A stretch of DNA of 64,000 nt, from positions 682,001 to 746,000 of the forward strand of contig NZ_JBDOIO010000004.1 in assembly GCF_039831995.1 (NCBI RefSeq), given 5' to 3'. Made by a program: the position numbers and the translations under genes. Shown here one piece after another: positions 1 through 64,000 of this stretch (position 1 is its first letter; each line of letters starts with the position of its first letter). Below the pieces are notes generated by a model. The model had not been told where the DNA came from and searched no databases. It saw only the letters and a program-made list of their open reading frames with translations. Source of the DNA: Paenibacillus pabuli. GTDB lineage: Bacteria; Bacillota; Bacilli; Paenibacillales; Paenibacillaceae.

Positions 1-1
1 G

Positions 2-529
2 CTGATTGTGGTGGCTGCGGTGACAAACCTGTTCACCTTCGTACTCGCGAGTTACGCCGGTATTCCGAATATCTTGATCCTGCTGTTTGTACTGATCGTT
101 GTTTACTCCTTCGTCATGAACCGTACTGTAATGGGGCGTCATGTCTATGCACTTGGCGGAAATGAGAAGGCCGCAGGACTGTCCGGAGTCAAAACGAAAA
201 AAGTGACATTCTGGGTATTTGTAAACATGGGCGTGCTCGCCGCCGTATCTGGTCTGATCTTCGCTGCTCGTCTGAATGCGGCTACCCCAAGAGCGGGTAC
301 CAACTTCGAACTGGATGCCATTGCTGCCTGCTTTATCGGCGGAGCTTCAGCTTCAGGAGGCATTGGAACCGTGTTTGGAGCGATCATCGGCGGTTTGGTT
401 ATGGGGGTACTGAATAACGGGATGTCCCTCATTGGACTGGGCATTGACTGGCAGCAGGGAATCAAGGGTTTGGTGCTTCTGCTTGCCGTCGCCTTCGATA
501 TCTATAACAAAAACAAAAGATCAGCATAG
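2..529 (+). CDS. mmsB: Sugar ABC transporter permease, C-terminal part (MmsB/XylH-like)
   Basis: Inner-membrane permease of a monosaccharide ABC importer. The frame is open from the first base, so the N-terminal half lies outside the window. Visible parts are several hydrophobic segments, the conserved cytoplasmic stretch ALGGNEKAAGLSGV near residue 50, and the glycine-rich FIGGASASGGIGTVFG near residue 115, both typical of the XylH/MmsB/RbsC permease family. The protein ends in a short basic tail (NKNKRSA). A hairpin terminator follows 43 bases after the stop, so this is the last gene of its operon, presumably preceded by the ATPase and binding-protein genes. The exact sugar (multiple monosaccharides, xylose, galactose) cannot be told from this fragment. 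Confidence 0.9.
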   Translation: MIVVAAVTNLFTFVLASYAGIPNILILLFVLIVVYSFVMNRTVMGRHVYALGGNEKAAGLSGVKTKKVTFWVFVNMGVLAAVSGLIFAARLNAATPRAGTNFELDAIAACFIGGASASGGIGTVFGAIIGGLVMGVLNNGMSLIGLGIDWQQGIKGLVLLLAVAFDIYNKNKRSA

Positions 530-571
530 AACGGTAGAAAACACATTCTTGTGCTGATATGTAAACGCAGA

Positions 572-607
572 AACAGACCCGCTATCACTCATAGCAGGTC
601 TGTTTTT
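572..607 (+). terminator. Rho-independent terminator after the sugar permease
   Basis: AACAGACC (572-579) pairs with GGTCTGTT (597-604). An inner GCTAT/ATAGC stem extends it and a T run follows. It lies between two convergent genes, and the palindrome could serve the mgtE transcript as well. Confidence 0.8.
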
Positions 608-648
608 CGTTTATAGCCGATCCGTTTCGATCTGTGAGGCGCAGCTAT

Positions 649-2025
649 TCACATCAATGCGCCCAGGAAGCGGGTTGCGATGCCGAAGTAAATGAATAGT
701 GACAATATATCGTTCAGTGTGGTGATCAAGGGTCCGGAAGCAACCGCGGGATCAACCTTGAAGCGACTTAGCAATAGAGGGATACATGTACCTGTCAATG
801 TACCGATAACGAGGGTGAAGAAGAGGGACACGCCGATAATTGCGCCCAGAAGCCAGTCCCCCTGCCAGAAATAGGCGATGATTGTAATCATCACACCACA
901 TACGAGTCCAATTAGGGTACCCACCTTGATTTCCCGGCCAATCAACGCCAGTACGGTGGACTTGTCGAGCTTGCGCCCAATGAGACCGCGTACGACGACA
1001 GCCAGGGACTGCGTTCCCGTGTTCCCGGTCATACCGGCGATCATGGGCATGAAAAATGCGAGTGCGACTACCTGATTCAGTGTATCCTCGAAGAAGTCCA
1101 CGATGCTGCCTGAGATGAGTCCGATGAATAGCAACAGGATGAGCCAGGGGAGCCTGCGCTTGACCGCCACGAGCGGTTTGGTATCAAAATCAATATCCTT
1201 GCCGCCACCACCCATTTTGGCAAGGTCTTCACTGGCTTCATGCATGATGATATCAATGACATCATCCATCTGAATTACGCCACACAGTCTGTGATTCTCA
1301 TCGACGACGGGTAAGGCGATAAATTCATAACGCTGCAGCAGCTGAGCAGCTTCTTCCTGGTCCATGTCCACGGTCGCATAAATGACGCGCTTCGTCATCA
1401 GCTCCTCTACCCGAGTCTTGTCACCCGCTTGAAGCAGGGATCGGTGACTGACGACTCCAACGAGTTTGCCTTCATCATCCGTAACGTACAGATAGCTCGT
1501 TGCGGGAATAGGCGGAGTGCCCTGGGACTCCCTTATCGCTTCCTTCGCGGTCTCATGGGCCAGAAGAGTACGGTAACGGTCGGTCATGATCCGGCCAGCT
1601 GTCTCGGGCGGATAGTTCAGTACGGAACGGATAATGGCCGAATGGTCGAGATGCATGTTCGATAACAGCTGTTCCCTGCGCTTGGCAGGCAAATCATGCA
1701 TGAACCGGATCAGATCACTCTTGTCCATCTGCTGCATGACCTCCAGCGTACGTTCCGGCCCAAGCTGTTCGAACAGTTTAACCTGTTCGTGAAGCGGGAG
1801 TGACTCAGCCATATCGGCGAGAACATCCGGCTTGAACAGGAGCAGAAATCGCTTCGTTTCCTGTTCGGGAAACCTTTTGTAGACGAGAGTAAGATCGTAG
1901 GGATGCAGTTCTTTTATCGCTTTATAAAATTCGGGGAGGTCTTGGGCTTGTACATATTGAACCAGCAGTTCTGTGATTTCTTCGATTGAAACGTCTTTAG
2001 AGGGCTGAGGTCCGTTTTTGTTCAT
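649..2025 (-). CDS. mgtE: Magnesium transporter MgtE
   Basis: Mg2+ channel/transporter of the cytoplasmic membrane, 458 residues, the usual family length. Domain order: N-terminal superhelical MgtE_N domain (about 20-125, rich in DMAESL/EQLGPE-type helical repeats), a CBS pair (about 135-260, with LVGVVSHRSLL and LCGVIQMDDVID), then five membrane segments from about residue 285, including the MPMIAGMTGNTGTQS pore motif near 330. The ATG is preceded by AAAGGAG. It points toward the sugar permease and is followed by the shared hairpin. I looked for an M-box magnesium riboswitch in the 190 bases upstream and could not recognise its conserved blocks, so regulation is unclear. Confidence 0.96.
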   Translation of the reverse strand: MNKNGPQPSKDVSIEEITELLVQYVQAQDLPEFYKAIKELHPYDLTLVYKRFPEQETKRFLLLFKPDVLADMAESLPLHEQVKLFEQLGPERTLEVMQQMDKSDLIRFMHDLPAKRREQLLSNMHLDHSAIIRSVLNYPPETAGRIMTDRYRTLLAHETAKEAIRESQGTPPIPATSYLYVTDDEGKLVGVVSHRSLLQAGDKTRVEELMTKRVIYATVDMDQEEAAQLLQRYEFIALPVVDENHRLCGVIQMDDVIDIIMHEASEDLAKMGGGGKDIDFDTKPLVAVKRRLPWLILLLFIGLISGSIVDFFEDTLNQVVALAFFMPMIAGMTGNTGTQSLAVVVRGLIGRKLDKSTVLALIGREIKVGTLIGLVCGVMITIIAYFWQGDWLLGAIIGVSLFFTLVIGTLTGTCIPLLLSRFKVDPAVASGPLITTLNDILSLFIYFGIATRFLGALM

Positions 2026-2217
2026 ATCCAGACTCCTTTCTAGAGGCGGGGCTCCGTATTTTTAAACGCAATGAAAGGGAGGTAAACAGCGAATTCGATG
2101 AGTGAGGCCATGTAGGTGGCTATTGAAATCTTGCTCAACCATTCGTACCGGGCTTACAAATGGGCGCTGCGGAGATATACTGGATGTACAAGTAACTGAT
2201 GAGGAGGGCTTGCACTA

Positions 2218-2922
2218 GTGGAAACAGAGATCAGAACACAGCTGCTCAGTCTGGCCGAACCAGAGTACCAAAAATTCTCGGCTGCATTGATTCCCAATAT
2301 TACAAATCTGATGGGAGTTCGATTGCCTGCGATACGAAAGATGGCGAAAAAGCTCGCTGCAGGGGACTGGCGTGCGTATCTGGAAACGGCAGACGATGAA
2401 TACTTCGAAGAAGTGATGCTGCAAGCGATGGTTATTGGTCATGTCCAGACTGATCTGGATGAATGGCTGGAGCATGTCGCCGCATTTGTCCCCAAGATCG
2501 ATAACTGGTCGATATGTGACAGCTTCTGCGCCGGATTGAAATATACGAGGGGACATGCGGAATCCGTGTGGAATTTCCTGCAGCCTTATCTGAAATCGGA
2601 TCAGGAATACGAGATACGTTTTGGCGTGGTCATGCTGTTGAACTTTTATCTGGACGAGACCTATATCGACCGTGTTCTAGTCTCATTAGATCAGATTAAG
2701 CATGAAGCGTACTATGTGAAAATGGCGGTAGCCTGGGCAATATCCATGGCCTATGTGAAACAGCCGGAAGTGACGATGCGTTATTTGAAGAACAATACGT
2801 TGGATGATTTTACCTACAATAAAGCTCTGCAGAAAATAACGGAGTCCTATCGCGTTGATCCGGAGACCAAGCAGATGATTCGCAGCATGAAACGGAAAAC
2901 GAAGAGATCTGTTCGTGTTTAG
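2218..2922 (+). CDS. DNA alkylation repair protein (AlkD-like HEAT repeat glycosylase)
   Basis: Predicted DNA glycosylase of the all-helical AlkD/AlkC superfamily, 234 residues, which removes positively charged alkylated purines. The sequence is helix after helix, with family hallmarks: MGVRLPAIRKMAKKL near residue 35, the DNW-x-x-CDSF stretch near 95, and the EIRFGVVMLLNFYL helix near 135. It starts at GTG with GAGGAGG eight to nine bases upstream. The neighbouring gene 65 bases downstream is an alkylguanine-DNA methyltransferase, so the two probably form an alkylation-damage repair unit. The basic C-terminal tail (MKRKTKRSVRV) may help DNA contact. Confidence 0.9.
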   Translation: METEIRTQLLSLAEPEYQKFSAALIPNITNLMGVRLPAIRKMAKKLAAGDWRAYLETADDEYFEEVMLQAMVIGHVQTDLDEWLEHVAAFVPKIDNWSICDSFCAGLKYTRGHAESVWNFLQPYLKSDQEYEIRFGVVMLLNFYLDETYIDRVLVSLDQIKHEAYYVKMAVAWAISMAYVKQPEVTMRYLKNNTLDDFTYNKALQKITESYRVDPETKQMIRSMKRKTKRSVRV

Positions 2923-2987
2923 CAGAGGAGTCTTCTTTATATAGAAAGAAACGAAATGAAATACTCAATGGGGAGGACAGTGGACAC

Positions 2988-3542
2988 ATGCGAAAAAAGA
3001 TCATGTGGGCGACCTTGGAGCTGGACGGAAGTCCGTGGGTGTTGATCGCTACGGAACAGGGCATATGCCGTATTGTCATGCCGAATGAAACGTTGGAGGA
3101 CTGGAGCAGCTGGATGAACCGGATTGCGCCAGGAGTGGAGCTGGTAGAAGATGAGGAGGCCTTACAGCGAACAGGCATGGTGGATTGGCTGCAATCTTAT
3201 TTTGCAGGGGAGCAGATCCGTTATACGGATGAAATTCCGCTTGATCTGATCGGGACAACGTTCCAGCAGCAGGTGTGGAAAGAGCTGGGACGTGTCCCTT
3301 ATGGTGAAGTTCGCACATATGGCGATATTGCGGCTGCAATTGGCAGACCTACCGCGGTTCGTGCGGTTGGGGCAGCGAATGGAGCCAATCCCATTCCACT
3401 TCTGCTGCCATGTCACCGCATCATCGGTGCCAACCGCAAGCTGACCGGATTTCGTGGAGGTCTGGAGTTGAAGCGCAGACTGCTAGACTTAGAGCGGATT
3501 GAAGGCGTGACGGATGGCGGGCATGAGCGGTTTCATTTTTGA
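2988..3542 (+). CDS. ogt: Methylated-DNA--protein-cysteine methyltransferase
   Basis: Suicide repair protein that transfers O6-alkyl groups from guanine to its own cysteine; cytoplasmic, 184 residues. The catalytic PCHRII motif is near residue 144, after the helix-turn-helix region (VPYGEVRTYGDIAAAIGRP, about 105-123) and the NGANPIPLLLPCHRII block typical of Ogt/MGMT. The N-terminal domain (residues 1-70) is of the Ogt type. ATG start with GGGGAGGAC upstream. It sits just after the AlkD-like gene and ends at a strong hairpin terminator, which supports a two-gene repair operon. Confidence 0.95.
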   Translation: MRKKIMWATLELDGSPWVLIATEQGICRIVMPNETLEDWSSWMNRIAPGVELVEDEEALQRTGMVDWLQSYFAGEQIRYTDEIPLDLIGTTFQQQVWKELGRVPYGEVRTYGDIAAAIGRPTAVRAVGAANGANPIPLLLPCHRIIGANRKLTGFRGGLELKRRLLDLERIEGVTDGGHERFHF

Positions 3543-3572
3543 AGAGCGGTGGTTTTGTCGATGGATAAGGTG

Positions 3573-3598
3573 CAGGCACTTAGTTGTGCCTGTTTTTG
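3573..3598 (+). terminator. Terminator of the alkylation-repair pair
   Basis: CAGGCAC (3573-3579), loop TTAGTT, GTGCCTG (3586-3592), then TTTTT. It overlaps the 3' end of the opposing small membrane gene. Confidence 0.85.
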
Positions 3599-3771
3599 CG
3601 TTCTCTGATTATCGTTCCGAGCGTCTGTGGAAAAACTAGAATAAGTAGGAGGATCACCGTGTACGAACCCCAATGCACTTCTGAAAGGGACGTCCCTGTT
3701 ACCGTATAATACAGCATCATGAAAAGCGTGATTGCAATTGCACTTACAAGGATATGAAGCCATTTGCTCAT
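3580..3771 (-). CDS. Small two-helix membrane protein, unknown function
   Basis: 63 residues with two hydrophobic segments (about 5-23 and 33-50) and a basic tail (IIRERKNRHN). I do not recognise a family. The reading frame is bounded by the terminator of the convergent ogt gene: its last codons lie inside that hairpin. No strong ribosome binding site was seen in front of the ATG. The hydrophobic pattern and location between two real genes make it a plausible small membrane protein, but it could be a chance frame. Confidence 0.5.
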   Translation of the reverse strand: MSKWLHILVSAIAITLFMMLYYTVTGTSLSEVHWGSYTVILLLILVFPQTLGTIIRERKNRHN

Positions 3772-3923
3772 GTTGAGTGCACACCTTTCCGCTAGTCAGA
3801 TCCAAACGATCCTCGTATGGAAGACCAACGTTTTACATATTTTTGCCTCGTTCACCCCTATGGTACCATAGAGCACAGATGATCGATACCATGCACGGCA
3901 CACTTCGTGGAAAGAGGGATGAC

Positions 3924-5147
3924 ATGTTAAATCAGGCGTATTGGTTGACTAACGTAACGTTGGAGCGGGGGTATATTATGGAAGAGGGACAGGTAACGGG
4001 AACTCAGACGAAAAGGGCTCATCTCCGGGTGGAGGACGGAATGATCACCGATATTAAGGATGAGGGCACTGAGCTTCAGACGGATCTGCCTCAATATGAT
4101 GGTAAGGGACAGCTGCTGCTGCCTTCGTTCGAAGAAGCACATATTCACCTGGATAAAACGTATTACGATGGACCTTGGCAAGCCGTAAGGCGCATATCCA
4201 GCATTTTCGAACGGATTGAAGAAGAAAAGGTGCTGCTGCCCAAGTTGCTGCCTGATGCGAAACGTCAAGCGGAGAGTATCCTGAATCTGATTCAGGGGTA
4301 TGGGTCTACCCATGTGCGAAGCCATTGCAACATTGAGCCCGTCAGCGGGTTGAAACGGCTTGAGGCGACCAGACAGGCACTGGAATCCTTTTCAGACAAA
4401 ATCTCCTCGGAGATTGTGGCATTTCCGCAGCATGGGCTGCTTCGCTCCAATTCGGTGGAGTTAATGCGCCAAGCCATGCAAGAAGGGGCTACAATTGTGG
4501 GTGGACTTGATCCTCATACGGTGGACGAGCATATTGAGAAATCGCTGCATGCCATGGTAGATCTGGCTGTGCAGCATCAGGCGGGGATCGATATCCATCT
4601 GCATGATCGCAATGAGCCGGGCAAGCAAACGCTGCAGCGACTCGCTGACCTGACGGAAGAGGCAGGACTTCAAGGGAAGGTCACGGTGAGTCATGCATTT
4701 TGGTTCGCTCAAGCGGAGCAGCAGGAGGCGGAGGATATGGCGAAGCGTATGGCCTCTCTCGGCATGAGCGTGGCTTCAACGGTACCCATCGGCAAAATGG
4801 TTATGCCCCTTCCGATGCTGCAGCGCGTGGGGGTCAACGTGAAGCTGGCCACAGACAGCCTGACCGATCATTGGTCACCTTTTGGCAGTGGGGATCAACT
4901 GGAGAAAGCAGGGCGCTTCGCCGAATTGTATGGATACAATGATGAACGTTCGTTGTCCCAGTCTCTTGGATTCATCACGGGTGGAGTTACACCGCTGGAT
5001 TCGGAAGGGAATCAAGTCTGGCCTAAAGTAGGCGATGCGGCGAGCTTTGTACTGGTTCAGGCAAGCTGCTCGGCGGAAGCCGTTGCCCGTAAATCTGCCC
5101 GGCAGGCGGTATGGTACAAGGGACAAATGGTGAGTGGAACTGTATAA
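3924..5147 (+). CDS. Amidohydrolase family protein, cytosine-deaminase-like
   Basis: Cytoplasmic metal-dependent hydrolase/deaminase of 407 residues from the chosen ATG. The metal-ligand motif EAHIHLDK (about residue 68) has the cytosine-deaminase form. DIHLHDRNE (about 225), VTVSHAF (about 256) and the ATDSLTDHWSPFGSGD block (about 305), which holds the final aspartate, complete the TIM-barrel active site. The frame is open upstream, but this start gives the family length and follows AAAGAGGG. A hairpin terminator follows. The substrate could be cytosine, another N-heterocycle, or a guanidine-type compound; no purine/pyrimidine genes adjoin it to decide. Confidence 0.85.
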   Translation: MLNQAYWLTNVTLERGYIMEEGQVTGTQTKRAHLRVEDGMITDIKDEGTELQTDLPQYDGKGQLLLPSFEEAHIHLDKTYYDGPWQAVRRISSIFERIEEEKVLLPKLLPDAKRQAESILNLIQGYGSTHVRSHCNIEPVSGLKRLEATRQALESFSDKISSEIVAFPQHGLLRSNSVELMRQAMQEGATIVGGLDPHTVDEHIEKSLHAMVDLAVQHQAGIDIHLHDRNEPGKQTLQRLADLTEEAGLQGKVTVSHAFWFAQAEQQEAEDMAKRMASLGMSVASTVPIGKMVMPLPMLQRVGVNVKLATDSLTDHWSPFGSGDQLEKAGRFAELYGYNDERSLSQSLGFITGGVTPLDSEGNQVWPKVGDAASFVLVQASCSAEAVARKSARQAVWYKGQMVSGTV

Positions 5148-5169
5148 GGGAAGTGCAGAAATCATGTGA

Positions 5170-5196
5170 AGCCGCGGGAAACCGTGGTTTTTTTGT
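5170..5196 (+). terminator. Terminator after the amidohydrolase
   Basis: AGCCGCGG (5170-5177), loop GAAA, CCGTGGTT (5182-5189) with wobble pairs, followed by a T run. It separates the core genes on the left from the accessory array on the right. Confidence 0.75.
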
Positions 5197-5240
5197 GATG
5201 TTAAAAGAAGATACAACTCTAAGGGGAGAGGAATAATTTA

Positions 5241-5269
5241 TTCGCATATACCATGATTTGGGTTATGAT
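5241..5269 (+). promoter_or_regulatory. Possible sigma-A promoter of the accessory array
   Basis: TTCGCA (5241-5246), a 17-base spacer, and TATGAT (5264-5269), placed 42 bases before the first acetyltransferase start and after the preceding terminator. The -35 matches consensus at four of six positions. Inferred from sequence only. Confidence 0.4.
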
Positions 5270-5310
5270 GGATTTAGTTTTCCAAGTGGGAGATAAGGAG
5301 CGTGAACGTG

Positions 5311-5739
5311 ATGATCAGGGAAGCAGAGCCAAGAGATGCTCAGGCTATTGAATCGTTGTATAGAGAATTATTGCCGAACAACTTGGATACAAATGTGTTG
5401 GGAGAACGGATTGAGGAGATCAAAAATAACCCCAACAGTTTCTTGCTCGTGTGTGAAATGGATCAAAAGGTCATTGGTACAGCGCACTTACATATTTGTC
5501 TGGATGCCTTGGTGGAAAATAGACCGTTTGGAGTGGTCGAACGCGTCATTGTTACAGAGCATGTCCAGAGCAAGGGATATGGTTCAGAACTGATGAAGTA
5601 TATCGAACAACTTTGCATACAGAAAAATTGTGTAAAAGTGTTTCTAACCAGTGGAGCAGCCAGAAGCGAGGCACATCATTTTTATGAAAAATTAGGATAC
5701 GATGGAGAATCAAGCAAAGCATTTAAGAAATATCTGTAG
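5311..5739 (+). CDS. GNAT family N-acetyltransferase
   Basis: Acetyl-CoA dependent acetyltransferase, about 142 residues, cytoplasmic. The acetyl-CoA loop is VTEHVQSKGYGSELM near residue 80, followed by the FYEKLGY motif near 130 that closes most small GNAT domains. The frame also has GTG codons at 5302 and 5308. AAGGAG (5295-5300) is too close to 5302, so ATG 5311 or GTG 5308 is the likely start. It opens a long run of co-directed small genes. The acceptor molecule cannot be predicted. Confidence 0.87.
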   Translation: MIREAEPRDAQAIESLYRELLPNNLDTNVLGERIEEIKNNPNSFLLVCEMDQKVIGTAHLHICLDALVENRPFGVVERVIVTEHVQSKGYGSELMKYIEQLCIQKNCVKVFLTSGAARSEAHHFYEKLGYDGESSKAFKKYL

Positions 5740-5799
5740 ATGAAGGATCCGTGTAAGTGAGCAAAGAAGTCCAATCCAACGAAATGAGGTTATAGCTCG

Positions 5800-6243
5800 A
5801 TGAATAGCCCAAAGCAAGATGTTGAATTGCAGATCGTATATGAAGACCATGAGGAAGACTACAAAGCCATTTGTGAACATCTGTATAACTACAATGTAAG
5901 AGAGACGAATGGGTTATTAAAGAAGCCAGGAGAAAACATTAATCTATTTTTGCGGGATAAGAACGGCAAAGCCATAGGTGGAATCTTCTGTGCTACATAC
6001 TGCGATACCTTGTATATTGATAACTTTTGGATCGACGAGGAATATAGAAATCACGGGAATGGGAAGTCTCTCATCTTACAAGCGGAAAGCATAGCCTCCA
6101 GTATGGGTTGCAAACTTGCTCATACGAGTACGTTTTCTTATCAGGCTCCAGAATTCTATCAGAAGATGGGCTATGAAGTGTTTGGAGTCATTGATGAATA
6201 TCCAGAGGGAATAGTTCAGTACTTTCTGAAGAAAAAGCTGTAG
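5800..6243 (+). CDS. GNAT family N-acetyltransferase
   Basis: 147-residue acetyltransferase. The acetyl-CoA binding motif is IDEEYRNHGNGKSLI near residue 85, with the terminal EFYQKMGYEVFG motif near 123. GAGG precedes the ATG. It is only weakly similar to its upstream GNAT neighbour, so this is not a simple tandem duplication. Base composition is A+T-rich like the rest of the array. Substrate unknown. Confidence 0.87.
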   Translation: MNSPKQDVELQIVYEDHEEDYKAICEHLYNYNVRETNGLLKKPGENINLFLRDKNGKAIGGIFCATYCDTLYIDNFWIDEEYRNHGNGKSLILQAESIASSMGCKLAHTSTFSYQAPEFYQKMGYEVFGVIDEYPEGIVQYFLKKKL

Positions 6244-6409
6244 ATTTTTGGGAATGTAATAACTATTACGAGTGAATAAGCGTTATTAATAATATGGGAA
6301 AACGATGAGGGCGCTATTCCGGGTACTCTTGGCATGGCTGAGTAAATAACATATCATTCTGAAGAACCAAAGACAACACAATCAAAGAATAAGAAAAAGG
6401 TGACAAGAC

Positions 6410-6739
6410 ATTAAATTACTTTTTATTTGTAGTCGAAATAAATGGCGTAGTTTAACTGCTGAGAATATCTTTGATGGGTACAATGGATATGAAGTGAGAT
6501 CAGCAGGAACCGAGCAAGGTGCAAGAGTTAAAGTTACTGAAGGACATATCGGATGGTCAGATATGATTTTTGTAATGGAGAAAAAACATATCAGAAGACT
6601 TAGAGAGAAGTTTACAAACACATTGGAAAATAAAACACTTATCAACTTGGATATACCCGATGATTATAGGTTTATGGATGAAGATTTAATAGAAATTTTG
6701 AAATCGAGAGTGTCAGAGTATCTGGAAGTTCCTGAATAG
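6410..6739 (+). CDS. Low-molecular-weight protein tyrosine phosphatase family protein, ATT start
   Basis: 109 residues if translation begins at ATT 6410. The N-terminus then reads KLLFICSRNKWRS, which contains the CX5R phosphatase P-loop (C-S-R-N-K-W-R) expected within the first 15 residues. No ATG, GTG or TTG precedes the P-loop in frame: a TGA stop lies at 6401, and the only later start (GTG 6494) would delete the catalytic cysteine. AAAAAGGTG ends seven bases before the ATT. A DIPDDY acid motif near residue 82 fits the general-acid loop. Family identity is from these motifs; the ATT start is inferred. Confidence 0.8.
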   Translation: MKLLFICSRNKWRSLTAENIFDGYNGYEVRSAGTEQGARVKVTEGHIGWSDMIFVMEKKHIRRLREKFTNTLENKTLINLDIPDDYRFMDEDLIEILKSRVSEYLEVPE

Positions 6740-6792
6740 CGTAATGAATTCATTGTAGAGAAGTAAAATTCATTTTTAGGAGCGATGTGACT

Positions 6793-7278
6793 ATGGCTAA
6801 AACTACGGATGAAATGATTGAGGAATTTAAGTCGTTTACTTCTTATGTGATCGAGTTAGACAATCTATCTGAGCAGGTATGGAATACGCCAATAGCTGAA
6901 GGCAAATGGACTTTGAAAGACGTTATCACGCATATGATGCTGTGGGATCAATATTTCTATAATGAAGCTATCTATAAAATCAAACAAGACGAACCGTTAA
7001 CCGTAAGGCATCTGAATTTTGATGAATTTAACGCGAATGCGATCGAATACTCAAAGACAACATCCAAAAAGGCCATTCTCGAAGAATTTGTAGAAAAGAG
7101 AATGAACATTATTCATGCTATTACTGGACTTCGAGAAGAAGAATACACACGTGAGTACAAGGATGGAGACAAGAAGAAGTTTAGTATTAAAAAGTATGTA
7201 AGGGCATTCATCTCACATGATAAGCATCATAAGAAACAGATTGATAGCTTTAAGAAACTAAACTCACAGCTGAAATAA
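6793..7278 (+). CDS. DinB family protein (putative thiol S-transferase fold)
   Basis: 161-residue four-helix-bundle protein of the DinB/YfiT superfamily. Metal-ligand histidines are visible in VITHMMLWD (about residue 47) and in ISHDKHHKKQ (about 143), the usual three-histidine pattern. Many family members are bacillithiol-dependent S-transferases or detoxification enzymes, though the substrate here is unknown. AGGAG (6778-6782) favours ATG 6793 over GTG 6787. One of four DinB-type genes in this array. Confidence 0.85.
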   Translation: MAKTTDEMIEEFKSFTSYVIELDNLSEQVWNTPIAEGKWTLKDVITHMMLWDQYFYNEAIYKIKQDEPLTVRHLNFDEFNANAIEYSKTTSKKAILEEFVEKRMNIIHAITGLREEEYTREYKDGDKKKFSIKKYVRAFISHDKHHKKQIDSFKKLNSQLK

Positions 7279-7290
7279 AGGGGTAACAAA

Positions 7291-7770
7291 ATGAATTACG
7301 AATTCATTCAAGCGTCTAAAGAATATAAGGATGTCATACAAAACCTGATGCAGTTTTATATTTATGATTTCTCTGAATTTGTCCATTGTGATGTAGAAGA
7401 TGATGGTCTATTTAAGCCCTGTCCTTATTTGGAAGACTATTGGATCGAAGTGGATCAAAGATTTCCATATGTTATTAAACAAGAGGATAATTATATCGGT
7501 TTTGTGTTAGTCAGAATCATCGAATCAGAGGAGCGAAATTACTTCTCGATTGCGGAGTTTTTTATTATGAAGAAATACAGAAAAGCAGGCATAGGCAAGG
7601 CGGTAGCTAAACAAATATTTGATACGCATAAGGGACAGTGGGAAGTTTGTCAGCTCGAAAGTAACGTGCCCGCACAGCAATTTTGGAATAAGGTTATACA
7701 CGAGTACACGCAAGGAAACTTCTCAGATCGAGTGCAAGATGGAAGAAGGATACAAGAATTTGAAGCATAA
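7291..7770 (+). CDS. GNAT family N-acetyltransferase
   Basis: 159 residues. The acetyl-CoA motif is IMKKYRKAGIGKAVA near residue 90. The C-terminal part (PAQQFWNKVIHEY) matches the aromatic helix of GNAT enzymes of the type that begin with a long acidic N-terminal segment. It starts 12 bases after the DinB gene with AAGGGG upstream, so the two are probably co-translated. Very A+T-rich. Substrate unknown. Confidence 0.87.
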   Translation: MNYEFIQASKEYKDVIQNLMQFYIYDFSEFVHCDVEDDGLFKPCPYLEDYWIEVDQRFPYVIKQEDNYIGFVLVRIIESEERNYFSIAEFFIMKKYRKAGIGKAVAKQIFDTHKGQWEVCQLESNVPAQQFWNKVIHEYTQGNFSDRVQDGRRIQEFEA

Positions 7771-7789
7771 TATAGGGGAGGTATGACGT

Positions 7790-8731
7790 ATGCAGGTAGC
7801 TGATTGGGCTGAAAACATAGAAATGTATGATTTATCCAGCGAATATTCTATTCGTAAGGCTGACCCCGAAGAGTGGGGAATATTTTGCTCGGTCTATTAC
7901 AATATGCGCTTTATTGGATTTTTCAGAGAAGAACGTTTCAGTACTAACCGAAATAATGCGTATTGGATTTACCAGGGAGAATCGAAAATTGGTGGGGTAA
8001 GGATGGCACCCAATAATATTTATCATTTATTTTTCATTCCGCCGTTCAATCATTTTTTTGAGGTACTGAAGCTTCTGAAAAAGATATTAGTCAGCTGGTC
8101 TGATCGAACTCAGCCTATTAAAGCCTTTGAAATTCTTCCGGACCAGGTTCATTTATTTGCAAAAGCCGGATTTTGGCCGGTGGAGTTCAGATGCCGCTGG
8201 ATGCAGCGTCCCACTGAACCATTCGACGTGACTTGGGACCCGGATCTAATCATCAAGAGTCCTCAAATTACCGAAGATGAAACTGGTACCAAGCGATTTA
8301 CAAACGAAAGTGAAATAGCTCATTGCGACTTCGCAAGCTTTGTGGGTGGTTTTGAAGCATTAAGAAGAAATCAGTCTTCGTATGAACAGTTCATACCTGA
8401 TGAAGATCCCGCTCTGTCCAATGAGATCCTCACGGAAGCGTCTACGCTTGTGTATGACCAAAACACGGGAGAGCTTGTCGCCAATTGCCGGCTTTGTTTA
8501 CAGGACACGGAGGCAGCCGTATACAGTATTGGTGTTATCCCATCGCACAGAGGAAGAGGGATTGCTACACGCATGCTGCAGAGAGCCTTGACAATCCTCA
8601 AAGGGAAATACCCAATCCTACGGTTGTATGTCATGGAAGGCAACGATGCGGAATCCGTTTATTATAACCTCGGGTTTGTTCCAGGAGTACAAGAAGTACA
8701 ACAAATGATTATTCCTGCGGAATCAAATTAG
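7790..8731 (+). CDS. GNAT family N-acetyltransferase, two-domain (313 aa)
   Basis: Roughly twice the size of a single GNAT domain. The C-terminal domain (about 155-310) carries the acetyl-CoA motif GVIPSHRGRGIATRML near 248 and VYYNLGFVPG near 290. The N-terminal half (about 15-140) has the strand pattern of a degenerate GNAT fold without a clear R/Q-x-x-G-x-G/A loop, as in mycothiol-synthase-like or tandem GNAT proteins. Strong AGGGGAGG nine bases before the ATG; 19 bases after the previous stop. Substrate unknown. Confidence 0.85.
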   Translation: MQVADWAENIEMYDLSSEYSIRKADPEEWGIFCSVYYNMRFIGFFREERFSTNRNNAYWIYQGESKIGGVRMAPNNIYHLFFIPPFNHFFEVLKLLKKILVSWSDRTQPIKAFEILPDQVHLFAKAGFWPVEFRCRWMQRPTEPFDVTWDPDLIIKSPQITEDETGTKRFTNESEIAHCDFASFVGGFEALRRNQSSYEQFIPDEDPALSNEILTEASTLVYDQNTGELVANCRLCLQDTEAAVYSIGVIPSHRGRGIATRMLQRALTILKGKYPILRLYVMEGNDAESVYYNLGFVPGVQEVQQMIIPAESN

Positions 8732-8748
8732 AGAGAGGTCTTGTAAAG

Positions 8749-9156
8749 ATGAACCCACCTAAACATATTGTTTCTGCAGCTGCAATTGTGATCAATGATC
8801 AGAATGAGATATTACTTATTAAAGGTCCCAGAAGAGGATGGGATATGCCAGGCGGACAGGTAGAGGTCGGGGAATCATTACACATTGCAGCCATAAGGGA
8901 GACGAAGGAAGAGGCGGAGATTGATATCGAGATCACCCGGTTCTGCTGCGTATTTCAAAATGTGGAGGAATCCATTGTTAATACGTTATTTCTGGCAAAG
9001 CCAATCGGAGGTCAATTGACCATATCAAACGAAAGCTTAGAGACCAAGTATTTCCCGGTGGAGGAAGCTTTAACGTTAGTCACGTGGAAGAATTTCAGAC
9101 AGCGAATCGAATATTGTTTAAGCCCTGAAATGCAGCCTTTTTATATTGAATTTTAA
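8749..9156 (+). CDS. NUDIX hydrolase
   Basis: 135-residue hydrolase of nucleoside-diphosphate-linked compounds. The Nudix box GGQVEVGES(7)RETKEEAEI spans about residues 38-61 with the expected acidic metal ligands. AGAGAGG precedes the ATG. It sits 17 bases behind the two-domain GNAT gene in the same orientation. Which nucleotide derivative is cleaved cannot be decided. A role in sanitising modified nucleotides or drug-nucleotide adducts would suit the neighbouring genes, but this is inference. Confidence 0.9.
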   Translation: MNPPKHIVSAAAIVINDQNEILLIKGPRRGWDMPGGQVEVGESLHIAAIRETKEEAEIDIEITRFCCVFQNVEESIVNTLFLAKPIGGQLTISNESLETKYFPVEEALTLVTWKNFRQRIEYCLSPEMQPFYIEF

Positions 9157-9185
9157 GATGAGAGGCTTTGGAAAAGGAGCATGCT

Positions 9186-9428
9186 ATGAAAAAGTTCAGA
9201 GAGATCGGATATGGAAACCGTTGGTTCATCAGAACGGAGTTCGAACACGAAGACGGGACGGAAATTGAAGTGAAAGGATTTACAAAACCTTTCAGTCTTA
9301 GATCAGTGTACATTAGAGTATGGATTGGAAAAAAGGTACTGATTATAGATACAAAAGAGGGGATTAAATTCGTGAATAAAAATGAGAAGAAAGTAAAAAT
9401 CATTCTAGGTTTTTTGGATATTAATTGA
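9186..9428 (+). CDS. DUF3977 family protein
   Basis: 80 residues from the ATG at 9186, which lies seven bases after AAAAGGAG; an in-frame TTG at 9168 would place the binding site inside the gene. Features are GYGNRWFIRTEFEHEDGTE near the start and RSVYIRVWIGKKVLIID in the middle, a small beta-rich pattern that I associate with DUF3977 of Bacilli. No catalytic motif, signal peptide or membrane segment. Function unknown. Confidence 0.8.
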   Translation: MKKFREIGYGNRWFIRTEFEHEDGTEIEVKGFTKPFSLRSVYIRVWIGKKVLIIDTKEGIKFVNKNEKKVKIILGFLDIN

Positions 9429-9460
9429 AAAACCCTGCACAGGAAGCCTAAATCTGATAA

Positions 9461-9559
9461 ATGGGCATGGGCCATAACAACGCAATTGCAGATCATTTCG
9501 AAGATGCTGTGAATTATATAATGGACCAGATCGTACATATTGAGGTGGAGGGAAAATAG
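9461..9559 (+). CDS. Possible 32-residue ORF or gene remnant
   Basis: Short acidic frame (begins MGMGHNNAIAD, ends EVEGK) immediately before the next DinB gene. There is no good ribosome binding site, so it may be the 3' remnant of a lost gene rather than a translated peptide. Listed because it fills the otherwise empty 134-base gap. Confidence 0.2.
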   Translation: MGMGHNNAIADHFEDAVNYIMDQIVHIEVEGK

Positions 9560-9562
9560 ATC

Positions 9563-10084
9563 ATGAACATGGATAACATTTATCTGATCAGTGACATACC
9601 GGGTTATTCTCCTCAGATTAGTCGTCTAATTTCAATGATGAACTATGCCAGATATACAACGATTGAAGAAGTCAAAGATCTATCCATAGATCAACTGGAT
9701 TTTCTGCTGGATTCCGAAAGTAACTCTATTGGTGCATTGCTGCTGCACTTTGCGGGGGTCGAATATGCTTACCAGGTGGCGACGTTTGAGGATCGGCAGC
9801 TAAACGAAGTAGAAATATTGGAGTGGGGCCCGGCACTTAACTTGGGCAAGGACGGACAGGAAAAGATCAAAGGCAATGATATCGCGTTTTATTTAACGAA
9901 ACTGGACCAAGTAAGGATGAGAACACTTCAGTTATTTCAGACGGTAGATGACAACTGGTTGAACATCGAAGAGGAATTTTGGTATAACAAACCGGCCAAT
10001 TATTATTTTATGTGGTTTCATGTTTTCGAGGATGAAATCAATCACAGAGGCCAAATCAGAATGATCAGAAAGAGAACTTCGTGA
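9563..10084 (+). CDS. DinB family protein
   Basis: 173-residue DinB-fold protein. Metal-binding histidines are in LLLHFAGVEYAY (about residue 58) and in WFHVFEDEINHRGQI (about 152-165), the canonical C-terminal HxxxH-like pair with the RGQ signature. GTGGAGGG lies upstream of the ATG. Little sequence is shared with the DinB protein at 6793 outside these motifs, so they are divergent members. A hairpin terminator overlaps the stop codon, so part of the transcript may end here. Confidence 0.87.
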   Translation: MNMDNIYLISDIPGYSPQISRLISMMNYARYTTIEEVKDLSIDQLDFLLDSESNSIGALLLHFAGVEYAYQVATFEDRQLNEVEILEWGPALNLGKDGQEKIKGNDIAFYLTKLDQVRMRTLQLFQTVDDNWLNIEEEFWYNKPANYYFMWFHVFEDEINHRGQIRMIRKRTS

Positions 10085-10108
10085 CTTTTAAGGTGGCGAA
10101 GTTTTTTA
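10075..10108 (+). terminator. Terminator overlapping the DinB stop codon
   Basis: AACTTCG (10075-10081) pairs with CGAAGTT (10097-10103), followed by a T run. It divides the array into at least two transcription segments. Confidence 0.65.
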
Positions 10109-10124
10109 ATAGAGAGGAGAATCA

Positions 10125-10613
10125 ATGAAGGCCAAAAATATCATTGTTGTTATTTCAATCGTATTCAATATCATCTTAATCACATATATCTTTTGGAGGG
10201 AAAGTCACCTGAGGGAAATCTATTCGGGTTTATCCTTTGGACTTCAGGGCGACTTAGTCCAATTGGAGAGTACAATTGATTATCAAATGAATAATAAGTG
10301 GAACGACGAAAATACAGTTCTGGAGAAGATTGAGGATGTTACAGAAGGCATTCACCAACTGATGGTTACAGGTAAGAATGCTGGAATGATCACGAAATCG
10401 CAAGAAAATGACTTGTGGACATTGTATAAGTATTTTGCTAATTTCCCCACGTTTACCGGATTTCCAAATTCCAAATTGGACAATAACGGGATCAACGAGC
10501 TAATCCAATTAAGAGATGATCTAAGATCAGCGGGATGGGGGACGAATTTAGGATATAGTAGTGACTGGGAGAGTTTTTCAATGAAAATAAAAGACCTAAC
10601 GAATCAAATGTAA
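10125..10613 (+). CDS. Membrane-anchored protein, unknown function
   Basis: 162 residues with one N-terminal hydrophobic segment (about 4-24, IIVVISIVFNIILITYIFW) acting as a signal anchor, then a mostly helical, polar domain probably outside the membrane. No family recognised. AGAGGAG precedes the ATG. Two small membrane-related genes in a row (this and the next) sit between DinB and DUF1801 genes. Confidence 0.7.
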   Translation: MKAKNIIVVISIVFNIILITYIFWRESHLREIYSGLSFGLQGDLVQLESTIDYQMNNKWNDENTVLEKIEDVTEGIHQLMVTGKNAGMITKSQENDLWTLYKYFANFPTFTGFPNSKLDNNGINELIQLRDDLRSAGWGTNLGYSSDWESFSMKIKDLTNQM

Positions 10614-10668
10614 ACTGCATTTATAAACAACGGTGCTATTCTTGATGATTTATTTTGGAGGGATTCCA

Positions 10669-10836
10669 TTGCTCTATCTTATTATAGTCATTGTTATTGG
10701 TTTTGCGGGAATAATCAGTAATCAATACGCAGGGTTGAGAAGAATGGAATCATTACAAAAATCAGTGGATGAACTGAATTATCATTTGCGAAGCGTTGGA
10801 CAGAGACAGTCTGACAATCAAGCTGAAAAGGAGTGA
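10669..10836 (+). CDS. Small single-pass membrane protein with coiled-coil tail
   Basis: 55 residues from TTG 10669, chosen because GGAGGG (10657-10662) lies six bases before it; a longer frame from GTG 10633 would place that site inside the gene. A hydrophobic helix (residues 2-18) is followed by a heptad-like helix (MESLQKSVDELNYHL) and a charged tail. It ends three bases before the DUF1801 gene, so the two are probably translated together. Function unknown. Confidence 0.6.
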   Translation: MLYLIIVIVIGFAGIISNQYAGLRRMESLQKSVDELNYHLRSVGQRQSDNQAEKE

Positions 10837-10839
10837 ACA

Positions 10840-11265
10840 ATGATGTATAAGCAAAAAACAAAAGAAACAGACAATAGTGTTATTGAGTTTATTGAGAGCG
10901 TGGATCATCCAAAGAAACGTGAGGATGCTTATATGTTGTTGGATATTTTTGCTGAGACGACTGGCTATGAAGCCAAAATGTGGGGACCGAGCATTATTGG
11001 ATTCGGGGCGTATCATTATAAGTATGATTCCGGACACGAAGGCGATGCCCCGCTGGTGGGTTTCTCGCCCCGAAAGGCCAAAATCAGTTTATATTTTGCA
11101 ACTGGCGATACAGAACGAGAGTCACTTTTAAAGGATCTGGGGAAACATACGTCGGGAAAAGCATGCGTGTATATTAATAAGGTCGCAGATATTAATGTAG
11201 ATACTTTAAAAGCTTTAATCAACCAATCGGTTAAGTTCTTACAAGAAACCTATCCGAATCCGTAG
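10840..11265 (+). CDS. DUF1801 domain-containing protein
   Basis: 141 residues, soluble. The DUF1801 (YdhG-like) pattern is clear: KMWGPSIIGFGAYHYKY near residue 47 and the central FSPRKAKISLYF strand near 75, with LGKHTSGKACVYI near 105. Strong AAAAGGAG before the ATG pair at 10840/10843. The structural fold is known, but no enzymatic role is established. Possibly co-translated with the preceding 55-residue protein. Confidence 0.87.
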   Translation: MMYKQKTKETDNSVIEFIESVDHPKKREDAYMLLDIFAETTGYEAKMWGPSIIGFGAYHYKYDSGHEGDAPLVGFSPRKAKISLYFATGDTERESLLKDLGKHTSGKACVYINKVADINVDTLKALINQSVKFLQETYPNP

Positions 11266-11325
11266 ATATATTTTAGGAGTTACCTGCAAGGTTACTATGA
11301 ACGATGGCAAGGAGGAATGAATAGA

Positions 11326-11853
11326 ATGCTGCATGACCTGCAAGGCCAATCTGATATGTCACCTGTGGTGGGAATGTTATATTCAGCTGTAAGGGAGAAT
11401 AGCCAGCGACTTCAAACCATTACAGAAGGAATGTCTCAAGAGGAAGTTGATTACAGGGGGCCTGAGCATGACCGTAATAGTACTGCCCAGTTAATAAAAC
11501 ATATCCTATACGTCGATCTAAACTGGGTTTACAGAATAAAGGGAATACCACTGCGCCAGTCATTGAGAGAACAATACGGCCCGATGATTGATGAAAACAA
11601 CAATCTTCCGATGGTGAGTGGAGTGTCTAGAGACACACTTATCTCTCAACACGAGGGAGTAATATCCGCTTTAAAAGAGACATGTACACAATTAACAGAT
11701 GCTGATTTGGACCGTGTTGTTACTTTTGGACATGACAATGAAAAGCAAGCAACCATACGCTGGGGCATATGGCACATGGCAGATCATAACCGTTATCACC
11801 AAGCCCATATTAATCAACTTAGAATGTGGTTTAAGGGAAAGGAAAACAAGTGA
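11326..11853 (+). CDS. DinB family protein
   Basis: 175 residues from ATG 11326; GGAGGA (11311-11316) directly abuts the earlier in-frame ATG 11317, so 11326 fits better. Metal-site motifs are LIKHILYVDLNWVY (about residue 61) and WHMADHNRYHQAHINQL (about 148-165). This is the third DinB gene of the array, and the C-terminal HxxxH pair is again intact. A thiol-dependent detoxification role is possible by family, not shown. Confidence 0.86.
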   Translation: MLHDLQGQSDMSPVVGMLYSAVRENSQRLQTITEGMSQEEVDYRGPEHDRNSTAQLIKHILYVDLNWVYRIKGIPLRQSLREQYGPMIDENNNLPMVSGVSRDTLISQHEGVISALKETCTQLTDADLDRVVTFGHDNEKQATIRWGIWHMADHNRYHQAHINQLRMWFKGKENK

Positions 11854-11956
11854 GATTAATTAAATTGAAAGGTACCAAAACAGAGTCAGAAATAAGAGAT
11901 GAGCTAATAGAATCACATCACCGGTTATTTCATTGAAAGTGAGGCGAAGCAGCTGC

Positions 11957-12502
11957 ATGGAAGAGCAATGGAGAATTGCAACGTATGACCCGGCATGGAG
12001 GACGATGTTTTTCGAGATGGGACTCAGATTAAGAGAGGCATTAGGAGATAAAGCTCTTCGCATCGACCACGTCGGATCAACTTCAATCGTTGGGTTAGAC
12101 GCCAAACCCATCATTGACATTCAAATCTCCGTGTTGAATCTCGAAAATTTGCAAAGCTTCCAGCTTGAGATCGAAAAGGTTGGCTTTGTGTTTAGGGGAG
12201 ATAATCCGGATCAGAGTAAAAGATATTTCCGCGAAGTACCTGGAAATAGACGAACGCATGTACACGTTAGACAAGCAGGGAGTTTCTCTGAACAGATGAC
12301 ATTACTATTCAGGGATTATTTGCGAGAACATCCACTGGATTGCGTGAAGTATGCGGATGAAAAGCAAAGACTAATGAGTTTATACAAGGAACAACGTTCC
12401 AAGTATGTCGAGGGCAAAGGCCCTGTGGTGTGGGAGATATTACAAAAGGCCCATCTGTGGTCACAGGAAGTCGGGTGGAAACCAGCGGATTCGGACGTAT
12501 AA
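11957..12502 (+). CDS. GrpB family protein (UPF0157, nucleotidyltransferase fold)
   Basis: About 181 residues. GrpB hallmarks: YDPAWRTMFFEMG near residue 10, RIDHVGSTSIVGLDAKPIIDIQI near 36 (the nucleotidyltransferase-like strand with paired aspartates), and DYLREHPLDCVKYADEKQ near 122. The start is not certain: ATG 11957 lies 13 bases after GTGAGG, while TTG 11933 has no site of its own. Relatives are often fused to kinases or acetyltransferases, and biochemical function is unknown. Confidence 0.85.
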   Translation: MEEQWRIATYDPAWRTMFFEMGLRLREALGDKALRIDHVGSTSIVGLDAKPIIDIQISVLNLENLQSFQLEIEKVGFVFRGDNPDQSKRYFREVPGNRRTHVHVRQAGSFSEQMTLLFRDYLREHPLDCVKYADEKQRLMSLYKEQRSKYVEGKGPVVWEILQKAHLWSQEVGWKPADSDV

Positions 12503-12544
12503 GCACCTTGGATTATTGTTGGATAATCATATTGGAGTGGTGAA

Positions 12545-12967
12545 ATGAGCCTGGGTAGAAAGTTGTTAACCTCACTTTTAACCATAATCATTTTTAGTGT
12601 AGCTGCGAGCTTGGTATTCATGAGTGACACCTATGGCTTTGGTTTTTATATTGCTGTGTTCCCTATATATGCAACTCCCTTGATTTTTTTGATAGGGTTA
12701 CCCTTATCGGTGTTAGTAGACTTCTTGTTGACCAAGATAAGATTCGCGAATCGTATACTTTATCTAATCGTCAAATTACTGAGTTACGCGTGCGCTGGGT
12801 TCGCTGGTATGTACATATTTTATCTGATCTTGGGCGCTGGGAAAGATATTCTAAAGTATAGAGAAACCATCATTCTAACCTTATTTGGTGTATTTGCAGC
12901 GATGATCTTTGTACTGATTGATCTGGGGCTGGAGGCTCTCTTCAGGGCTCGCAAAAAGCGGAGTTAG
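12545..12967 (+). CDS. Four-helix integral membrane protein, unknown
   Basis: 140 residues with four hydrophobic segments (about 7-26, 31-56, 71-93, 105-127) separated by short loops, and a basic C-terminus (RARKKRS) suggesting a cytoplasmic tail. ATG preceded by GGAGTGG. No family recognised. It belongs to the same co-directed array and starts 42 bases after GrpB. Confidence 0.75.
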   Translation: MSLGRKLLTSLLTIIIFSVAASLVFMSDTYGFGFYIAVFPIYATPLIFLIGLPLSVLVDFLLTKIRFANRILYLIVKLLSYACAGFAGMYIFYLILGAGKDILKYRETIILTLFGVFAAMIFVLIDLGLEALFRARKKRS

Positions 12968-12999
12968 TGTAAACGGTGTATGTAAGGAGGTACTGTAAG

Positions 13000-13458
13000 T
13001 TGGATAAATCGATTCACAGTGAGCATATCGGAACATTTGTTTATGAAGAAATGAGTAGAGCATATACGCATGAGGAAGGTCCTATACATTGGACATTGGA
13101 AATATCGGATGACAAGGCTCATGTCTATGAGATGATACAGCGGGCAGAAAAACTATATAAAGTTATACAGGAGTTCGATAAGCAGGCTAGGGTAGCCATC
13201 GCAGATGAATTAACGAGCTATAAAAATGATTTTTGGCCTGAATATGATGAGAACGATGAACATTTGAATTGGGATGAAGTCGATGCAGGAAAATATGATG
13301 TAACGCCAGAGACATTTGCAGCCTCCATCAAACTTCTGGACATCGTGATCAGGAATGAGGATATATACTGCGAATATGATGATGGAGAATTGTTCGGTGG
13401 GCACAGAATCCATGCATACTTTGAGAGTGACTACCGATTTAGAAGTGCAGAAATTTAA
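13000..13458 (+). CDS. DUF2262 domain-containing protein
   Basis: 152 residues from TTG 13000; a near-perfect AAGGAGGT (12984-12991) eight bases upstream rules out the longer GTG frame at 12976. The C-terminal half has the DUF2262 pattern: NDFWPEYDENDE near residue 80 and YCEYDDGELFGGHRIH near 128. Very acidic. Proteins of this family often lie among GNAT and toxin-immunity-like genes; function unknown. Confidence 0.8.
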   Translation: MDKSIHSEHIGTFVYEEMSRAYTHEEGPIHWTLEISDDKAHVYEMIQRAEKLYKVIQEFDKQARVAIADELTSYKNDFWPEYDENDEHLNWDEVDAGKYDVTPETFAASIKLLDIVIRNEDIYCEYDDGELFGGHRIHAYFESDYRFRSAEI

Positions 13459-13517
13459 AGTAGCTAAAGTTAACGTAATACTTAGGGATTATTCCATTTT
13501 ATAAAAGGGTGATGCAT

Positions 13518-13991
13518 TTGATATTTTACCGACAATTGACACCACAGGATCCGGAATTGGTTAAGCAGTTAATGGAGCAATATGAGCTGCAGTTTCCCGC
13601 TTTTATCGTTAACCTTTATCCAGAACGTTGGGCGAGTTATTTCAACAATTCCAGTGATTCGGCATACTGGGTTGCAGTTGAGATAGACAAGATTGTAGGA
13701 CATGCCGGGTTTATGTATAACAATGATGAAAAGTGTTACGAAATCGTAGGTGTTGTTGTATCGCCCAAGCATCAGAGGAAAGGAATCGGGAAAACTCTTT
13801 TGGACCATGTATGTGGAGCGATTCAAGAAAAAGGAAAAACAGAAGTTGTGTTACACACTCTCGGCCATCCTGATAATGAAGACACATTAGTATTTTATAA
13901 ATCGATGGGTTACTCGGTATCGAAATTTGAGAAGGATTATTTTCAAGCCGGATACTCGCGCGTTACGTTTAGAAAAAGTTTAAGTCATTGA
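13518..13991 (+). CDS. GNAT family N-acetyltransferase
   Basis: About 157 residues. The acetyl-CoA motif is VVSPKHQRKGIGKTLLDHV near residue 80, followed by LVFYKSMGYSVSKFEKDYF near 125, which resembles N-alpha/RimI-like enzymes. AAAAGGGTGAT fits the 16S tail best when TTG 13518 is the start; ATG 13512 is the alternative. The stop overlaps a short frame that may be coupled to it. Substrate unknown. Confidence 0.87.
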   Translation: MIFYRQLTPQDPELVKQLMEQYELQFPAFIVNLYPERWASYFNNSSDSAYWVAVEIDKIVGHAGFMYNNDEKCYEIVGVVVSPKHQRKGIGKTLLDHVCGAIQEKGKTEVVLHTLGHPDNEDTLVFYKSMGYSVSKFEKDYFQAGYSRVTFRKSLSH

Positions 13992-14101
13992 AAAATTTTG
14001 TAATAGATCAAAAGGATTTGAGAGACTTTTCTGATGAAAAGTTGGAAGGAACGTTCTTCGGAGAAAATCCAGTCCTAGATGAGTTGGGGGAGATACATTG
14101 A
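13988..14101 (+). CDS. Possible 37-residue peptide coupled to its neighbours
   Basis: A TTG-initiated frame whose first codon overlaps the GNAT stop (CATTGA) and whose stop overlaps the TTG start of the next gene in the same way. The peptide begins LKNFVIDQKDLRDFSDEK. The VID-x-KD-(I/L)-RD opening recalls barstar-type inhibitors, but the rest is too short to judge. No separate ribosome binding site, so it is either a coupled peptide or the remnant of a longer gene. Confidence 0.3.
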   Translation: MKNFVIDQKDLRDFSDEKLEGTFFGENPVLDELGEIH

Positions 14102-14382
14102 CAATTAATTATAGAATACTAAACGTCTCCGCTTGGCTTGCCATGTTAGCTGTTATGCTTATTCCTGGAACAGCATACACGGAAGGTCCATCAAGAACGG
14201 AGTACGGTTTCCCGATTCGATTTTATACGGATTATCATGTTGAGAGTCCGCACGGTTCAATCTGGTTTCTTTCGGGTGTTAATATCCAAGTGCTTTCCTA
14301 TTTATTTAATGTCCTGTTTATTTATGCCGCAATTCATGTCTTCCTTTATATCAAAAAGAGAATAACCCGTTTACAAGAGTAG
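14098..14382 (+). CDS. Small membrane protein, unknown
   Basis: 94 residues from TTG 14098 with GGGGGAG five bases upstream. It has an N-terminal hydrophobic segment (about 10-24), an external loop of about 40 residues rich in tyrosine and proline, and a C-terminal membrane segment (about 64-86) ending in KKRITRLQE. The topology suggests both ends inside. No family recognised. It ends at a hairpin terminator. Confidence 0.65.
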   Translation: MTINYRILNVSAWLAMLAVMLIPGTAYTEGPSRTEYGFPIRFYTDYHVESPHGSIWFLSGVNIQVLSYLFNVLFIYAAIHVFLYIKKRITRLQE

Positions 14383-14384
14383 AG

Positions 14385-14409
14385 AGCCGCAATGATGCGG
14401 TTCTTTTCG
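14385..14409 (+). terminator. Terminator after the small membrane protein
   Basis: AGCCGCA (14385-14391), loop ATGA, TGCGGTT (14396-14402), then CTTTT. It ends the run of closely spaced array genes. Confidence 0.75.
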
Positions 14410-14559
14410 TTTTTCCATATCATGGGTTATGATAGAAGGTGAAGGGTTGGAGATCAGATTAGCGGAATTTATGGGGATCTTGAACATTCGGATAACACGT
14501 TTGCTAACACAGAATGTATTAAAATACTCTAGGAATACAACCGGAAAAGGGGAATGGGG

Positions 14560-15039
14560 ATGGAAACTTTTTTTCGTTATAACTGGATGGTCCGTGAGCA
14601 ATGGTATGCGTGGTGTGAGGAACTACCGCTTGAAGAATTGCTGCGGCCTCGTACAGGCGGAGTAGGGAGCATCTTACAGACACTTTTCCACATCATTGAT
14701 GTGGAGTGGAGCTGGCTTCAGATTCTGCAAGATAAGCCGGATGGAGCGGAAGATTTTGAACACTACAAGAGCCTTGAAGCTGTGCGACAATTCGATCGCA
14801 AGTTGCGTCCCGATGTCGAGGCATTTGTTTTGGCATGGGACACAAGCATGGAAAAGAGAGCTCATATCGATCATCAATCGAACGGCAACGTTGTAATCGA
14901 TTCATGGGGAGAAGTCATGCGTCATGTCATCGCTCATGAAATTCATCATATGGGACAATTGTCGGTATGGGCCAGAGAATTGGGCAAGAAACCGGTGTCC
15001 GCCAATGTGATCGGTAAAGGCTTGATTACCCCTGACTGA
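14560..15039 (+). CDS. DinB family protein
   Basis: 159 residues from ATG 14560 (an in-frame ATG lies six bases earlier). It has FFRYNWMVREQW at the start, TLFHIIDVEWSW near 48 and VIAHEIHHMGQLSVWARELG near 125, the full three-histidine DinB metal site with the classic IHHxGQ signature. Fourth DinB gene of the array and the one most like characterised YjoA/DUF664-type members. Substrate unknown. Confidence 0.9.
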   Translation: METFFRYNWMVREQWYAWCEELPLEELLRPRTGGVGSILQTLFHIIDVEWSWLQILQDKPDGAEDFEHYKSLEAVRQFDRKLRPDVEAFVLAWDTSMEKRAHIDHQSNGNVVIDSWGEVMRHVIAHEIHHMGQLSVWARELGKKPVSANVIGKGLITPD

Positions 15040-15112
15040 CCGGATCGGATAAAAAAAGGCGAGAGCAGCCTATTCCAACGAGGGTAAGGCCATGTGCAGA
15101 AGAGGGGAAGTG

Positions 15113-15979
15113 ATGACCATCGAACTTAGTCGTATGAATTGGTTCCAATTGGATGAACGTCTAAGACTTATGATGAACGGGGGATATGAGGTCATTCCTT
15201 TGTCACCTGGACTGGAAGCAGATGTGATGAAAATCGTACTTGATGGTCAGCCGTATGTTCTGAAGATATGGAACAAGGATTCAAAACCGAATGTCGGCAA
15301 CCAATATAGGCTGTTGTCCAAACTTCTCCGTAATGGAATCCGTGTCTCCACACCTTATGGCTGGGGCATGGATGAGGAGCAGAATCAGGTTCTGTTAACG
15401 AGCTATGATGGTACACCTGTTACCCAATTAACATCTTCCAAGCTGGCACATTTAGCTCAAAATTTAATGGAGGTCCATCGTTATCCGTTAAATGAAGCGG
15501 GTGCAGAAGATGGAGCATACATATCCAGGTATGATTTTGTTGGTTATTTCTTTCCTTCCATAGAGCTCTATGAAGACCTAAGCACTCATCTGTCGCACCT
15601 TCTTCAACGCGTTCAGCTCAGACAGGACTGCTTAATCCATGGGGATTATAATCTGGGTAACATTCTTGAAATGGAGGACCACTATATCATTATCGACTGG
15701 ACGAACGGACAGCTAGGTGATCCGAGATACGATATGGCATGGTCTGTTTTTCTCATTGCGATCTACAGTGGCGAGAGTTATGGCGAGACGTATTGTGCTG
15801 AATTCAGGCGTACAGCAAGTTACTCGGTGGCGGATGAGGAAGTATTTGAGGCAATGGCTTGTCTACGTTGGATTCTATTAAGGCGCGTCGGCGATGTGCC
15901 CATGGGACCGAAGGTAATGCAGCGAGTTCATAGGATTACCATCCATAATCCATATTTGAATGAGGATTTATTGCAATGA
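15113..15979 (+). CDS. Aminoglycoside phosphotransferase family protein
   Basis: 288-residue kinase-fold protein. Catalytic loop LIHGDYNLGNILEM (about residue 183) and the metal-binding IIIDWTNGQLGDPRYDMA (about 203) are intact. The N-lobe has the lysine strand VLKIWNKD near 49. AGAGGGGAAG favours ATG 15113 over the in-frame ATG at 15092. Family members phosphorylate aminoglycosides, macrolides, choline or homoserine; the acceptor here is unknown. It closes the accessory array. Confidence 0.87.
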   Translation: MTIELSRMNWFQLDERLRLMMNGGYEVIPLSPGLEADVMKIVLDGQPYVLKIWNKDSKPNVGNQYRLLSKLLRNGIRVSTPYGWGMDEEQNQVLLTSYDGTPVTQLTSSKLAHLAQNLMEVHRYPLNEAGAEDGAYISRYDFVGYFFPSIELYEDLSTHLSHLLQRVQLRQDCLIHGDYNLGNILEMEDHYIIIDWTNGQLGDPRYDMAWSVFLIAIYSGESYGETYCAEFRRTASYSVADEEVFEAMACLRWILLRRVGDVPMGPKVMQRVHRITIHNPYLNEDLLQ

Positions 15980-16007
15980 AGATAAGATGCCAAAGGAAGT
16001 TGATAGA

Positions 16008-16118
16008 ATGGATACAGACATGCACAAACATTGTGGTGACCTAAATTCGCCTACCGAAGATCCGATATCTAAGAAAAAGTATGCACGTGTTTGGAAAAAT
16101 GCATCAGTAAACAGTTGA
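16008..16118 (+). CDS. Possible 36-residue ORF
   Basis: Small frame beginning MDTDMHKHCGDLNSP, with AAAGGAAG eight bases before its ATG, in the 286-base gap after the kinase gene. The good ribosome binding site is the only support. It could be the truncated head of a former gene. Confidence 0.3.
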   Translation: MDTDMHKHCGDLNSPTEDPISKKKYARVWKNASVNS

Positions 16119-16265
16119 AACCCGTACTTCTATTTTTGGCTGGAATACTACCAACGGTAATCTCCATTCAATCATGATTCATTATTTTCCTGCGTATGAT
16201 CATGAATAGCCTGTCTTAAACGATCGTTTCCTGCATACCTATGGTATAGAGGAGCGTGATAGGTC

Positions 16266-16613
16266 ATGGAACAGAAGGTGCAAACCTATTTTCATCTAAA
16301 GCAGCAGCAGAAGGACATTGAGCAGCAACTGTCTGTACTGCGGGATGAGATCGTCGCGTATTGTGCGGAACAAGGGGTGTACGAGACGAAGGTTGGGGGT
16401 TATACGGTAAAAACGGTGCTTCAGCAACGCAAGGAATATGACGATCAGAAGCTGTATGCCGCCCTGCCTGATCCGGATATCTGGCGATTGCTGTCCAAGG
16501 TAGACAGTCATAAACTGAAAAGCCTGATTAAGCTGAATGTCCTATCCGAGGAGCAGATCAGCCCTGCCTGTACCGTAAAACAGATTACGCTGCTGCAGGT
16601 GGACAAGCTTTAG
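16266..16613 (+). CDS. Hypothetical protein with N-terminal coiled coil
   Basis: 115 residues. The first 35 residues form a glutamine-rich amphipathic helix (HLKQQQKDIEQQLSVLRDEIVAY), followed by a small domain with a strand pair (GGYTVKTVLQQRKEY) and a helical C-terminus. This layout is seen in phage-type accessory proteins, but I cannot assign a family. GGAGCGTG precedes the ATG. No phage genes adjoin it. Confidence 0.65.
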   Translation: MEQKVQTYFHLKQQQKDIEQQLSVLRDEIVAYCAEQGVYETKVGGYTVKTVLQQRKEYDDQKLYAALPDPDIWRLLSKVDSHKLKSLIKLNVLSEEQISPACTVKQITLLQVDKL

Positions 16614-17036
16614 CTTTAGCCTTTTTAGTTGTAAGAGTTATTCTTTGGTCGCGATACAGCATATCATTCAACACAAAAAACAGGCATGCATTTACCTTGA
16701 GGCGTTCGTTCCCCTTGTGTAAATGACATGCCTGATCTTTATTTGTGCTGCAAATCCCGTGTGATTTTACGCCCTGTCCTAGTGAGTAACAGGAGCGCTA
16801 TTAATCATCTTCGATTTTCTTCCATCCTATTTAACCATCGAGCATTTGGCCATTACCAATTGATATCGCTTACATTTAAATTCAAAGTGAAACACCGAAA
16901 TAAAACGGATTATCCTCCTAAAACGATCGATCTGCCGTTAATTAAGTATGCCAAATGTGGACCCGATTTTATAAGCTTATTCTTGTAGGCCAGAGGCTTC
17001 TGGACCTACACAAATAAGGGATAAAGGAGAGTCTTC
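16614..17036. other. 423-base intergenic region with a single large hairpin
   Basis: No convincing gene on either strand: the one longer frame (16728-16988, plus) starts inside the hairpin, lacks a ribosome binding site and has shadow-like composition. The hairpin at 16681-16734 is listed separately. The last 20 bases carry the AAAGGAGA site of the following MFS gene. Confidence 0.6.
16681..16734 (-). terminator. Large hairpin, terminator-like on the minus strand
   Basis: CAGGCATG (16681-16688) pairs with CATGCCTG (16727-16734), and the inner ATTTAC pairs with GTAAAT. On the minus strand it is followed by six T residues (from 16680 downward); on the plus strand the T run is poor. No minus-strand gene lies to its right, so it may serve the plus-strand gene at 16266 inefficiently or mark a lost transcript. 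Confidence 0.55.
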
Positions 17037-18212
17037 GTGAACGTGAACGCAATGGCAAAGGAGCGTCTTCCCTGGTCAGGTCTGCTTGCTTTGGCTATGG
17101 CTGGATTTATATGCATCCTTACAGAAAGTCTACCGGCGGGACTGCTGCCGCAAATAGCACAAGATCTGGAGATCAGGGAAGGTTTAGCTGGACAACTCGT
17201 CACATTATACGCAGTGGGATCTCTTCTGGCAGCGATCCCCTTGACGACTGCTACACGTGGATGGAGACGCAGGCCTCTACTGTTATTATGCATCCTCGGT
17301 TTTCTGATTTTCAACACGATTACGGCCGTATCTTCGGTATACGGAGTCACTCTTGCTGCCCGTTTTATGGCGGGTGTGTCTGCTGGCGTATTGTGGGGAA
17401 TGACTGCCGGTTACGCACGCCGGATGGTTTCAAGCTCGTTAAGGGGGAAAGCGATGGCAGTGGCCATGGTGGGCACACCTTTGGCGCTTGCACTGGGCGT
17501 TCCCTTGGGTACCTTTTTGGGCAATTACGCAGGGTGGCGCCTTATTTTCGGAACCATTTCGTTATTGACGGCTGCGCTTGTAGTTTGGGTGCTATGGAAA
17601 GTACCTGATTATAAGGGGGAGTCTGCTCGTCATCAGCTTGCGCTTTATCGGATTTTTGTTATTCCTGGGGTGCGTCCCATATTATTAGTTGTTCTGGCCT
17701 GGGTCCTCGCCCATAACATTCTGTACACGTATATATCACCTTATCTTGTCGAGACCGTGCTGTCTGAACGAGTGGATCTGGTTCTGCTGATCTTTGGACT
17801 GACTTCAGTGATCGGTATATGGATTATTGGGCTGCTGATTGATCGTTACATCAGGCTCTTGGTTCTGATCAGCCTAGTTATATTTGCACTGGCTTCGCTG
17901 GCGATGGGGGTCTTTATCCATCAACCGACTGTGATCATTATGGGGGTGGTTGCCTGGGGACTTACATTTGGAGGGGCCGCTACGTTATTGCAGACTGCAA
18001 TTGCGCAAGCCGGGGGCAAGAGTGCTGATATCGCCCAATCCATGCTGGTAACAGCATGGAATCTGGGAATTGGGGGAGGAGGGATCATCGGAGCCATCCT
18101 TTTGAACCAGGTGGGAGCTCGTTTTCTGCCGATTTCCTTGATTCTGTTGATTCTTATCGCCTTGGTTGTCGCCTGGTCCGCGAGAAAACATGGTTTTCCC
18201 AAAACGGGCTAA
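17037..18212 (+). CDS. MFS transporter (DHA1-type sugar/drug efflux)
   Basis: 391 residues, about 12 hydrophobic segments, cytoplasmic membrane. The first loop and helix pattern (ESLPAGLLPQIAQDLEI near residue 30, AGQLVTLYAVGSLLAAIPL near 55) is typical of the AraJ/YdhP/NepI branch of DHA1 exporters. GTG start seven bases after AAAGGAGA. It converges with an Lrp-type regulator 17 bases away, so the two 3' ends abut. Substrate not predictable; sugar, nucleoside or drug export are all possible. Confidence 0.88.
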   Translation: MNVNAMAKERLPWSGLLALAMAGFICILTESLPAGLLPQIAQDLEIREGLAGQLVTLYAVGSLLAAIPLTTATRGWRRRPLLLLCILGFLIFNTITAVSSVYGVTLAARFMAGVSAGVLWGMTAGYARRMVSSSLRGKAMAVAMVGTPLALALGVPLGTFLGNYAGWRLIFGTISLLTAALVVWVLWKVPDYKGESARHQLALYRIFVIPGVRPILLVVLAWVLAHNILYTYISPYLVETVLSERVDLVLLIFGLTSVIGIWIIGLLIDRYIRLLVLISLVIFALASLAMGVFIHQPTVIIMGVVAWGLTFGGAATLLQTAIAQAGGKSADIAQSMLVTAWNLGIGGGGIIGAILLNQVGARFLPISLILLILIALVVAWSARKHGFPKTG

Positions 18213-18228
18213 GAACGAAATCTACCAT

Positions 18229-18669
18229 TTACACCACATTCGTTTCTTCGATGAGATTTTTGGCTGCGATAGGTGAAGATATGGCGATGAGGGTAGTGTA
18301 GGTACCGTATGGATCGCATCGGTCTCCAAATGCTTCAAGATCAGCAATGGAATCCGTCATGATCTTTAACAGGTAGTTATGTTCTCCGCTCACGCGATGA
18401 CATTCGACCACTTCCGGTGATGAACGGCAGAAATCAAGAAAGGCATGACAATCCCGTGTGCGAAAAAGAAGATAGGAAGTACTCGATTTCCCTATTTTCT
18501 GTGGAGAAATGATGGTGCGGTACTCCTCGATTACACCGCTTTCTTCCAATCGTTTCACACGTTCTGTTACGGCGGGTTGAGATAAACCTACCAGCTTGCC
18601 CAATTCTGTCATGGATAGCCTTGCCTGGTTTTGCAAATGAAAGAGAATATTCGTATCGATTTGGTCCAT
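18229..18669 (-). CDS. Lrp/AsnC family transcriptional regulator
   Basis: 146-residue DNA-binding protein. Winged helix-turn-helix at about 1-60 (MTELGKLVGLSQPAVTERVKRLEESGVI) and a RAM ligand-binding domain at about 65-140 (YLLKIMTDSIADLEAF). Such proteins usually sense amino acids. It faces away from the EstB-like hydrolase at 18838, so the region between 18670 and 18837 is a divergent promoter where it may regulate itself and that gene. Confidence 0.93.
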   Translation of the reverse strand: MDQIDTNILFHLQNQARLSMTELGKLVGLSQPAVTERVKRLEESGVIEEYRTIISPQKIGKSSTSYLLFRTRDCHAFLDFCRSSPEVVECHRVSGEHNYLLKIMTDSIADLEAFGDRCDPYGTYTTLIAISSPIAAKNLIEETNVV

Positions 18670-18837
18670 GAGATGGCCCCCTTTAAATTATAGGAAATAC
18701 ATTGTAATTACCTTTATATTCATGGCAGATTATTGTGGATAACTTGGTTGCCTTATGTAATACGGATGAGAACATTTATATAATAAGCATACTTACTTTA
18801 AATAATCAAGCGGTAGCACATGGAGAGGAAGAGGGAA

Positions 18838-20013
18838 ATGGGAGACAGAGATATGAAGTTTAATTCTATATCTGTGGATGAAGTCATTCACCGGACGTTG
18901 GCAGAAAAAAGAATTGTGGGTTCCGTTGTTCAGATTGCCTGGAAAGGGGAGTTGGTCTATAACAGCGCTGCTGGCCTTGCAGATCGGGAGCAGAACATAC
19001 CAATGCAAGAAAACGCACTGTTCAGGTATGCTTCTGTAACCAAGCCGATTGTATCTACCGCTGCCATGGTATTGATATCCCAAGGAAAATTAAAGCTGGA
19101 TGATCTGGTAGCAAAATGGCTTCCTGAATTTCTTCCTCAACAGCCAAACGGGGAAGTGGCATCCATGACGGTTCATCATCTAATGACACATACGGCGGGG
19201 TTAACGTATCGCTTTTTTCAGGAAAACGGGGGAACCTACGAACTTGCCGAAGTATCAGATGGGATGGATATCGCTGGCGTTACACTGGAAGAAAATTTGC
19301 TCAGGATTGCTTCTGTACCACTATTGTATGAGCCCGGGAAGATGTGGAGATATTCGATTGCAACTGATGTACTTGGTGCAGTCATTGAGAAAGTGACTGG
19401 GATGACACTGCGCGAGGCGGTACAACGGTTCGTCACTCATCCACTGGGCATGAAGGACACGGATTTTGTTGCTGTCGATCCGGAGAGGTTGACTGCTGCC
19501 TATGCGGACAGTTTTAACAGTAATGGGCAACCTCGTCGATTGCGTGATAAGGACCATGCTCCTTTTATTGAAGGAACGGCCGGCTTCCAGCTTGCACCAG
19601 AAAGATACCTTGATCCATCGACCTATTTCTCAGGTGGCGCGGGGATGATTGGAAGTGCAAGAGACTTTCTTCTTTTGCTTGAAACGCTGCGTCAAGGTGG
19701 AGGTTCTCTTCTGCCTAAATCACTGGTCACCGATATGACGACCAATCAGATTGGCGATCTTGACATGCCTTATTGGCCGGGCAGAGGATTTGGGCTGGGA
19801 TTTACGTTGCTGAAAGATCCGATAGAGGCGGGTACCCCGGAATCCGTTGGAACGTGGCGTATGGGAGGAACCTATGGTCACTCATGGTTTGTTGATCCGA
19901 CAGAAGAGCTGAGCGTTGTTGCGTTCACGAACACAGCTCTGGAGGGTATGTCAGGCAGGTTTACAACTGAATTGTGCGAGGCTGTCTATGAGGGAATTGG
20001 GCTAAAGAGATAA
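18838..20013 (+). CDS. Serine hydrolase of the beta-lactamase family (EstB-like)
   Basis: 391 residues, class C beta-lactamase/esterase fold, with no clear signal peptide, so cytoplasmic as read. Catalytic S-x-x-K is SVTK near residue 65 (RYASVTKPIVS). The tyrosine motif is YSI near 172 (WRYSIATDVLG), as in EstB-type esterases rather than the YxN of penicillin-binding proteins. A GGTYGHSWFVDP block near 345 replaces the KTG box. The start is uncertain: ATG 18820, 18838 and 18853 are in frame, and GGAGAGG at 18822 favours 18838. Likely an esterase or amidase; substrate unknown. Confidence 0.88.
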   Translation: MGDRDMKFNSISVDEVIHRTLAEKRIVGSVVQIAWKGELVYNSAAGLADREQNIPMQENALFRYASVTKPIVSTAAMVLISQGKLKLDDLVAKWLPEFLPQQPNGEVASMTVHHLMTHTAGLTYRFFQENGGTYELAEVSDGMDIAGVTLEENLLRIASVPLLYEPGKMWRYSIATDVLGAVIEKVTGMTLREAVQRFVTHPLGMKDTDFVAVDPERLTAAYADSFNSNGQPRRLRDKDHAPFIEGTAGFQLAPERYLDPSTYFSGGAGMIGSARDFLLLLETLRQGGGSLLPKSLVTDMTTNQIGDLDMPYWPGRGFGLGFTLLKDPIEAGTPESVGTWRMGGTYGHSWFVDPTEELSVVAFTNTALEGMSGRFTTELCEAVYEGIGLKR

Positions 20014-20100
20014 CTTGAATTATGGATTAAACTGGAAAAGTGTGATAGGGTAGAACTGTAGGATAAGTGTCTGAATTTGATCCCGAAATGAGATGAGAAG

Positions 20101-20277
20101 ATGGACCGAATAAGGAATTACTTGTTTCTTTTTGCAGGCCATCTTGCAGCTGCCTATATGATCTTTCCTGAAAGTACTATTGGAAAATCCGTGATGTTTG
20201 CTGTACTGATGCTGTTACTGATCATGGGGATGGATTTCATGAAAAGCAAAATGCGCCATTCGCTGGATCAGCAGTAA
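20101..20277 (+). CDS. 58-residue membrane protein
   Basis: Begins MDRIRNYLFLFAGHL, with two hydrophobic segments (about 7-24 and 29-44) separated by a PEST-like turn, and a basic tail (KSKMRHSLDQQ). GAGATGAGAAG precedes the ATG, and a strong terminator follows the stop. The balanced codon use, topology and terminator support a genuine small gene. Function unknown. Confidence 0.6.
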   Translation: MDRIRNYLFLFAGHLAAAYMIFPESTIGKSVMFAVLMLLLIMGMDFMKSKMRHSLDQQ

Positions 20278-20333
20278 GGGTGATTGCCATTACCTGTTGA
20301 TGTAAAATATGTTATCCTTTTTCAATAAATGAG

Positions 20334-20363
20334 ACCGATTCTCGACAGAGGATCGGTTTTTTG
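20334..20363 (+). terminator. Terminator after the 58-residue gene
   Basis: Ten-base-pair stem from 20334-20343 to 20348-20357 (one wobble), loop GACA, then a run of six T residues. Confidence 0.85.
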
Positions 20364-20423
20364 TGTAATGTTGAAGCATGAATGACACAAGAATGGTTAA
20401 GCCTGAAGGCGGGGTACTTTCAT

Positions 20424-20756
20424 ATGATTCGAAAACAATTTAATCAATGGGCCGAACAAAAGGCAGGCCCACTGCGAACGCTTCATATTACCACCGAACC
20501 GGTGAACCATGGCCATGTGGATGAACATCGTATTCCCGTTCCCGATCCATCAACCGGGTTTGTTCATGAATCAGAGTATGCCATGGGCCAAGTAACCGTC
20601 TGGGAGTCCAGACAAATGGAATATGAGGTTGTAAACATTGAAACGGAAGAATTGATATTGTGGAAGTATATAGAGCAGGTTGACAAGGAAGATCCTGATT
20701 TTGATGAACTTTTACAAATATATTTCCAAGTGTTACAGACTGGTGTTAAACCTTAA
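20424..20756 (+). CDS. Small soluble protein, possible orphan immunity protein
   Basis: 110 residues from ATG 20424, which has AAGGCGGGG nine bases upstream; ATG 20382 would add 14 residues but has only a weak site. The core GQVTVWESRQMEYEVVNIETEE near residue 55 followed by an acidic helix resembles small immunity proteins of polymorphic toxin systems (the TriTu-type family). That is recalled similarity, not a search result. No toxin gene is adjacent. Confidence 0.6.
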   Translation: MIRKQFNQWAEQKAGPLRTLHITTEPVNHGHVDEHRIPVPDPSTGFVHESEYAMGQVTVWESRQMEYEVVNIETEELILWKYIEQVDKEDPDFDELLQIYFQVLQTGVKP

Positions 20757-20884
20757 TCATATGGAGCGTGAGCTGCCAGATGAGGTGGTTTGCCGACTTC
20801 CATTTACATCATGTCTATTGTTCATTACACTTGAGGTATAGTCACGCTGAACCCCCAATACATATTATCAGGAGGAAACCATTC

Positions 20885-21703
20885 ATGCATCAATCCGAAC
20901 ATATTCTAGAAGCTAGAGATTACATATTAAACCGAATTAACACCAAGCCAGCTGTGGGCATGATCCTCGGTTCCGGGCTGGGAGCACTCGCGGACGAGAT
21001 CGAGAATGCTACAGTTATTCCATATACGGATATTCCGTATTTTGCACAATCTGAAGCTATTGGTCACGCTAACGAGCTGGTCATTGGCGAACTAATGGGC
21101 AAAACGGTCGTAGCCATGAAAGGGCGTCTTCATTATTATGAAGGGTTCACGCTGGATGAAGTAACGTTTCCGGTTCGCATCATGAAGGCGCTGGGTGTCG
21201 AGCAATTGATCATCACGAATGCCTGCGGAGCGATCAACACAAGCTTCCAGCCGGGACAGCTGATGCTCATTACGGATCATATTAACCTGGTAGGCAACAA
21301 TCCATTGATGGGACCTAATAATGCTGAACTGGGGGTACGTTTCCCTGACGTGTCTCAGGTATACAACCGCGAGTTGCGCAGTATTGCCCTTAAGGTTGCT
21401 GAAGAGCAGAATGTCAGCTTGCAGCAAGGGGTGTATGCGTGGTGGAGTGGCCCTGCGTATGAAACTCCAGCCGAGATTCGCATGATTCGGACGATGGGCG
21501 CGGATGCTGTAGGTATGTCTACGGTTCCTGAAGCGATCGTAGCCATCCATGGCGGCATGAAGGTGCTGGGCATTTCCTGCCTGACCAACATGGCCTGCGG
21601 CATTCTGGATCAGCCGCTCAGTCATGATGAAGTCATCGAAGTGGCTGCACAAGTGAAAACAACCTTTATCGGGCTGGTCAAAGGCATCCTGCAAGAGCTG
21701 TAA
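20885..21703 (+). CDS. punA: Purine nucleoside phosphorylase (trimeric, PNP class)
   Basis: 272-residue enzyme that phosphorolyses purine nucleosides to base and ribose-1-phosphate in the purine salvage pathway. Motifs: GMILGSGLGALADEI near residue 25 (phosphate loop), MKGRLHYYEGF near 80, ITNACGAIN near 115, and SGPAYETPAEIRMIRTMGADAVGMSTVPE near 190 to 215 with the base-binding glutamate. The frame is open upstream, but AGGAGG six to seven bases before ATG 20885 fixes the start. The WW in AYAWW-like VYAWWSGPAYE replaces the usual aliphatic pair. No purine riboswitch was recognised upstream. Confidence 0.95.
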   Translation: MHQSEHILEARDYILNRINTKPAVGMILGSGLGALADEIENATVIPYTDIPYFAQSEAIGHANELVIGELMGKTVVAMKGRLHYYEGFTLDEVTFPVRIMKALGVEQLIITNACGAINTSFQPGQLMLITDHINLVGNNPLMGPNNAELGVRFPDVSQVYNRELRSIALKVAEEQNVSLQQGVYAWWSGPAYETPAEIRMIRTMGADAVGMSTVPEAIVAIHGGMKVLGISCLTNMACGILDQPLSHDEVIEVAAQVKTTFIGLVKGILQEL

Positions 21704-21744
21704 TGGACTGAGCGGCTTCTTTTTTTCACAGAAACGATGGAACA

Positions 21745-21791
21745 AGCATTGTCCATGACGGATGATATCCGGTGGACAGTGCTCTTTTTTT
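21745..21791 (+). terminator. Terminator after purine nucleoside phosphorylase
   Basis: AGCATTGTCCA (21745-21755) and CGGAT (21759-21763) pair with ATCCG (21767-21771) and TGGACAGTGCT (21773-21783); a long T run follows. Confidence 0.85.
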
Positions 21792-21969
21792 GATCAGAAA
21801 CATGAGCATAAATATTCCTAAACAGGCAGAAGCAACCTATAATAAGAGAGCTTCAGGTGGTCGGACCGAATGGTTTCAACTTGAGCTCTGGGGCATGACC
21901 GAGATTGAGAAACGACAGACATGGGGAATCATTCCTAATATTCAGCGTATTTAATACGGAGGTTGTATA

Positions 21970-22416
21970 ATGAACCAACTAACGATGCATCAAGCTGTGC
22001 AGGAAGATCGGGAGCGGCTTGCCGATTTGCGTGCCCTGGTTCTGTATGATGATCTGACCAGATTAGGAAGGTATGATGAGGTGAAGGTTCGGGAACGTTT
22101 CCGGAATTCATTCGATCCGATCTATACATGGATTATTAAGCTGGAGGGTTCATCCGTAGGTTGTGTCTCGCTGAAGCCTACGGCTGAGGGTGCTCTGTTG
22201 GAGCACTTTTATATTCATCCGGATGCGCAGGGCAGGAAGCTCGGGACCGAAGTATTGCAAAAGCTACTGGAAAAGGACGAAGCCAAGGGCAAACGTGTCA
22301 TGTTGAATGTGTTGCAGGGAAGCCGGGCGAAGCGGTTATATGAACGTTTTGGGTTTGTAGTAGATCGTGAAGATGAGGTAGATGTGTTCATGTCCGTCCA
22401 GCTAACAGAAGGTTGA
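21970..22416 (+). CDS. GNAT family N-acetyltransferase
   Basis: 148 residues. The acetyl-CoA motif is YIHPDAQGRKLGTEVLQKLL near residue 78, and the closing motif AKRLYERFGFVVDREDEVDVFM near 120 is typical of small-substrate GNATs. GGAGG precedes the ATG by eight bases. A single-gene unit between two terminators. Substrate unknown. Confidence 0.88.
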   Translation: MNQLTMHQAVQEDRERLADLRALVLYDDLTRLGRYDEVKVRERFRNSFDPIYTWIIKLEGSSVGCVSLKPTAEGALLEHFYIHPDAQGRKLGTEVLQKLLEKDEAKGKRVMLNVLQGSRAKRLYERFGFVVDREDEVDVFMSVQLTEG

Positions 22417-22434
22417 TCGTTAAATAGCAAAATG

Positions 22435-22472
22435 ATAGACCCATTCATTTAATTCTTGAATGGGTCTATTGA
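22435..22472 (+). terminator. Hairpin after the GNAT gene
   Basis: Thirteen-base-pair stem, ATAGACCCATTCA (22435-22447) with TGAATGGGTCTAT (22457-22469). The T run is short, so termination strength is uncertain. Confidence 0.65.
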
Positions 22473-22548
22473 ACATTTCTATTATACTTTCCTGCATCCC
22501 TATCCTAATATGAATAATAACCTACTTTTTTTATAGGAATTATACACT

Positions 22549-23781
22549 ATGGAGAATACCGATATGCCGGATTGGAAGCGTAATCTGTATATTCTGTGGT
22601 TGGGGCTTTTCTTCAATCATATGGCGTACACCTTGTCCGTGCCGTTCTTTCCTCTGTTTCTGCAAAATGATCTCGGAATCGAGAGCGGGCTGGAGGCCTG
22701 GTCCGGTGTCTCCATCTCGATCAGCTTTCTGATCAGCGGACTATGTGCTCCCTTCTGGGGATCACTGGCTGACAAATACGGCAGCAAGCTGATGCTGATC
22801 CGGTCAGGTGTTGGGCTGGCGATTGCTCATTCTGCCAACTATTTTGTCCAGGACCCTTACACCTTCATTGCTGTTCGGGTCTTTCAGGGACTCATGGCTG
22901 GATTCAATCCGGCCTCCATCACATTGGTTGGCACGAATACGCCGGAGAAGCATGTCGGCTACGCGCTGGGTGTCATCTCCACATCCATTGCTGCAGGCGG
23001 AATCCTTGGACCTCTTGCTGGAGGCGTGCTCAGTCAATGGATTGGGCTGCGGGGATGTTTCATTGCATCTGGGGTGATCACGCTGTTCTCAGCTCTGCTG
23101 GTTCTTGGCGTAAAAGAGTCGCGCAGATCCCAAAAAGTGGCTTCCACCAGCATCTTGGGTGATCTGAAGAGAGCGGCTTCCACTCCCGGTTTAATGCGAA
23201 TCTATGGTCTCATCTTACTCGTTTCCACGTCCGTGCTCATTATCGAACCTGTGCTGACGCTGTATGTCGTTCAGATCGGCGGAGAGGTAAGCCATGCGAC
23301 ACTCAGTGCAGGCATCGTATTCTCAGCTATCGGTGTAGCCACGGTCATTATGGGACCAAGATGGGGAAAGATTGGTGGCCGGATCGGGTATGAGAAAACC
23401 TTGTTTATCGGACTGATCGGCGGAGGAGTTGGCAGTCTTCTTCAGCTAACCGCGTATAACCTCGTGTATTTTGGGAGTTTGCGATTTATCTATGGGTTGT
23501 TTTTTGCTGCGGTATACCCGGCTCTCAACGCATTAATTATCAAATATGCGGATCACGAGTTCCGGGGCAGGGCAGTTAGTCTCAGCCAGACGGCAAGTCA
23601 ATTCGGTATTGTGCTTGGCCCTTTCATCGGCGGCTTTCTTGGTGGATGGACCGGCATTCCTTTTATTTTTCTGCTCACAGGGATCGCACTTCTCGGGGCT
23701 GCCTGGGTGGTAAAGGCAAGCGATAGGAAGCAAATGAACAAGAGAGATCGGATTGTCCACGAAAACATAGGGAGGACTTGA
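22549..23781 (+). CDS. MFS multidrug-type efflux transporter
   Basis: 410 residues, 12 predicted membrane segments. Motif A of DHA1 drug exporters is visible as [17 protein letters not shown] near residue 70, and the antiporter motif C region reads [16 protein letters not shown] near 148. ATG start with a weak TAGGAA upstream. Its stop lies two bases before the start of a flavin monooxygenase gene, so the two form an operon, suggesting uptake or export linked to oxidation of the same compound. Confidence 0.9.
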
Positions 23782-23783
23782 AT

Positions 23784-25106
23784 ATGACGAAACAACGACT
23801 GAAATTGGGGGCCAATCTGAACGGAGTTGGGAATAGTATTTCCTTCTGGCGGCATCCTGACATTCCGATTAATGCCAGTGTTAGCCTTGATTTTTACAAA
23901 AAACAGGCGCGTAAAGCGGAGGAAGGTAAGTTCGATCTCCTATTCATTGCTGATGGTCTCTTTATCAATGAGAAATCCAATCCTCATTTTCTGAATCGCT
24001 TCGAGCCATTGACCCTGTTGTCTGCGCTGGCGGGAGCTACTTCAAATATCGGACTGGTCGCGACATTATCGACTTCTTATAGCGAACCGTTTACGGTGGC
24101 GAGGCAATTTGCTTCATTGGATCAGATCAGCGGAGGACGGTCAGGCTGGAACGTAGTCACTTCCCCACTGGAAGGGTCGGCGCTTAACTTCGGCAAAGGA
24201 GAGCATCCGAACCACGCGCTTCGCTACGAAATTGCCGAAGAACATCTGAATGTGGTCAAAGGATTATGGGACTCTTGGGAGGATGATGCCTTTGTCGGGG
24301 ACAAAGAGAACGGTGTCTTCTTCGACCCCTCCAAGCTGCATACGCTGAATCACAAAGGTAAGCATTTCTCCGTACAGGGACCACTCAATGTGGCGCGTTC
24401 GAAGCAGGGATATCCGGTCATTTTCCAGGCAGGTTCGTCGGAATCCGGCAAGGACTTGGCAGCGAGATCAGCAGATGCTGTATACACGGGGCATGAGACC
24501 TTCGAGGAAGCAAGGGAGTTTTATCGGGATGTTAAGGCAAGAGCAGTGGCGTATGGACGTCAGGCAGAAGACATTCTGATCTTCCCGGGCATCGGTCCTA
24601 TTGTGGGCAGAACAGCGGAAGAGGCAGAGCAAAAGTATCAGGAAATCGCTGGCCTCGTCAGCATTGACCATGCGCTGAATTATTTGGGGCGCTATTTTGA
24701 TCATTATGACTTCTCCCAGTTTCCACTTGACGAACCTTTCCCTGATATTGGTGATCTGGGCAGCAACAGCTTCCGCAGTACAACGGACAAAATCAAGCAG
24801 CAGGCACGGGAAGAGGGACTGACCCTCCGTCAAGTTGCGCTAAGAGCGTCCACGCCGCGAACGTCGTTCATTGGGACACCGGATCAGATCGCTGATCAGA
24901 TCCAGGAGTGGTTTGAAGGCGAAGCCGCAGACGGATTCAATATCCGTACGGTTGTGCCGAATGGACTGGCAGATTTTGTGGAGCTGGTTGTTCCGGTTCT
25001 GCAAGAACGAGGGCTGTTCCGGACCGAATATGAACATGAGACGCTTCGGGAGAACCTGGGGCTTGAAATTCCGCGCAATCGGTACACGCTGGAACGTGTG
25101 AACTAA
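23784..25106 (+). CDS. LLM-class flavin-dependent monooxygenase (NtaA/SnaA/DszA family)
   Basis: 440 residues from ATG 23784, with AGGGAGGA eight bases upstream; an in-frame TTG at 23778 is too close to the site. The family opening [18 protein letters not shown] and the FMN barrel blocks [11 protein letters not shown] (about 50), [31 protein letters not shown] (about 98-128) and [18 protein letters not shown] (about 215) are all present. These two-component enzymes need a separate flavin reductase and oxidise aminopolycarboxylates, sulfonates or sulfur heterocycles. No reductase gene is adjacent. Confidence 0.92.
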
Positions 25107-25180
25107 ATGGTGTAATATGACGATGGATATTCATGTTTGGCAAACTTGATCTAGGTTCCCTTAATAAGGGGATGAAAAGG

Positions 25181-25222
25181 AGCGGTAATGACGTATCTTC
25201 AACGTTATTACCGCTTTTTTAT
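25181..25222 (+). terminator. Terminator after the monooxygenase operon
   Basis: Fourteen-base perfect stem (25181-25194 with 25202-25215, AGCGGTAATGACGT type), loop ATCTTCA, then TTTTTT. Confidence 0.9.
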
Positions 25223-25236
25223 ACAAACTGCATGGT

Positions 25237-25651
25237 TCAGAATGCTTTGAAGGCAATCCAGACGGATCCAATCATGACAACAATGCCGCCAATCCTGGTC
25301 ATCAAGTAGTAAAAGTCGCTAGGTTCGGGGTCACGTGCGTCCGTTGGGGTATAACACGCTATACGTAATATTAGGCTTGGGATTAATTTCTGTAATGATA
25401 TATTTCTGATCATCGATGAATACACTGCGCTTCTGCTGCTCCACTTGCACCTGCAGGGAATTAGCTGTTCTACTCCGGTATATCATCTGGTTATCTTCTT
25501 TGCGATCGAATGAATACTTGTTAATGTCTGCATAGAATATGTGTTCCGTGAAGTAAGGTTTGGATAGAAAGCCGACAATCACAGACACAACCACAACGCA
25601 TGAAAAGAAAATAAGGGTGGGAGACTGGACTTTTCTAAGCCAAGTTATCAT
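25237..25651 (-). pseudogene. Frameshifted two-helix membrane protein (DUF3592-like layout)
   Basis: Two overlapping frames make sense only together. Frame one (25651 to 25331) begins MITWLRKVQSPTLIFF, has a membrane segment at about 11-30 and an external beta domain, then runs into NGRT and stops. Frame two (to 25237) supplies TPTDARDPEPSDFYYLM and a second membrane segment ending AFKAF. A one-base loss near 25350-25358 would explain it. A YDPxxP-like segment followed by a last membrane helix is the DUF3592 arrangement. GAAAGAAGG precedes the ATG. It is either a real pseudogene or a sequencing error. Confidence 0.6.
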
Positions 25652-25772
25652 ATGAACGCCTTCTTTCCACTTTGCTGTCTATTACGTAAATCCCAGGAAC
25701 GAGTTGCAGTGGTTATCTGCAAAAAAAGAAATGGGACATACTGGTTTCTTTTTTCGGCGTGGCTGTTATTAT

Positions 25773-25805
25773 GAATTTATACCCTGAATTTATACCCTGA
25801 ATTTA
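25773..25805. repeat. Short direct repeat before the sugar isomerase gene
   Basis: GAATTTATACCCT occurs twice in tandem (25773-25785, 25786-25798) and a third time in part (GAATTTA, 25799-25805), just upstream of the 25862 gene. It could be polymerase slippage or a tandem regulator site. Confidence 0.7.
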
Positions 25806-25861
25806 GCTTGAGAGGGAGCAGCAGTTGTTGCATATTAGACGAGTCACAGGAGGAGATTGGG

Positions 25862-26689
25862 ATGATTAGAGGATTAACGAAGGCGGGTTTGGGGAAGATC
25901 GGGTCTGATGAACAATATATTACGAATGCAGCCAAATATGGCTTCCAATCCGTAGATTTGAATCCGCTCTCATTGGTTCAACAATACGGGAAGGAACAAG
26001 CTGCCCACCTATTGGAAAGCAACCAGATGATCATCGGTTCATCGGACTTTACGGTGGACTGGAGAGGATCGGAAGAGCAGTTTCGTGAAGGACTCAAATC
26101 TCTGGTTGAAATGGCTGAAGCCTCTGCTTCGCTGAATTGTTTCAATTGCTGCACCTATGTTCTTCCCTCGACTGATCTGCCTGCTGCTTCATTCATGGCG
26201 GCGGCTACCAGACGATTGAGACTCTGCGCAGATATCCTGGGCGCTTATGGCATACGGCTCGGCTTGGAGTTTGTAGGCTGCCATCATTTGCGGACCCAGT
26301 GGAAGAATCCGTTTATTTGGAGTGTGGAGGATACGCTGGACTGGATCGAAACCATCCACGCTCCCAATGTAGGCTTGCTGGTGGATTCCTATCACTGGCA
26401 TACTCTTGGTTTGCGTATGGAAGAGGTGCTGCAATTGAAAAAGGAACAGATTGTTCACGTTCATATCAATGATGCCTCTGATCTGCCGATTGAAGATTTA
26501 CTTGATAATGAGCGCCTGTATCCAGGCGAGGGAGTCATTGATCTGACGGGTTTCCTGAAAAATCTGGAGGCTATCGGTTACACGGGCGTTGTAGCTCAGG
26601 AAGTTCTGGCACCTGCATCAAACCTTGATTCAAGCGAGCTGTTTGCCAAGTCAAAGGCAGGCTTTGATCAGGTGTTTGCAACGCTATAA
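25862..26689 (+). CDS. Sugar phosphate isomerase/epimerase family protein
   Basis: 275-residue TIM-barrel protein of the xylose-isomerase-like (AP endonuclease 2) superfamily. Metal-ligand blocks: LGLEFVGCHH near residue 135, VGLLVDSYHWHTLG near 178, IVHVHINDA near 206, and VVAQEVL near 250, each contributing a glutamate, aspartate or histidine. AGGAGG about six bases before ATG 25862 fixes the start within a longer open frame. Relatives include inosose isomerase/dehydratase-like and tagatose epimerase-like enzymes; no inositol genes adjoin. Followed by its own hairpin. Confidence 0.88.
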   Translation: MIRGLTKAGLGKIGSDEQYITNAAKYGFQSVDLNPLSLVQQYGKEQAAHLLESNQMIIGSSDFTVDWRGSEEQFREGLKSLVEMAEASASLNCFNCCTYVLPSTDLPAASFMAAATRRLRLCADILGAYGIRLGLEFVGCHHLRTQWKNPFIWSVEDTLDWIETIHAPNVGLLVDSYHWHTLGLRMEEVLQLKKEQIVHVHINDASDLPIEDLLDNERLYPGEGVIDLTGFLKNLEAIGYTGVVAQEVLAPASNLDSSELFAKSKAGFDQVFATL

Positions 26690-26729
26690 ACAGATTTGAA
26701 TAATGAAGAGTAGGAAGTATTGCAAGAAA

Positions 26730-26785
26730 CTGGCGGATTCACAAGTATTGCATCCATGGATTCGCCAGTCCATTTTTATTTTAGC
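26730..26785 (+). terminator. Terminator after the isomerase gene
   Basis: CTGGCGGATT (from 26730) pairs with GGATTCGCCAG (ending 26768), with two wobble pairs, then a T-rich tract. Confidence 0.65.
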
Positions 26786-26855
26786 ACTCAGTCCATGATG
26801 AAATTAGTAACTAGAGCAATTAATATGAATACCCACAATAAAAGGAGTACATAAA

Positions 26856-27389
26856 ATGAAGTTTTTGTTTGAATTGATGTTATCTATGCTAATGCTTACC
26901 AATGGTTCGAGTGGCGAACCTCTTACCAGAGAGGATGTCCAGAGCTATCTCAAAACTCACCATTTGCAATATGCTGATGCAAAAATTGTGAGTGACCGCT
27001 CTGCACTGTTGGTTGATGTAAAAGGAGAATATGCCAAAGCATCGGTACTCACCAAATCAGCGGATAATAAGCTTGTAATGCAACCTAACGAGTATGTATG
27101 GGAAGAAGACGAAGAGGGCATATCCGTAGAAACGGTAGGTCGATATTTATGTATTGTGATCCACGATAAAGCACGTAGTCATGATATGGATTTCGTTAAC
27201 ATTGTCTATGTTGATGATAATGGGGATGAGCGTAAGGATCGCTACTATTTTAAGGGGAAACAATCCCTTATTATTCCAATGCCGACCCGAAAAGAATCCA
27301 TCGTGGTTGCTATTTACGGGAACGATGGCTTTATCCACGATATGGTTAAACGTTTCCCTGAGATTATGTTACAGCAAAATCATCTATAG
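26856..27389 (+). CDS. Possibly exported protein, unknown function
   Basis: 177 residues. A weak hydrophobic N-terminus (FLFELMLSMLMLTNG, about 3-17) could be a short signal sequence; the rest is a soluble, acidic, beta-rich domain. AAAAGGAG precedes the ATG. No recognised family or catalytic motif. It converges on the SDR gene with a hairpin between them. Confidence 0.7.
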   Translation: MKFLFELMLSMLMLTNGSSGEPLTREDVQSYLKTHHLQYADAKIVSDRSALLVDVKGEYAKASVLTKSADNKLVMQPNEYVWEEDEEGISVETVGRYLCIVIHDKARSHDMDFVNIVYVDDNGDERKDRYYFKGKQSLIIPMPTRKESIVVAIYGNDGFIHDMVKRFPEIMLQQNHL

Positions 27390-27429
27390 TGAATTCCAAG
27401 AAAATGGATAGGAAAGTAGATGGGTAGCG

Positions 27430-27459
27430 AAAAGGGACGGGACTGCCTCGCCCCTTTCC
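27430..27459 (-). terminator. Weak bidirectional hairpin between convergent genes
   Basis: AAAGGG (27431-27436) with CCCTTT (27452-27457) and an inner CGGG/CTCG stem with one mismatch. On the minus strand it ends in CCCTTTTC. Confidence 0.4.
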
Positions 27460-27477
27460 TCTAGCAGTGAAACATTT

Positions 27478-28356
27478 TTAATCCAGCAAGCCACGTTCTT
27501 TTAATAATTGATGCGTCACCTTCCACAGCTTTTTCTGCATTCCGGCATCTCCGCCTGGTGCTACAGGAGTTATTGCCGCTCCACTGCCTACATTAAAATA
27601 ACCTCCCGAAACCTCTCCAAACTCGGGTTCCACAGCCAGACGAGTCATAATGTCCGCGCCCCGGCGTGGATCACCGATGTGCAGAAACGTTAAGATGCGT
27701 TCCAGCACACTTGCGAACCACAGCTCCCGTCCAAGACCTGTAACATTGAAACCCGGATTCAAGGCATTCACGCAAACCCCGGTTCCATCCCATTGTCTGG
27801 CTAGTTCACCGGTAAACATAATATTGAGCAGTTTGGTTTTGCCATAGATCGGAGAGGAACCACGTGCAGTAAAGGGAGAGGTATCCATCAAGTCACCCGG
27901 CAGCACCAGTTGGCCATGATTTCGCGATGCTTCAGATGCAACGTTTACGACGCGAGCATGGCCGGACTGAATCAGGGAATTACGCAACGTATGCGTTAGC
28001 AGCCATGGTGCCAAATAGTTCACGGCAATCATCTCGGCAAATCCTTCGGAAGTCACTCGCTGTTCAAACGCATGGAGTCCGGCATTATTCAAGAGTACAT
28101 CGATACGCGGATAAGCATCTGCAATTTCAAGCCCCACACGTTTTACATCACTCAGCAAGGACAAGTCTCCGTAGAAAAAGCGGATCTTGGCAGAGGGCAC
28201 GATTGCCCTGATTTTGTTTCTGGTGGCCTCGGCGCGCTCTTCGCTTCGGGCTGTGAGTACAAGCTGCGCTCCACGTTTGGCAAGTTCCATGGCAGCAAGC
28301 TGCCCCAATCCGCTTGTTGCTCCGGTGATTACGATAATAGGCTGTGTTGTTTTCAT
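27478..28356 (-). CDS. SDR family oxidoreductase
   Basis: 292-residue short-chain dehydrogenase/reductase, cytoplasmic. NADP(H)-binding TGATSGLG near residue 12, NNAG near 92 and the catalytic YGKTK (Y-x-x-x-K) near 170; the extended C-terminus resembles retinol-dehydrogenase-like SDRs. The open frame extends upstream, but AAGGAGA nine bases before ATG 28356 fixes the start. It is transcribed divergently from a MarR regulator across a compact operator region, so it is probably that regulator's target. Confidence 0.92.
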   Translation of the reverse strand: MKTTQPIIVITGATSGLGQLAAMELAKRGAQLVLTARSEERAEATRNKIRAIVPSAKIRFFYGDLSLLSDVKRVGLEIADAYPRIDVLLNNAGLHAFEQRVTSEGFAEMIAVNYLAPWLLTHTLRNSLIQSGHARVVNVASEASRNHGQLVLPGDLMDTSPFTARGSSPIYGKTKLLNIMFTGELARQWDGTGVCVNALNPGFNVTGLGRELWFASVLERILTFLHIGDPRRGADIMTRLAVEPEFGEVSGGYFNVGSGAAITPVAPGGDAGMQKKLWKVTHQLLKERGLLD

Positions 28357-28398
28357 GGTTAAGTCTCCTTTTGACACGAACAGAGTCGGCAGATATAA

Positions 28399-28439
28399 TT
28401 GACATAAATCAACTATATATTTTAATTGATATTTGTCAA
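28399..28439. promoter_or_regulatory. Divergent SDR/MarR promoters with two operators
   Basis: Two copies of TTGA-N6-TCAA (28399-28412 and 28426-28439) lie 27 bases apart, each itself a dyad, and together they form a larger inverted repeat. TTGACA 28399-28404 with TTTAAT 28421-28426 reads toward marR. On the minus strand TTGACA (28439-28434) with TATAGT (28417-28412) reads toward the SDR gene. Both promoters have 16-base spacers and sit inside the operators, as expected for a MarR repressor controlling itself and the divergent gene. Confidence 0.75.
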
Positions 28440-28490
28440 CTATGTATTCTGAAGTCTGCTTTGAAACACCAAGGAGAGGGGAAAACAAAA

Positions 28491-28949
28491 ATGAGTGAAC
28501 ATGTAACCAAAACAAAAGATAGAGAAACCCTGGAACTGGCGCTTGGTGAGCAGATCCATGCCTTGATTAGTGCTTCGCATGCGCTCAATGTCCGGTCTGC
28601 CGAGCGTTTTGATGCGACGCTGCAGCCTGCGGCTTTTCACCTCGTACGGTGGTTGTACTCTTATGGTCCAACAAGTGCCGCAGCTTTGGCAGAAGCGACT
28701 GCCATGGACCGCAGCTCGGTAAGCCGTCTGATTAAGCAGCTCGAAAAGTCGGGATATGTGATGAAGGAGCAGGACCCCGATGATCGGCGCGGCGTTTTAT
28801 TGTCCCTGACGGAGCTTGGTCAACAGTCGACGGGGAGTGCGCTGAAGGAAAAGGAGTCAGCCTTTTATGACCGTATATCCAAATGGGATGATGAAGAGCT
28901 GGAACGTTTCACCGCCAGGCTTCGGCAGTTTAACGGCTTGGAGGGGTAG
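28491..28949 (+). CDS. MarR family transcriptional regulator
   Basis: 152 residues, winged helix. Recognition region TSAAALAEATAMDRSSVSRLIKQLEKSGYV (about 60-90) is followed by the wing EQDPDDRRGVLLSLTELG (about 92-110), the MarR signature with the DxR salt-bridge motif. AAGGAGAGGGG precedes ATG 28491. Divergent from the SDR oxidoreductase; the paired operators between them suggest ligand-released repression of both genes. Confidence 0.93.
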   Translation: MSEHVTKTKDRETLELALGEQIHALISASHALNVRSAERFDATLQPAAFHLVRWLYSYGPTSAAALAEATAMDRSSVSRLIKQLEKSGYVMKEQDPDDRRGVLLSLTELGQQSTGSALKEKESAFYDRISKWDDEELERFTARLRQFNGLEG

Positions 28950-29001
28950 TATGGGGTTATGTAGCGCAAGTTGTGTTGACATAAACACAGCCATTGGTAA
29001 A

Positions 29002-29040
29002 AAAAGGTGATATCCACATTTGTACTGGACACCACCTTTT
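29002..29040 (-). terminator. Terminator of the pectate lyase gene
   Basis: AAAAGGTG (29002-29009) pairs with CACCTTTT (29033-29040), with an inner TCCA/TGGA stem. Seven T residues follow on the minus strand, 25 bases after the lyase stop. Confidence 0.75.
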
Positions 29041-29065
29041 GATCTTTTGAGGGTAAAAAAGAATC

Positions 29066-30376
29066 TTACTTGTCGGCAAGGTACCCTAAACCGTATTTGA
29101 ATAAAGAACTAGAAGGCACAGGAAGCATGAACGTAACCTCGGGTAAACTGCCGTCGGATTGCCTCGCTGCCGATAATTGAGTCGTATCCAGACTTACAAA
29201 ATCTTCTGGGGTGAGTTGAAGACCACCATCGATGGTCCAAGAATTATTTGTAACATTTTCAGTGGGGTTGTTATCATTTTTGATGGTTGTCCCCATATAG
29301 GCAATGTTATTATGTAACACTTCTCTGTAACCAGGAATGTTGGTGATATCCGTTGGGCTAACGCGCTCCAGCATATCATAGTTGGCCCGGCGGTTATTGT
29401 ATGCGGTGTTATTGGTCCAGTTAGCGGATTGTCCTGGCTGATGATTCGCATAAAAGCCATTCGCTCCGTTATTCACGGCAAGTGAATATTTGACGGTATG
29501 TACAGGCAATGGATCTGGAATTCCGGTGGTCCGGTAGGCGTAGCCTCCGACTTTGAACCCATTTTGGTCACCTACGCCATTCTGGTTGCCCCTGTTGTTG
29601 AACGACCAACAATGATCGTACACCACAGGTCCCTTAGAACTGATGCTGTCGAATCCATCGTCACTGTTATTCCAGGCGCGAGAATTGATGAACGATACAG
29701 CTCCGCCATGAGCTCCAAATCCATCTGTATTCCCGGCAGAGACATCCGTTGGGCCAATATTGTCATAGGCATCAGAGTTAAGAACGGTTCCCGTCCCATT
29801 ACCCGTATAATAAAAACCAATGGCTTCATTGCCGTAAGCGGCCATATTCACGAAGTCGGCTTGCCCTCTGATTCTGAAAGCCTCCGATTGAGGCTGCTCA
29901 CCTACTTTAACACCAGTGACATCAAATCCACGGAAAGTGACTCCTGTTACACGATCTTCAACAAAGAATGCAGCCACACGTAAATTGGTTGGGACATGAC
30001 TGAAGTCAAATACAGGCCTTTCACCCGGATATGCCTCATAGGTAATTCCATTTTTGTTGAAGGCATGAACATAATTATAATTGCTATCCGTTTTGGCGAT
30101 TTCAAAATCATCGTAAACTCCGCCGCGGATATAAACTGTATCGCCGGACGAAGCGAGGGACTGAGCTTGCATCAAGCTCTTCAATGGTTCATTTATCGTT
30201 CCCGCATTGGTGTCACTGCCGTTCGGAGAGACGTAATAACTCGTCGTCGCACTTGTTGTTGCAATGGTTCCGTCTTTCCCTGAATCCAGTGTATCTCCAG
30301 TTGCCATAACAGAACTTGTCATAAACAAGGCTGTAAGCATGGAATAAATGATGAATAAACTTCCAAGTTTTCTCAC
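29066..30376 (-). CDS. Secreted right-handed beta-helix pectate lyase (PL9-like)
   Basis: 436 residues. Signal peptide at 1-26 (RKLGSLFIIYSMLTALFMTSSVMA). The mature protein opens with YYVSPNGSDTNAGTINEPLKSL, the usual start of PL9/Pel-type beta-helix enzymes, and has repeated N-x-x-A-Y/W-N-N coils (NSRAWNNSDDGFD, SFNNRGNQNG, TAYNNRRANYD). NGFKVGG near residue 270 carries the lysine expected for PL9 beta-elimination, and the paired aspartates of DDGFD suggest Ca2+ binding. GTG 30376 follows AAGGAG by nine bases; an upstream TTG frame would bury that site. Likely cleaves polygalacturonate outside the cell. Confidence 0.85.
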   Translation of the reverse strand: MRKLGSLFIIYSMLTALFMTSSVMATGDTLDSGKDGTIATTSATTSYYVSPNGSDTNAGTINEPLKSLMQAQSLASSGDTVYIRGGVYDDFEIAKTDSNYNYVHAFNKNGITYEAYPGERPVFDFSHVPTNLRVAAFFVEDRVTGVTFRGFDVTGVKVGEQPQSEAFRIRGQADFVNMAAYGNEAIGFYYTGNGTGTVLNSDAYDNIGPTDVSAGNTDGFGAHGGAVSFINSRAWNNSDDGFDSISSKGPVVYDHCWSFNNRGNQNGVGDQNGFKVGGYAYRTTGIPDPLPVHTVKYSLAVNNGANGFYANHQPGQSANWTNNTAYNNRRANYDMLERVSPTDITNIPGYREVLHNNIAYMGTTIKNDNNPTENVTNNSWTIDGGLQLTPEDFVSLDTTQLSAARQSDGSLPEVTFMLPVPSSSLFKYGLGYLADK

Positions 30377-31188
30377 AATGCTTTTCTCCTTTTTTGGGTC
30401 AATCAATAGTTTGGTGACGTCTTAGCAACCATGGCGCAAGATTTTTATCGGTCCTTCGTATAGAGATATTTATAAAACCATCATGAAATAATTCTTTTGT
30501 AGTACGTTTTAGGTATAAAGTAACGCAGGTATAAAATGATCTCAACGTGGGTGTGGTCATCCTTTGCCAGAGTTGGCTTGGTCGTCCAAAACCCAAGGAA
30601 TTAATCTCGAATGCGGCTTCTCTAAAAGTATAGTTGGGGCAATGATAAGTTTATGTGCTCACATTCATATTCCTATGATCGGTTGGGTGTGCGTTTCACA
30701 TTCCATTAACAATCTTTTTACGTAATCGGACATGTAAAATTCAAGTCAAATGAAGCGCCGACCCCAGTACCCACGGCAATTAGAGTGCATGAGTACCTCG
30801 GAATTCATCGTTTAGCTTGCGGTATTTCAATTCCTATAAGCATGATGATTTTTACATACTTCTTTAGCTTGATCCCCTATATCATTCAATCCTCACAGAT
30901 CTCTTCCTGTCATCCACAACAGTGGTGAAACTTTCCTGAATGGTGAACAAATTTCGAATTTTCCAAAGGGATGTTGTGACCCGGATTACATCAACCCTGA
31001 TGTATGAAATGAGAGATACGTAGAGAATACAGCACATGCATACAGTAAAAAGAAAGCTTTAATGATACGTAAACGAACGCAGCTCTATGTAAAATTTTTA
31101 ATAGGCGCTTTCAACGCGTTGACCCTGTTCTCAAAGTCTCATATATTTACTCCCGGCACAACTACACAGAACGGGTGGAGGGATCAGG
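30377..31188. other. 812-base divergent intergenic region
   Basis: No convincing gene. It must hold the promoters of the pectate lyase (leftward) and of the SLH surface protein (rightward). One perfect dyad, TACATCA-ACCC-TGATGTA, lies at 30987-31004 (listed separately). The remainder is A+T-rich without obvious repeats. A long 5' leader for the surface protein is possible. Confidence 0.6.
30987..31004. promoter_or_regulatory. Perfect dyad TACATCA-ACCC-TGATGTA
   Basis: Seven-base arms with a four-base loop, 185 bases before the surface-protein start. It may be a regulator binding site or a short RNA hairpin in the leader; the sequence alone cannot decide. Confidence 0.4.
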
Positions 31189-34100
31189 TTGTTCAACAAA
31201 AAAGGAAAGAAAATGCTTGCGATGCTTACGCTGATACCGCTGGCAGCGGGAATGGTCATGGGAGCTTTTCCTGCGGCAGTTACCCATGCAGCTGCGGGAG
31301 ATAACACGCCAATCAACAATACGGCAGCAGGTTCATGGCAAACGGGAGATTTGCACGTACATACATTCGAATCGGACGATGCGCAGAATTCGCTGGAGAA
31401 CGTCCTGGATGCGGGTTTGACACAATATGGGCTGGACTGGATCGCGCTAACGGATCATTTGCGATTATCCAAGCGGGACCATAACGGAAACGAAATTCCG
31501 GGTGGGTCCATTCCAATGTCCTTGGGGATGAATGAATATCAAGTACCACAGATCAAGGCACTACAGGAGCAAGGCAAATATGCAGGCAAAACGATCTTCT
31601 CCGGCTTCGAATGGGACATGCCGACACATGAACATGTCGGGGTGGGTATTCTCACAGATGAACCGAATTCGACCGAAGCTCTGGAAGCTGCAAAAGAATT
31701 CGAATATCGGTTTACGAACCGTGATCCAAAACTGTTCGATCCAGCAGACGTAGCGGCTTGGGATCTGGCCGGTGGACGCGCCTACACGACGCACCAGGAT
31801 GCGCTAACCGCAATAGAATGGCTGAAAACCAACTATCCAACAACGAGCTATGCGATGATCAACCATCCTTCGCGTGGCAAAAATAAATATACGATTGCGG
31901 ACTTCCGCGATTTCAACGATCTGGCCCCACAAGTGGTATTCGGTATCGAAGGCATGCTGGGTAACCAGATGGAACCGGATCGCGGCGGGTATAACACAAC
32001 CTACAATGTGTCTAATCCGACGGCAGACGATGGATACAAATACCGTACATATGGCGGTGTAGACTACATGGTTGCCAAAGTGGGCGGACTGTGGGACGCA
32101 CTGCTGGGAGAAGGGCGCCACTTCTGGAACTATGGTAACTCGGATTACCATTTCAAAACGATTGGCACGAATTCCAGTGGTTACTTCCCTGGCGAATATG
32201 CCAAGACCTACTCATGGGTTGAGGGCAGTGGAATGCAGGCCGTGCTGGATGGCCTTCGTTCAGGTAAATCCTTTTCCGTATTCGGCGATCTGATTAACAC
32301 ACTGGATTTCACCGCTTCCGGAGCAGGCGCTCAGGCTGAAATGGGTGAGGACCTGAACGTGACCCAAGGCGACGAAGTGGAGCTGAAGATCCGATTCAAG
32401 AGCCCAACGACCAGTAATAATTATGAAACACCAATCAACAGCGGCACATCTGCTGGCCAGGTGCCTGTGGTCGATCACGTCGACCTGATTGCAGGAGATG
32501 TGACAGGCAAGGCCGAGAAGGGCACAGCCGCATACAACAAGGATACCAACGATTCTACCCGCGTGCTGGCTACCTTCACATCGAACAACTGGACGACAGA
32601 TGCCGAAGGCTACAATGTCATCACGTATAAGATCAAAGTGACAGATCAAGATCAGTATTTCCGCTTGCGCGGCACAAATCTGGAGATGAACGTTCCAGGG
32701 GAGACCGTGAATGGCGAACCGCAGCTGGATCCGAAGAACACAACTTCTGATGCAGAAACGCGTTTTAACCAAATCAATGACAGCAACTATCGGGATCTGT
32801 GGTTCTACTCCAATCCGATCTTCGTGAACGCGACACCTTACAGTGATGTACAGGCGGTAAACGACACACTCCAGGCGATTGATCTGGGAGACCTGAACGC
32901 GGTCACTTCCGACCTTACGCTTCCTGTTGAAGGGAAACATGGAGCGTCGATCACTTGGTCCAGTTCCAATCCGGCACTGATCGATCATCAAGGCAAGCTG
33001 CTGACACAGCCGGATAACAATGAGCGCCTGGAACTGACGGCAACGGTACAACGCGGCAGCGAAACTCAAACGAAAGTTTTCACTGTCATCGTAGAGGGCA
33101 CCAATAATCAGGTTCTGATGTTGAAAAGCAATATGACCACCACGGACGGCCAGCCGTATCATACGGATACATGGACGAATCAGTCCGTAAACGTAAGTGT
33201 AACCAGCGCAGTATATGCACCGGCCGCTTCGGCGACCATTGAGCTGTCCCGTGATGGAGGTCAAACGTATGATCCTTATACAGAGAATACGCCTCTGGAG
33301 ATTGCCGAGCCTGGAGAACATAGTCTGTTATTCCGAGCTACAGACGATCTGAACGGTGAGTATACTTTACCAGTGGTTATCAAAATAGACCGTGAAATTC
33401 CGGTCATTACGCTGCAAGGCAGCAGCCAGATGACACTGAATGTGGGAGAACCCTACAACGAGCCTGGGGCACAGGCATCTGACAATGTGGGCATTAGCGG
33501 TTCCGTGCAGATCGATGGCACAGTGAACACACAAGCGGCGGGTATCTACACCCTTCGTTACAACGTAAAAGATATTGCTGGCAATGCAGCAGAGGAAGTC
33601 ACTCGTACCATTAGAGTACAAGCCAGTTCGAGTAATGGCGGTGGTGGATCAGGTGGCGGCAATGGAGGCAGTTCCGGAGGAAGTACGCCAAGTGTACCGA
33701 CAACGCCTACCGTTCCTACAACACCAACCACTCCGGACACTGGATCGGATTCTTCGACTGAAGTGAAGGTGGAGGTGGAAGCGAATCAGCCTGTTCAAAC
33801 GGGGATTAAAAACGTGGTAGAATTCAACGCTCCGGCTGGAGCTATTGGGGAAAAAGACACTTTGCAGCTGTCTGTGGTCGCTCAGGACAAACTGCAACAT
33901 GCAGCTTCGCTGAAAATACTAGGACAAGCGGTACAGATTAGCCGCACAGGCGGACGGACATTGAACCATCAGGCTGAGTTGAGCCTGAATTATGATCCGG
34001 CAGATCTGACAGACGGAAGCAAGCCAGCAATCTACTATTATAACGAAGCTCGTCAGAGCTGGGTATTTGTCGGCGGGGAAACGAACGTTGCTGGAATTAT

Positions 34101-34710
34101 AACAGCGAATGTGAATCACCTGGGTACCTTCGTTGTATCCAGTTACACACCTGTGAACCTGACGGATCTAAATGGACACTGGGCATCTGATTATGCGGAT
34201 CGTCTGATGGGCATGAACGTGATCCAGGGATATGCCGATGGTACATTCCAACCATTCAAAGAAATCACAAGAGCAGAGTTTGTCACATTGCTTAGCAAAG
34301 CATTGGCTCTCCAAACGGTAGCGTCCACGACTTCATTTGCGGATGAGGAAGCTGTACCTGCATGGGCGAAGTCCGAGATTGCAGCCGCCGTGCAGGCCGG
34401 AATTGTGACAGGCTACGGAGATAATACATTTAAGCCGGATCGTACCATTACCCGTGCCGAGATGGCCGTCATGATGACAAAAGCACTGAAGTTGAGTGAT
34501 GTGCAGGCAGGAACGAATGGCGAGACTGCCAAACCAAGCTTCACCGATGCAGCACAAACGCCGGCTTGGGCACAGGAAGCCATGGATGCAGCTGTACAAG
34601 CCAATATTATTAATGGATATACGGACAATACGGTTCGCGCGGAGAATATGACGACCCGTGCGGAAGCGACAGCCATGATTTACAAATTGCTGCTTGCGAT
34701 GTACGTGTAA
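31189..34710 (+). CDS. S-layer-anchored PHP-type phosphoesterase with Ig-like and SLH domains
   Basis: 1173-residue exported surface protein. Signal peptide at about 1-35 (cleavage near THAAA-G). PHP/CehA-like metal domain at about 52-330: GDLHVHTFESDD, WIALTDHL, GFEWDMPTHEH, MINHPSRG and GNSDYHF give a full set of histidine/aspartate/glutamate ligands. A beta-rich stretch follows (340-550), then an Ig-like domain (557-635), a further domain with SRDGGQTYDPY (640-730), a DUF5011-type Ig domain (735-815), a Gly/Ser then Pro/Thr linker (817-855), a beta domain (860-975), and three SLH domains starting near 990, 1047 and 1118. TTG start after GGAGGG. Probably a cell-wall-bound phosphoesterase or hydrolase; substrate unknown. 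Confidence 0.88.
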   Translation: MFNKKGKKMLAMLTLIPLAAGMVMGAFPAAVTHAAAGDNTPINNTAAGSWQTGDLHVHTFESDDAQNSLENVLDAGLTQYGLDWIALTDHLRLSKRDHNGNEIPGGSIPMSLGMNEYQVPQIKALQEQGKYAGKTIFSGFEWDMPTHEHVGVGILTDEPNSTEALEAAKEFEYRFTNRDPKLFDPADVAAWDLAGGRAYTTHQDALTAIEWLKTNYPTTSYAMINHPSRGKNKYTIADFRDFNDLAPQVVFGIEGMLGNQMEPDRGGYNTTYNVSNPTADDGYKYRTYGGVDYMVAKVGGLWDALLGEGRHFWNYGNSDYHFKTIGTNSSGYFPGEYAKTYSWVEGSGMQAVLDGLRSGKSFSVFGDLINTLDFTASGAGAQAEMGEDLNVTQGDEVELKIRFKSPTTSNNYETPINSGTSAGQVPVVDHVDLIAGDVTGKAEKGTAAYNKDTNDSTRVLATFTSNNWTTDAEGYNVITYKIKVTDQDQYFRLRGTNLEMNVPGETVNGEPQLDPKNTTSDAETRFNQINDSNYRDLWFYSNPIFVNATPYSDVQAVNDTLQAIDLGDLNAVTSDLTLPVEGKHGASITWSSSNPALIDHQGKLLTQPDNNERLELTATVQRGSETQTKVFTVIVEGTNNQVLMLKSNMTTTDGQPYHTDTWTNQSVNVSVTSAVYAPAASATIELSRDGGQTYDPYTENTPLEIAEPGEHSLLFRATDDLNGEYTLPVVIKIDREIPVITLQGSSQMTLNVGEPYNEPGAQASDNVGISGSVQIDGTVNTQAAGIYTLRYNVKDIAGNAAEEVTRTIRVQASSSNGGGGSGGGNGGSSGGSTPSVPTTPTVPTTPTTPDTGSDSSTEVKVEVEANQPVQTGIKNVVEFNAPAGAIGEKDTLQLSVVAQDKLQHAASLKILGQAVQISRTGGRTLNHQAELSLNYDPADLTDGSKPAIYYYNEARQSWVFVGGETNVAGIITANVNHLGTFVVSSYTPVNLTDLNGHWASDYADRLMGMNVIQGYADGTFQPFKEITRAEFVTLLSKALALQTVASTTSFADEEAVPAWAKSEIAAAVQAGIVTGYGDNTFKPDRTITRAEMAVMMTKALKLSDVQAGTNGETAKPSFTDAAQTPAWAQEAMDAAVQANIINGYTDNTVRAENMTTRAEATAMIYKLLLAMYV

Positions 34711-34737
34711 AGAATAAAGGAATGTATTGCTCAAAAA

Positions 34738-34780
34738 AAAGAGGGGGGCCACGAGGTCGAGGTGGCACTCCTCTCTTTTT
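34738..34780 (+). terminator. Terminator between the surface protein and DUF554 genes
   Basis: An AGAGG-type outer stem and a GCCAC/GTGGC inner stem (34748-34752 with 34762-34766), flanked by an A run on the left and a T run on the right, so it can act on both strands. Confidence 0.8.
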
Positions 34781-34796
34781 AGTTATTTGAATCTTT

Positions 34797-35456
34797 TTAT
34801 AGCACCAATATGGGAATAAATAAGGCCGGAAGCAAATTCAATACTTTGATCTCCGTAATCTTCAGGATGTTCAATCCGGTGCAGAGCGCCAGAATGCCGC
34901 CAATCAGCGTGATTTCGTTAATGATGTTGGCTGTCATGTATACGGATATGAAATCAGCCGAGAAGAAGACCAGAGCTTCGATGACAAATAAAATAATTGC
35001 TGAAAGCATGATGCCAAAGCCGAAGGAGGAAGCCAGAATTAAGGCCGTAATGCCCGAGAAAATGGTGTTGATCTGCAAAAACGTGTTATCTCCCTGCAGT
35101 GCACTCTGCAGCGGTCCGAGAATCGGTATCGACCCCAAGCATAATAAGGAGATCGCAACCGTTAATCCTTCATTCAGTCCATTGGATGAGAATTGGGTCA
35201 TGATCCTGGACAAGATCTGATCGAAATTAATCAGTTGACCGATAATGCCGCCTACCGTAAAAAAGATAACAAACATGACCTGATACTGGCTCGTGGAGAT
35301 GCTGTTGATAGTTGTGCTAATACCGATGATGATTGCACTGATCCCGATGACTTGATACAGGATGGCCTTATATCCGTCATTTACAAACTTTTTGGACATC
35401 GCTCCAAGGGTACTTCCGAATATAATGGAAAAGCAATTGACTAATATTCCTAACAT
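34797..35456 (-). CDS. DUF554 family membrane protein
   Basis: 219 residues with about seven hydrophobic segments. The DUF554 (YdfK/YqgA-like) pattern is evident: the opening GILVNCFSIIFGSTLGA, LCLGSIPILGPLQSALQGD near residue 100, and SFGFGIMLSAI near 145. Function unproven; a transport role has been suggested for the family. It starts 16 bases after the amidohydrolase stop, so the two form an operon, and it ends at the bidirectional terminator. Confidence 0.92.
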   Translation of the reverse strand: MLGILVNCFSIIFGSTLGAMSKKFVNDGYKAILYQVIGISAIIIGISTTINSISTSQYQVMFVIFFTVGGIIGQLINFDQILSRIMTQFSSNGLNEGLTVAISLLCLGSIPILGPLQSALQGDNTFLQINTIFSGITALILASSFGFGIMLSAIILFVIEALVFFSADFISVYMTANIINEITLIGGILALCTGLNILKITEIKVLNLLPALFIPILVL

Positions 35457-35472
35457 GATTTCACTCCCGAAT

Positions 35473-36798
35473 TCACCAAACCGAGTTTAGAACATCGTCT
35501 ACTTGCTGTATTCTCGTCACAGATGGTGTTTGAATTAGATTTCCTTTGACCATGACCATGCGTACGTCGGATAGTGCTTCAATGTTCTCCAGCGGGCTCT
35601 GGTCCAGCACGATCAGATCTGCCTGTTTTCCGATATCGACCGTACCTGTAACGTCTTCAATGCCCAGGATCTTCGCGTTGGTTCGGGTCACCATATCGAT
35701 CAGCTGCTTGTTGTTAAGGCTAGTCTGTTTGATGTAGTAGTCCATCTCTCTCCACATGTCATAATGAGTCACGTACGACATGGCGGCATCGGTGCCAAGA
35801 CCGATGGTAATGCCGTTATCGATGGCTTGCTGGGCACCTTTTAACATGGATGTATACACGAGTCTGGCGTTTTCTTTCACGGTTGCGCTCACGTTCGTTA
35901 CGCTGGTATCAAGTAGCGCAGATGGATAAGCAGCTAGAAAGGTAGGGATAAGCGCAGTATAGCCGTTCAGGGCATTTGGATTGTTTTTGAACAAGCTGAT
36001 AATCTCGTCATCCATCTCCGAGCCGTGCTCAATGGTATCGACGCCGCCTTTTAATGCGACTCTCACACCCTCCGTGCTTTCCACGTGAGCTGCCACCCGC
36101 AATCCGATTTTGTGGGCTTCATCGCAGATCGCGGCAACTTCTTCCACCGTCATCTGCAAACGGCCTGCTTCGCCGACCATTTTGGCGTCCGTAACGCCGC
36201 CAGTTACGCAGATTTTGATGAGATTCACGCCGTTCTTCACATTGATGCGTACATTTTTGCGTGCTTCCCAAGGGGAGTCGCCGACCAGAGCCAGGAAAGG
36301 AGCACCATGTCCTCCCGTCACACTTAGGAAAAATCCAGAGACAAGCAAATTGGGGCCAACGAACTCACCGTTGTTAATCTCATCCCGCAATTTTACATCG
36401 GTATAGAAGAATTCACCGACACTGCGCATCGTGGTTACACCCGCGTGGAGTGCGGTCAGCGCATTACGTTTCATTCGCTTTTTCAGAACGTTCTTACCGA
36501 ATTTGGTGTTCAGGATTCGATCATATGCGAATTTGAGCATGCCTTCGCTGACCGACAGGCTGAATGGCTTACCGTCCGCAAAGAGATGAACATGAGCGTT
36601 AATTAAGCCAGGCATCACGTATTTGCCCGAGAGATCGATAACTTCATAGTGGCTCGGGATGACCAGTTCACTTGATTTTCCAATTGCCTGAATCAGCCCG
36701 TGCTCATTGACCAGGACGATCATGTTTTTCTCCAAATTACGATTAAGATCTCCGTGAATCAGATAGCAGTTCTGTAATGCATAAGCTGTTTTTATCAT
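35473..36798 (-). CDS. Amidohydrolase (prolidase/imidazolonepropionase-like)
   Basis: 441-residue metal-dependent hydrolase. HVHLF (about residue 69), the lysine block NLIKICVTGGV (about 193, likely the carboxylated lysine bridging two metals), AAHVES (about 229), DTIEHGSEMD (about 249) and GLGTDAAM (about 341) define the subtype that cleaves N-acyl or X-Pro-type dipeptides and carboxyl-blocked amino acids. Strong AAGGAGG precedes ATG. First gene of an operon with DUF554. A TGAAT-N5-ATTCA operator lies upstream. Confidence 0.88.
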   Translation of the reverse strand: MIKTAYALQNCYLIHGDLNRNLEKNMIVLVNEHGLIQAIGKSSELVIPSHYEVIDLSGKYVMPGLINAHVHLFADGKPFSLSVSEGMLKFAYDRILNTKFGKNVLKKRMKRNALTALHAGVTTMRSVGEFFYTDVKLRDEINNGEFVGPNLLVSGFFLSVTGGHGAPFLALVGDSPWEARKNVRINVKNGVNLIKICVTGGVTDAKMVGEAGRLQMTVEEVAAICDEAHKIGLRVAAHVESTEGVRVALKGGVDTIEHGSEMDDEIISLFKNNPNALNGYTALIPTFLAAYPSALLDTSVTNVSATVKENARLVYTSMLKGAQQAIDNGITIGLGTDAAMSYVTHYDMWREMDYYIKQTSLNNKQLIDMVTRTNAKILGIEDVTGTVDIGKQADLIVLDQSPLENIEALSDVRMVMVKGNLIQTPSVTRIQQVDDVLNSVW

Positions 36799-36836
36799 TA
36801 AGTGTTCCTCCTTGGAATGAGTATCAAATTTAAAAT

Positions 36837-36851
36837 TGAATTATCAATTCA
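36837..36851. promoter_or_regulatory. Palindromic operator TGAATTATCAATTCA
   Basis: Perfect TGAAT-N5-ATTCA dyad 39 bases before the amidohydrolase start, within its probable promoter region. The same core, TGAAT-N5-ATTCG, occurs before the TetR gene at 37592-37607, which suggests one regulator for both. Confidence 0.6.
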
Positions 36852-36957
36852 TTTTTGAGTCAAAAAAAAGGGGAGTTGGATTAGGCCTTTTTTTTGGCGT
36901 GCGGACCAAGTTTGTTTGGACCTGATCTGCACGCTGTGCCGGCTAGACATACAACCA

Positions 36958-37572
36958 TTATTCGCTCAGACTCTTCATGCCGTATAACCGGTATACATAT
37001 AATGCTTCAAAGATCTGCTTGCGGCTGTCCTCGCTCATGTCCCGTTTCAACAAATCCAGGTTCATGTCGATCACATTGTGTGCAAGGATATCGAGCAAGA
37101 TTAGGTTTTCTTCCATTCCGATTTCATAATGTTTGTACTGCTTTTTCAGATAGGCTTTTTTGGTTTCGATCATGGTCTCGACGAGCTCGTTCTTGGCATT
37201 GGTGTAGATCGTTCCTTTGTTCTTTTCAAAAATGATGATGATTTGGTTCCGGTATTTGCGTAATACGTCGACCTGTTCCTGTAGCAGTGCCGATTTCCTT
37301 TCGCTATCCGTTTCCGCCTCGAACAAGTTCTGGTTATCGAAGTGAATGGTATCGACCAGCACTTTTTTTAGATAATCTACCAGATCGGGCGGCACGACTG
37401 CGTAGAACAGATCCTTTTTGTTTTTGAAATACGTATAGATATTGCCTACGGAAATATTGATTTCATTCGCAATGTCGCTCATTTTGGCATCCACAAAACC
37501 TTTTTCGTAGAACACCTTGAGCGCCGCGTATTCAATTTCTTTCCTGACTTCGTCTTTCTTGGCTTGCACCAT
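36958..37572 (-). CDS. TetR/AcrR family transcriptional regulator
   Basis: 204 residues. N-terminal helix-turn-helix (about 10-55, MSDIANEINISVGNIYTYFKNKKDLFYAV) is the classic TetR motif; the C-terminal helical domain would bind an effector. The open frame extends further upstream, but AAGGAG nine bases before ATG 37572 and the family-typical start fix it. It lies directly behind the amidohydrolase-DUF554 operon in the same direction and carries an operator in its own promoter, so autoregulation plus control of that operon is likely. Confidence 0.93.
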   Translation of the reverse strand: MVQAKKDEVRKEIEYAALKVFYEKGFVDAKMSDIANEINISVGNIYTYFKNKKDLFYAVVPPDLVDYLKKVLVDTIHFDNQNLFEAETDSERKSALLQEQVDVLRKYRNQIIIIFEKNKGTIYTNAKNELVETMIETKKAYLKKQYKHYEIGMEENLILLDILAHNVIDMNLDLLKRDMSEDSRKQIFEALYVYRLYGMKSLSE

Positions 37573-37587
37573 TGAGAACGACTCCTT

Positions 37588-37612
37588 AATAATGAATGAG
37601 TGATTCGTTATT
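37588..37612. promoter_or_regulatory. TetR operator candidate
   Basis: A 25-base dyad: AATAATGAAT (37588-37597), GAGTG, ATTCGTTATT (37603-37612), with one mismatch between the arms, 16 bases before the TetR start codon. Position and symmetry fit autoregulation. Confidence 0.65.
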
Positions 37613-37689
37613 ATGTTATTCCTATTTTGTGGGTTTGTCAACAAGGACGAGAAGACCTATAAGTTTGTTTCGGCGATCGGGTTGAAAAG

Positions 37690-38031
37690 TCATATGCGCC
37701 AAGGGATCTTTGGAATTTTATATCGAAAGAAAGTTTTTTCATCTTTTTTAACATAAATCCACGGTGGTAGTACCGGGGTACCTTTTGCCTTGTACAGGAC
37801 TTGACCATCATCACTTGATGTATATTTCTCAAGACTATGACTATCTTCAAAACTCACTGTTCCTTGGTAAGATAATCTCTTGCCCTGAATTTCTACATCA
37901 GGTGCACTCGAAATAATCCTGTTTGCCGTGTTAAACCATCCGATTCTCCCCGAAGACCAAATGAATAATTCACTCAGCAATAATAAGCCCACCAAAATGA
38001 TACAGATTATAAATCCTCGCTTTTTTCTCAT
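37690..38031 (-). CDS. Membrane-anchored small protein, unknown
   Basis: 113 residues from ATG 38031 (AAAGGAG ten bases upstream). One N-terminal membrane segment (about 5-25, FIICIILVGLLLLSELFIW) after a basic MRKKRG, then an exported beta-type domain ending IPKIPWRI. No lipobox and no family recognised. It sits between the TetR gene and the divergent ROK regulator without obvious functional link. Confidence 0.65.
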   Translation of the reverse strand: MRKKRGFIICIILVGLLLLSELFIWSSGRIGWFNTANRIISSAPDVEIQGKRLSYQGTVSFEDSHSLEKYTSSDDGQVLYKAKGTPVLPPWIYVKKDEKTFFRYKIPKIPWRI

Positions 38032-38111
38032 AATCCATGATCTCCTTTGAGAACATACTATGGTGAAACATCCCAAGTATCAACAAGATTATTCCCGCTT
38101 TCAATTAAGCA

Positions 38112-38140
38112 TTGACTTTCCTTGTGTGTCCCCCTAAACT
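38112..38140 (+). promoter_or_regulatory. Possible promoter of the ROK regulator
   Basis: TTGACT (38112-38117), 17-base spacer, TAAACT (38135-38140). Downstream at 38166-38178 lies the dyad CATTC-AAT-GAATG, a possible autoregulatory site. Confidence 0.45.
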
Positions 38141-38213
38141 TCTATTATTAAAACACTTTTAAAAACATTCAATGAATGGTGTTGAATCAACGAAAGGAGG
38201 CGTAAACCTCGAA

Positions 38214-39245
38214 ATGCAGCCTACATCACACAACACCCAGCAGGTGAAGCGAATTAATGTGGAACTGGTGAAGAACACACTAAGATCAACGGGCGTTGGA
38301 ACAAAGTCTTCCATTGCGAACCTGACGAAACTCAGTGTTGCTACCTGCGGCACGATCCTGAACGAGCTGCTCCAGACGGGAGAGATTATCGATCTGGGCC
38401 CGGATGAATCAAGCGGGGGGAGACCTGCGAGCAGATATCAATTCAATGCGGACTATGCCAGCGTGCTATGCGTGCTTATTCGAACAGAGGGCGGTGTTCA
38501 CTCGATCACGTATCTTCAGGCAAATCTGAATGGCGAGATAAAGGATGAGCAGACGCTTGTTCTGGATGAGATTACCGTAACTACGGTCGAGGATCTGATA
38601 GCAGCCTTGATTGAAAAGTATAACAATGTGCAGGCGATTGGGATCGGTATCCCGGGGGTGGCGCATAACGGAATGATTGGCATTTGTGATGTGCCGGGTC
38701 TGGCAGGTCAGCCACTGGGACCGAAGCTCAAGGAGCGATTCGATGACGTCGAAGTCATCATTGATAACGACATGAATCTGACGGTGTACGGACTGTACAA
38801 CGAGCAGCATTTTGAGGAAGAGAAGAACTTTGCGGTAGTCACTTTTCCGAAAAATCATTATCCCGGGGCAGGTTTCATCATTGATGGTCACCCTTTGAAA
38901 GGGAACACGCATTTTAGCGGCGAGGTATCTTACCTGCCTTTTGGGGTGACATCCGAAGAACAGCTTCGCCTGCTGCAAACTCCGGAGGGACTGCATCAGC
39001 TTGTGATCAAAACGCTGGTATCCATCATTGTCATTATTAACCCGGCAGCGATCGTCATCACAGGGGACACGATGGACTCTGCCATGCAAAATGATCTGAT
39101 CCAAGGTTGCCTGCAAACCATACCACAGGAGCACATGCCGCAAGTCATGATTCAAAATGATACACGGCGTGAATATGTTACCGGCTTGGTTGCTGTCACG
39201 TTGGAGAGCTTAACCTACCGTATCCAGTTAATCGAGAAAAAGTGA
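38214..39245 (+). CDS. ROK family transcriptional regulator
   Basis: 343 residues. N-terminal winged helix (about 10-65: VKRINVELVKNTL, TKSSIANLTKLSVATCGTILNELLQTGEI) fused to a ROK sugar-kinase-like domain with GIGIPGVAHNG (about 147), IDNDMNLTVYG (about 193) and GEVSYLPFG (about 250). The cysteine-rich zinc motif that normally follows is absent, so the protein is a degenerate repressor rather than a kinase. AAAGGAGG lies 13 bases before ATG 38214. It precedes an MFS transporter it probably controls. Confidence 0.88.
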   Translation: MQPTSHNTQQVKRINVELVKNTLRSTGVGTKSSIANLTKLSVATCGTILNELLQTGEIIDLGPDESSGGRPASRYQFNADYASVLCVLIRTEGGVHSITYLQANLNGEIKDEQTLVLDEITVTTVEDLIAALIEKYNNVQAIGIGIPGVAHNGMIGICDVPGLAGQPLGPKLKERFDDVEVIIDNDMNLTVYGLYNEQHFEEEKNFAVVTFPKNHYPGAGFIIDGHPLKGNTHFSGEVSYLPFGVTSEEQLRLLQTPEGLHQLVIKTLVSIIVIINPAAIVITGDTMDSAMQNDLIQGCLQTIPQEHMPQVMIQNDTRREYVTGLVAVTLESLTYRIQLIEKK

Positions 39246-39357
39246 TAACGACAGAAGTAAAGCTAGTCAATTTACACGTAGGAGCAATCGAAAGATCGTA
39301 CTGCAATCGTAGTTAGTAGTGTAATATTCCTTTCTGAAATCATTGGAGGTACTCATT

Positions 39358-40602
39358 TTGGATCAGCAAGCAAGTAAGAAGAAGTTCAATAAGATGTATG
39401 CCATGCAGCTGGCGACGATCTTTATTGGTTTTATCGTGTTTGGCATATCGGAAAATATTAAAGGGCCGGCGATTCCGCGCATTCAATTTGACTTCAATCT
39501 GGACGAGAAGCAGCTCGGAACGTTGTTATCCCTGAACGCGCTGGGGTATCTGATCGCATGTTCGTTCACGGCTATCCTTGTCCGCAAATGGGGCATCAAG
39601 GCGGTTAGCATTATCTCCTTTGCCTCCATGATTCTCTCGGGTGTGTTCATTTATTTATCCCATACATATCCGCTCTTTGCTTCATCGTATTTCTTCATGT
39701 ACATCGGTAACGGCATGCTGGAGATTGCGCTCGCGATTCTGGGTGCTCGCATCTTTGTGAAAAATACAGGCATGATGATGAACCTGTCCCATTTCTTCTA
39801 TGGTCTGAGTTCAACCGTAGCTCCGCTTCTGGCAACGGGTGTCATGTCACTGACGGTGTTTGGGCATGAACTGGACTGGCGCGGTATGTATCTGGCCATG
39901 TTGTCCCTCTGCCTACTGCCTATTATTGCGGCAATGCTTAGTACGTTCCCGGGAGATGATCTTCCGCATGAAGACCGGGTTTCCTTGAAAATGCTGACAC
40001 GTGATCCAGCCATCTGGATGATGGTGCTGATTCTTTCTTTTGGCGTGGTATCCGAACTGGCCGTAGGCGGCTGGCTTGTAAACTTCCTGGAAAAGGCGTA
40101 TACCTGGGACACCGTGAAAGCTTCGGGGATGCTGTCTGCATTTTTCCTCAGCTTCTCGCTCGGGCGTCTGCTGCTCGGTCCGCTTACGGATCGGATTGGT
40201 TTTGTACTTTCATTGATTGTTTTCTCGGCTTTCTCAGCTATCTGCACGTTCGCGGCCATCGCGGGCGGTGAGGGGCTGGCGTTCCTGTTTGCCGTGTCTG
40301 GTGCAGGTATTGCGATGATCTATCCAACTGTGATGGCATTTATTGCGAAAAGGTATCCTAACGGAAGCGACACCGCCATTACGTTTGCGGTTACGCTGAT
40401 GGGGGTCGGCAGCGTCATTGGTAACTATGCGATTGGCTGGGTTATTGAAGGCGTGAAGAACGCGTATGGTGCAGCTACTCCATTGGGGCTGCTTCGCGGT
40501 CTGCAGGCGGGTTATGGGTTTATCGGTTTATGTGCTGTGATCTGTGCGGCGTCGGGCGTAGTGTTGTTTGTGTATCTGAAACGGAAGCAGGAACTGATTT
40601 AG
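39358..40602 (+). CDS. MFS transporter (FucP-like sugar permease group)
   Basis: 414 residues, 12 membrane segments. The opening GFIVFGISENIKGPAIPRIQFDFNL, with its long first loop, and GRLLLGPLTDRIGF near residue 265 fit the FHS/FucP-type MFS group. TTG 39358 is chosen because GGAGG lies just upstream, inside the longer frame from 39343. It follows the ROK regulator by 112 bases in the same direction, as in many sugar-uptake units. A terminator follows. Confidence 0.88.
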   Translation: MDQQASKKKFNKMYAMQLATIFIGFIVFGISENIKGPAIPRIQFDFNLDEKQLGTLLSLNALGYLIACSFTAILVRKWGIKAVSIISFASMILSGVFIYLSHTYPLFASSYFFMYIGNGMLEIALAILGARIFVKNTGMMMNLSHFFYGLSSTVAPLLATGVMSLTVFGHELDWRGMYLAMLSLCLLPIIAAMLSTFPGDDLPHEDRVSLKMLTRDPAIWMMVLILSFGVVSELAVGGWLVNFLEKAYTWDTVKASGMLSAFFLSFSLGRLLLGPLTDRIGFVLSLIVFSAFSAICTFAAIAGGEGLAFLFAVSGAGIAMIYPTVMAFIAKRYPNGSDTAITFAVTLMGVGSVIGNYAIGWVIEGVKNAYGAATPLGLLRGLQAGYGFIGLCAVICAASGVVLFVYLKRKQELI

Positions 40603-40641
40603 TTATCATTCAATTTAATTTTATCTTGTGAGATGGCATAG

Positions 40642-40678
40642 GAATCCTCGTTGGAGTTAAACGGGGGTTCTTTTATTT
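40642..40678 (+). terminator. Terminator after the MFS gene
   Basis: GAATCCTCGTT (40642-40652) pairs with AACGGGGGTTC (40660-40670) with two wobbles, followed by a T run. Confidence 0.75.
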
Positions 40679-40700
40679 ATTCTGATAGATTTTTAATCCT

Positions 40701-40736
40701 CTGAAAATGTTTCCCATTTATAGTATGATCATACTA
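40701..40736 (+). promoter_or_regulatory. Promoter with perfect 16-bp palindromic operator
   Basis: CTGAAA (40701-40706), 17-base spacer, TATGAT (40724-40729). The perfect palindrome TAGTATGATCATACTA (40721-40736) covers the -10 element, so a dimeric repressor would block this promoter. It drives the GNAT-fusion/amidohydrolase pair. The half-site spacing resembles GntR-type sites, but no GntR gene is adjacent. Confidence 0.6.
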
Positions 40737-40849
40737 TCGATAGCTTCTGCAAACACGTACTCTATCATCTCTGTGGCTATCGGACAAGGTCGGGTCATCA
40801 CGAACGAGTACGAAGACCACCCTATACATAAAGCAAAGGGGATAGAGAC

Positions 40850-43800
40850 ATGACAGTAACCTCGAATCTAGAACAGATCCGCATTATCGAATACGATCAC
40901 GCCTACGCTGCCGCATTGGCAGATATGTGGAACCGCAGTAATGAAAGCTGGGGAGGAGGGACGAACCAGAGAACGGAGGATACCGTGCGCCGGGAGATGG
41001 AGAGTTCGTCCAATCTGCATGTGTTTCTTGCGGTTCATGAGCATGAAGTGGTTGGCTTTTGCAGCTTTGCCCACTACCGTTTCGATGAAGGCGCGCTGTA
41101 TGTACCGTTATTGAACGTTCGCCCCGATTATCATGGCCATAAGGTCGGCCGCAATCTGATCCTGAACGCTGTTCGCAAAACCGTAGAAGCGGGATGGCCC
41201 CGCCTGGATCTGTTCACATGGGCAGGTAACACCAAGGCCGTGCCGATGTACAAGAAATGCGGTTTTTTCTGGGAGAAAAAAGAGGACAATGTACACCTGA
41301 TGAACTTCATCCCGACCGTCTTGCAGACCGAAGCCCTCGCCCCATACTTTGAGGTGTTGGATTGGTACGCAGACAGTACGCGTGAACTCGTCATTGAGCC
41401 CGATGGCCGGCGTGAGCGTGGTTTTGATTTCTTCGATTACACTTGGAAAAAGGGAGACATCTCCTTGCGCGCCGAGTTCGAGAAGTCCGGTCGCGGCTTG
41501 ACCGCGCTTGAAACGCCAGATTACGAAATCGCCACAGAGATGGACGACCATGATCTGGTGTTTGGCTCCACATACAAGGTTCGCTACCGAATCAAGAACT
41601 GCTCAGCATCTGAGCTGACGTTTGAAATCAAGGGACAGGATAACAAAAACATTCGTTTTGCTCTGGACACTGCACGAGCAGTAGCTCCGGGAGAAGTGAT
41701 CATTGTGGAAGGCGAGTTCGATCTTGATCCGGTCACAGAGGAACAGAACCTGATGAAAACCCATCCTGTTGTCGCCAGCACATGGCTGATTGGCGGCAGA
41801 AAAGCGGAGTTTCGTATAGGCGTTGCACCGAAATTTCCGGCCAAGCTGAACATGGTGCTGCCCATGAAGGAACTGTACACAGGTGTCCCGGCCGAGCTGT
41901 TTATCAACGTGGAAAACAATTATGGTGCCGAAGCCGAGTTTGCTTTTGACCTACCAGAGGATGAATTCCTGGAATGGACAGAACCTTCGATACGCTTCAC
42001 CGTGCCTGCGAAAGGCAAAGCTTCGATACCTGTATCCTTTACTTTGCGCTCGTATGGACTCTATTCGAGGAAGGTGGAGGTGACGGCCGTCCCGGCGGGT
42101 CACCAGCCAGTAGTTTTCACAAGCAAACTCTCCGTCCTGATGAAGGGGACCCAAGGCCGTTATGGCGGGGAGAACGGGGATCAGTGGGTGGCTGTCAATG
42201 GCGCATTCTCCCTTCATATGAGCAGACAAGATCATACGATGTGGATTGAATATCCGGGCTCTCACCACACGTTCTGGTGGACTTACCCGAAGCTGGGTAA
42301 GCCGTTTGCGGAGGAGTTCTCCAAGAAACAAGCCAAAGAAGTGAATATCTATCCCGAAGGGGACAGTCAGGTTCTCGAAGCTCTCTATGAATCGGAGGAA
42401 TTCCCTGGTTTGCAGGTTAAATCATTGACCAAGCTGTCGGCAAACGGAATTACGGAATTTTACTATGAAATAAGCAATACACGCCGTACTGAGCTGGAAG
42501 AGAATATGTTTCTGATGACCAACTTCGGATTCTACGGCAATCGGCTGATTCTGCCGTACCAAGGTCGGTATGTGGACATGGGCGATGTGTATTCCAGCGA
42601 TCCGGGTCATTGGGACAGCGCCCAAATCACAGAGAACTGGCTCTTCTGCAAGGAAGCGTACGGTGCATGCGGTATCTATTGGGACCCTTCCCTGAAGCTG
42701 CTTCGTCCGGAATACACATTGGGGCTGGAGCATGAGCTTGGCCAGATGCCGGCAGGGGCCGTTGTGCAGACCAAGAAGACTGTATTTGCGTTGAACACCT
42801 TCGTGAAGTGGCAGGATTTCCGTTCTTTTGCCCGTAAAGAGCGCGATCTGGTTGTACCTGTGCTGGATGACCATCTTGAACTGGTTCTAGGCGGTGGCAA
42901 TCCGTTTGAAGGAGGGAAGCTGCAGGCAGAATGGATGGAGCGAAAAATGATACCACTAGCCGGAAATCTGGAGCTGTATGCGCAGAACGGTGGTGCATCG
43001 GAGGTTAAAGCTGCAGATATGGAATTAAACCGGGAGCAGGACCTTCGCTCTGTACAGTTGGAGTTCTCCCCTGAGGAAATCGTGGCAAAGGAAAATGGTG
43101 GAAATGGCTGGAAGATTCGAGCCGTATATCGCGGAGAGGATCGGATTCAGGAACGGACCGCTCTCTGGTTTCCGAAGACGCAATCCGCCGTTGACTGTGT
43201 GATTGAAGAAGGGCAGGCAGGTCCGGTGTACACGGTAAGCAATGGAGTTCTCTCGATCGCAGCAGCACCCGGGATCGGGAGCGTCGTGCATTCCTTGAAG
43301 TATCAGGGTGAGGAATGGCTGGACAGTTCGTATCCGGAAGCTGCTCCGCGTTCCTGGTGGAATCCATGGTACGGCGGGCTTGGCGTGGGAATCCCAGGTA
43401 TGAATGGTTTTAGCCGTCAGCAAGAGCATAGAAGTACAGAATGGACGGAGCATAAGGATAATCACGGAAACGTCTGGAAAGGGATTTGCATGACAACCCG
43501 AATCGAGAAGCAGGAAGCGAATCGGGGAATCACGGTACAACAGCGTTACCTTATGCTGCCTGGCGTGCCTGTTCTCTGTTCGCTGCATTCAGTGACGAAC
43601 GAAACCGGGTTGACGCTGGCGGATTACTCGCTTACGGAAGATCATTTCTTCAAGCCGTCACCAGTCTTTGCCGAAGGCTGGCTGGAACATCCCGAGCAAG
43701 GACGGTTCTCCTTGGGAAAGGTGGATGCGGGTCTCCAATTGAAGGGACTCTTGCGAGTAGGTGCAGTTACGCGTAAAAACATGCTTCATGCCGTAGATGC

Positions 43801-44020
43801 CTATCCAAATCATAATCCGTCGGTATATGTGAACAACCAGGTACTCAGCCACAATGTTCATCAACATCTGCCGGTATCCAATGGGGAGACTGTCTGGATG
43901 AAACCAACTTATCTGGTCTTAGGGCAGATTCCTCTGAATGCGGAAGATGTCCGCAGCCTGTTGAAGCTATCCTTTGGCAACACGACTGTTGAAAAGGAGA
44001 ACACTCATGCCGATCATTGA
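40850..44020 (+). CDS. GNAT acetyltransferase fused to a ~900-residue beta-sandwich region
   Basis: 1056 residues, no signal peptide. Residues about 10-155 are a complete GNAT domain (LLNVRPDYHGHKVGRNLIL near 86, AVPMYKKCGFFW near 130). From 160 to 430 come beta-rich Ig/NEW3-like segments (VFGSTYKVRYRIKNCSA, KASIPVSFTLRSYGLY). From about 440 to 680 and again 790 to 1040, long beta-supersandwich regions rich in aromatic and acidic residues (HHTFWWTYPKLGKP, WWNPWYGGLGVGIPG) resemble galactose-mutarotase-like folds of carbohydrate enzymes; that fold call is inference. The stop overlaps the next gene's start by 14 bases. Function unknown; a carbohydrate- or glycoconjugate-modifying enzyme is the best guess. 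Confidence 0.8.
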   Translation: MTVTSNLEQIRIIEYDHAYAAALADMWNRSNESWGGGTNQRTEDTVRREMESSSNLHVFLAVHEHEVVGFCSFAHYRFDEGALYVPLLNVRPDYHGHKVGRNLILNAVRKTVEAGWPRLDLFTWAGNTKAVPMYKKCGFFWEKKEDNVHLMNFIPTVLQTEALAPYFEVLDWYADSTRELVIEPDGRRERGFDFFDYTWKKGDISLRAEFEKSGRGLTALETPDYEIATEMDDHDLVFGSTYKVRYRIKNCSASELTFEIKGQDNKNIRFALDTARAVAPGEVIIVEGEFDLDPVTEEQNLMKTHPVVASTWLIGGRKAEFRIGVAPKFPAKLNMVLPMKELYTGVPAELFINVENNYGAEAEFAFDLPEDEFLEWTEPSIRFTVPAKGKASIPVSFTLRSYGLYSRKVEVTAVPAGHQPVVFTSKLSVLMKGTQGRYGGENGDQWVAVNGAFSLHMSRQDHTMWIEYPGSHHTFWWTYPKLGKPFAEEFSKKQAKEVNIYPEGDSQVLEALYESEEFPGLQVKSLTKLSANGITEFYYEISNTRRTELEENMFLMTNFGFYGNRLILPYQGRYVDMGDVYSSDPGHWDSAQITENWLFCKEAYGACGIYWDPSLKLLRPEYTLGLEHELGQMPAGAVVQTKKTVFALNTFVKWQDFRSFARKERDLVVPVLDDHLELVLGGGNPFEGGKLQAEWMERKMIPLAGNLELYAQNGGASEVKAADMELNREQDLRSVQLEFSPEEIVAKENGGNGWKIRAVYRGEDRIQERTALWFPKTQSAVDCVIEEGQAGPVYTVSNGVLSIAAAPGIGSVVHSLKYQGEEWLDSSYPEAAPRSWWNPWYGGLGVGIPGMNGFSRQQEHRSTEWTEHKDNHGNVWKGICMTTRIEKQEANRGITVQQRYLMLPGVPVLCSLHSVTNETGLTLADYSLTEDHFFKPSPVFAEGWLEHPEQGRFSLGKVDAGLQLKGLLRVGAVTRKNMLHAVDAYPNHNPSVYVNNQVLSHNVHQHLPVSNGETVWMKPTYLVLGQIPLNAEDVRSLLKLSFGNTTVEKENTHADH

Positions 44021-44885
44021 TATTCACATTCATCTGTCTGACATTGACAGCTTCCATCGAACGGCGATCGATCTGTCCCAAGTCGATTACTCTGCCGCCG
44101 GCCTCAAGACGGAGTTTGACAAGAACGACGTCATACTCGGTATTGGCATGGGAGTGACCGAGCAGACGAAGGGAGCCTTTCCGGACTCCAGTTCACCGAA
44201 CCCGATGGGACTTGATCTGGAAGAAACGGTTCCGCCCTTTCTGATGGAATGTGTCGGCGTCAATCCGAACCGGCTTGGCGGTGAACACGCGCAGGAAGAA
44301 TTGGACCGCATTGAAGCAAGGCTGCAAGCTCCCGAGGTAGCGGGTATCAAGCTGTACGCGGGGTACTATCATTACTATGTCCATGACAAGATATATACTC
44401 CGATCTATGAGCTGGCAGCCAAGTACAACATGCCCGTCGTGATTCATACGGGAGATACGTACTCGATGAATGGATTGCTAAAGTATGCCCATCCGCTGAC
44501 TGTGGATGAGCTAGCATATCAACAGCGCGGGGTGAACTTCATGATCTGTCATTTGGGTGATCCCTGGGTGATGGATGCCGCCGAAGTGGTGGCGAAGAAT
44601 CCTAACGTATATGCTGATTTGTCGGGACTCGTGGTTGGGGATCGTCCCCATTTTGAACGATTCATGAATGAACCGCTGTTCATGGACCATTTCCGCCGGG
44701 CGCTGGTGTATTCCGATCACTACGAGAAAATGCTGTTCGGAACCGACTGGCCGCTTGCACCGATTGATCTGTATGCCGAATTCGTCCGCCGACTCGTGCC
44801 CGAACAGCATCATGAGAAGGTATTCTACGAGAATGCATTCCGTTTATTTCCGCGCATTGAGCAGCGAATCGCACAGCTGGGTTAA
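44007..44885 (+). CDS. TIM-barrel amidohydrolase (amidohydrolase-2 type)
   Basis: 292 residues. The N-terminal IDIHIHL metal motif at residues 3-9, GIKLYAGYYHYYVHD near 113, VVIHTGD near 148, NFMICHLGDPW near 178 and KMLFGTDWPLAP near 247 give the metal-binding pattern of the amidohydrolase-2 (ACMSD/LigW-like) family. AAAAGGAGA lies six bases before ATG 44007, inside the preceding gene, and the 14-base overlap implies translational coupling with the GNAT fusion. It could be a hydrolase, decarboxylase or lactonase acting on the same substrate. Confidence 0.88.
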   Translation: MPIIDIHIHLSDIDSFHRTAIDLSQVDYSAAGLKTEFDKNDVILGIGMGVTEQTKGAFPDSSSPNPMGLDLEETVPPFLMECVGVNPNRLGGEHAQEELDRIEARLQAPEVAGIKLYAGYYHYYVHDKIYTPIYELAAKYNMPVVIHTGDTYSMNGLLKYAHPLTVDELAYQQRGVNFMICHLGDPWVMDAAEVVAKNPNVYADLSGLVVGDRPHFERFMNEPLFMDHFRRALVYSDHYEKMLFGTDWPLAPIDLYAEFVRRLVPEQHHEKVFYENAFRLFPRIEQRIAQLG

Positions 44886-44989
44886 AGAGAAAGGTTCAAG
44901 AAATAAATATATTTATAAACTGATACAATACCCTCGATACCACGTTTGTGTTCGTTGTAGTCGTTGACCGTGATTGTCTATCATAGAAG

Positions 44990-45024
44990 AAGCTCTTGCC
45001 ACATGTGTGGCAGGAGCTTTTTTT
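44990..45024 (+). terminator. Terminator after the GNAT-fusion operon
   Basis: AAGCTC and TGCCACA (44990-45003) pair with TGTGGCA and GAGCTT, with one bulged position, then a seven-T run. Confidence 0.9.
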
Positions 45025-45116
45025 ACCACAAATAGCAATTTCGTAACGAAGGGTTATTGAGTTTTGCGGATAAGAGGCTCTTTCTAGTAAAACAACCTAC
45101 TGCCACACACAAAAGA

Positions 45117-45140
45117 GAGCCTGACGACTAGGTCAGGCTC
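45117..45140 (-). terminator. Terminator overlapping the end of the membrane-protein gene
   Basis: GAGCCTGAC (45117-45125) pairs with GTCAGGCTC (45132-45140). On the minus strand it is followed by TCTCTTTTG. The last codons of the 45128 gene form part of the stem. Confidence 0.7.
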
Positions 45141-45562
45141 TTCTTGGCAACATACTTTGTCGTTGTAACATCTGAATCCTGTCGTTTCAGGAATTTTTTG
45201 CTTGGGCGATGCAGTAAAACAACTAATAAAGCATAAAGTTGAATAAGTGCGGCGACTAGCCCCTCATTCAATACACCCATAAATAAAGCGATACTCAGAA
45301 AAGTAACAGTGGATCTGAACTTTCGTTGGGTGATGGAAACGACAGCAAGCAAACTGGGAATGACCCAAAACATTATTCTGGCGGTTAGTTCGGCAGAGAC
45401 GTCACCAAGATCGCTTCCTGTAATCGGAGGATCAAGATAGGCTTCTGGATTTTGACTGAAAATAGAAACAAATACGATAAAGGTGATAATGTAGAACACT
45501 ATTTTGAAACTTAACAAGATGCGAACACCATTCAGCAATGCGGGTAACTTTGGTTTTAACAT
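45128..45562 (-). CDS. Small membrane protein, paralogue of the upstream gene
   Basis: 144 residues with four hydrophobic segments (about 12-34, 60-82, 88-107, 108-126). It shares PxLLNxxRxLL at the start, R-(R/K)-(F/Y)-x-x-T-(V/I)-TF in the middle and LLHxPSKxxLK at the end with the gene at 45594, from which it is separated by 31 bases. ATG 45562 is chosen by alignment to that paralogue. No recognised family. Confidence 0.7.
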   Translation of the reverse strand: MLKPKLPALLNGVRILLSFKIVFYIITFIVFVSIFSQNPEAYLDPPITGSDLGDVSAELTARIMFWVIPSLLAVVSITQRKFRSTVTFLSIALFMGVLNEGLVAALIQLYALLVVLLHRPSKKFLKRQDSDVTTTKYVAKKSLT

Positions 45563-45593
45563 TCTATTCACAGACTCCATTCCGCTACTAAAT

Positions 45594-46010
45594 CTATACT
45601 TGCAAATCCCGCTTGGAATACTGCCGCACATGGGCCTCCTGCTTGAGATACAACTTGCTCGGTTTATGGAGCAGGAGCACAAGCAGCATAAACAAATGCA
45701 GAACCACTAGAAAATTCTGAAGCAATCCGGCAGTGAACAAAAAGGTAAGAATCATGAAGGTTATTGTCCATTTATATCTTCTTTTTGCAATGAATATCAT
45801 AGTCAGAATCGGAGGTCCCAGGATCAGCAGGGTACGAATTCCCGCATTCGTGAAGTACGCGACCTGATCGGATAGCGGAAATGCGGCATAATCTGCACTA
45901 TGCAGCAGGATATCGTAGATTAAAAAGCCCATGGCAATCCCGATGTAGATTGTCTGGACCCCAAGCAGCGCGCGTATGACGTTTAATAATGTGGGCATTT
46001 TTGTATTCAA
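45594..46010 (-). CDS. Small membrane protein, first of a duplicated pair
   Basis: 138 residues from TTG 46010 (GGGAGAG ten bases upstream), four hydrophobic segments. Aligns end to end with the downstream 45128 gene through TLLNVIRALLG, RRYKWTITFM and LLHKPSKLYLK, showing a tandem duplication with strong divergence. The basic C-terminus (RQYSKRDLQV) is probably cytoplasmic. Function unknown. Confidence 0.72.
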   Translation of the reverse strand: MNTKMPTLLNVIRALLGVQTIYIGIAMGFLIYDILLHSADYAAFPLSDQVAYFTNAGIRTLLILGPPILTMIFIAKRRYKWTITFMILTFLFTAGLLQNFLVVLHLFMLLVLLLHKPSKLYLKQEAHVRQYSKRDLQV

Positions 46011-46333
46011 TGTTGTTTCTCTCCCTAATGAGTATGTAGTTCTTTAATTATACGTAAGGGATGTCATATTTTGTATTAAACCAAAGTCTATAATTATTAA
46101 TGGTTTGTCGCCCCCTTTGGCCTAGAACATTTCGGAAAGGGCGGCATAGGTACTGCATGAATGTGAAAAGCAGCGCGAAAACATCTGTTAGTCCAGGGTG
46201 TATACGCGTGCCTCCGCTCAAAAACATCCTCCTCAAATGCTTATACCACTGAAGAATTAATAGCTAGATACCGATATAAAGAAAATACATAAAGGTTGGA
46301 CTACATCATGATGAAAATGGAAGGTGAAATGGT
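46011..46333. other. 323-base divergent intergenic region
   Basis: Lies between the membrane-protein pair (leftward) and the chemoreceptor (rightward). I see no gene I can support; a minus-strand frame at 46048-46236 lacks a ribosome binding site. A partial inverted repeat (CCCTTT near 46113 with AAAGGG near 46135) might be a hairpin. Promoters of both units must lie here but no consensus pair stands out. Confidence 0.5.
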
Positions 46334-48394
46334 TTGAAGTTATTCGGTAAGGTGAAGGGAAGCATGGCGAACATGTCCTTTAGGGTCAGATTGCCGCTGA
46401 TGATCAGTGTGTTGGTAAGTATCGTGCTGGTGGCGACGGCAATCCTATGTTATAGAGTGGCAGAAAGCATCACCCTGGACAAAAGCAAAGACGAAATTAA
46501 GGCGACTTCCGATCGGATCGGTGCTGGACTGTTTACCTCGCTGACCTTGGAGGAGCAGTCTACATTTTTGATTACTACACATCGTACATTTGAGGATTTG
46601 CTCGAAATCCGGAATTCGGGAGAACAGAGCGATGATGAATTTTTCTCGGAAAACAGTGAACTGATCGACAAAGCCAATGGCATATTGGCAGACAGTCTCG
46701 CAGGAATGGAAGGCAACAGCAATATTATTTTGCTGGACAAGGAAGGCGCTATTGTTGCAGCGAATGATCCGTCAGCCCTCAAGGGTGAACGTGCAGATCG
46801 TGATTATTTTAGGCAGGCCATTCAAGGGCGGAATGTCATCAGTGACGGGATTATCTCCAAAACGTTAGGTACGCTGGGAAATGCCTTTGCCATGCCGATT
46901 TACAATGATGACAATCAAGTGGAAGGTGTGCTGGTGTCTACTGCAACCACCTCGTTCTTCGTCAACCAGCTGCAGAATATCGAAATCAATGAAAAGGGTA
47001 GTGTCATTATTCTGGACCGTGTAGGTACGGTCATGTTTCATTCGTCAGATGAGACACTTGCTGGCCAGAAGATGGAGTCCGGGGAGTATCAGACATTGAT
47101 TGATCTGCCTCCAAGCGAGCAGCTGCAGCAAGGGGAACTCAGTTCGGAAGAAAAAGTGGTATTCTACTCCAAAATTCCGCGCTCCGATTGGACGGTAATC
47201 GTGGAGGATTCGTACGAGGACGTGCGAAAGCCACTCGTATCCATGGCGAACAAAATGTATATCGTGCTGTTCAGTGCCATTGCGGTGTCCATCGCAGCTG
47301 GAATTCTGATCTCGCTCATGGTAACGAGACCGATTACGAGATTGAACGGATTGTTCAGACGGCTCGCAGGCGGAGATCTGACCGTTCAGGCAGAAGGCAA
47401 ATACAGCGGAGAGTTCAAAGACCTGGCAGACAGCTTCAACACGATGGCGGGTGCCAACAGACAGTTGATCTCCAGCATGAACAGCTCCATTGGTACGTTG
47501 AACACCAGTACAACCGAGCTGGATCAATCCACACAGCAGACTTCCGCATCCATTGCGGATACAACGACGACGGCAATGGAAATCTCGCGGGCCATGGAAT
47601 CACAGGCAAGCGATACGGAATCCATCGTGGATAAATTCATGAACGTGGGAAGCAAGATTGCCAGTGTGAGCGAGAAATCGCAGGCGGTGAAACGCAAAGC
47701 GGATGAGATTACCGACGCATTTGAAAACAATCATGAGGTCGTCGATAAGCTCATTGCCGTGAACAATCAGAACGAGATTGAAGTGGGTAATATTTCCAAA
47801 ATTACTGTACAGCTCGCCGAGAGTTCCTCAGGTATTCATCAGATCACAGGTACCATTGCCGAGATTGCGAATCAGACGAAGCTGCTTGCACTTAATGCTT
47901 CCATTGAGGCGGCCAGAGCAGGCGATCAGGGACGCGGCTTCGCCGTCGTTGCCTCGGAGATCCGTAAACTGGCAGAGCAGACGACCGCCCAATCAGAGGA
48001 TATCAAGCGGATTGTCATGCAGACGATTGAACATGTCGAGCAGAATAACCGCAGTGTACAAGCCATTGAGGCTATTGCCGAACAGCATAAGAGCAGTGTT
48101 GGACAAACCAAGGAAACCTTTACTTTTGTTACGCAAAATATGCATGAGATCATGGACCAGGTACAGGCCATTGCTTCCGAGATCGAATCCATTGAGCGTG
48201 ACAAGGATGATGTTCTTGGGGCCGCACAGAACTTGTCTGCTTCCGGTGAGGAAGTATCGGCATCGGTTGAAGAAGTGACCGCAACAATGCAGGAGCAAGC
48301 GGGGATGACAGAGCATTTGGCAGAGATGGTGCAGACCATTGATGCGTTGACCAAACGGCTTGCAGAGGAAGCGTCGAAGTTTAAAACGAATTAA
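46334..48394 (+). CDS. Methyl-accepting chemotaxis protein
   Basis: 686-residue transmembrane chemoreceptor. First membrane segment at about 19-40, extracellular dCache-like sensor domain at about 41-305 ([28 protein letters not shown], typical Cache strand), second segment at about 307-330, HAMP domain to about 385, then a cytoplasmic coiled coil with methylation helices and the hairpin tip [21 protein letters not shown] near 515. TTG start eight bases after AAGGTG. It signals to CheA/CheW; the ligand is unknown but Cache domains often bind amino or organic acids. A terminator follows. Confidence 0.95.
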
Positions 48395-48400
48395 TGAACA

Positions 48401-48458
48401 AAGACGTGTAAGGGACACCGATCTCCAAATGATCGATGATAACCCTACACGTCTTTTT
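48401..48458 (+). terminator. Terminator after the chemoreceptor gene
   Basis: AAGACGTGT and GGG (48401-48414) pair with CCC and ACACGTCTT (48443-48454) around a long loop, followed by T residues; it ends just before the opposing oxidase gene. Confidence 0.75.
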
Positions 48459-48462
48459 GAAT

Positions 48463-49620
48463 TTATAGCGATGATGAGATACTGGTCTTGGCAAAACGGG
48501 ATAGGGCAAACCGTCCAATATCCTGATCCGTATGCCCTGTCTGGACCAAATCGGACAGGATCTGGCCAATCGCGCTAGCAAATTTGAAGCCATGACCCGA
48601 AAATCCGCCTGCCAGCCAAACATGCTCATGCAGCTGATGACGGTCGATAATAAAGTCCTCGTCAGGCGTCATTTCGTATTTGCATACACTGCCACGTTTC
48701 AAATGGCCTGCCGCCAGCGGCATTCGAAGCTCAAGCAGCCTCCGCAGTTCACCCTCGTCTGTTTCTTCCGTTCCGAACGGTGTCTGTGGTTCTCCAGGCG
48801 TCCATGTTGGTCCTGTATCATGACGGCCAATCTTCACTCCGGCCCCGCCGATGCTGGGGAATCCGTAATAGATCCCTTCCCGTTCAGATATCGTGAAACC
48901 AGGGAAATGTTCTTCGCCGAACAATGTTTCCGGTGCATCGAACCATCCTACGGTTTTACGAACGGCCCGGATCGGAAGATCCACAAACGGTTTCAATGTC
49001 TGAAACCAAGCACCCGTGCTGAGTATGAGCTTACTCGCGTGATATGTATCTCCGGCAGCGGTTTTTATGGATACGGATTGAGGTCCGCATTCGACATGTT
49101 CCACAGGGGTATGCGTCAGCAGGGTGGCACCTGCTTGTTCTGCGGCTTGCCGATATGCCTGAATGCAGCGTTCACTGAACAGATAACCAGCATCCGGTTC
49201 GTACATGCCTTCATAATGGTCAGGTATTGTAATCCCTGACCAACGCTTCATCACTTCATTTGCACGCAGCATTTCATACCGGACTCCGGCGTCATCTGCA
49301 TGAGTCAACCGGTCGCGAAACGAATGGAACTCTGGATCAACCAGGTTGATAACCCCTGAACGAACAAGCAGGTTGTTGCCGGTGATATCCTCCAGCTCCT
49401 GCCATAAATTCTGGGCCAGAAGCGCCATCGCGATGTAATCAGGTCCCCCGCTGTACACATGGCGAATTAATCTGGACTCCCCATGATGGCTCCCTTCAGT
49501 ATGCGGGGGATCAAAAGCATCAATCATCAGAGTTTTTAGCCCGCTTCGTGCCAGATAATAACCTGCACTCATCCCCATGGAGCCTGCTCCAACGATAATG
49601 ACGTCATAGAAATGTGTAAT
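48463..49620 (-). CDS. solA: Monomeric sarcosine / N-methyl-L-tryptophan oxidase, ATT start
   Basis: 385-residue flavoenzyme that oxidatively demethylates N-methyl amino acids to the amino acid, formaldehyde and H2O2. FAD-binding VIIVGAGSMGMSAGYYLA begins at residue 7, SHHGESRLIRHVYS is the MSOX/MTOX substrate-side loop near 45, and CKYEMTPDEDFIID near 320 carries the cysteine that binds FAD covalently. AGGAGG (49633-49628) sits seven bases before ATT 49620; no ATG, GTG, TTG or CTG lies between that site and the GAGSMG motif, so ATT initiation is the only reading that keeps the FAD domain whole. Whether the substrate is sarcosine or N-methyltryptophan is undecided. Confidence 0.85.
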   Translation of the reverse strand: MTHFYDVIIVGAGSMGMSAGYYLARSGLKTLMIDAFDPPHTEGSHHGESRLIRHVYSGGPDYIAMALLAQNLWQELEDITGNNLLVRSGVINLVDPEFHSFRDRLTHADDAGVRYEMLRANEVMKRWSGITIPDHYEGMYEPDAGYLFSERCIQAYRQAAEQAGATLLTHTPVEHVECGPQSVSIKTAAGDTYHASKLILSTGAWFQTLKPFVDLPIRAVRKTVGWFDAPETLFGEEHFPGFTISEREGIYYGFPSIGGAGVKIGRHDTGPTWTPGEPQTPFGTEETDEGELRRLLELRMPLAAGHLKRGSVCKYEMTPDEDFIIDRHQLHEHVWLAGGFSGHGFKFASAIGQILSDLVQTGHTDQDIGRFALSRFAKTSISSSL

Positions 49621-49775
49621 AAGAGCTCCTCCTCTCGCGGATCTGTTAGGCTTGGGTAGCTTACATGATAATGTAGACTTGAAAGCGAGTTTGGTCAAGA
49701 GGCAGCTTATATAGAATGACATAGTGATAACCGAAAATTCGGAGTGTAAACACGGCTTTCCGTACCTTTCATAAC

Positions 49776-49812
49776 AAAAGCCGGTCACTCCACCCTGGAG
49801 TACCGGCTTTTG
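49776..49812. terminator. Bidirectional hairpin before the HesB-like gene's 3' end
   Basis: AAAAGCCGGT (49776-49785) pairs with ACCGGCTTTT (49802-49811), with inner ACTCCA/TGGAGT. It lies 29 bases beyond the HesB-like stop and can end transcripts on either strand. Confidence 0.8.
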
Positions 49813-49840
49813 CATATGTGATTAAGCGTCGTAAAATAGA

Positions 49841-50203
49841 TCAGCGGACGAACCAACTGAGCGGCTCGGGTGAAGAGTTGACGGTATCCCGAAGATCATG
49901 GACCTTGACATTGCTGCCATAGATCATGGAATCACTGCTCAGCCGATAGGAAGGGAAGCTGTTTTCCGATTGCAGACGCAGGTTGGACTCGAAGTAGATC
50001 TGCTGTTGTTTGTTGATGAGAAAAGGAAGCGTACCGGATTCAATCGGAATGTCATCACTATCCGGTTCGTTAACGATCAGGAGGACCGCAGTGCCATCGC
50101 ATCCGCATCCATCGGTGTCATAAAACAGCTTTAAATAGCCTGGCCGATCTCCCAGCATCGCGTTAAGTCTTGATTCTGCCAGCGGGCTGACCTGAATGAT
50201 CAT
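49841..50203 (-). CDS. Iron-sulfur cluster biosynthesis (HesB/YqkB-like) protein
   Basis: About 120 residues. It has the HesB-like beta fold with YDTDGCGCDGTAVLL near residue 28, where the two cysteines could ligate iron, and the middle strand FESNLRLQSENSFPSYRL near 75. This matches the YqkB/YneR-type subfamily, which lacks the full A-type three-cysteine set, so a carrier or storage role is uncertain. GAGGAG is 11 bases before ATG 50203; GTG 50215 is an alternative start. Confidence 0.8.
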   Translation of the reverse strand: MIIQVSPLAESRLNAMLGDRPGYLKLFYDTDGCGCDGTAVLLIVNEPDSDDIPIESGTLPFLINKQQQIYFESNLRLQSENSFPSYRLSSDSMIYGSNVKVHDLRDTVNSSPEPLSWFVR

Positions 50204-50424
50204 AACGTCGTTCACACTCCTCTAATCACCTTATGAATTCGCTTACAATCTAATATATGGGCGAGTGGTGTAAAATAGAAGAGGAATCGAGGCCAAAATA
50301 AAGGAAATTAACGAGAAATGGCTTCATGAATAAGCTTGCGAGCAATACATAAACGCTAATCCGTCTTACCGTATGATCTAACGAGAACAGGACAGTGTTT
50401 TGTCAGCGAAGGAGGTAAATTGGC

Positions 50425-50715
50425 ATGAAAATCATGAAGCTAAACGACCAGCCGGTCGAGCAGTATGATTACCTGAATTCCATCCCCGGGGGAGAGGTGG
50501 CCGAGGCACAGCTGCCCATCTATCATGGTACGGTTTCCGGGCTGCCTGAGGGTGTGGATGCACTGATTGTGGCTTCGGATCTGCAGGGCATTGTGCCTGT
50601 CCCCCGGATGGAGACGCACACGATAACCGCCGATGCAGCAGCTGAATCCGACATGGATCTATTGCTCGGTGTAGTATTGCCCGCCCATGTCCAGCTGCTA
50701 AGCTGTTTATTTTGA
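50425..50715 (+). pseudogene. Possible N-terminal remnant of a metallophosphoesterase gene
   Basis: 96-residue frame with AAGGAGGT before its ATG and coherent N-terminal coding (KLNDQPVEQYDYLNSIPGGEV, GTVSGLPEGVDALIVASDLQGIV). It resembles from memory the start of Paenibacillus metallophosphoesterases, which run on for about 200 residues with GD and GNH motifs. Here the frame ends at LLSCLF just before the LacI promoter, and no continuation exists in other frames. Either a truncated gene or a genuine short protein. Confidence 0.45.
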
Positions 50716-50736
50716 CCCGAGGTTGATGCATCAGAG

Positions 50737-50774
50737 TGAAACCCATTTCATCGCCCATCCTTATCTGGTATGAT
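50737..50774 (+). promoter_or_regulatory. LacI-gene promoter with overlapping operator
   Basis: Operator TGAAACCCATTTCA (50737-50750) overlaps a weak -35 (TTTCAT, 50746-50751); a 17-base spacer leads to TATGAT (50769-50774). The operator matches those in front of the transport operon, implying autoregulation. Confidence 0.65.
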
Positions 50775-50810
50775 AAGCAGGAAAATTATAGACAAAGGAA
50801 GGTTCCACTT

Positions 50811-51839
50811 ATGACACCGATCACCATTTATGACATCGCCAAAGAAGCGAACGTATCTGTAGCGACCGTCTCCCGGGTGCTCAACGACACGGCACCCGTG
50901 CGGGCAAGCACGAGAGAGAAGATCATGTCGATTATCGAAAAGCACCAGTTCCAGCCCAATGCGCAGGCACGCAGCCTGATCAAGAAAGAGACGGGCACGA
51001 TCGCCATCATCCTTCCCGACATTACCAATCCGTTCTTCCCAGAAGTATTCTGGGGTGCCGAGAATGAGGCACGCGGCTTGGGATACACGTTCTTTCTGTG
51101 CAATACGGCGGGCGATTACAACCGGGAATCCGAGTATCTGTCCATTTTGCGGGAAAAACGGGTGGACGGCATTATTTTCCTCGGTGGAAGAATCAACATG
51201 CAGCATTGTCCGGACGACATGGCACAGGAATTGATCGACATGGGCAAACGCATGCCGATTGTATTGGTCAATGGCAATATTCCGAAAGGAGGATTCCACC
51301 GGGTTTACACGGATGAAGCGGCAGGGGCCGTACTCGCTGCGGAACATTTGGTGGAGCATGGACATCGGGACATCGCTTTTGTAGGCGGACTGAGAGAACT
51401 GTCCACAACGATGGTCAAGGTCAAGGCCGTGCAGAAAAAACTGCGGGAGCATGGACTCGAAATACCGAAAGACCGCCAGCTGCTCGGCAGTTTCTCCATC
51501 GATGACGGCAAACGGGAGATGTCCAAGCTGCTGGAGCAGGACAATCCACCGACAGGAGTCATCTGTGTGAATGATTATACCGCCATTGGTGCGATCAAGG
51601 CAACGATTGAACATGGCCTGTCGATTCCGCAGGATATTTCCATCGTGGGATTCGACGATACGCCGCTGGCCAGTGCGGTTATTCCGGAACTGACGACCGT
51701 GTCACAGAATACGTATCAGCTTGGCAAGCTGGCGGTGGATAAGCTGCATGAGCTGATTAATCAGGGACAGGCGAAGAAGCAGACCGTGCTGCAGCCGGAG
51801 CTGATCATCCGTCAGAGCACAGGACCTGCCAAGCGATAA
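50811..51839 (+). CDS. LacI family transcriptional regulator
   Basis: 342 residues. N-terminal LacI helix-turn-helix (TIYDIAKEANVSVATVSRVLND, residues 4-25) with the hinge helix, then a periplasmic-binding-protein-like effector domain (GTIAIILPDITNPFF near 60, IVGFDDTPLAS near 275). AAAGGAAGG precedes ATG 50811. It lies directly in front of an ABC transporter/glycosidase operon and carries the same operator upstream, so it is very probably the repressor or activator of that operon, responding to a galactose-containing oligosaccharide. Confidence 0.95.
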   Translation: MTPITIYDIAKEANVSVATVSRVLNDTAPVRASTREKIMSIIEKHQFQPNAQARSLIKKETGTIAIILPDITNPFFPEVFWGAENEARGLGYTFFLCNTAGDYNRESEYLSILREKRVDGIIFLGGRINMQHCPDDMAQELIDMGKRMPIVLVNGNIPKGGFHRVYTDEAAGAVLAAEHLVEHGHRDIAFVGGLRELSTTMVKVKAVQKKLREHGLEIPKDRQLLGSFSIDDGKREMSKLLEQDNPPTGVICVNDYTAIGAIKATIEHGLSIPQDISIVGFDDTPLASAVIPELTTVSQNTYQLGKLAVDKLHELINQGQAKKQTVLQPELIIRQSTGPAKR

Positions 51840-51866
51840 AGGGGCGGACATCTAGAAAAGAAAGCG

Positions 51867-51896
51867 TTGACATTCCCTCGGAAGGTGAAATATAAT
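51867..51896 (+). promoter_or_regulatory. Strong sigma-A promoter of the transport/glycosidase operon
   Basis: Perfect TTGACA (51867-51872) and perfect TATAAT (51891-51896) with an 18-base spacer, 125 bases before the solute-binding protein. Transcription would start near 51903, just ahead of the first operator. Confidence 0.85.
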
Positions 51897-51907
51897 GAGT
51901 CCGTAAA

Positions 51908-51981
51908 TGAAACCCCTTTCATGATGTGGAACGGGTTTTAGTTTTAAGCTTTATGAAACCCATTTCATGAAATGGGTTTCA
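51908..51981. promoter_or_regulatory. Triple LacI-type operator array
   Basis: TGAAACCCCTTTCA (51908-51921), TGAAACCCATTTCA (51954-51967) and its exact inverse TGAAATGGGTTTCA (51968-51981). The last two abut to make a perfect 28-base palindrome. They lie just downstream of the promoter start point, consistent with repression by blocking or looping, and match the copy at 50737. Confidence 0.8.
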
Positions 51982-52020
51982 TCGTGGTCATCCATTCATT
52001 ATTTCGAGGGGGCGTACCGT

Positions 52021-53292
52021 ATGAGAAGAAGTTTAAAGGTCATTTCGTTATTGATGTTGGTTATGGTCGTGGTTCTGACAGCTTGCAGCAGCGGAAACGG
52101 CGGCGATTCAGCCGGCGGGGCTGGAGGCAAGGTTGATCTGAGCATGACGATCTGGGGCTCGGAGGACGAGAAGAAGATTTACCAGGAGAGACTCGACATT
52201 GTGAAACAAACCTATCCCGATATTAACGTGAAGCTCAACGTGGTTGCCGGAGATTATGACCAAAAGGTACAGACCATGATCGCGGGGGGAACTGCACCCG
52301 ACATCATGATGATTGCCGAGAACTATCAGGCGTACGCCTCCAAAAATCAGATTATCCCGCTGGATGAGATGATCCAAGCAAATAATGTCAACATGTCAGA
52401 ACGCTATTCCGATGACATCGCGAACCTCATGAAATACGATGGCAAGCAGTTCGGCATGCCGGATCGCGCAGGCGCGATGGTACTCTTTTATAACAAGGAT
52501 CTGTTCGACAAGGCTGGCGTGGAATACCCAACCAAGGATTGGACCCAGGAAGACCTGCTCGAAGCAGCCAAGAAGCTGACGGTGAAGGAGAACGGCAAGA
52601 CGGTTCAATGGGGGTACTACCCAGGAAGCTGGTGGCCGCAATGGATGCAGTTGATCTACCAGAATGGCGGCTCGCTGTTTGACGAAAGTGGCAAGCCAAC
52701 CTTCAATACCGAACCGGTGCGCAATGCACTGCAGTTCATGAATGACCTGATCTTCACGCACGGTGCAGGACCGACGCCGACAGAGATTGCCGACATGGGC
52801 AATATCGGTGCAGACCCGCTGTTCGCTCAGGGCAAAATCGCAATGGAAACAACCGGATTCTGGAACATCGGCTCACTGGCGAAGGTGGAAGGCATTAACT
52901 GGGATATCTCTCCGGTATGGGGTGAGACAAACGCATTCTTCAACGGCTTCACCATCACGAATGCGTCCAAACACAAGGAGGAAGCGTTCAAGATCATTGA
53001 AGCACTTACGACGCCTGAGGCACAGATGCCGATGATCAAGGCGGGACAGGATGCACCGGCTACGAAGGCGGGACTGTCCAGCGATGAATTCCTGAATGCG
53101 GAATATGGCGGCAAGAAGATCAACATGGCTGCTTTCAGTGAATCGACCATTTATGCAGAACCGTTCAACCCGCAATGGAACGAAATGATGAAACTGATCA
53201 ATGACAAGCTTGGCGTTTACTTCAACAACAAGGCCTCACTGGATGATACGGTAACCGAAATTCAGAGTGGACTGGAACGACTCTACAAATAG
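52021..53292 (+). CDS. ABC transporter solute-binding lipoprotein (family 1)
   Basis: 423-residue sugar-binding protein anchored by lipid. Type II signal peptide with lipobox LTAC (cysteine near residue 22) followed by a Ser/Gly-rich linker, then a family-1 binding fold (SMTIWGSEDEKKIYQ, AGGTAPDIMMIAENYQAYA, ATTPEAQ-like ALTTPEAQMPMI). GAGGGGG precedes ATG 52021. It captures oligosaccharides at the cell surface for the two permeases downstream. A hairpin between its stop and the permease gene probably raises its mRNA level relative to the permeases. Confidence 0.95.
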   Translation: MRRSLKVISLLMLVMVVVLTACSSGNGGDSAGGAGGKVDLSMTIWGSEDEKKIYQERLDIVKQTYPDINVKLNVVAGDYDQKVQTMIAGGTAPDIMMIAENYQAYASKNQIIPLDEMIQANNVNMSERYSDDIANLMKYDGKQFGMPDRAGAMVLFYNKDLFDKAGVEYPTKDWTQEDLLEAAKKLTVKENGKTVQWGYYPGSWWPQWMQLIYQNGGSLFDESGKPTFNTEPVRNALQFMNDLIFTHGAGPTPTEIADMGNIGADPLFAQGKIAMETTGFWNIGSLAKVEGINWDISPVWGETNAFFNGFTITNASKHKEEAFKIIEALTTPEAQMPMIKAGQDAPATKAGLSSDEFLNAEYGGKKINMAAFSESTIYAEPFNPQWNEMMKLINDKLGVYFNNKASLDDTVTEIQSGLERLYK

Positions 53293-53306
53293 CATGGACA
53301 GGGGGA

Positions 53307-53348
53307 CAGATGGAGCGCAGCACATGAACTTGTGCGAATCTCCATCTG
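53307..53348 (+). other. Intercistronic hairpin after the solute-binding gene
   Basis: CAGATGGAG (53307-53315) pairs with CTCCATCTG (53340-53348), with an inner GCACA/TGTGC stem. No T run follows, so it is likely an mRNA-stabilising or partial-attenuation structure, common in binding-protein operons. Confidence 0.65.
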
Positions 53349-53375
53349 CTCTCTACGTCATGGGGAGGGCTTAAC

Positions 53376-54263
53376 GTGAGAAAAAAAGACGGGAAATGGT
53401 TTTATCTCTTCATCTCGCCTTGGCTGATCGGTTTCCTGGGGCTTACCCTGGGTCCGATCCTGTTTTCCATCTATATGAGCTTCACCAACTGGGATCTGTT
53501 CCAGACCCCGGAATTTATCGGTATCGATAACTACAAAACGCTGCTCACCGATGATCCGCTGTTCTGGAAGTCCGTGGGCAATACGTTCTTCTATGCATTG
53601 ATATCCATTCCGCTGGGGATGTCGATTTCCCTCTGGATTGCCTATTATCTGAACAAAAAAATCAAGGGCATTACCTTCTTTCGCATATTGTTCTATCTGC
53701 CGTCGGTCGTACCAGTCGTAGCAAGCTCGCTGCTCTTCATTCATTTGCTGGCACCGACCGAAGGATTGATCAACAAAGCTCTGTCCATCTTCGGCATTCC
53801 GGGTCCTGCCTGGCTGCTCGACCCGAACTGGGTCAAACCTGCATTGATTCTCATGTCCCTCTGGGGTGTTGGGGGTGGCGTGGTACTGCTGCTGGCGGGT
53901 ATGAAAGGCATTCCCCAGGAGCTGTACGAGGCCGCTGCCATTGACGGGGCGAAGAGCACACAGTCTTTCTTCCATATTACTTTTCCAATGCTCACGCCCG
54001 TCATATTCTTCAACCTGGTTACCGGAATGATCGGAGCGCTGCAGACGTTCGCGCAGGTGTTCATCGTTACAGCGGGCGGCCCTGACAATGCGAGCCAGAT
54101 GGTCGTTCCTTACCTGTTTCAAAATGCATTCCAGTTCTACAAAATGGGCTACGCCTCAGCCATAGCCTGGGTGCTGTTCATTATCATCATGGCACTCACC
54201 CTGGTTGTGTTCCGTTCATCGGCACTATGGGTGCACTACGAGGAGGGAAAAGCCAATGAGTAA
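53376..54263 (+). CDS. Carbohydrate ABC transporter permease (MalF/LacF-like)
   Basis: 295 residues, six membrane segments, inner membrane. The EAA loop GIPQELYEAAAIDGAKSTQSFF near residue 190 contacts the ATPase. The opening WFYLFISPWLIGFLGLTLGPILFSIYMS is typical of family-1 sugar permease subunit 1. GTG start after GGGGAGGG. It overlaps the next permease by eight bases. The operon has no ATPase gene, so a shared MsmX-type ATPase elsewhere in the genome is expected. Confidence 0.95.
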   Translation: MRKKDGKWFYLFISPWLIGFLGLTLGPILFSIYMSFTNWDLFQTPEFIGIDNYKTLLTDDPLFWKSVGNTFFYALISIPLGMSISLWIAYYLNKKIKGITFFRILFYLPSVVPVVASSLLFIHLLAPTEGLINKALSIFGIPGPAWLLDPNWVKPALILMSLWGVGGGVVLLLAGMKGIPQELYEAAAIDGAKSTQSFFHITFPMLTPVIFFNLVTGMIGALQTFAQVFIVTAGGPDNASQMVVPYLFQNAFQFYKMGYASAIAWVLFIIIMALTLVVFRSSALWVHYEEGKANE

Positions 54264-55101
54264 TCCATCCGCTGCAGAGAAAACGATATCCTACATTTTT
54301 CTGGTCCTGGTCGGGGTGCTGCTTGCTTCCCCCTTCCTGTACATGATCTCGATCGCGCTGGCGAGTGATGCAACGACGGTGAAATCAGCCTTTACATTCG
54401 TGCCGATGGAGTTTCAATGGTCGAACTTCTACACGATTTTCACCAACAACAACCTGGGCACTTATCTGAAAAATTCAATCATCATTACCGTGTTCACCAT
54501 CGTGGGCTCGGTACTGTCAGCTTCCATCGTTTCTTATGGCTTCGCCCGCATCAAGGCCAAAGGCAGCCGGTTTCTGTTCATCGTTCTGCTGAGCACCATG
54601 ATGATTCCGGGTGAGGTCACCATGGTGCCGCAGTTCATCATCTTCCGTCATCTGGACTGGATCAATACGTTTTATCCGCTCATCGTACCGAGCTTCTTCG
54701 CAGGGGCATTCAACGTATTCCTGATTCGCCAGTTCGTGATGAGCATTCCGAAGTCGCTGGATGAAGCGGCGATGATCGACGGCATGGGACATCCGGGCAT
54801 CTACTGGAGGATCATCATGCCGCTGACGTATCCCATCCTGGCGGCCATTGCCATTTTCTCGTTTTCCTATAATTGGGGGAACTTCATGGGGCCGCTCATT
54901 TACATTAATGATCCGGAGAAGATGCCACTCGCACTCGGCGTTCAGCTTCTTACCACAGTAGGTGGCGGGCAGATGCCTCCTTGGAACCTGGTCATGATTG
55001 CTTCCTTGTTCCTAACCATTCCGATGGTGCTGGTCTATCTGTTTGGACAGCGTTATGTCTATGAAGCCAATATTAGCGGGGGCAGCAGCGGAATCAAGTA
55101 A
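54256..55101 (+). CDS. Carbohydrate ABC transporter permease (MalG/LacG-like)
   Basis: 281 residues, six membrane segments. EAA loop SIPKSLDEAAMIDGMGHPGIYWRIIMP near residue 170, second-subunit opening ISYIFLVLVGVLLASPFLYMISIAL. GAGGAGGG precedes ATG 54256, which overlaps the stop of the first permease (translational coupling). It completes the membrane part of the importer; the GH30 gene follows after 82 bases. Confidence 0.95.
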   Translation: MSNPSAAEKTISYIFLVLVGVLLASPFLYMISIALASDATTVKSAFTFVPMEFQWSNFYTIFTNNNLGTYLKNSIIITVFTIVGSVLSASIVSYGFARIKAKGSRFLFIVLLSTMMIPGEVTMVPQFIIFRHLDWINTFYPLIVPSFFAGAFNVFLIRQFVMSIPKSLDEAAMIDGMGHPGIYWRIIMPLTYPILAAIAIFSFSYNWGNFMGPLIYINDPEKMPLALGVQLLTTVGGGQMPPWNLVMIASLFLTIPMVLVYLFGQRYVYEANISGGSSGIK

Positions 55102-55183
55102 CGGGAGGTGTGTACATGGATTGAACCTGCCGTGAAAGTCAGTGGATGTCATGTTCGTGCATGGAGAAAGGGTTGGGTGAACC

Positions 55184-56686
55184 ATGGCCGATAACAAACA
55201 ACGCAGCAGCCGCAAAAGGAGCTATACCTTGATCGGTATGGCCCTGATTGTGCTTCTGGTGGGAGGAGGAATCATCGTGAATCATTTTGCCAATGAAAGA
55301 TCCAGGACGCTTGCATTTGAGAGTGAGCCGGTACGTTTGCAACTGGAAAAGTCCTATGACCATTTTGAAGGATGGGGCACGTCACTCGCGTGGTGGGCCA
55401 ACGATCTGGGGGGATGGAAGGATCAGGCCAAGGTCGATGAAGTGATGGATCTGGTGTTTGATGCGGAAAAAGGGCTGGGACTGAACATCGTCCGTTACAA
55501 TATCGGCGGAGAGGAAAACCCGGAGATGAAGGCGCTTCGCCCCGGCGGAGATGTTCCCGGCTTCCAGCCTGAACCGGGCGTGTGGGACTGGAAGGCGGAT
55601 GCAGGGCAGCGGTCTGTATTACAAGGCTCCCTGGAACGCGGAGTCAACATTGCTGAAGCGTTCTCCAACTCACCACCGTATTGGATGACGATCAGCGGAT
55701 CGGTCACGGGTGCCGTGGACGGCGGCAATAATCTGCGTGAGGATCAGTATGATGCCTTTGCCGATTATTTGACCGAAGTGGTGAAGCATTACCGGGATGA
55801 GTGGGGCATTACGTTCCGGACGCTTGATCCGCTGAATGAACCTTCCTCGGACTGGTGGAAGAAAGGTAATATGCAGGAGGGCAGCCATTTCACCAATGAC
55901 AAGCAGGCTGAGATTATTAAGAAGGTGGCTGCATCCCTGAAAAGCAAGGGGTTGGATGGAACGGTGATCAGTGCTGCGGACGACAACAGCATTGATGAGA
56001 CGGTGCACAACTTCAGCATCTATGATCAGGATACGCTGGATGTGATCGCCCAGATCAACACCCACTCTTATAATGGAAGCAAAATGGAGGAACTGCGGAC
56101 CCTGGCTGAGCGGCATGGCAAGAAACTGTGGATGTCTGAGTATGGTACAGGAGGCAGTGAACCACATCATCACGAGGATATGACATCCGTACAGGAACTG
56201 GCGGAGCGGATAATGTTTGATCTGAAGATTATGCAGCCTTCCGCCTGGGTCTACTGGCAGGCAGTTGAAGATGAAGGTGCGAATAATAACTGGGGCTTCA
56301 TCCATGCTAATTTTAACGGGGAAGAGCAGTATGAGATGACGAAGCAGTATTACGGCATGGCCCAGTTCACCAAGTTCATTCGTCCGGGTACGAAGATTAT
56401 ACCGACCGATGATGGACGTACGCTGGCTGCCTATGACGCAGATCGCAAGAGACTGGTGTTGGTCATTCGTAATGAACTGTCTGCCGGGAAAAAGGCGTTT
56501 GATTTGCAGTCTTCTTTTGACGTTGCAAATTCGTCCACCGCGCAGGTGTACCAGACCTCACCGGACCGGAATATGGAACAGCTTGAGGATATTCCGGTGT
56601 ATGCCAATGGATTGGAAGTGTCTGTGGCGGACAATTCCGTGACAACCGTCGTTCTGGAAGGTGTAACGCTGAAAGCGGGCCAATAG
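55184..56686 (+). CDS. Glycoside hydrolase family 30 enzyme (endo-beta-1,6-galactanase-like)
   Basis: 500 residues. An N-terminal hydrophobic segment (about 13-34) after a basic stretch acts as a signal anchor or uncleaved signal, so the enzyme is outside the cell or membrane-tethered. The GH30 (beta/alpha)8 barrel shows the acid/base in LDPLNEPSSDWW near residue 218 and the nucleophile in MSEYG near 319. FEGWGTSLAWWAND near 60 and SNSPPYWMT near 163 match the GH30 subgroup that includes beta-1,6-galactanases. The C-terminal beta-sandwich (430-500) is the usual side domain. Its operon partners (GH35, importer) support galactan degradation. Confidence 0.88.
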   Translation: MADNKQRSSRKRSYTLIGMALIVLLVGGGIIVNHFANERSRTLAFESEPVRLQLEKSYDHFEGWGTSLAWWANDLGGWKDQAKVDEVMDLVFDAEKGLGLNIVRYNIGGEENPEMKALRPGGDVPGFQPEPGVWDWKADAGQRSVLQGSLERGVNIAEAFSNSPPYWMTISGSVTGAVDGGNNLREDQYDAFADYLTEVVKHYRDEWGITFRTLDPLNEPSSDWWKKGNMQEGSHFTNDKQAEIIKKVAASLKSKGLDGTVISAADDNSIDETVHNFSIYDQDTLDVIAQINTHSYNGSKMEELRTLAERHGKKLWMSEYGTGGSEPHHHEDMTSVQELAERIMFDLKIMQPSAWVYWQAVEDEGANNNWGFIHANFNGEEQYEMTKQYYGMAQFTKFIRPGTKIIPTDDGRTLAAYDADRKRLVLVIRNELSAGKKAFDLQSSFDVANSSTAQVYQTSPDRNMEQLEDIPVYANGLEVSVADNSVTTVVLEGVTLKAGQ

Positions 56687-56770
56687 ATGAAACAGGCGCA
56701 GACAGGCTCGCTTGATTAGGGATAAACGAAAGACATATGAACTCACATACAAAAGAAGGAGGGGAATGCG

Positions 56771-59764
56771 TTGACAGAGAAACCATCCCTTTTGCTTCAT
56801 GAGCAGGAGCAGATTACAGATCCTGGGGCTGACAACCGTGTTTCTTCGGAATGGAGTTATGACCGGCATAGCTTCATGTGGAATGGACAACGTGTATTTC
56901 TGAACAGTGCAACCATACATTACTTCCGGATGCCAAGGGAAGAGTGGCGGGAGGTATTGGTTAAAGCGAAACTGGCCGGTATGAACTGTATCGATACGTA
57001 CTTTGCCTGGAACGTGCATGAACCCGAGGAAGGACAATGGGCGTTTGATGGAGATCACGACTGCGGGGCTTTCCTGGATCTGTGTGCCGAACTGGGCATG
57101 TGGGTCATCGCACGTCCAGGACCGTTCATCTGTGCGGAATGGGATTTTGGCGGATTTCCTTATTGGCTGGAAACGAAACCGAACATGAAATTCCGTGAAA
57201 ACAACGAAACCTATCTGCACTATGTGGACCTGTACTTCGACCGGATCGTACCGATTATTCGGGAGCGCCAGGTTTCCGCAGGGGGCAGCGTCATTTTGGT
57301 ACAGGTCGAGAACGAATACGGTTATCTGATGGATGACGTCGCAGCAAGCGACCATATGTATTATCTTAGGGATGGGTTGCTCCGTCGCGGAATCGATGTT
57401 CCGCTTATCACCTGTGTGGGTGGGGCAGAGGGCACGATCGAGGGGGCCAATTTCTGGTCAGGCGCTGACGGGCATTATGCGAAGCTGCGTGCCAAACAGC
57501 CGGATACACCGAAGATGGTTACGGAATTCTGGACCGGCTGGTTCGAAAACTGGGGCGGCCCATCTGCCATTCAGAAAACGGCGCCATTACTGGAAAAGCG
57601 ACTGATGGAAATTCTCCGTGCCGGATATACCGGAATCAGCCATTACATGTTCTATGGCGGGACCAACTTTGGCGGATATGGCGGAAGAACCGTGGGCAGC
57701 AGTGATATATTCATGATCACTTCGTATGACTATGATGCCCCGCTGAATGAATACGGGCGTGTGACGCCGAAGTACGCGGTGACCAAGAAGTGGTCCTATT
57801 TCGTGAATGCTTTCGGAGCGTTTCTCATGGCATCCGAAGAGATTCCGGAAGCAGAGATTGGCGTACGCCACCCTTCAGGAATCTCCGTGCGGGGCCGGCG
57901 TTTCGGCGACCAGAATATCTGGTTCCTGGAGAGTCACCTGGATGAACGTCAGACGGTTCCAATTACGCTGGAAGAAGGATGGACACTTCCTGTTGCCTTG
58001 GGTCCTGGACAGATCGTTCCGGTTTTTGACCGGATTCGGATCGCGGATGATGTCTTTCTGACCGGTGGTGCATGGATTGCAGGCAACGAAATCGTGAGTG
58101 GAGAACGAACATTGTTCATTGTAGGAGATACGGGACAGCGTTCGGTTGTGGAGCTGGAGGCCCCGTCACTGCGAGTGATCAGCAGCAGCATGCAGCTTCT
58201 GCTTGATCATGACCCGGTAAGCGATGTCCGGCGTTTGGATTTGTATCATTTCCGCGAACCCGGGACGGTTCGTCTGGAGGCTGGCGGCGTCCCGCTCCGC
58301 ATCATTGTGCTGGATAGTGAAGCCATGGATCGTACCTGGAGAATCGAAGGTGTGAGTCAGGAACAGCTGCGTTATGCCATTGGATTGGATGATGTCAACC
58401 TTCTGCCATCCGGGCAGGTCGAGGGCATGATCTCCGATCCGGATCGGTCCATTCTGCTGCTTGGTGGCTGGCCCGGTGGTGAACAGATGCTGACCGGACG
58501 CGAGTTTATCCATCGGGTTACCGCAGCGGAGTCCAATTGTGCGGAGGATACACATCATAATCATGCAGCAAAGGGAACTCACCATGAGCAGCTGCCCACG
58601 CTGCCGATGCCTCCAAGGTTGCCCGAATCCCCGGACGTGTCACGCATAACGTTGGAAGCGATAGGACAATCACCAAGCGGTCAGCCGGAACACTTCGCTA
58701 AGTACGGGCAGGATTACGGATATCTGCTCTATGAATGTGACTTCCACAGTGAGGATGGCGGTACGAGCAATCTCATTCTGCCGGATCTTCAGGATACGGC
58801 CAGAATATACCTTGGTGGCGCGGAACAGGCTCTGGTGAGGCAGGTTGGCGCTGCGGCGATCCAGGTGAGGACTGTGGAAGGAAAGAACCGGCTTCAGATC
58901 CTGATCCAGCACATGGGACGACTGAATTTCTCGCCACATCTGGGAGAAAGCAAAGGATTGTCAGGGCCTGTGTATCTTGGCGGTTCCGTACAGGACATCC
59001 GGCGGGACTGGCAAGCAGCAAGTGGGATTGTTCATCTGGATGAAGTACATCATCTGGAGGAAAAGGAAAATACGCTTCTCAGCCGGAGTTTTACCCTGGA
59101 TGGCATGGATCGTGCCATTCTGGTTGGAGCTGTGAGCAGGGGGCTGCGGGTTAATGGCATCGATGTACCGCTCGAAGGATATCAGGACTGGTTTTCATTT
59201 CACACGGTGGATCTGTCACTCTATTTGAAACCGGGTGAGTTCAACACACTGGAGATGCCTTACAGCAGAACTCCGCTGAATCGGCTGGAGCTGATCATGT
59301 ACCGAAGTGAAGATGAGCTGACAGACTGGCGGATGGCAGGTAACGAAGCTCTGCTTCCCAAGCAGTGGGGAACACTAGATACATCCGATGAAACAGATAA
59401 TCAAATGGGAGCTGAAAGTGCCGCTCAGTATGGTGGCAATCGTATGGCCAATCCGCTAATTGATCGTTCATATGGCCAGCCAATGTGGTACCGTTGGAAG
59501 TTCTCCCGGCCTAGTGTGCCGGAACATTACCAAGTGAATCTGATGGTGCGTCTTACTGGAATGAGCAAGGGAACGCTACATTTGAATGGACATCATCTGG
59601 GCCGCTATTGGCAGATTGGTCCGCAGGAAGATTACAAAGTTCCTGTTTCCTGGCTCCAGGATGAGAATGAACTGCTCATATTTGATGAGGAAGGTTGTAC
59701 ACCTGATCGAATACGACTTCTGTATGATGGGCCGTCCCGATATCCATGGGTTGTAATCGAATAG
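56771..59764 (+). CDS. Beta-galactosidase, glycoside hydrolase family 35
   Basis: 997 residues, no signal peptide, so cytoplasmic. Catalytic barrel at about 25-350: VQVENEYGYL near residue 178 (acid/base glutamate), TEFWTGWFENWGG near 250 (nucleophile) and GGTNFGGYGG near 297 are GH35 hallmarks. The remaining 640 residues form beta-sandwich domains, with jelly-roll segments near 650-760 and 880-997. TTG 56771 is preceded by AAGGAGGGG. Last gene of the LacI-controlled operon, it would release galactose from imported oligosaccharides cut outside by the GH30 enzyme. Confidence 0.92.
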   Translation: MTEKPSLLLHEQEQITDPGADNRVSSEWSYDRHSFMWNGQRVFLNSATIHYFRMPREEWREVLVKAKLAGMNCIDTYFAWNVHEPEEGQWAFDGDHDCGAFLDLCAELGMWVIARPGPFICAEWDFGGFPYWLETKPNMKFRENNETYLHYVDLYFDRIVPIIRERQVSAGGSVILVQVENEYGYLMDDVAASDHMYYLRDGLLRRGIDVPLITCVGGAEGTIEGANFWSGADGHYAKLRAKQPDTPKMVTEFWTGWFENWGGPSAIQKTAPLLEKRLMEILRAGYTGISHYMFYGGTNFGGYGGRTVGSSDIFMITSYDYDAPLNEYGRVTPKYAVTKKWSYFVNAFGAFLMASEEIPEAEIGVRHPSGISVRGRRFGDQNIWFLESHLDERQTVPITLEEGWTLPVALGPGQIVPVFDRIRIADDVFLTGGAWIAGNEIVSGERTLFIVGDTGQRSVVELEAPSLRVISSSMQLLLDHDPVSDVRRLDLYHFREPGTVRLEAGGVPLRIIVLDSEAMDRTWRIEGVSQEQLRYAIGLDDVNLLPSGQVEGMISDPDRSILLLGGWPGGEQMLTGREFIHRVTAAESNCAEDTHHNHAAKGTHHEQLPTLPMPPRLPESPDVSRITLEAIGQSPSGQPEHFAKYGQDYGYLLYECDFHSEDGGTSNLILPDLQDTARIYLGGAEQALVRQVGAAAIQVRTVEGKNRLQILIQHMGRLNFSPHLGESKGLSGPVYLGGSVQDIRRDWQAASGIVHLDEVHHLEEKENTLLSRSFTLDGMDRAILVGAVSRGLRVNGIDVPLEGYQDWFSFHTVDLSLYLKPGEFNTLEMPYSRTPLNRLELIMYRSEDELTDWRMAGNEALLPKQWGTLDTSDETDNQMGAESAAQYGGNRMANPLIDRSYGQPMWYRWKFSRPSVPEHYQVNLMVRLTGMSKGTLHLNGHHLGRYWQIGPQEDYKVPVSWLQDENELLIFDEEGCTPDRIRLLYDGPSRYPWVVIE

Positions 59765-59802
59765 CCAGCAAGTGTGAACAGGCACGGTTAGCCGTGTGCA
59801 GC

Positions 59803-59868
59803 AAGACTCCTTTTTGAATAGTACGGTGATTGTTTGGATCATCTGCTATGCAATAAAGGAGTCTTTTG
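59803..59868 (+). terminator. Terminator of the glycosidase operon
   Basis: AAGACTCCTTT (59803-59813) pairs with AAAGGAGTCTT (59855-59865) around a long loop. A second, smaller GC-rich hairpin precedes it (CACGG/CCGTG, 59783-59796). Confidence 0.6.
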
Positions 59869-59953
59869 TTCATGATTTTGGTACAATGGCTAGGAAACAT
59901 CTGTATATAGATTAGAAGATTTAGATAACAGCTTTGCTTAAAGGAGACGATCC

Positions 59954-60511
59954 ATGAATACCCCGTTTGCGTTTGACGAATTTCCTATTCTTAAGACCGA
60001 CCGTTTCAACCTGCGCGCCGCAGCTGAACAGGATGCTCCAGATATTTTGGCGTTGTATTCCAATGAGACCGTTGTGGAATTTATGCCGTTTACGCCTTTT
60101 GAAAGGGTGGAAGATGCACTGGATGAGATGGGTTGGTATGCGAAGATTTTCAGGGAGCAGTCCGGTTTGCGCTGGATGATTGAAGATGTGGAGTCCGGTA
60201 AAGTGGTGGGTACCTGCGGATTCCTGAATAGAGAAGAACTACATAACCGTGCAGAGATCGGATACGATTTGCATCCCGAGTATTGGGGGAAGGGCGTCAT
60301 GACCGAGGTAGCACGTGCCGTGCTGGATTTTGGCTTCATGAACATGCAGCTGAACAAGATTGAAGCGAAAGTGGAACCGAAGAATGAGGCCTCGATCAGG
60401 CTGCTGCACAAGCTTGGTTTTCAACAGGAAGGACTGCTGCGGCAGCATGAGTTTGAAAAGGGACGGTACATCGATCTTGCGGTGTTCTCCAAGTTAAAGA
60501 GCGAGGTATAA
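59954..60511 (+). CDS. RimJ/RimL-type GNAT acetyltransferase
   Basis: 185 residues. The opening PILKTDRFNLRAA and the central IGYDLHPEYWGKGVMTEVARAVLDFGF near residue 100 are typical of the RimJ/RimL group that acetylates ribosomal-protein or small-molecule amines. NEASIRLLHKLGFQQEGLLR near 143 completes the fold. AAAGGAG precedes the ATG. Protein N-terminal versus small-molecule acetylation cannot be separated from sequence. Confidence 0.92.
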   Translation: MNTPFAFDEFPILKTDRFNLRAAAEQDAPDILALYSNETVVEFMPFTPFERVEDALDEMGWYAKIFREQSGLRWMIEDVESGKVVGTCGFLNREELHNRAEIGYDLHPEYWGKGVMTEVARAVLDFGFMNMQLNKIEAKVEPKNEASIRLLHKLGFQQEGLLRQHEFEKGRYIDLAVFSKLKSEV

Positions 60512-60641
60512 GGCAATATAAGCTGGTTAGGAATCACATAGGCTAAAAGCCGCGCATCTCCCATTCCAATTATCCAGGCGGATAGCCTTGTCCTGATGAA
60601 TTCGCCCATGCTATATTGGGGAGATGTGAGGAGATGAGGAT

Positions 60642-61397
60642 ATGAAGCTGGTGTCCTGGAATGTGAATGGGTTAAGGGCATGCGTTACCAAAGGATTCAT
60701 GGATTATTATAAAGAAAGCCAGGCAGATATTTTCTGTGTACAGGAAACCAAACTTCAGGCAGGCCAGATTGAGATGGACCTTGGGGAAGAGGTATACCAA
60801 TACTGGAACTATGCCATCAAAAAAGGGTATTCCGGTACAGCCGTATTTACCCGGATCAAGCCGTTATCCGTCCGTTACGGGATGGAGGAAGACAGTGAAC
60901 CGGAAGGCCGGATGATTACGCTGGAATTTGACCGTTTTTATCTGGTGAATGTCTATACTCCCAATGCGAAGCGTGATCTCACCCGTCTTCCGTACCGACT
61001 GGAGTGGGAGGATCGTTTCCTGAAATATATCCTGCAGCTTGAGCAGACCAAGCCGGTCATCGTCTGTGGTGACCTGAATGTGGCTCATCAGGAGATTGAC
61101 CTGAAGAATCCGAAGCCCAATATGGGCAACTCCGGATTTACGCTGGAAGAGCGAGGGAAGATGACCGAACTGCTGGCGGCGGGATATGTGGACAGCTTCC
61201 GGCATTTGTATCCAGATCGCACGGACGTATATAGCTGGTGGTCTTATATGCCGAAGGTACGGGAGAGGAATGTGGGCTGGCGCATTGATTATTTTCTTGT
61301 GTCCAATCAATTGGCACCGCTGGTCGAAGATGCGAACATTGACTGTCATGTGCTGGGCAGTGACCACTGTCCAGTCGGTCTGACGCTGCAACTGTAG
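60642..61397 (+). CDS. Exodeoxyribonuclease III
   Basis: 251-residue AP endonuclease/3'-5' exonuclease for base-excision repair (ExoA/Xth type). Motifs: LVSWNVNGLRACVTKGF at the start, FCVQETKLQAG near 30, VYTPNAKRDLTRLPYRLEWE near 107, CGDLNVAHQEIDLKNP near 147, and RIDYFLVS and GSDHCPVG near 220 and 240, which together carry all metal and catalytic residues. GAGGAGATGAGG lies upstream of the ATG. Followed by a strong terminator. Confidence 0.97.
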   Translation: MKLVSWNVNGLRACVTKGFMDYYKESQADIFCVQETKLQAGQIEMDLGEEVYQYWNYAIKKGYSGTAVFTRIKPLSVRYGMEEDSEPEGRMITLEFDRFYLVNVYTPNAKRDLTRLPYRLEWEDRFLKYILQLEQTKPVIVCGDLNVAHQEIDLKNPKPNMGNSGFTLEERGKMTELLAAGYVDSFRHLYPDRTDVYSWWSYMPKVRERNVGWRIDYFLVSNQLAPLVEDANIDCHVLGSDHCPVGLTLQL

Positions 61398-61434
61398 CAG
61401 GCGCTGAATAGGCTAAACTTTAGAATAAGGTGCG

Positions 61435-61477
61435 AACCGCGAGTTTCCGATAATACATTGGAGATTTGCGGTTTTTT
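61435..61477 (+). terminator. Terminator after exodeoxyribonuclease III
   Basis: Fourteen-pair stem with three wobbles from AACCGC (61435-61440) to GCGGTT (61468-61473), then six T residues. Confidence 0.85.
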
Positions 61478-61691
61478 GGTGTGGCCGGGCTGTCTGTCTC
61501 CTCTTATGGATACTAGACAGCCCCTCCTCCGCCCGCAGGGTAAGTCATGAACTGGACTTTGGTTGGGGGAAGAACTGGACCCCGGATTGTTCCGCTTATA
61601 ACGGATCTTAGGTAGGATTGAAGAATACATATATGAGTGTTGTTCAAGACATAGAAGAAAATGAGATTAGCGTGTAAGGGGTAGAGGAGCG

Positions 61692-62675
61692 ATGAACAAG
61701 GGGTTACGAAGAGGACTGAAAGTATTGGGTGGACTGATGCTTGCGGCAGGTCTGCTGCTGCTTACAGGTACGGCTTACGAGGCTTATCAGTCTGCACAGG
61801 ATATGAAGTCATACACGCCGCCTGGTAGGCTGTATGAAGTAAGTGGACGCAATATGCACCTCTACTCGGCAGGAAAGGGATCTTCGACAGTTGTCCTCGC
61901 ATCAGGATGGGGAACACCGAATCCCTACGTGGATTTCAGTCCGCTGTACGACAAGCTGAAATCCCGCGTGAAAATTGCCGTATATGACCGATTCGGGTAT
62001 GGATACAGCGACTATACGGAGCAGCCGCGTGACATCGATACCATTGTAGATGAAGTTCATCAATTGCTGCGCAAATCCGGTCAGCGACCACCGTATATCA
62101 TGGTGGGCCACTCCCTGGGATCTCTGGAGACGCTTCGATATGCACAATTGTATCCGGATGAGGTGGCAGGTATCGTCATGATCGATGGGGGCAGTCCTGA
62201 ATATTACAGCACAGTGGAGATGGATGCGCCAGACTGGTATTTCGATTCAGCAAGGTTTCTGGTGAAAACAGGCATTGCACGTACATTGCTGCATTCGGAT
62301 CGGATGATGGCAACGCTGGTTATTGACCCGGATCTGGTTGCAGAACCGATGAAAAAGGCCGCTACCAGTTCGACGCTGAAGCATGCGTACAATGACAACG
62401 TGATGGATGAGATCCATCGTTCCAGGATCAACGCAGCCCGCGTGCTGGAGAACAAACAGGAATTTTCTTTTCCCCTAACGATCCTGACGGCGGGATCAGA
62501 CCAACCAAGTGAGGGAAGCCAGGCATGGCAGGCAGATCAAGCCGAGTTTGCCTCATGGTCCATACAGGGAAGACAGCAGATCGTTCCTCACGCGGAGCAT
62601 TACATCCATAACAGTCAACCGGATGACGTAGCGGATGCCATATTGGAAATGGCTAAGTCAACAGGCAGCAAATGA
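61692..62675 (+). CDS. Alpha/beta hydrolase, membrane-anchored
   Basis: 327 residues. N-terminal membrane segment (about 9-28, LKVLGGLMLAAGLLLLTGTAY), then the hydrolase core. Oxyanion loop LASGWGTPNPY near 75, the strand-turn YDRFGYGYSD near 97, and the nucleophile elbow VGHSLGS near 140 (serine). The aspartate and histidine should be in DPDL-like and VPHAEHYIHN near 305. GGGGTAGAGGAG precedes the ATG. Substrate unknown; an esterase or lipase-like role is probable. Confidence 0.9.
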   Translation: MNKGLRRGLKVLGGLMLAAGLLLLTGTAYEAYQSAQDMKSYTPPGRLYEVSGRNMHLYSAGKGSSTVVLASGWGTPNPYVDFSPLYDKLKSRVKIAVYDRFGYGYSDYTEQPRDIDTIVDEVHQLLRKSGQRPPYIMVGHSLGSLETLRYAQLYPDEVAGIVMIDGGSPEYYSTVEMDAPDWYFDSARFLVKTGIARTLLHSDRMMATLVIDPDLVAEPMKKAATSSTLKHAYNDNVMDEIHRSRINAARVLENKQEFSFPLTILTAGSDQPSEGSQAWQADQAEFASWSIQGRQQIVPHAEHYIHNSQPDDVADAILEMAKSTGSK

Positions 62676-62719
62676 ATCATATGATCCCCGAAACAGACAG
62701 CGAACAGGAGGCAGAATGG

Positions 62720-62899
62720 ATGAGAAAATTAAGGGTCGTAACGAAATTCACATCCTTGCTCCTGGCAAGCGGTTTACTCTCTCTCTTGATTCTAACCCTA
62801 TCTTTCTTGTGCTTCACCGCCAGAGTGGATGCAGCATCTGTTACACATTTTGCCGAACCGTCGGATTACATCATTCACATGTTTCATTTGTTTTTCTAG
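62720..62899 (+). CDS. Small exported peptide, unknown function
   Basis: 59 residues from ATG 62720 (AGGAGG eight bases upstream; an in-frame ATG at 62672 overlaps the hydrolase stop and has no site). A basic start (MRKLRVVTK) and a long hydrophobic core end at a plausible signal-peptidase site (ARVDAAS), leaving a mature peptide of about 21 residues, VTHFAEPSDYIIHMFHLFF. Could be a signal-peptide-derived peptide; no family recognised. Confidence 0.5.
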   Translation: MRKLRVVTKFTSLLLASGLLSLLILTLSFLCFTARVDAASVTHFAEPSDYIIHMFHLFF

Positions 62900-62927
62900 A
62901 TCCACGATAAGGGAAGGATGGCTCTCG

Positions 62928-62977
62928 CTTTGCATGAAAGCAGCCTGCTGCTGCCATTTATGCAAAGTATTTTTTAT
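62928..62977 (+). terminator. Terminator before ddh
   Basis: CTTTGCAT (62928-62935) pairs with ATGCAAAG (62960-62967), with an inner AGCAGC/GCTGCT stem; T-rich tract after it. Confidence 0.8.
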
Positions 62978-63067
62978 TTCGACTGGAAACCTAACAAGTT
63001 ACATGGTATGTTATATCTTTATACGAGAGTAGTAGACAACTATAGAAGAGGACAGGAGAGGATCGAA

Positions 63068-64000
63068 ATGATTAAAGTTGGTATCGTAGGTTACGGAAAT
63101 CTGGGTAAAGGCGTGGAGAAAGCCATTGCGCAAAACCCGGACTTGGAACTCGTTGCCGTATTTACACGGCGTAACCCGGAGCAGATGGTTGCAGAAGGTA
63201 CAGAAGTACGTTTTGAACACATCTCTGCTGCTGAGCAATACATAGGTAAAATCGATGTTATGATTCTGTGCGGCGGTTCGGCAACGGATCTTCCGGAGCA
63301 GACACCTGCCATTGCCAAGTTGTTCAATACAGTGGACAGCTTCGATACACATGCCAAAATTCCTGAATTCTATGCGGAAGTTCATGCTGCGGCAGAGCAA
63401 GGCGGTCACGTAAGCGTGATCTCCACAGGCTGGGACCCAGGCTTGTTCTCCATGAACCGCCTGCTTGCTCAATCCATTCTGCCAGAAGGTAAAGAGTACA
63501 CATTCTGGGGTAAAGGGGTCAGTCAAGGTCACTCCGATGCGATCCGCCGAGTTCCAGGTGTGAAGGCGGGTGTTCAGTACACTGTACCTGTTGAAGAAGT
63601 CATCAACCGGATTCGTGCAGGAGAGACACCGGAATTGTCCACACGCGAGAAACATCTGCGTCAATGCTATGTGGTGGCTGAAGAAGGTGCCAACCAGGAT
63701 GAAATTCGTGAAACCATTGTATCCATGCCGAACTATTTTGCAGATTACGATACAACGGTAACATTCATTTCTGAAGAGCAGCTTAAATCGGAACATGAAG
63801 GTATGCCGCACGGTGGATTTGTTATTCGTAGTGGTGTTACCGGTACAGGACAAAAGCAAATTGTGGAGTTTGGTCTGAAGCTCGATAGCAACCCTGAATT
63901 TACCGCTAGTGTACTGGTCGCTTATGCACGGGCTGCACAGCGTCTGAGCCTGGAAGGACATAAAGGGGCCAAAACGGTATTTGATATTCCACTTGGTCAC
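63068..64000 (+). CDS. ddh: meso-Diaminopimelate dehydrogenase, truncated by window end
   Basis: 311 residues are visible and the frame is open at the window edge; the family is about 326 residues long. It makes meso-diaminopimelate from tetrahydrodipicolinate in one NADPH-dependent step for lysine and peptidoglycan. Rossmann motif GIVGYGNLGKGVE near residue 5, CGGSATDLPEQTP near 70, DSFDTHAKIP near 92, TGWDPGLFSMNR near 122 and MPHGGFVIRSGVTG near 247 are all Ddh signatures. AGGAGAGG lies about seven bases before the ATG. Confidence 0.95.
   Translation, partial: MIKVGIVGYGNLGKGVEKAIAQNPDLELVAVFTRRNPEQMVAEGTEVRFEHISAAEQYIGKIDVMILCGGSATDLPEQTPAIAKLFNTVDSFDTHAKIPEFYAEVHAAAEQGGHVSVISTGWDPGLFSMNRLLAQSILPEGKEYTFWGKGVSQGHSDAIRRVPGVKAGVQYTVPVEEVINRIRAGETPELSTREKHLRQCYVVAEEGANQDEIRETIVSMPNYFADYDTTVTFISEEQLKSEHEGMPHGGFVIRSGVTGTGQKQIVEFGLKLDSNPEFTASVLVAYARAAQRLSLEGHKGAKTVFDIPLGH

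Follow-up and report, generated by a model that had tools for sequence, protein, structure and literature searches.

The window, a 64,000-nt stretch of Paenibacillus pabuli DNA, carries a pair of overlapping genes on its forward strand. The first (40850-44020; hereafter FUS) encodes a GNAT-supersandwich fusion protein of 1056 residues, defined from its open frame, Pfam matches, homologues and an AlphaFold2 model. The second (44007-44885; hereafter AHY) encodes a predicted Amidohydro_2 metal hydrolase of 292 residues (PF04909, E 1.6e-26). A sequence-only reading of this DNA had described the 14-base overlap between the two frames, a GNAT domain fused to about 900 residues, an amidohydrolase and a promoter-palindrome arrangement. 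That observation stands as a whole, with corrections to the length of the palindrome, the basis of the promoter and the aromatic content of FUS. AHY starts at the ATG at 44007, which matches the start of aligned homologues, and its ribosome-binding site, AAAAGGAG (43992-43999, + strand), lies within FUS. Three GNAT models match FUS above the Pfam cut-off, the best being PF00583 (residues 27-139; E 5e-13; 49.8 bits vs a cut-off of 20.7), and no further kind of domain scores above the cut-off in the other ~900 residues. An N-terminal hydrophobic segment is absent on reading the sequence, in agreement with the proposed lack of a signal peptide. The description of the beta region as aromatic-rich holds weakly: W, Y and F together make up 11.0% of residues 160-1056, inside the range of 4.7-16.6% for reading frames of at least 250 residues in the window, and W alone, at 2.6%, is close to the upper end among these frames. 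The 6.9-Mb genome contains a single match to FUS. In one annotated public record FUS is named "GNAT family N-acetyltransferase" and nothing more.

A candidate promoter precedes FUS (40701-40729, + strand; -35 CTGAAA, 17-nt spacer, -10 TATGAT). We base this candidate on its conservation in close relatives, because the consensus scan of 39500-46500 found six promoter-like sites, which is not above the mean of 8.5 in shuffled sequences. A perfect palindrome, ATAGTATGATCATACTAT, covers the -10 element as a candidate operator; it is 18 bp long (40720-40737) and not 16 bp, as had been read. Outside the window, it is exact in 2 of 79 named loci examined, and the perfect operator form is limited to the nearest species. 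The outer arms are more widely kept: 21 of 81 upstream regions, counting that of the window, have an exact ATAGT-N8-ACTAT vs 0.1 expected in mononucleotide shuffles, and the centre varies among relatives. Among the 20 regions listed, these arms occur in 14, and they are absent from three loci with 69-74% FUS identity. No second site with up to two mismatches exists in the whole genome. The palindrome was also considered as the operator of a regulon and rejected, with one other site in the genome (three mismatches) and a total of two forward sites vs three for the backward control. Overlapping the -35 element is a weak cre-like (CcpA-type) sequence (40702-40715, + strand) with three mismatches to the cre consensus and two mismatches in several relatives. 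Counted on the + strand alone, cre-like sites with up to two mismatches occur in 25 of 81 upstream regions vs ~10 in mononucleotide shuffles, and we regard the overlap as a weak hint of carbon control. Downstream of the pair, the dedicated Rho-independent terminator that had been proposed is supported by an 18-pair hairpin with a U-run in its 3' arm (44985-45024, + strand; -30.1 kcal/mol, z -5.45, 0 of 200 shuffles as low).

Elsewhere in the window, a perfect 30-bp palindrome (51953-51982) lies just past a LacI-type regulator gene (50736-51839) and reaches into the first codons of a gene for a solute-binding protein (51967-53292), where it may be an operator or an attenuator. The window also encodes a 1173-residue surface protein (31189-34710) with S-layer homology and Ig-like domains and a weak match to a PHP domain.

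Predicted folds and conserved residues

FUS is predicted to be a GNAT domain on a double supersandwich scaffold. Residues 1-152 (40850-41305; this and the following parts on the + strand) have the GNAT fold, and PF00583 matches all 39 FUS members compared (E 0.05). A beta segment follows (153-336; 41306-41857), delimited by DSSP of two models and by conservation, the structure alignments falling on other domains, and then a first Ig-like beta sandwich (340-431; 41867-42142), assigned by DSSP of both models and with weak Ig-type Pfam matches in a few members. Residues 436-668 (42155-42853) form supersandwich 1 in the predicted structure, residues 676-775 (42875-43174) a second beta sandwich, tentatively placed at the position of LacZ domain 4 by structure alignment to LacZ, and residues 777-1041 (43178-43972) supersandwich 2. 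Both supersandwiches have the galactose-mutarotase-type fold in the models, that of supersandwich 1 being given by the second structure model. After residue 160, DSSP assigns four helices of at least four residues (580-583, 654-662, 853-857 and 1031-1038) and otherwise strands. A profile-profile comparison of the two Ig-supersandwich units gave E 0.004 for a duplication, but a probability of 8%.

Structure prediction and fold search of the beta region, which the sequence-only reading had proposed as a check, thus point to carbohydrate-enzyme folds in both supersandwiches. This fits the suggestion that the beta region is a carbohydrate-binding scaffold; its alternative suggestion, a catalytic scaffold, fares less well, as discussed below. 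The fold of residues 436-668 and 777-1041 is that of galactose mutarotase and its supersandwich relatives (3mwx, 4bze, 5cd6); however, in FUS the fold is present in two copies, each after an Ig-like sandwich and fused to a GNAT domain, and supersandwich 2 has no conserved histidine. The C-terminal domains of LacZ (GH2) and GH38 enzymes may resemble residues 674-1041 in that a sandwich is followed by a supersandwich, although both LacZ domains together align only at an rmsd of 8 Å (FUS 674-1025 on LacZ 625-1023). Unlike these enzymes, FUS has no catalytic barrel: by DSSP of the model, the GH2-type TIM barrel is absent from the chain. No glycoside hydrolase family, GH3 included, is among the 17 families listed for the 39 members (E 0.05).

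The GNAT domain is the best-conserved part of FUS. In 39 sequences, its mean top-residue frequency is 0.72 vs 0.36-0.63 elsewhere, and W27 is invariant. In a deeper set of 16 diverged members with 16-45% identity to the FUS of the window, the majority of invariant columns lie in GNAT (W34, D120, N127, Y134, K135 and others); P155, W172, D185 and Y197 of the beta segment are also invariant, and G483, F490, N798, P829, G842, G843 and G878 of the supersandwiches are kept. Between close species, GNAT and AHY have the fewest nonsynonymous differences, in 5% and 6% of codons, respectively, vs the relative at locus L073 and 15% and 7% vs that at L099, compared to 11-24% and 26-43% in the FUS scaffold. 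Against the closest relative (L071), GNAT is again lowest, at 2% vs 4.5-10%.

The Amidohydro_2 profile scores 94.2 bits on AHY vs a cut-off of 26.4 and matches 22 of 22 AHY members (E 0.001); the TIM barrel is taken from the family. The pattern HxH, H, H, D, which we take to be the metal ligands of Amidohydro_2, is complete (H7, H9, H147, H182, D247) and, together with K115, may describe a binuclear metal site with a bridging lysine. All six residues are invariant in a set of 22 sequences and in one of 18 sequences with 37-77% identity to AHY, 13 of which come from loci without an adjacent FUS. Thus, AHY carries the intact residue pattern of a predicted metal hydrolase. Its nearest solved sequence is 3irs (BB4693, uncharacterised), matched only at E 6e-7.

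Distribution and pairing of the two genes

Within the family sample, 186 of 295 genomes have a FUS match at E 0.001 or better; by count of listed matches, 123 of the 295 reach at least 500 bits and the other 63 matches are weak. At E 1e-30, the class sample contains FUS in 50 of its 348 genomes, from 11 of 134 genera, and 22 of the 50 genomes lie outside the family. Any FUS match was found in 42 of 348 phylum-sample genomes, and on manual reading 22 of these matches extend beyond GNAT, 16 of them in genomes outside the family and the class. The FUS frames at the loci of these 16 genomes have full fusion length (1012-1147 residues; one genome has two tandem copies). Because full-length fusions occur in 16 genomes outside Bacilli, the fusion itself is old. 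Altogether, more than 160 sampled Bacillota genomes have FUS (123 in the family, 22 in other Bacilli and 16 outside Bacilli). Scanning named genomes yielded 438 stretches with a match, which need not all be fusions because both search patterns fall within GNAT. Among the best 80 of the 438, which were examined, every title names Bacillota taxa, i.e. Paenibacillus, Brevibacillus, Fictibacillus, Rossellomorea, Alkalihalobacillus and bins titled Paenibacillaceae, Bacillota or Clostridia; the best of these loci are from Paenibacillus illinoisensis (94%) and Paenibacillus sp. ACRRY (93%).

Several loci hold unusual copies. One Bacillota genome that does not belong to Bacilli has two FUS genes in tandem, encoding 1027 and 1022 residues, and AHY follows the second (L191, 7465-14033). 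In genomes resembling P. xylanexedens, the intact gene is preceded by a FUS fragment covering residues ~183-263 (L265, 6732-7943; also L079 and L082); it adjoins a MazF-like toxin frame, named by reading, as a trace of partial duplication and insertion. Naturally interrupted copies occur at L053, L105 and L134, and one genome (G281) holds both an interrupted paired FUS and an intact unpaired one.

FUS and AHY form a real, conserved two-gene unit. Rather than almost never co-occurring, the outcome that the sequence-only reading had set against itself, the genes are paired at most loci examined: at 38 of 40 Paenibacillaceae loci, selected from 39 genomes to represent diversity, AHY follows FUS directly on the same strand, with an overlap in 21 and a gap of 0-50 nt in 17. 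The corresponding figure for the named loci is 76 of 80, with an overlap in 40, a gap of up to 50 nt in 34, one of 51-300 nt at a single locus and one of 388 nt at another; the two sets have species in common. Pairing is absent at L048 and L052 among the 40 Paenibacillaceae loci and at L106, L114, L146 and L134 among the 80 named ones; the last of these is a 5.9-kb contig with an interrupted FUS. Five of seven additional Bacilli genomes, chosen from the 22 class-sample genomes outside the family, have the pair (L262 and L263 do not), and a FUS copy on a Cytobacillus plasmid (L226) is unpaired. The unit is not universal, since 15 of the 16 phylum-sample FUS loci outside Bacilli have no adjacent AHY and one does. 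Nor is it confined to Bacilli, because three loci from bins titled Bacillota or Clostridia, non-Bacilli or unassigned, have the pair (L124, L139, L149). When pairing is mapped as a label onto a quick tree of 63 FUS proteins, of which 44 are paired and 19 unpaired, 10 changes are needed vs a mean of 16.5 after shuffling (0 of 500 as low). Thus, pairing is clustered on the FUS tree yet has been gained or lost repeatedly; near-copies inflate such tests.

At E 1e-20, an AHY homologue is present in 28 of the 348 genomes of the phylum sample. When the family is set aside, such a homologue occurs in 4 of 16 genomes with FUS (G349, G387, G441 and G601; adjacent to FUS in G601 alone) vs 18 of 326 without FUS (Fisher p 0.014, with rows that are not independent, as two of the four genomes are from one genus). 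Neither gene needs the other: FUS without AHY and AHY without FUS both occur. At one locus, a diverged FUS has a DUF1028 gene upstream, while its end abuts a gene for an Amidohydro_3 protein (L192, 7723-12986), and it is thus associated with a different amidohydrolase. At the distant loci L052/L266 and L182, which lack an adjacent AHY, a MutS2-like frame, named by N-terminus reading, lies upstream on the same strand.

The flanks of FUS vary from clade to clade. Reading a pathway from the neighbours was rejected, with relatives of the ROK (38172-39245) and MFS (39343-40602) genes at 3 and 4 of 40 loci, respectively; in some members of the nearest clade both genes are still close to FUS, as is the MFS gene in L265. 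At eight loci from related Paenibacillus, a downstream gene encodes an FAD oxidoreductase, which is not orthologous to the one in the window (48463-49815). Where AHY relatives occur without FUS, no neighbour recurs consistently; some of the most remote of them adjoin QueD- or QueE-like and nucleoside-phosphorylase-like genes, named by N-terminus reading. Two other candidate roles were rejected, i.e. a defence system (no PADLOC family at E 0.01) and a plasmid-borne element (FUS in one of 72,556 plasmid records). Viral contigs searched with a single window protein gave no relative.

A proposed function and its alternatives

Based on these data, we tentatively suggest, with a probability of about 0.4, that FUS is a cytosolic acetyl-CoA-dependent N-acetyltransferase with a sugar-holding scaffold and that AHY, where coupled, hydrolyses either the acetylated product or some compound from the same pathway. 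In this model, the N-terminal GNAT domain would be the main, and probably the only, catalytic site, as conservation of sequence and fold suggests. The beta region, modelled as two tandem Ig-plus-supersandwich units similar to LacZ domains 4 and 5, may hold a carbohydrate-containing acceptor near the GNAT site; the conserved W27 and W34 are predicted to lie on the first GNAT helix and the following loop, the latter modelled at low confidence. FUS would be translationally coupled to AHY in most examined Bacilli, and AHY, a predicted metal-dependent hydrolase of the TIM-barrel type with the pattern HxH-K-H-H-D, would most likely act on the acetylated product or a same-pathway compound, as the coupling suggests. 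Outside Bacilli, FUS would work without an adjacent AHY in most phylum-sample genomes. In other words, FUS probably modifies a sugar-containing molecule: the scaffold would bind the sugar, GNAT would acetylate it and AHY would act on the same compound.

Alternatively, FUS could be a protein or peptide acetyltransferase in which the Ig/supersandwich region is a protein-binding scaffold and no sugar is involved. GNAT has sequence matches in the PDB to N-alpha-acetyltransferase 30 (E 5e-5) and PaiA (E 0.001), and the lowest E-values of a Foldseek search with the whole model go to Ig-rich proteins; however, the best domain-level matches are galactose mutarotases and glycosidase supersandwiches, and we regard this alternative as unlikely. 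A supersandwich could also itself be catalytic, either lyase- or glycosidase-like or as an altered mutarotase, making FUS a true two-activity enzyme. The fold is shared with mutarotases, the 39 sequences conserve E595, E822, E859, D870 and a W-NPW-GG motif, and on manual reading of the alignment E or D occupies the E595 position in 15 of the 16 deep-set members. By contrast, nothing in the 39 sequences corresponds to the conserved catalytic histidine of galactose mutarotase (His170/His96 of the L. lactis enzyme, which we take to be catalytic): supersandwich 2 (777-1041) has no column with His in at least 50% of them, and the sole such column in supersandwich 1 (437-663) is H628, at 67%. In the four most diverged members, where the alignment around the acidic columns is uncertain, manual reading finds E859 and D870 lost in all four, E822 in three and E595 in one, while the GNAT residues persist. 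A catalytic supersandwich is therefore rather improbable, although supersandwich 1, with its widely kept acidic residue at E595, may be catalytic.

Slightly more doubtful still is self-protection, in which an amino-sugar antibiotic or a toxic amine, once imported, would be inactivated by GNAT and the product destroyed by AHY. GNAT matches a putative streptothricin acetyltransferase (E 8e-6), phosphinothricin acetyltransferase by fold and, weakly, an aminoglycoside acetyltransferase (E 0.14), and the patchy distribution and varied flanks of FUS are in line with such a role. However, resistance and detoxification acetyltransferases are normally single-domain proteins, no resistance or transport gene is seen as a conserved partner at FUS loci, and the results with PADLOC families and plasmid records given above also count against it. 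We give least credence to a split multidomain machine encoded by two genes, in which the AHY barrel would dock on the LacZ-like scaffold and hydrolyse, on one platform, the sugar-bound substrate acetylated by GNAT: supersandwich glycosidases, in which a TIM barrel sits beside the supersandwich, are among the fold matches, FUS lacks a barrel and its overlapping partner is from a barrel family, but the two genes are separate in several genomes.

For the proposed sugar-directed N-acetyltransferase, the nearest published fusion of GNAT and carbohydrate-enzyme domains that we found is RmNag of Rhizomucor miehei. According to PMC4680927, this GH3 beta-N-acetylglucosaminidase carries a C-terminal tandem GNAT glucosamine N-acetyltransferase, and the GNAT region acetylates glucosamine. 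RmNag resembles FUS in having both kinds of domain in one polypeptide; however, its GNAT is C-terminal and tandem and its GH3 glycosidase has its own activity, whereas the single GNAT of FUS is N-terminal and its supersandwiches, which are mutarotase-like, have no recognised active site. RmNag is a lead on the substrate and no test of FUS. In the open-licence literature, we found no description of the FUS architecture, the FUS-AHY pair or such a split carbohydrate-modifying complex.

FUS is a very large, unstudied bacterial enzyme, and its pair with AHY recurs in many Paenibacillus relatives. If FUS acetylates a sugar-linked amine, it would point to a so far undescribed way of handling glycans or amino sugars inside the cells of common soil bacteria, and to a GNAT domain whose substrate choice is determined by a scaffold about sixfold larger than itself.
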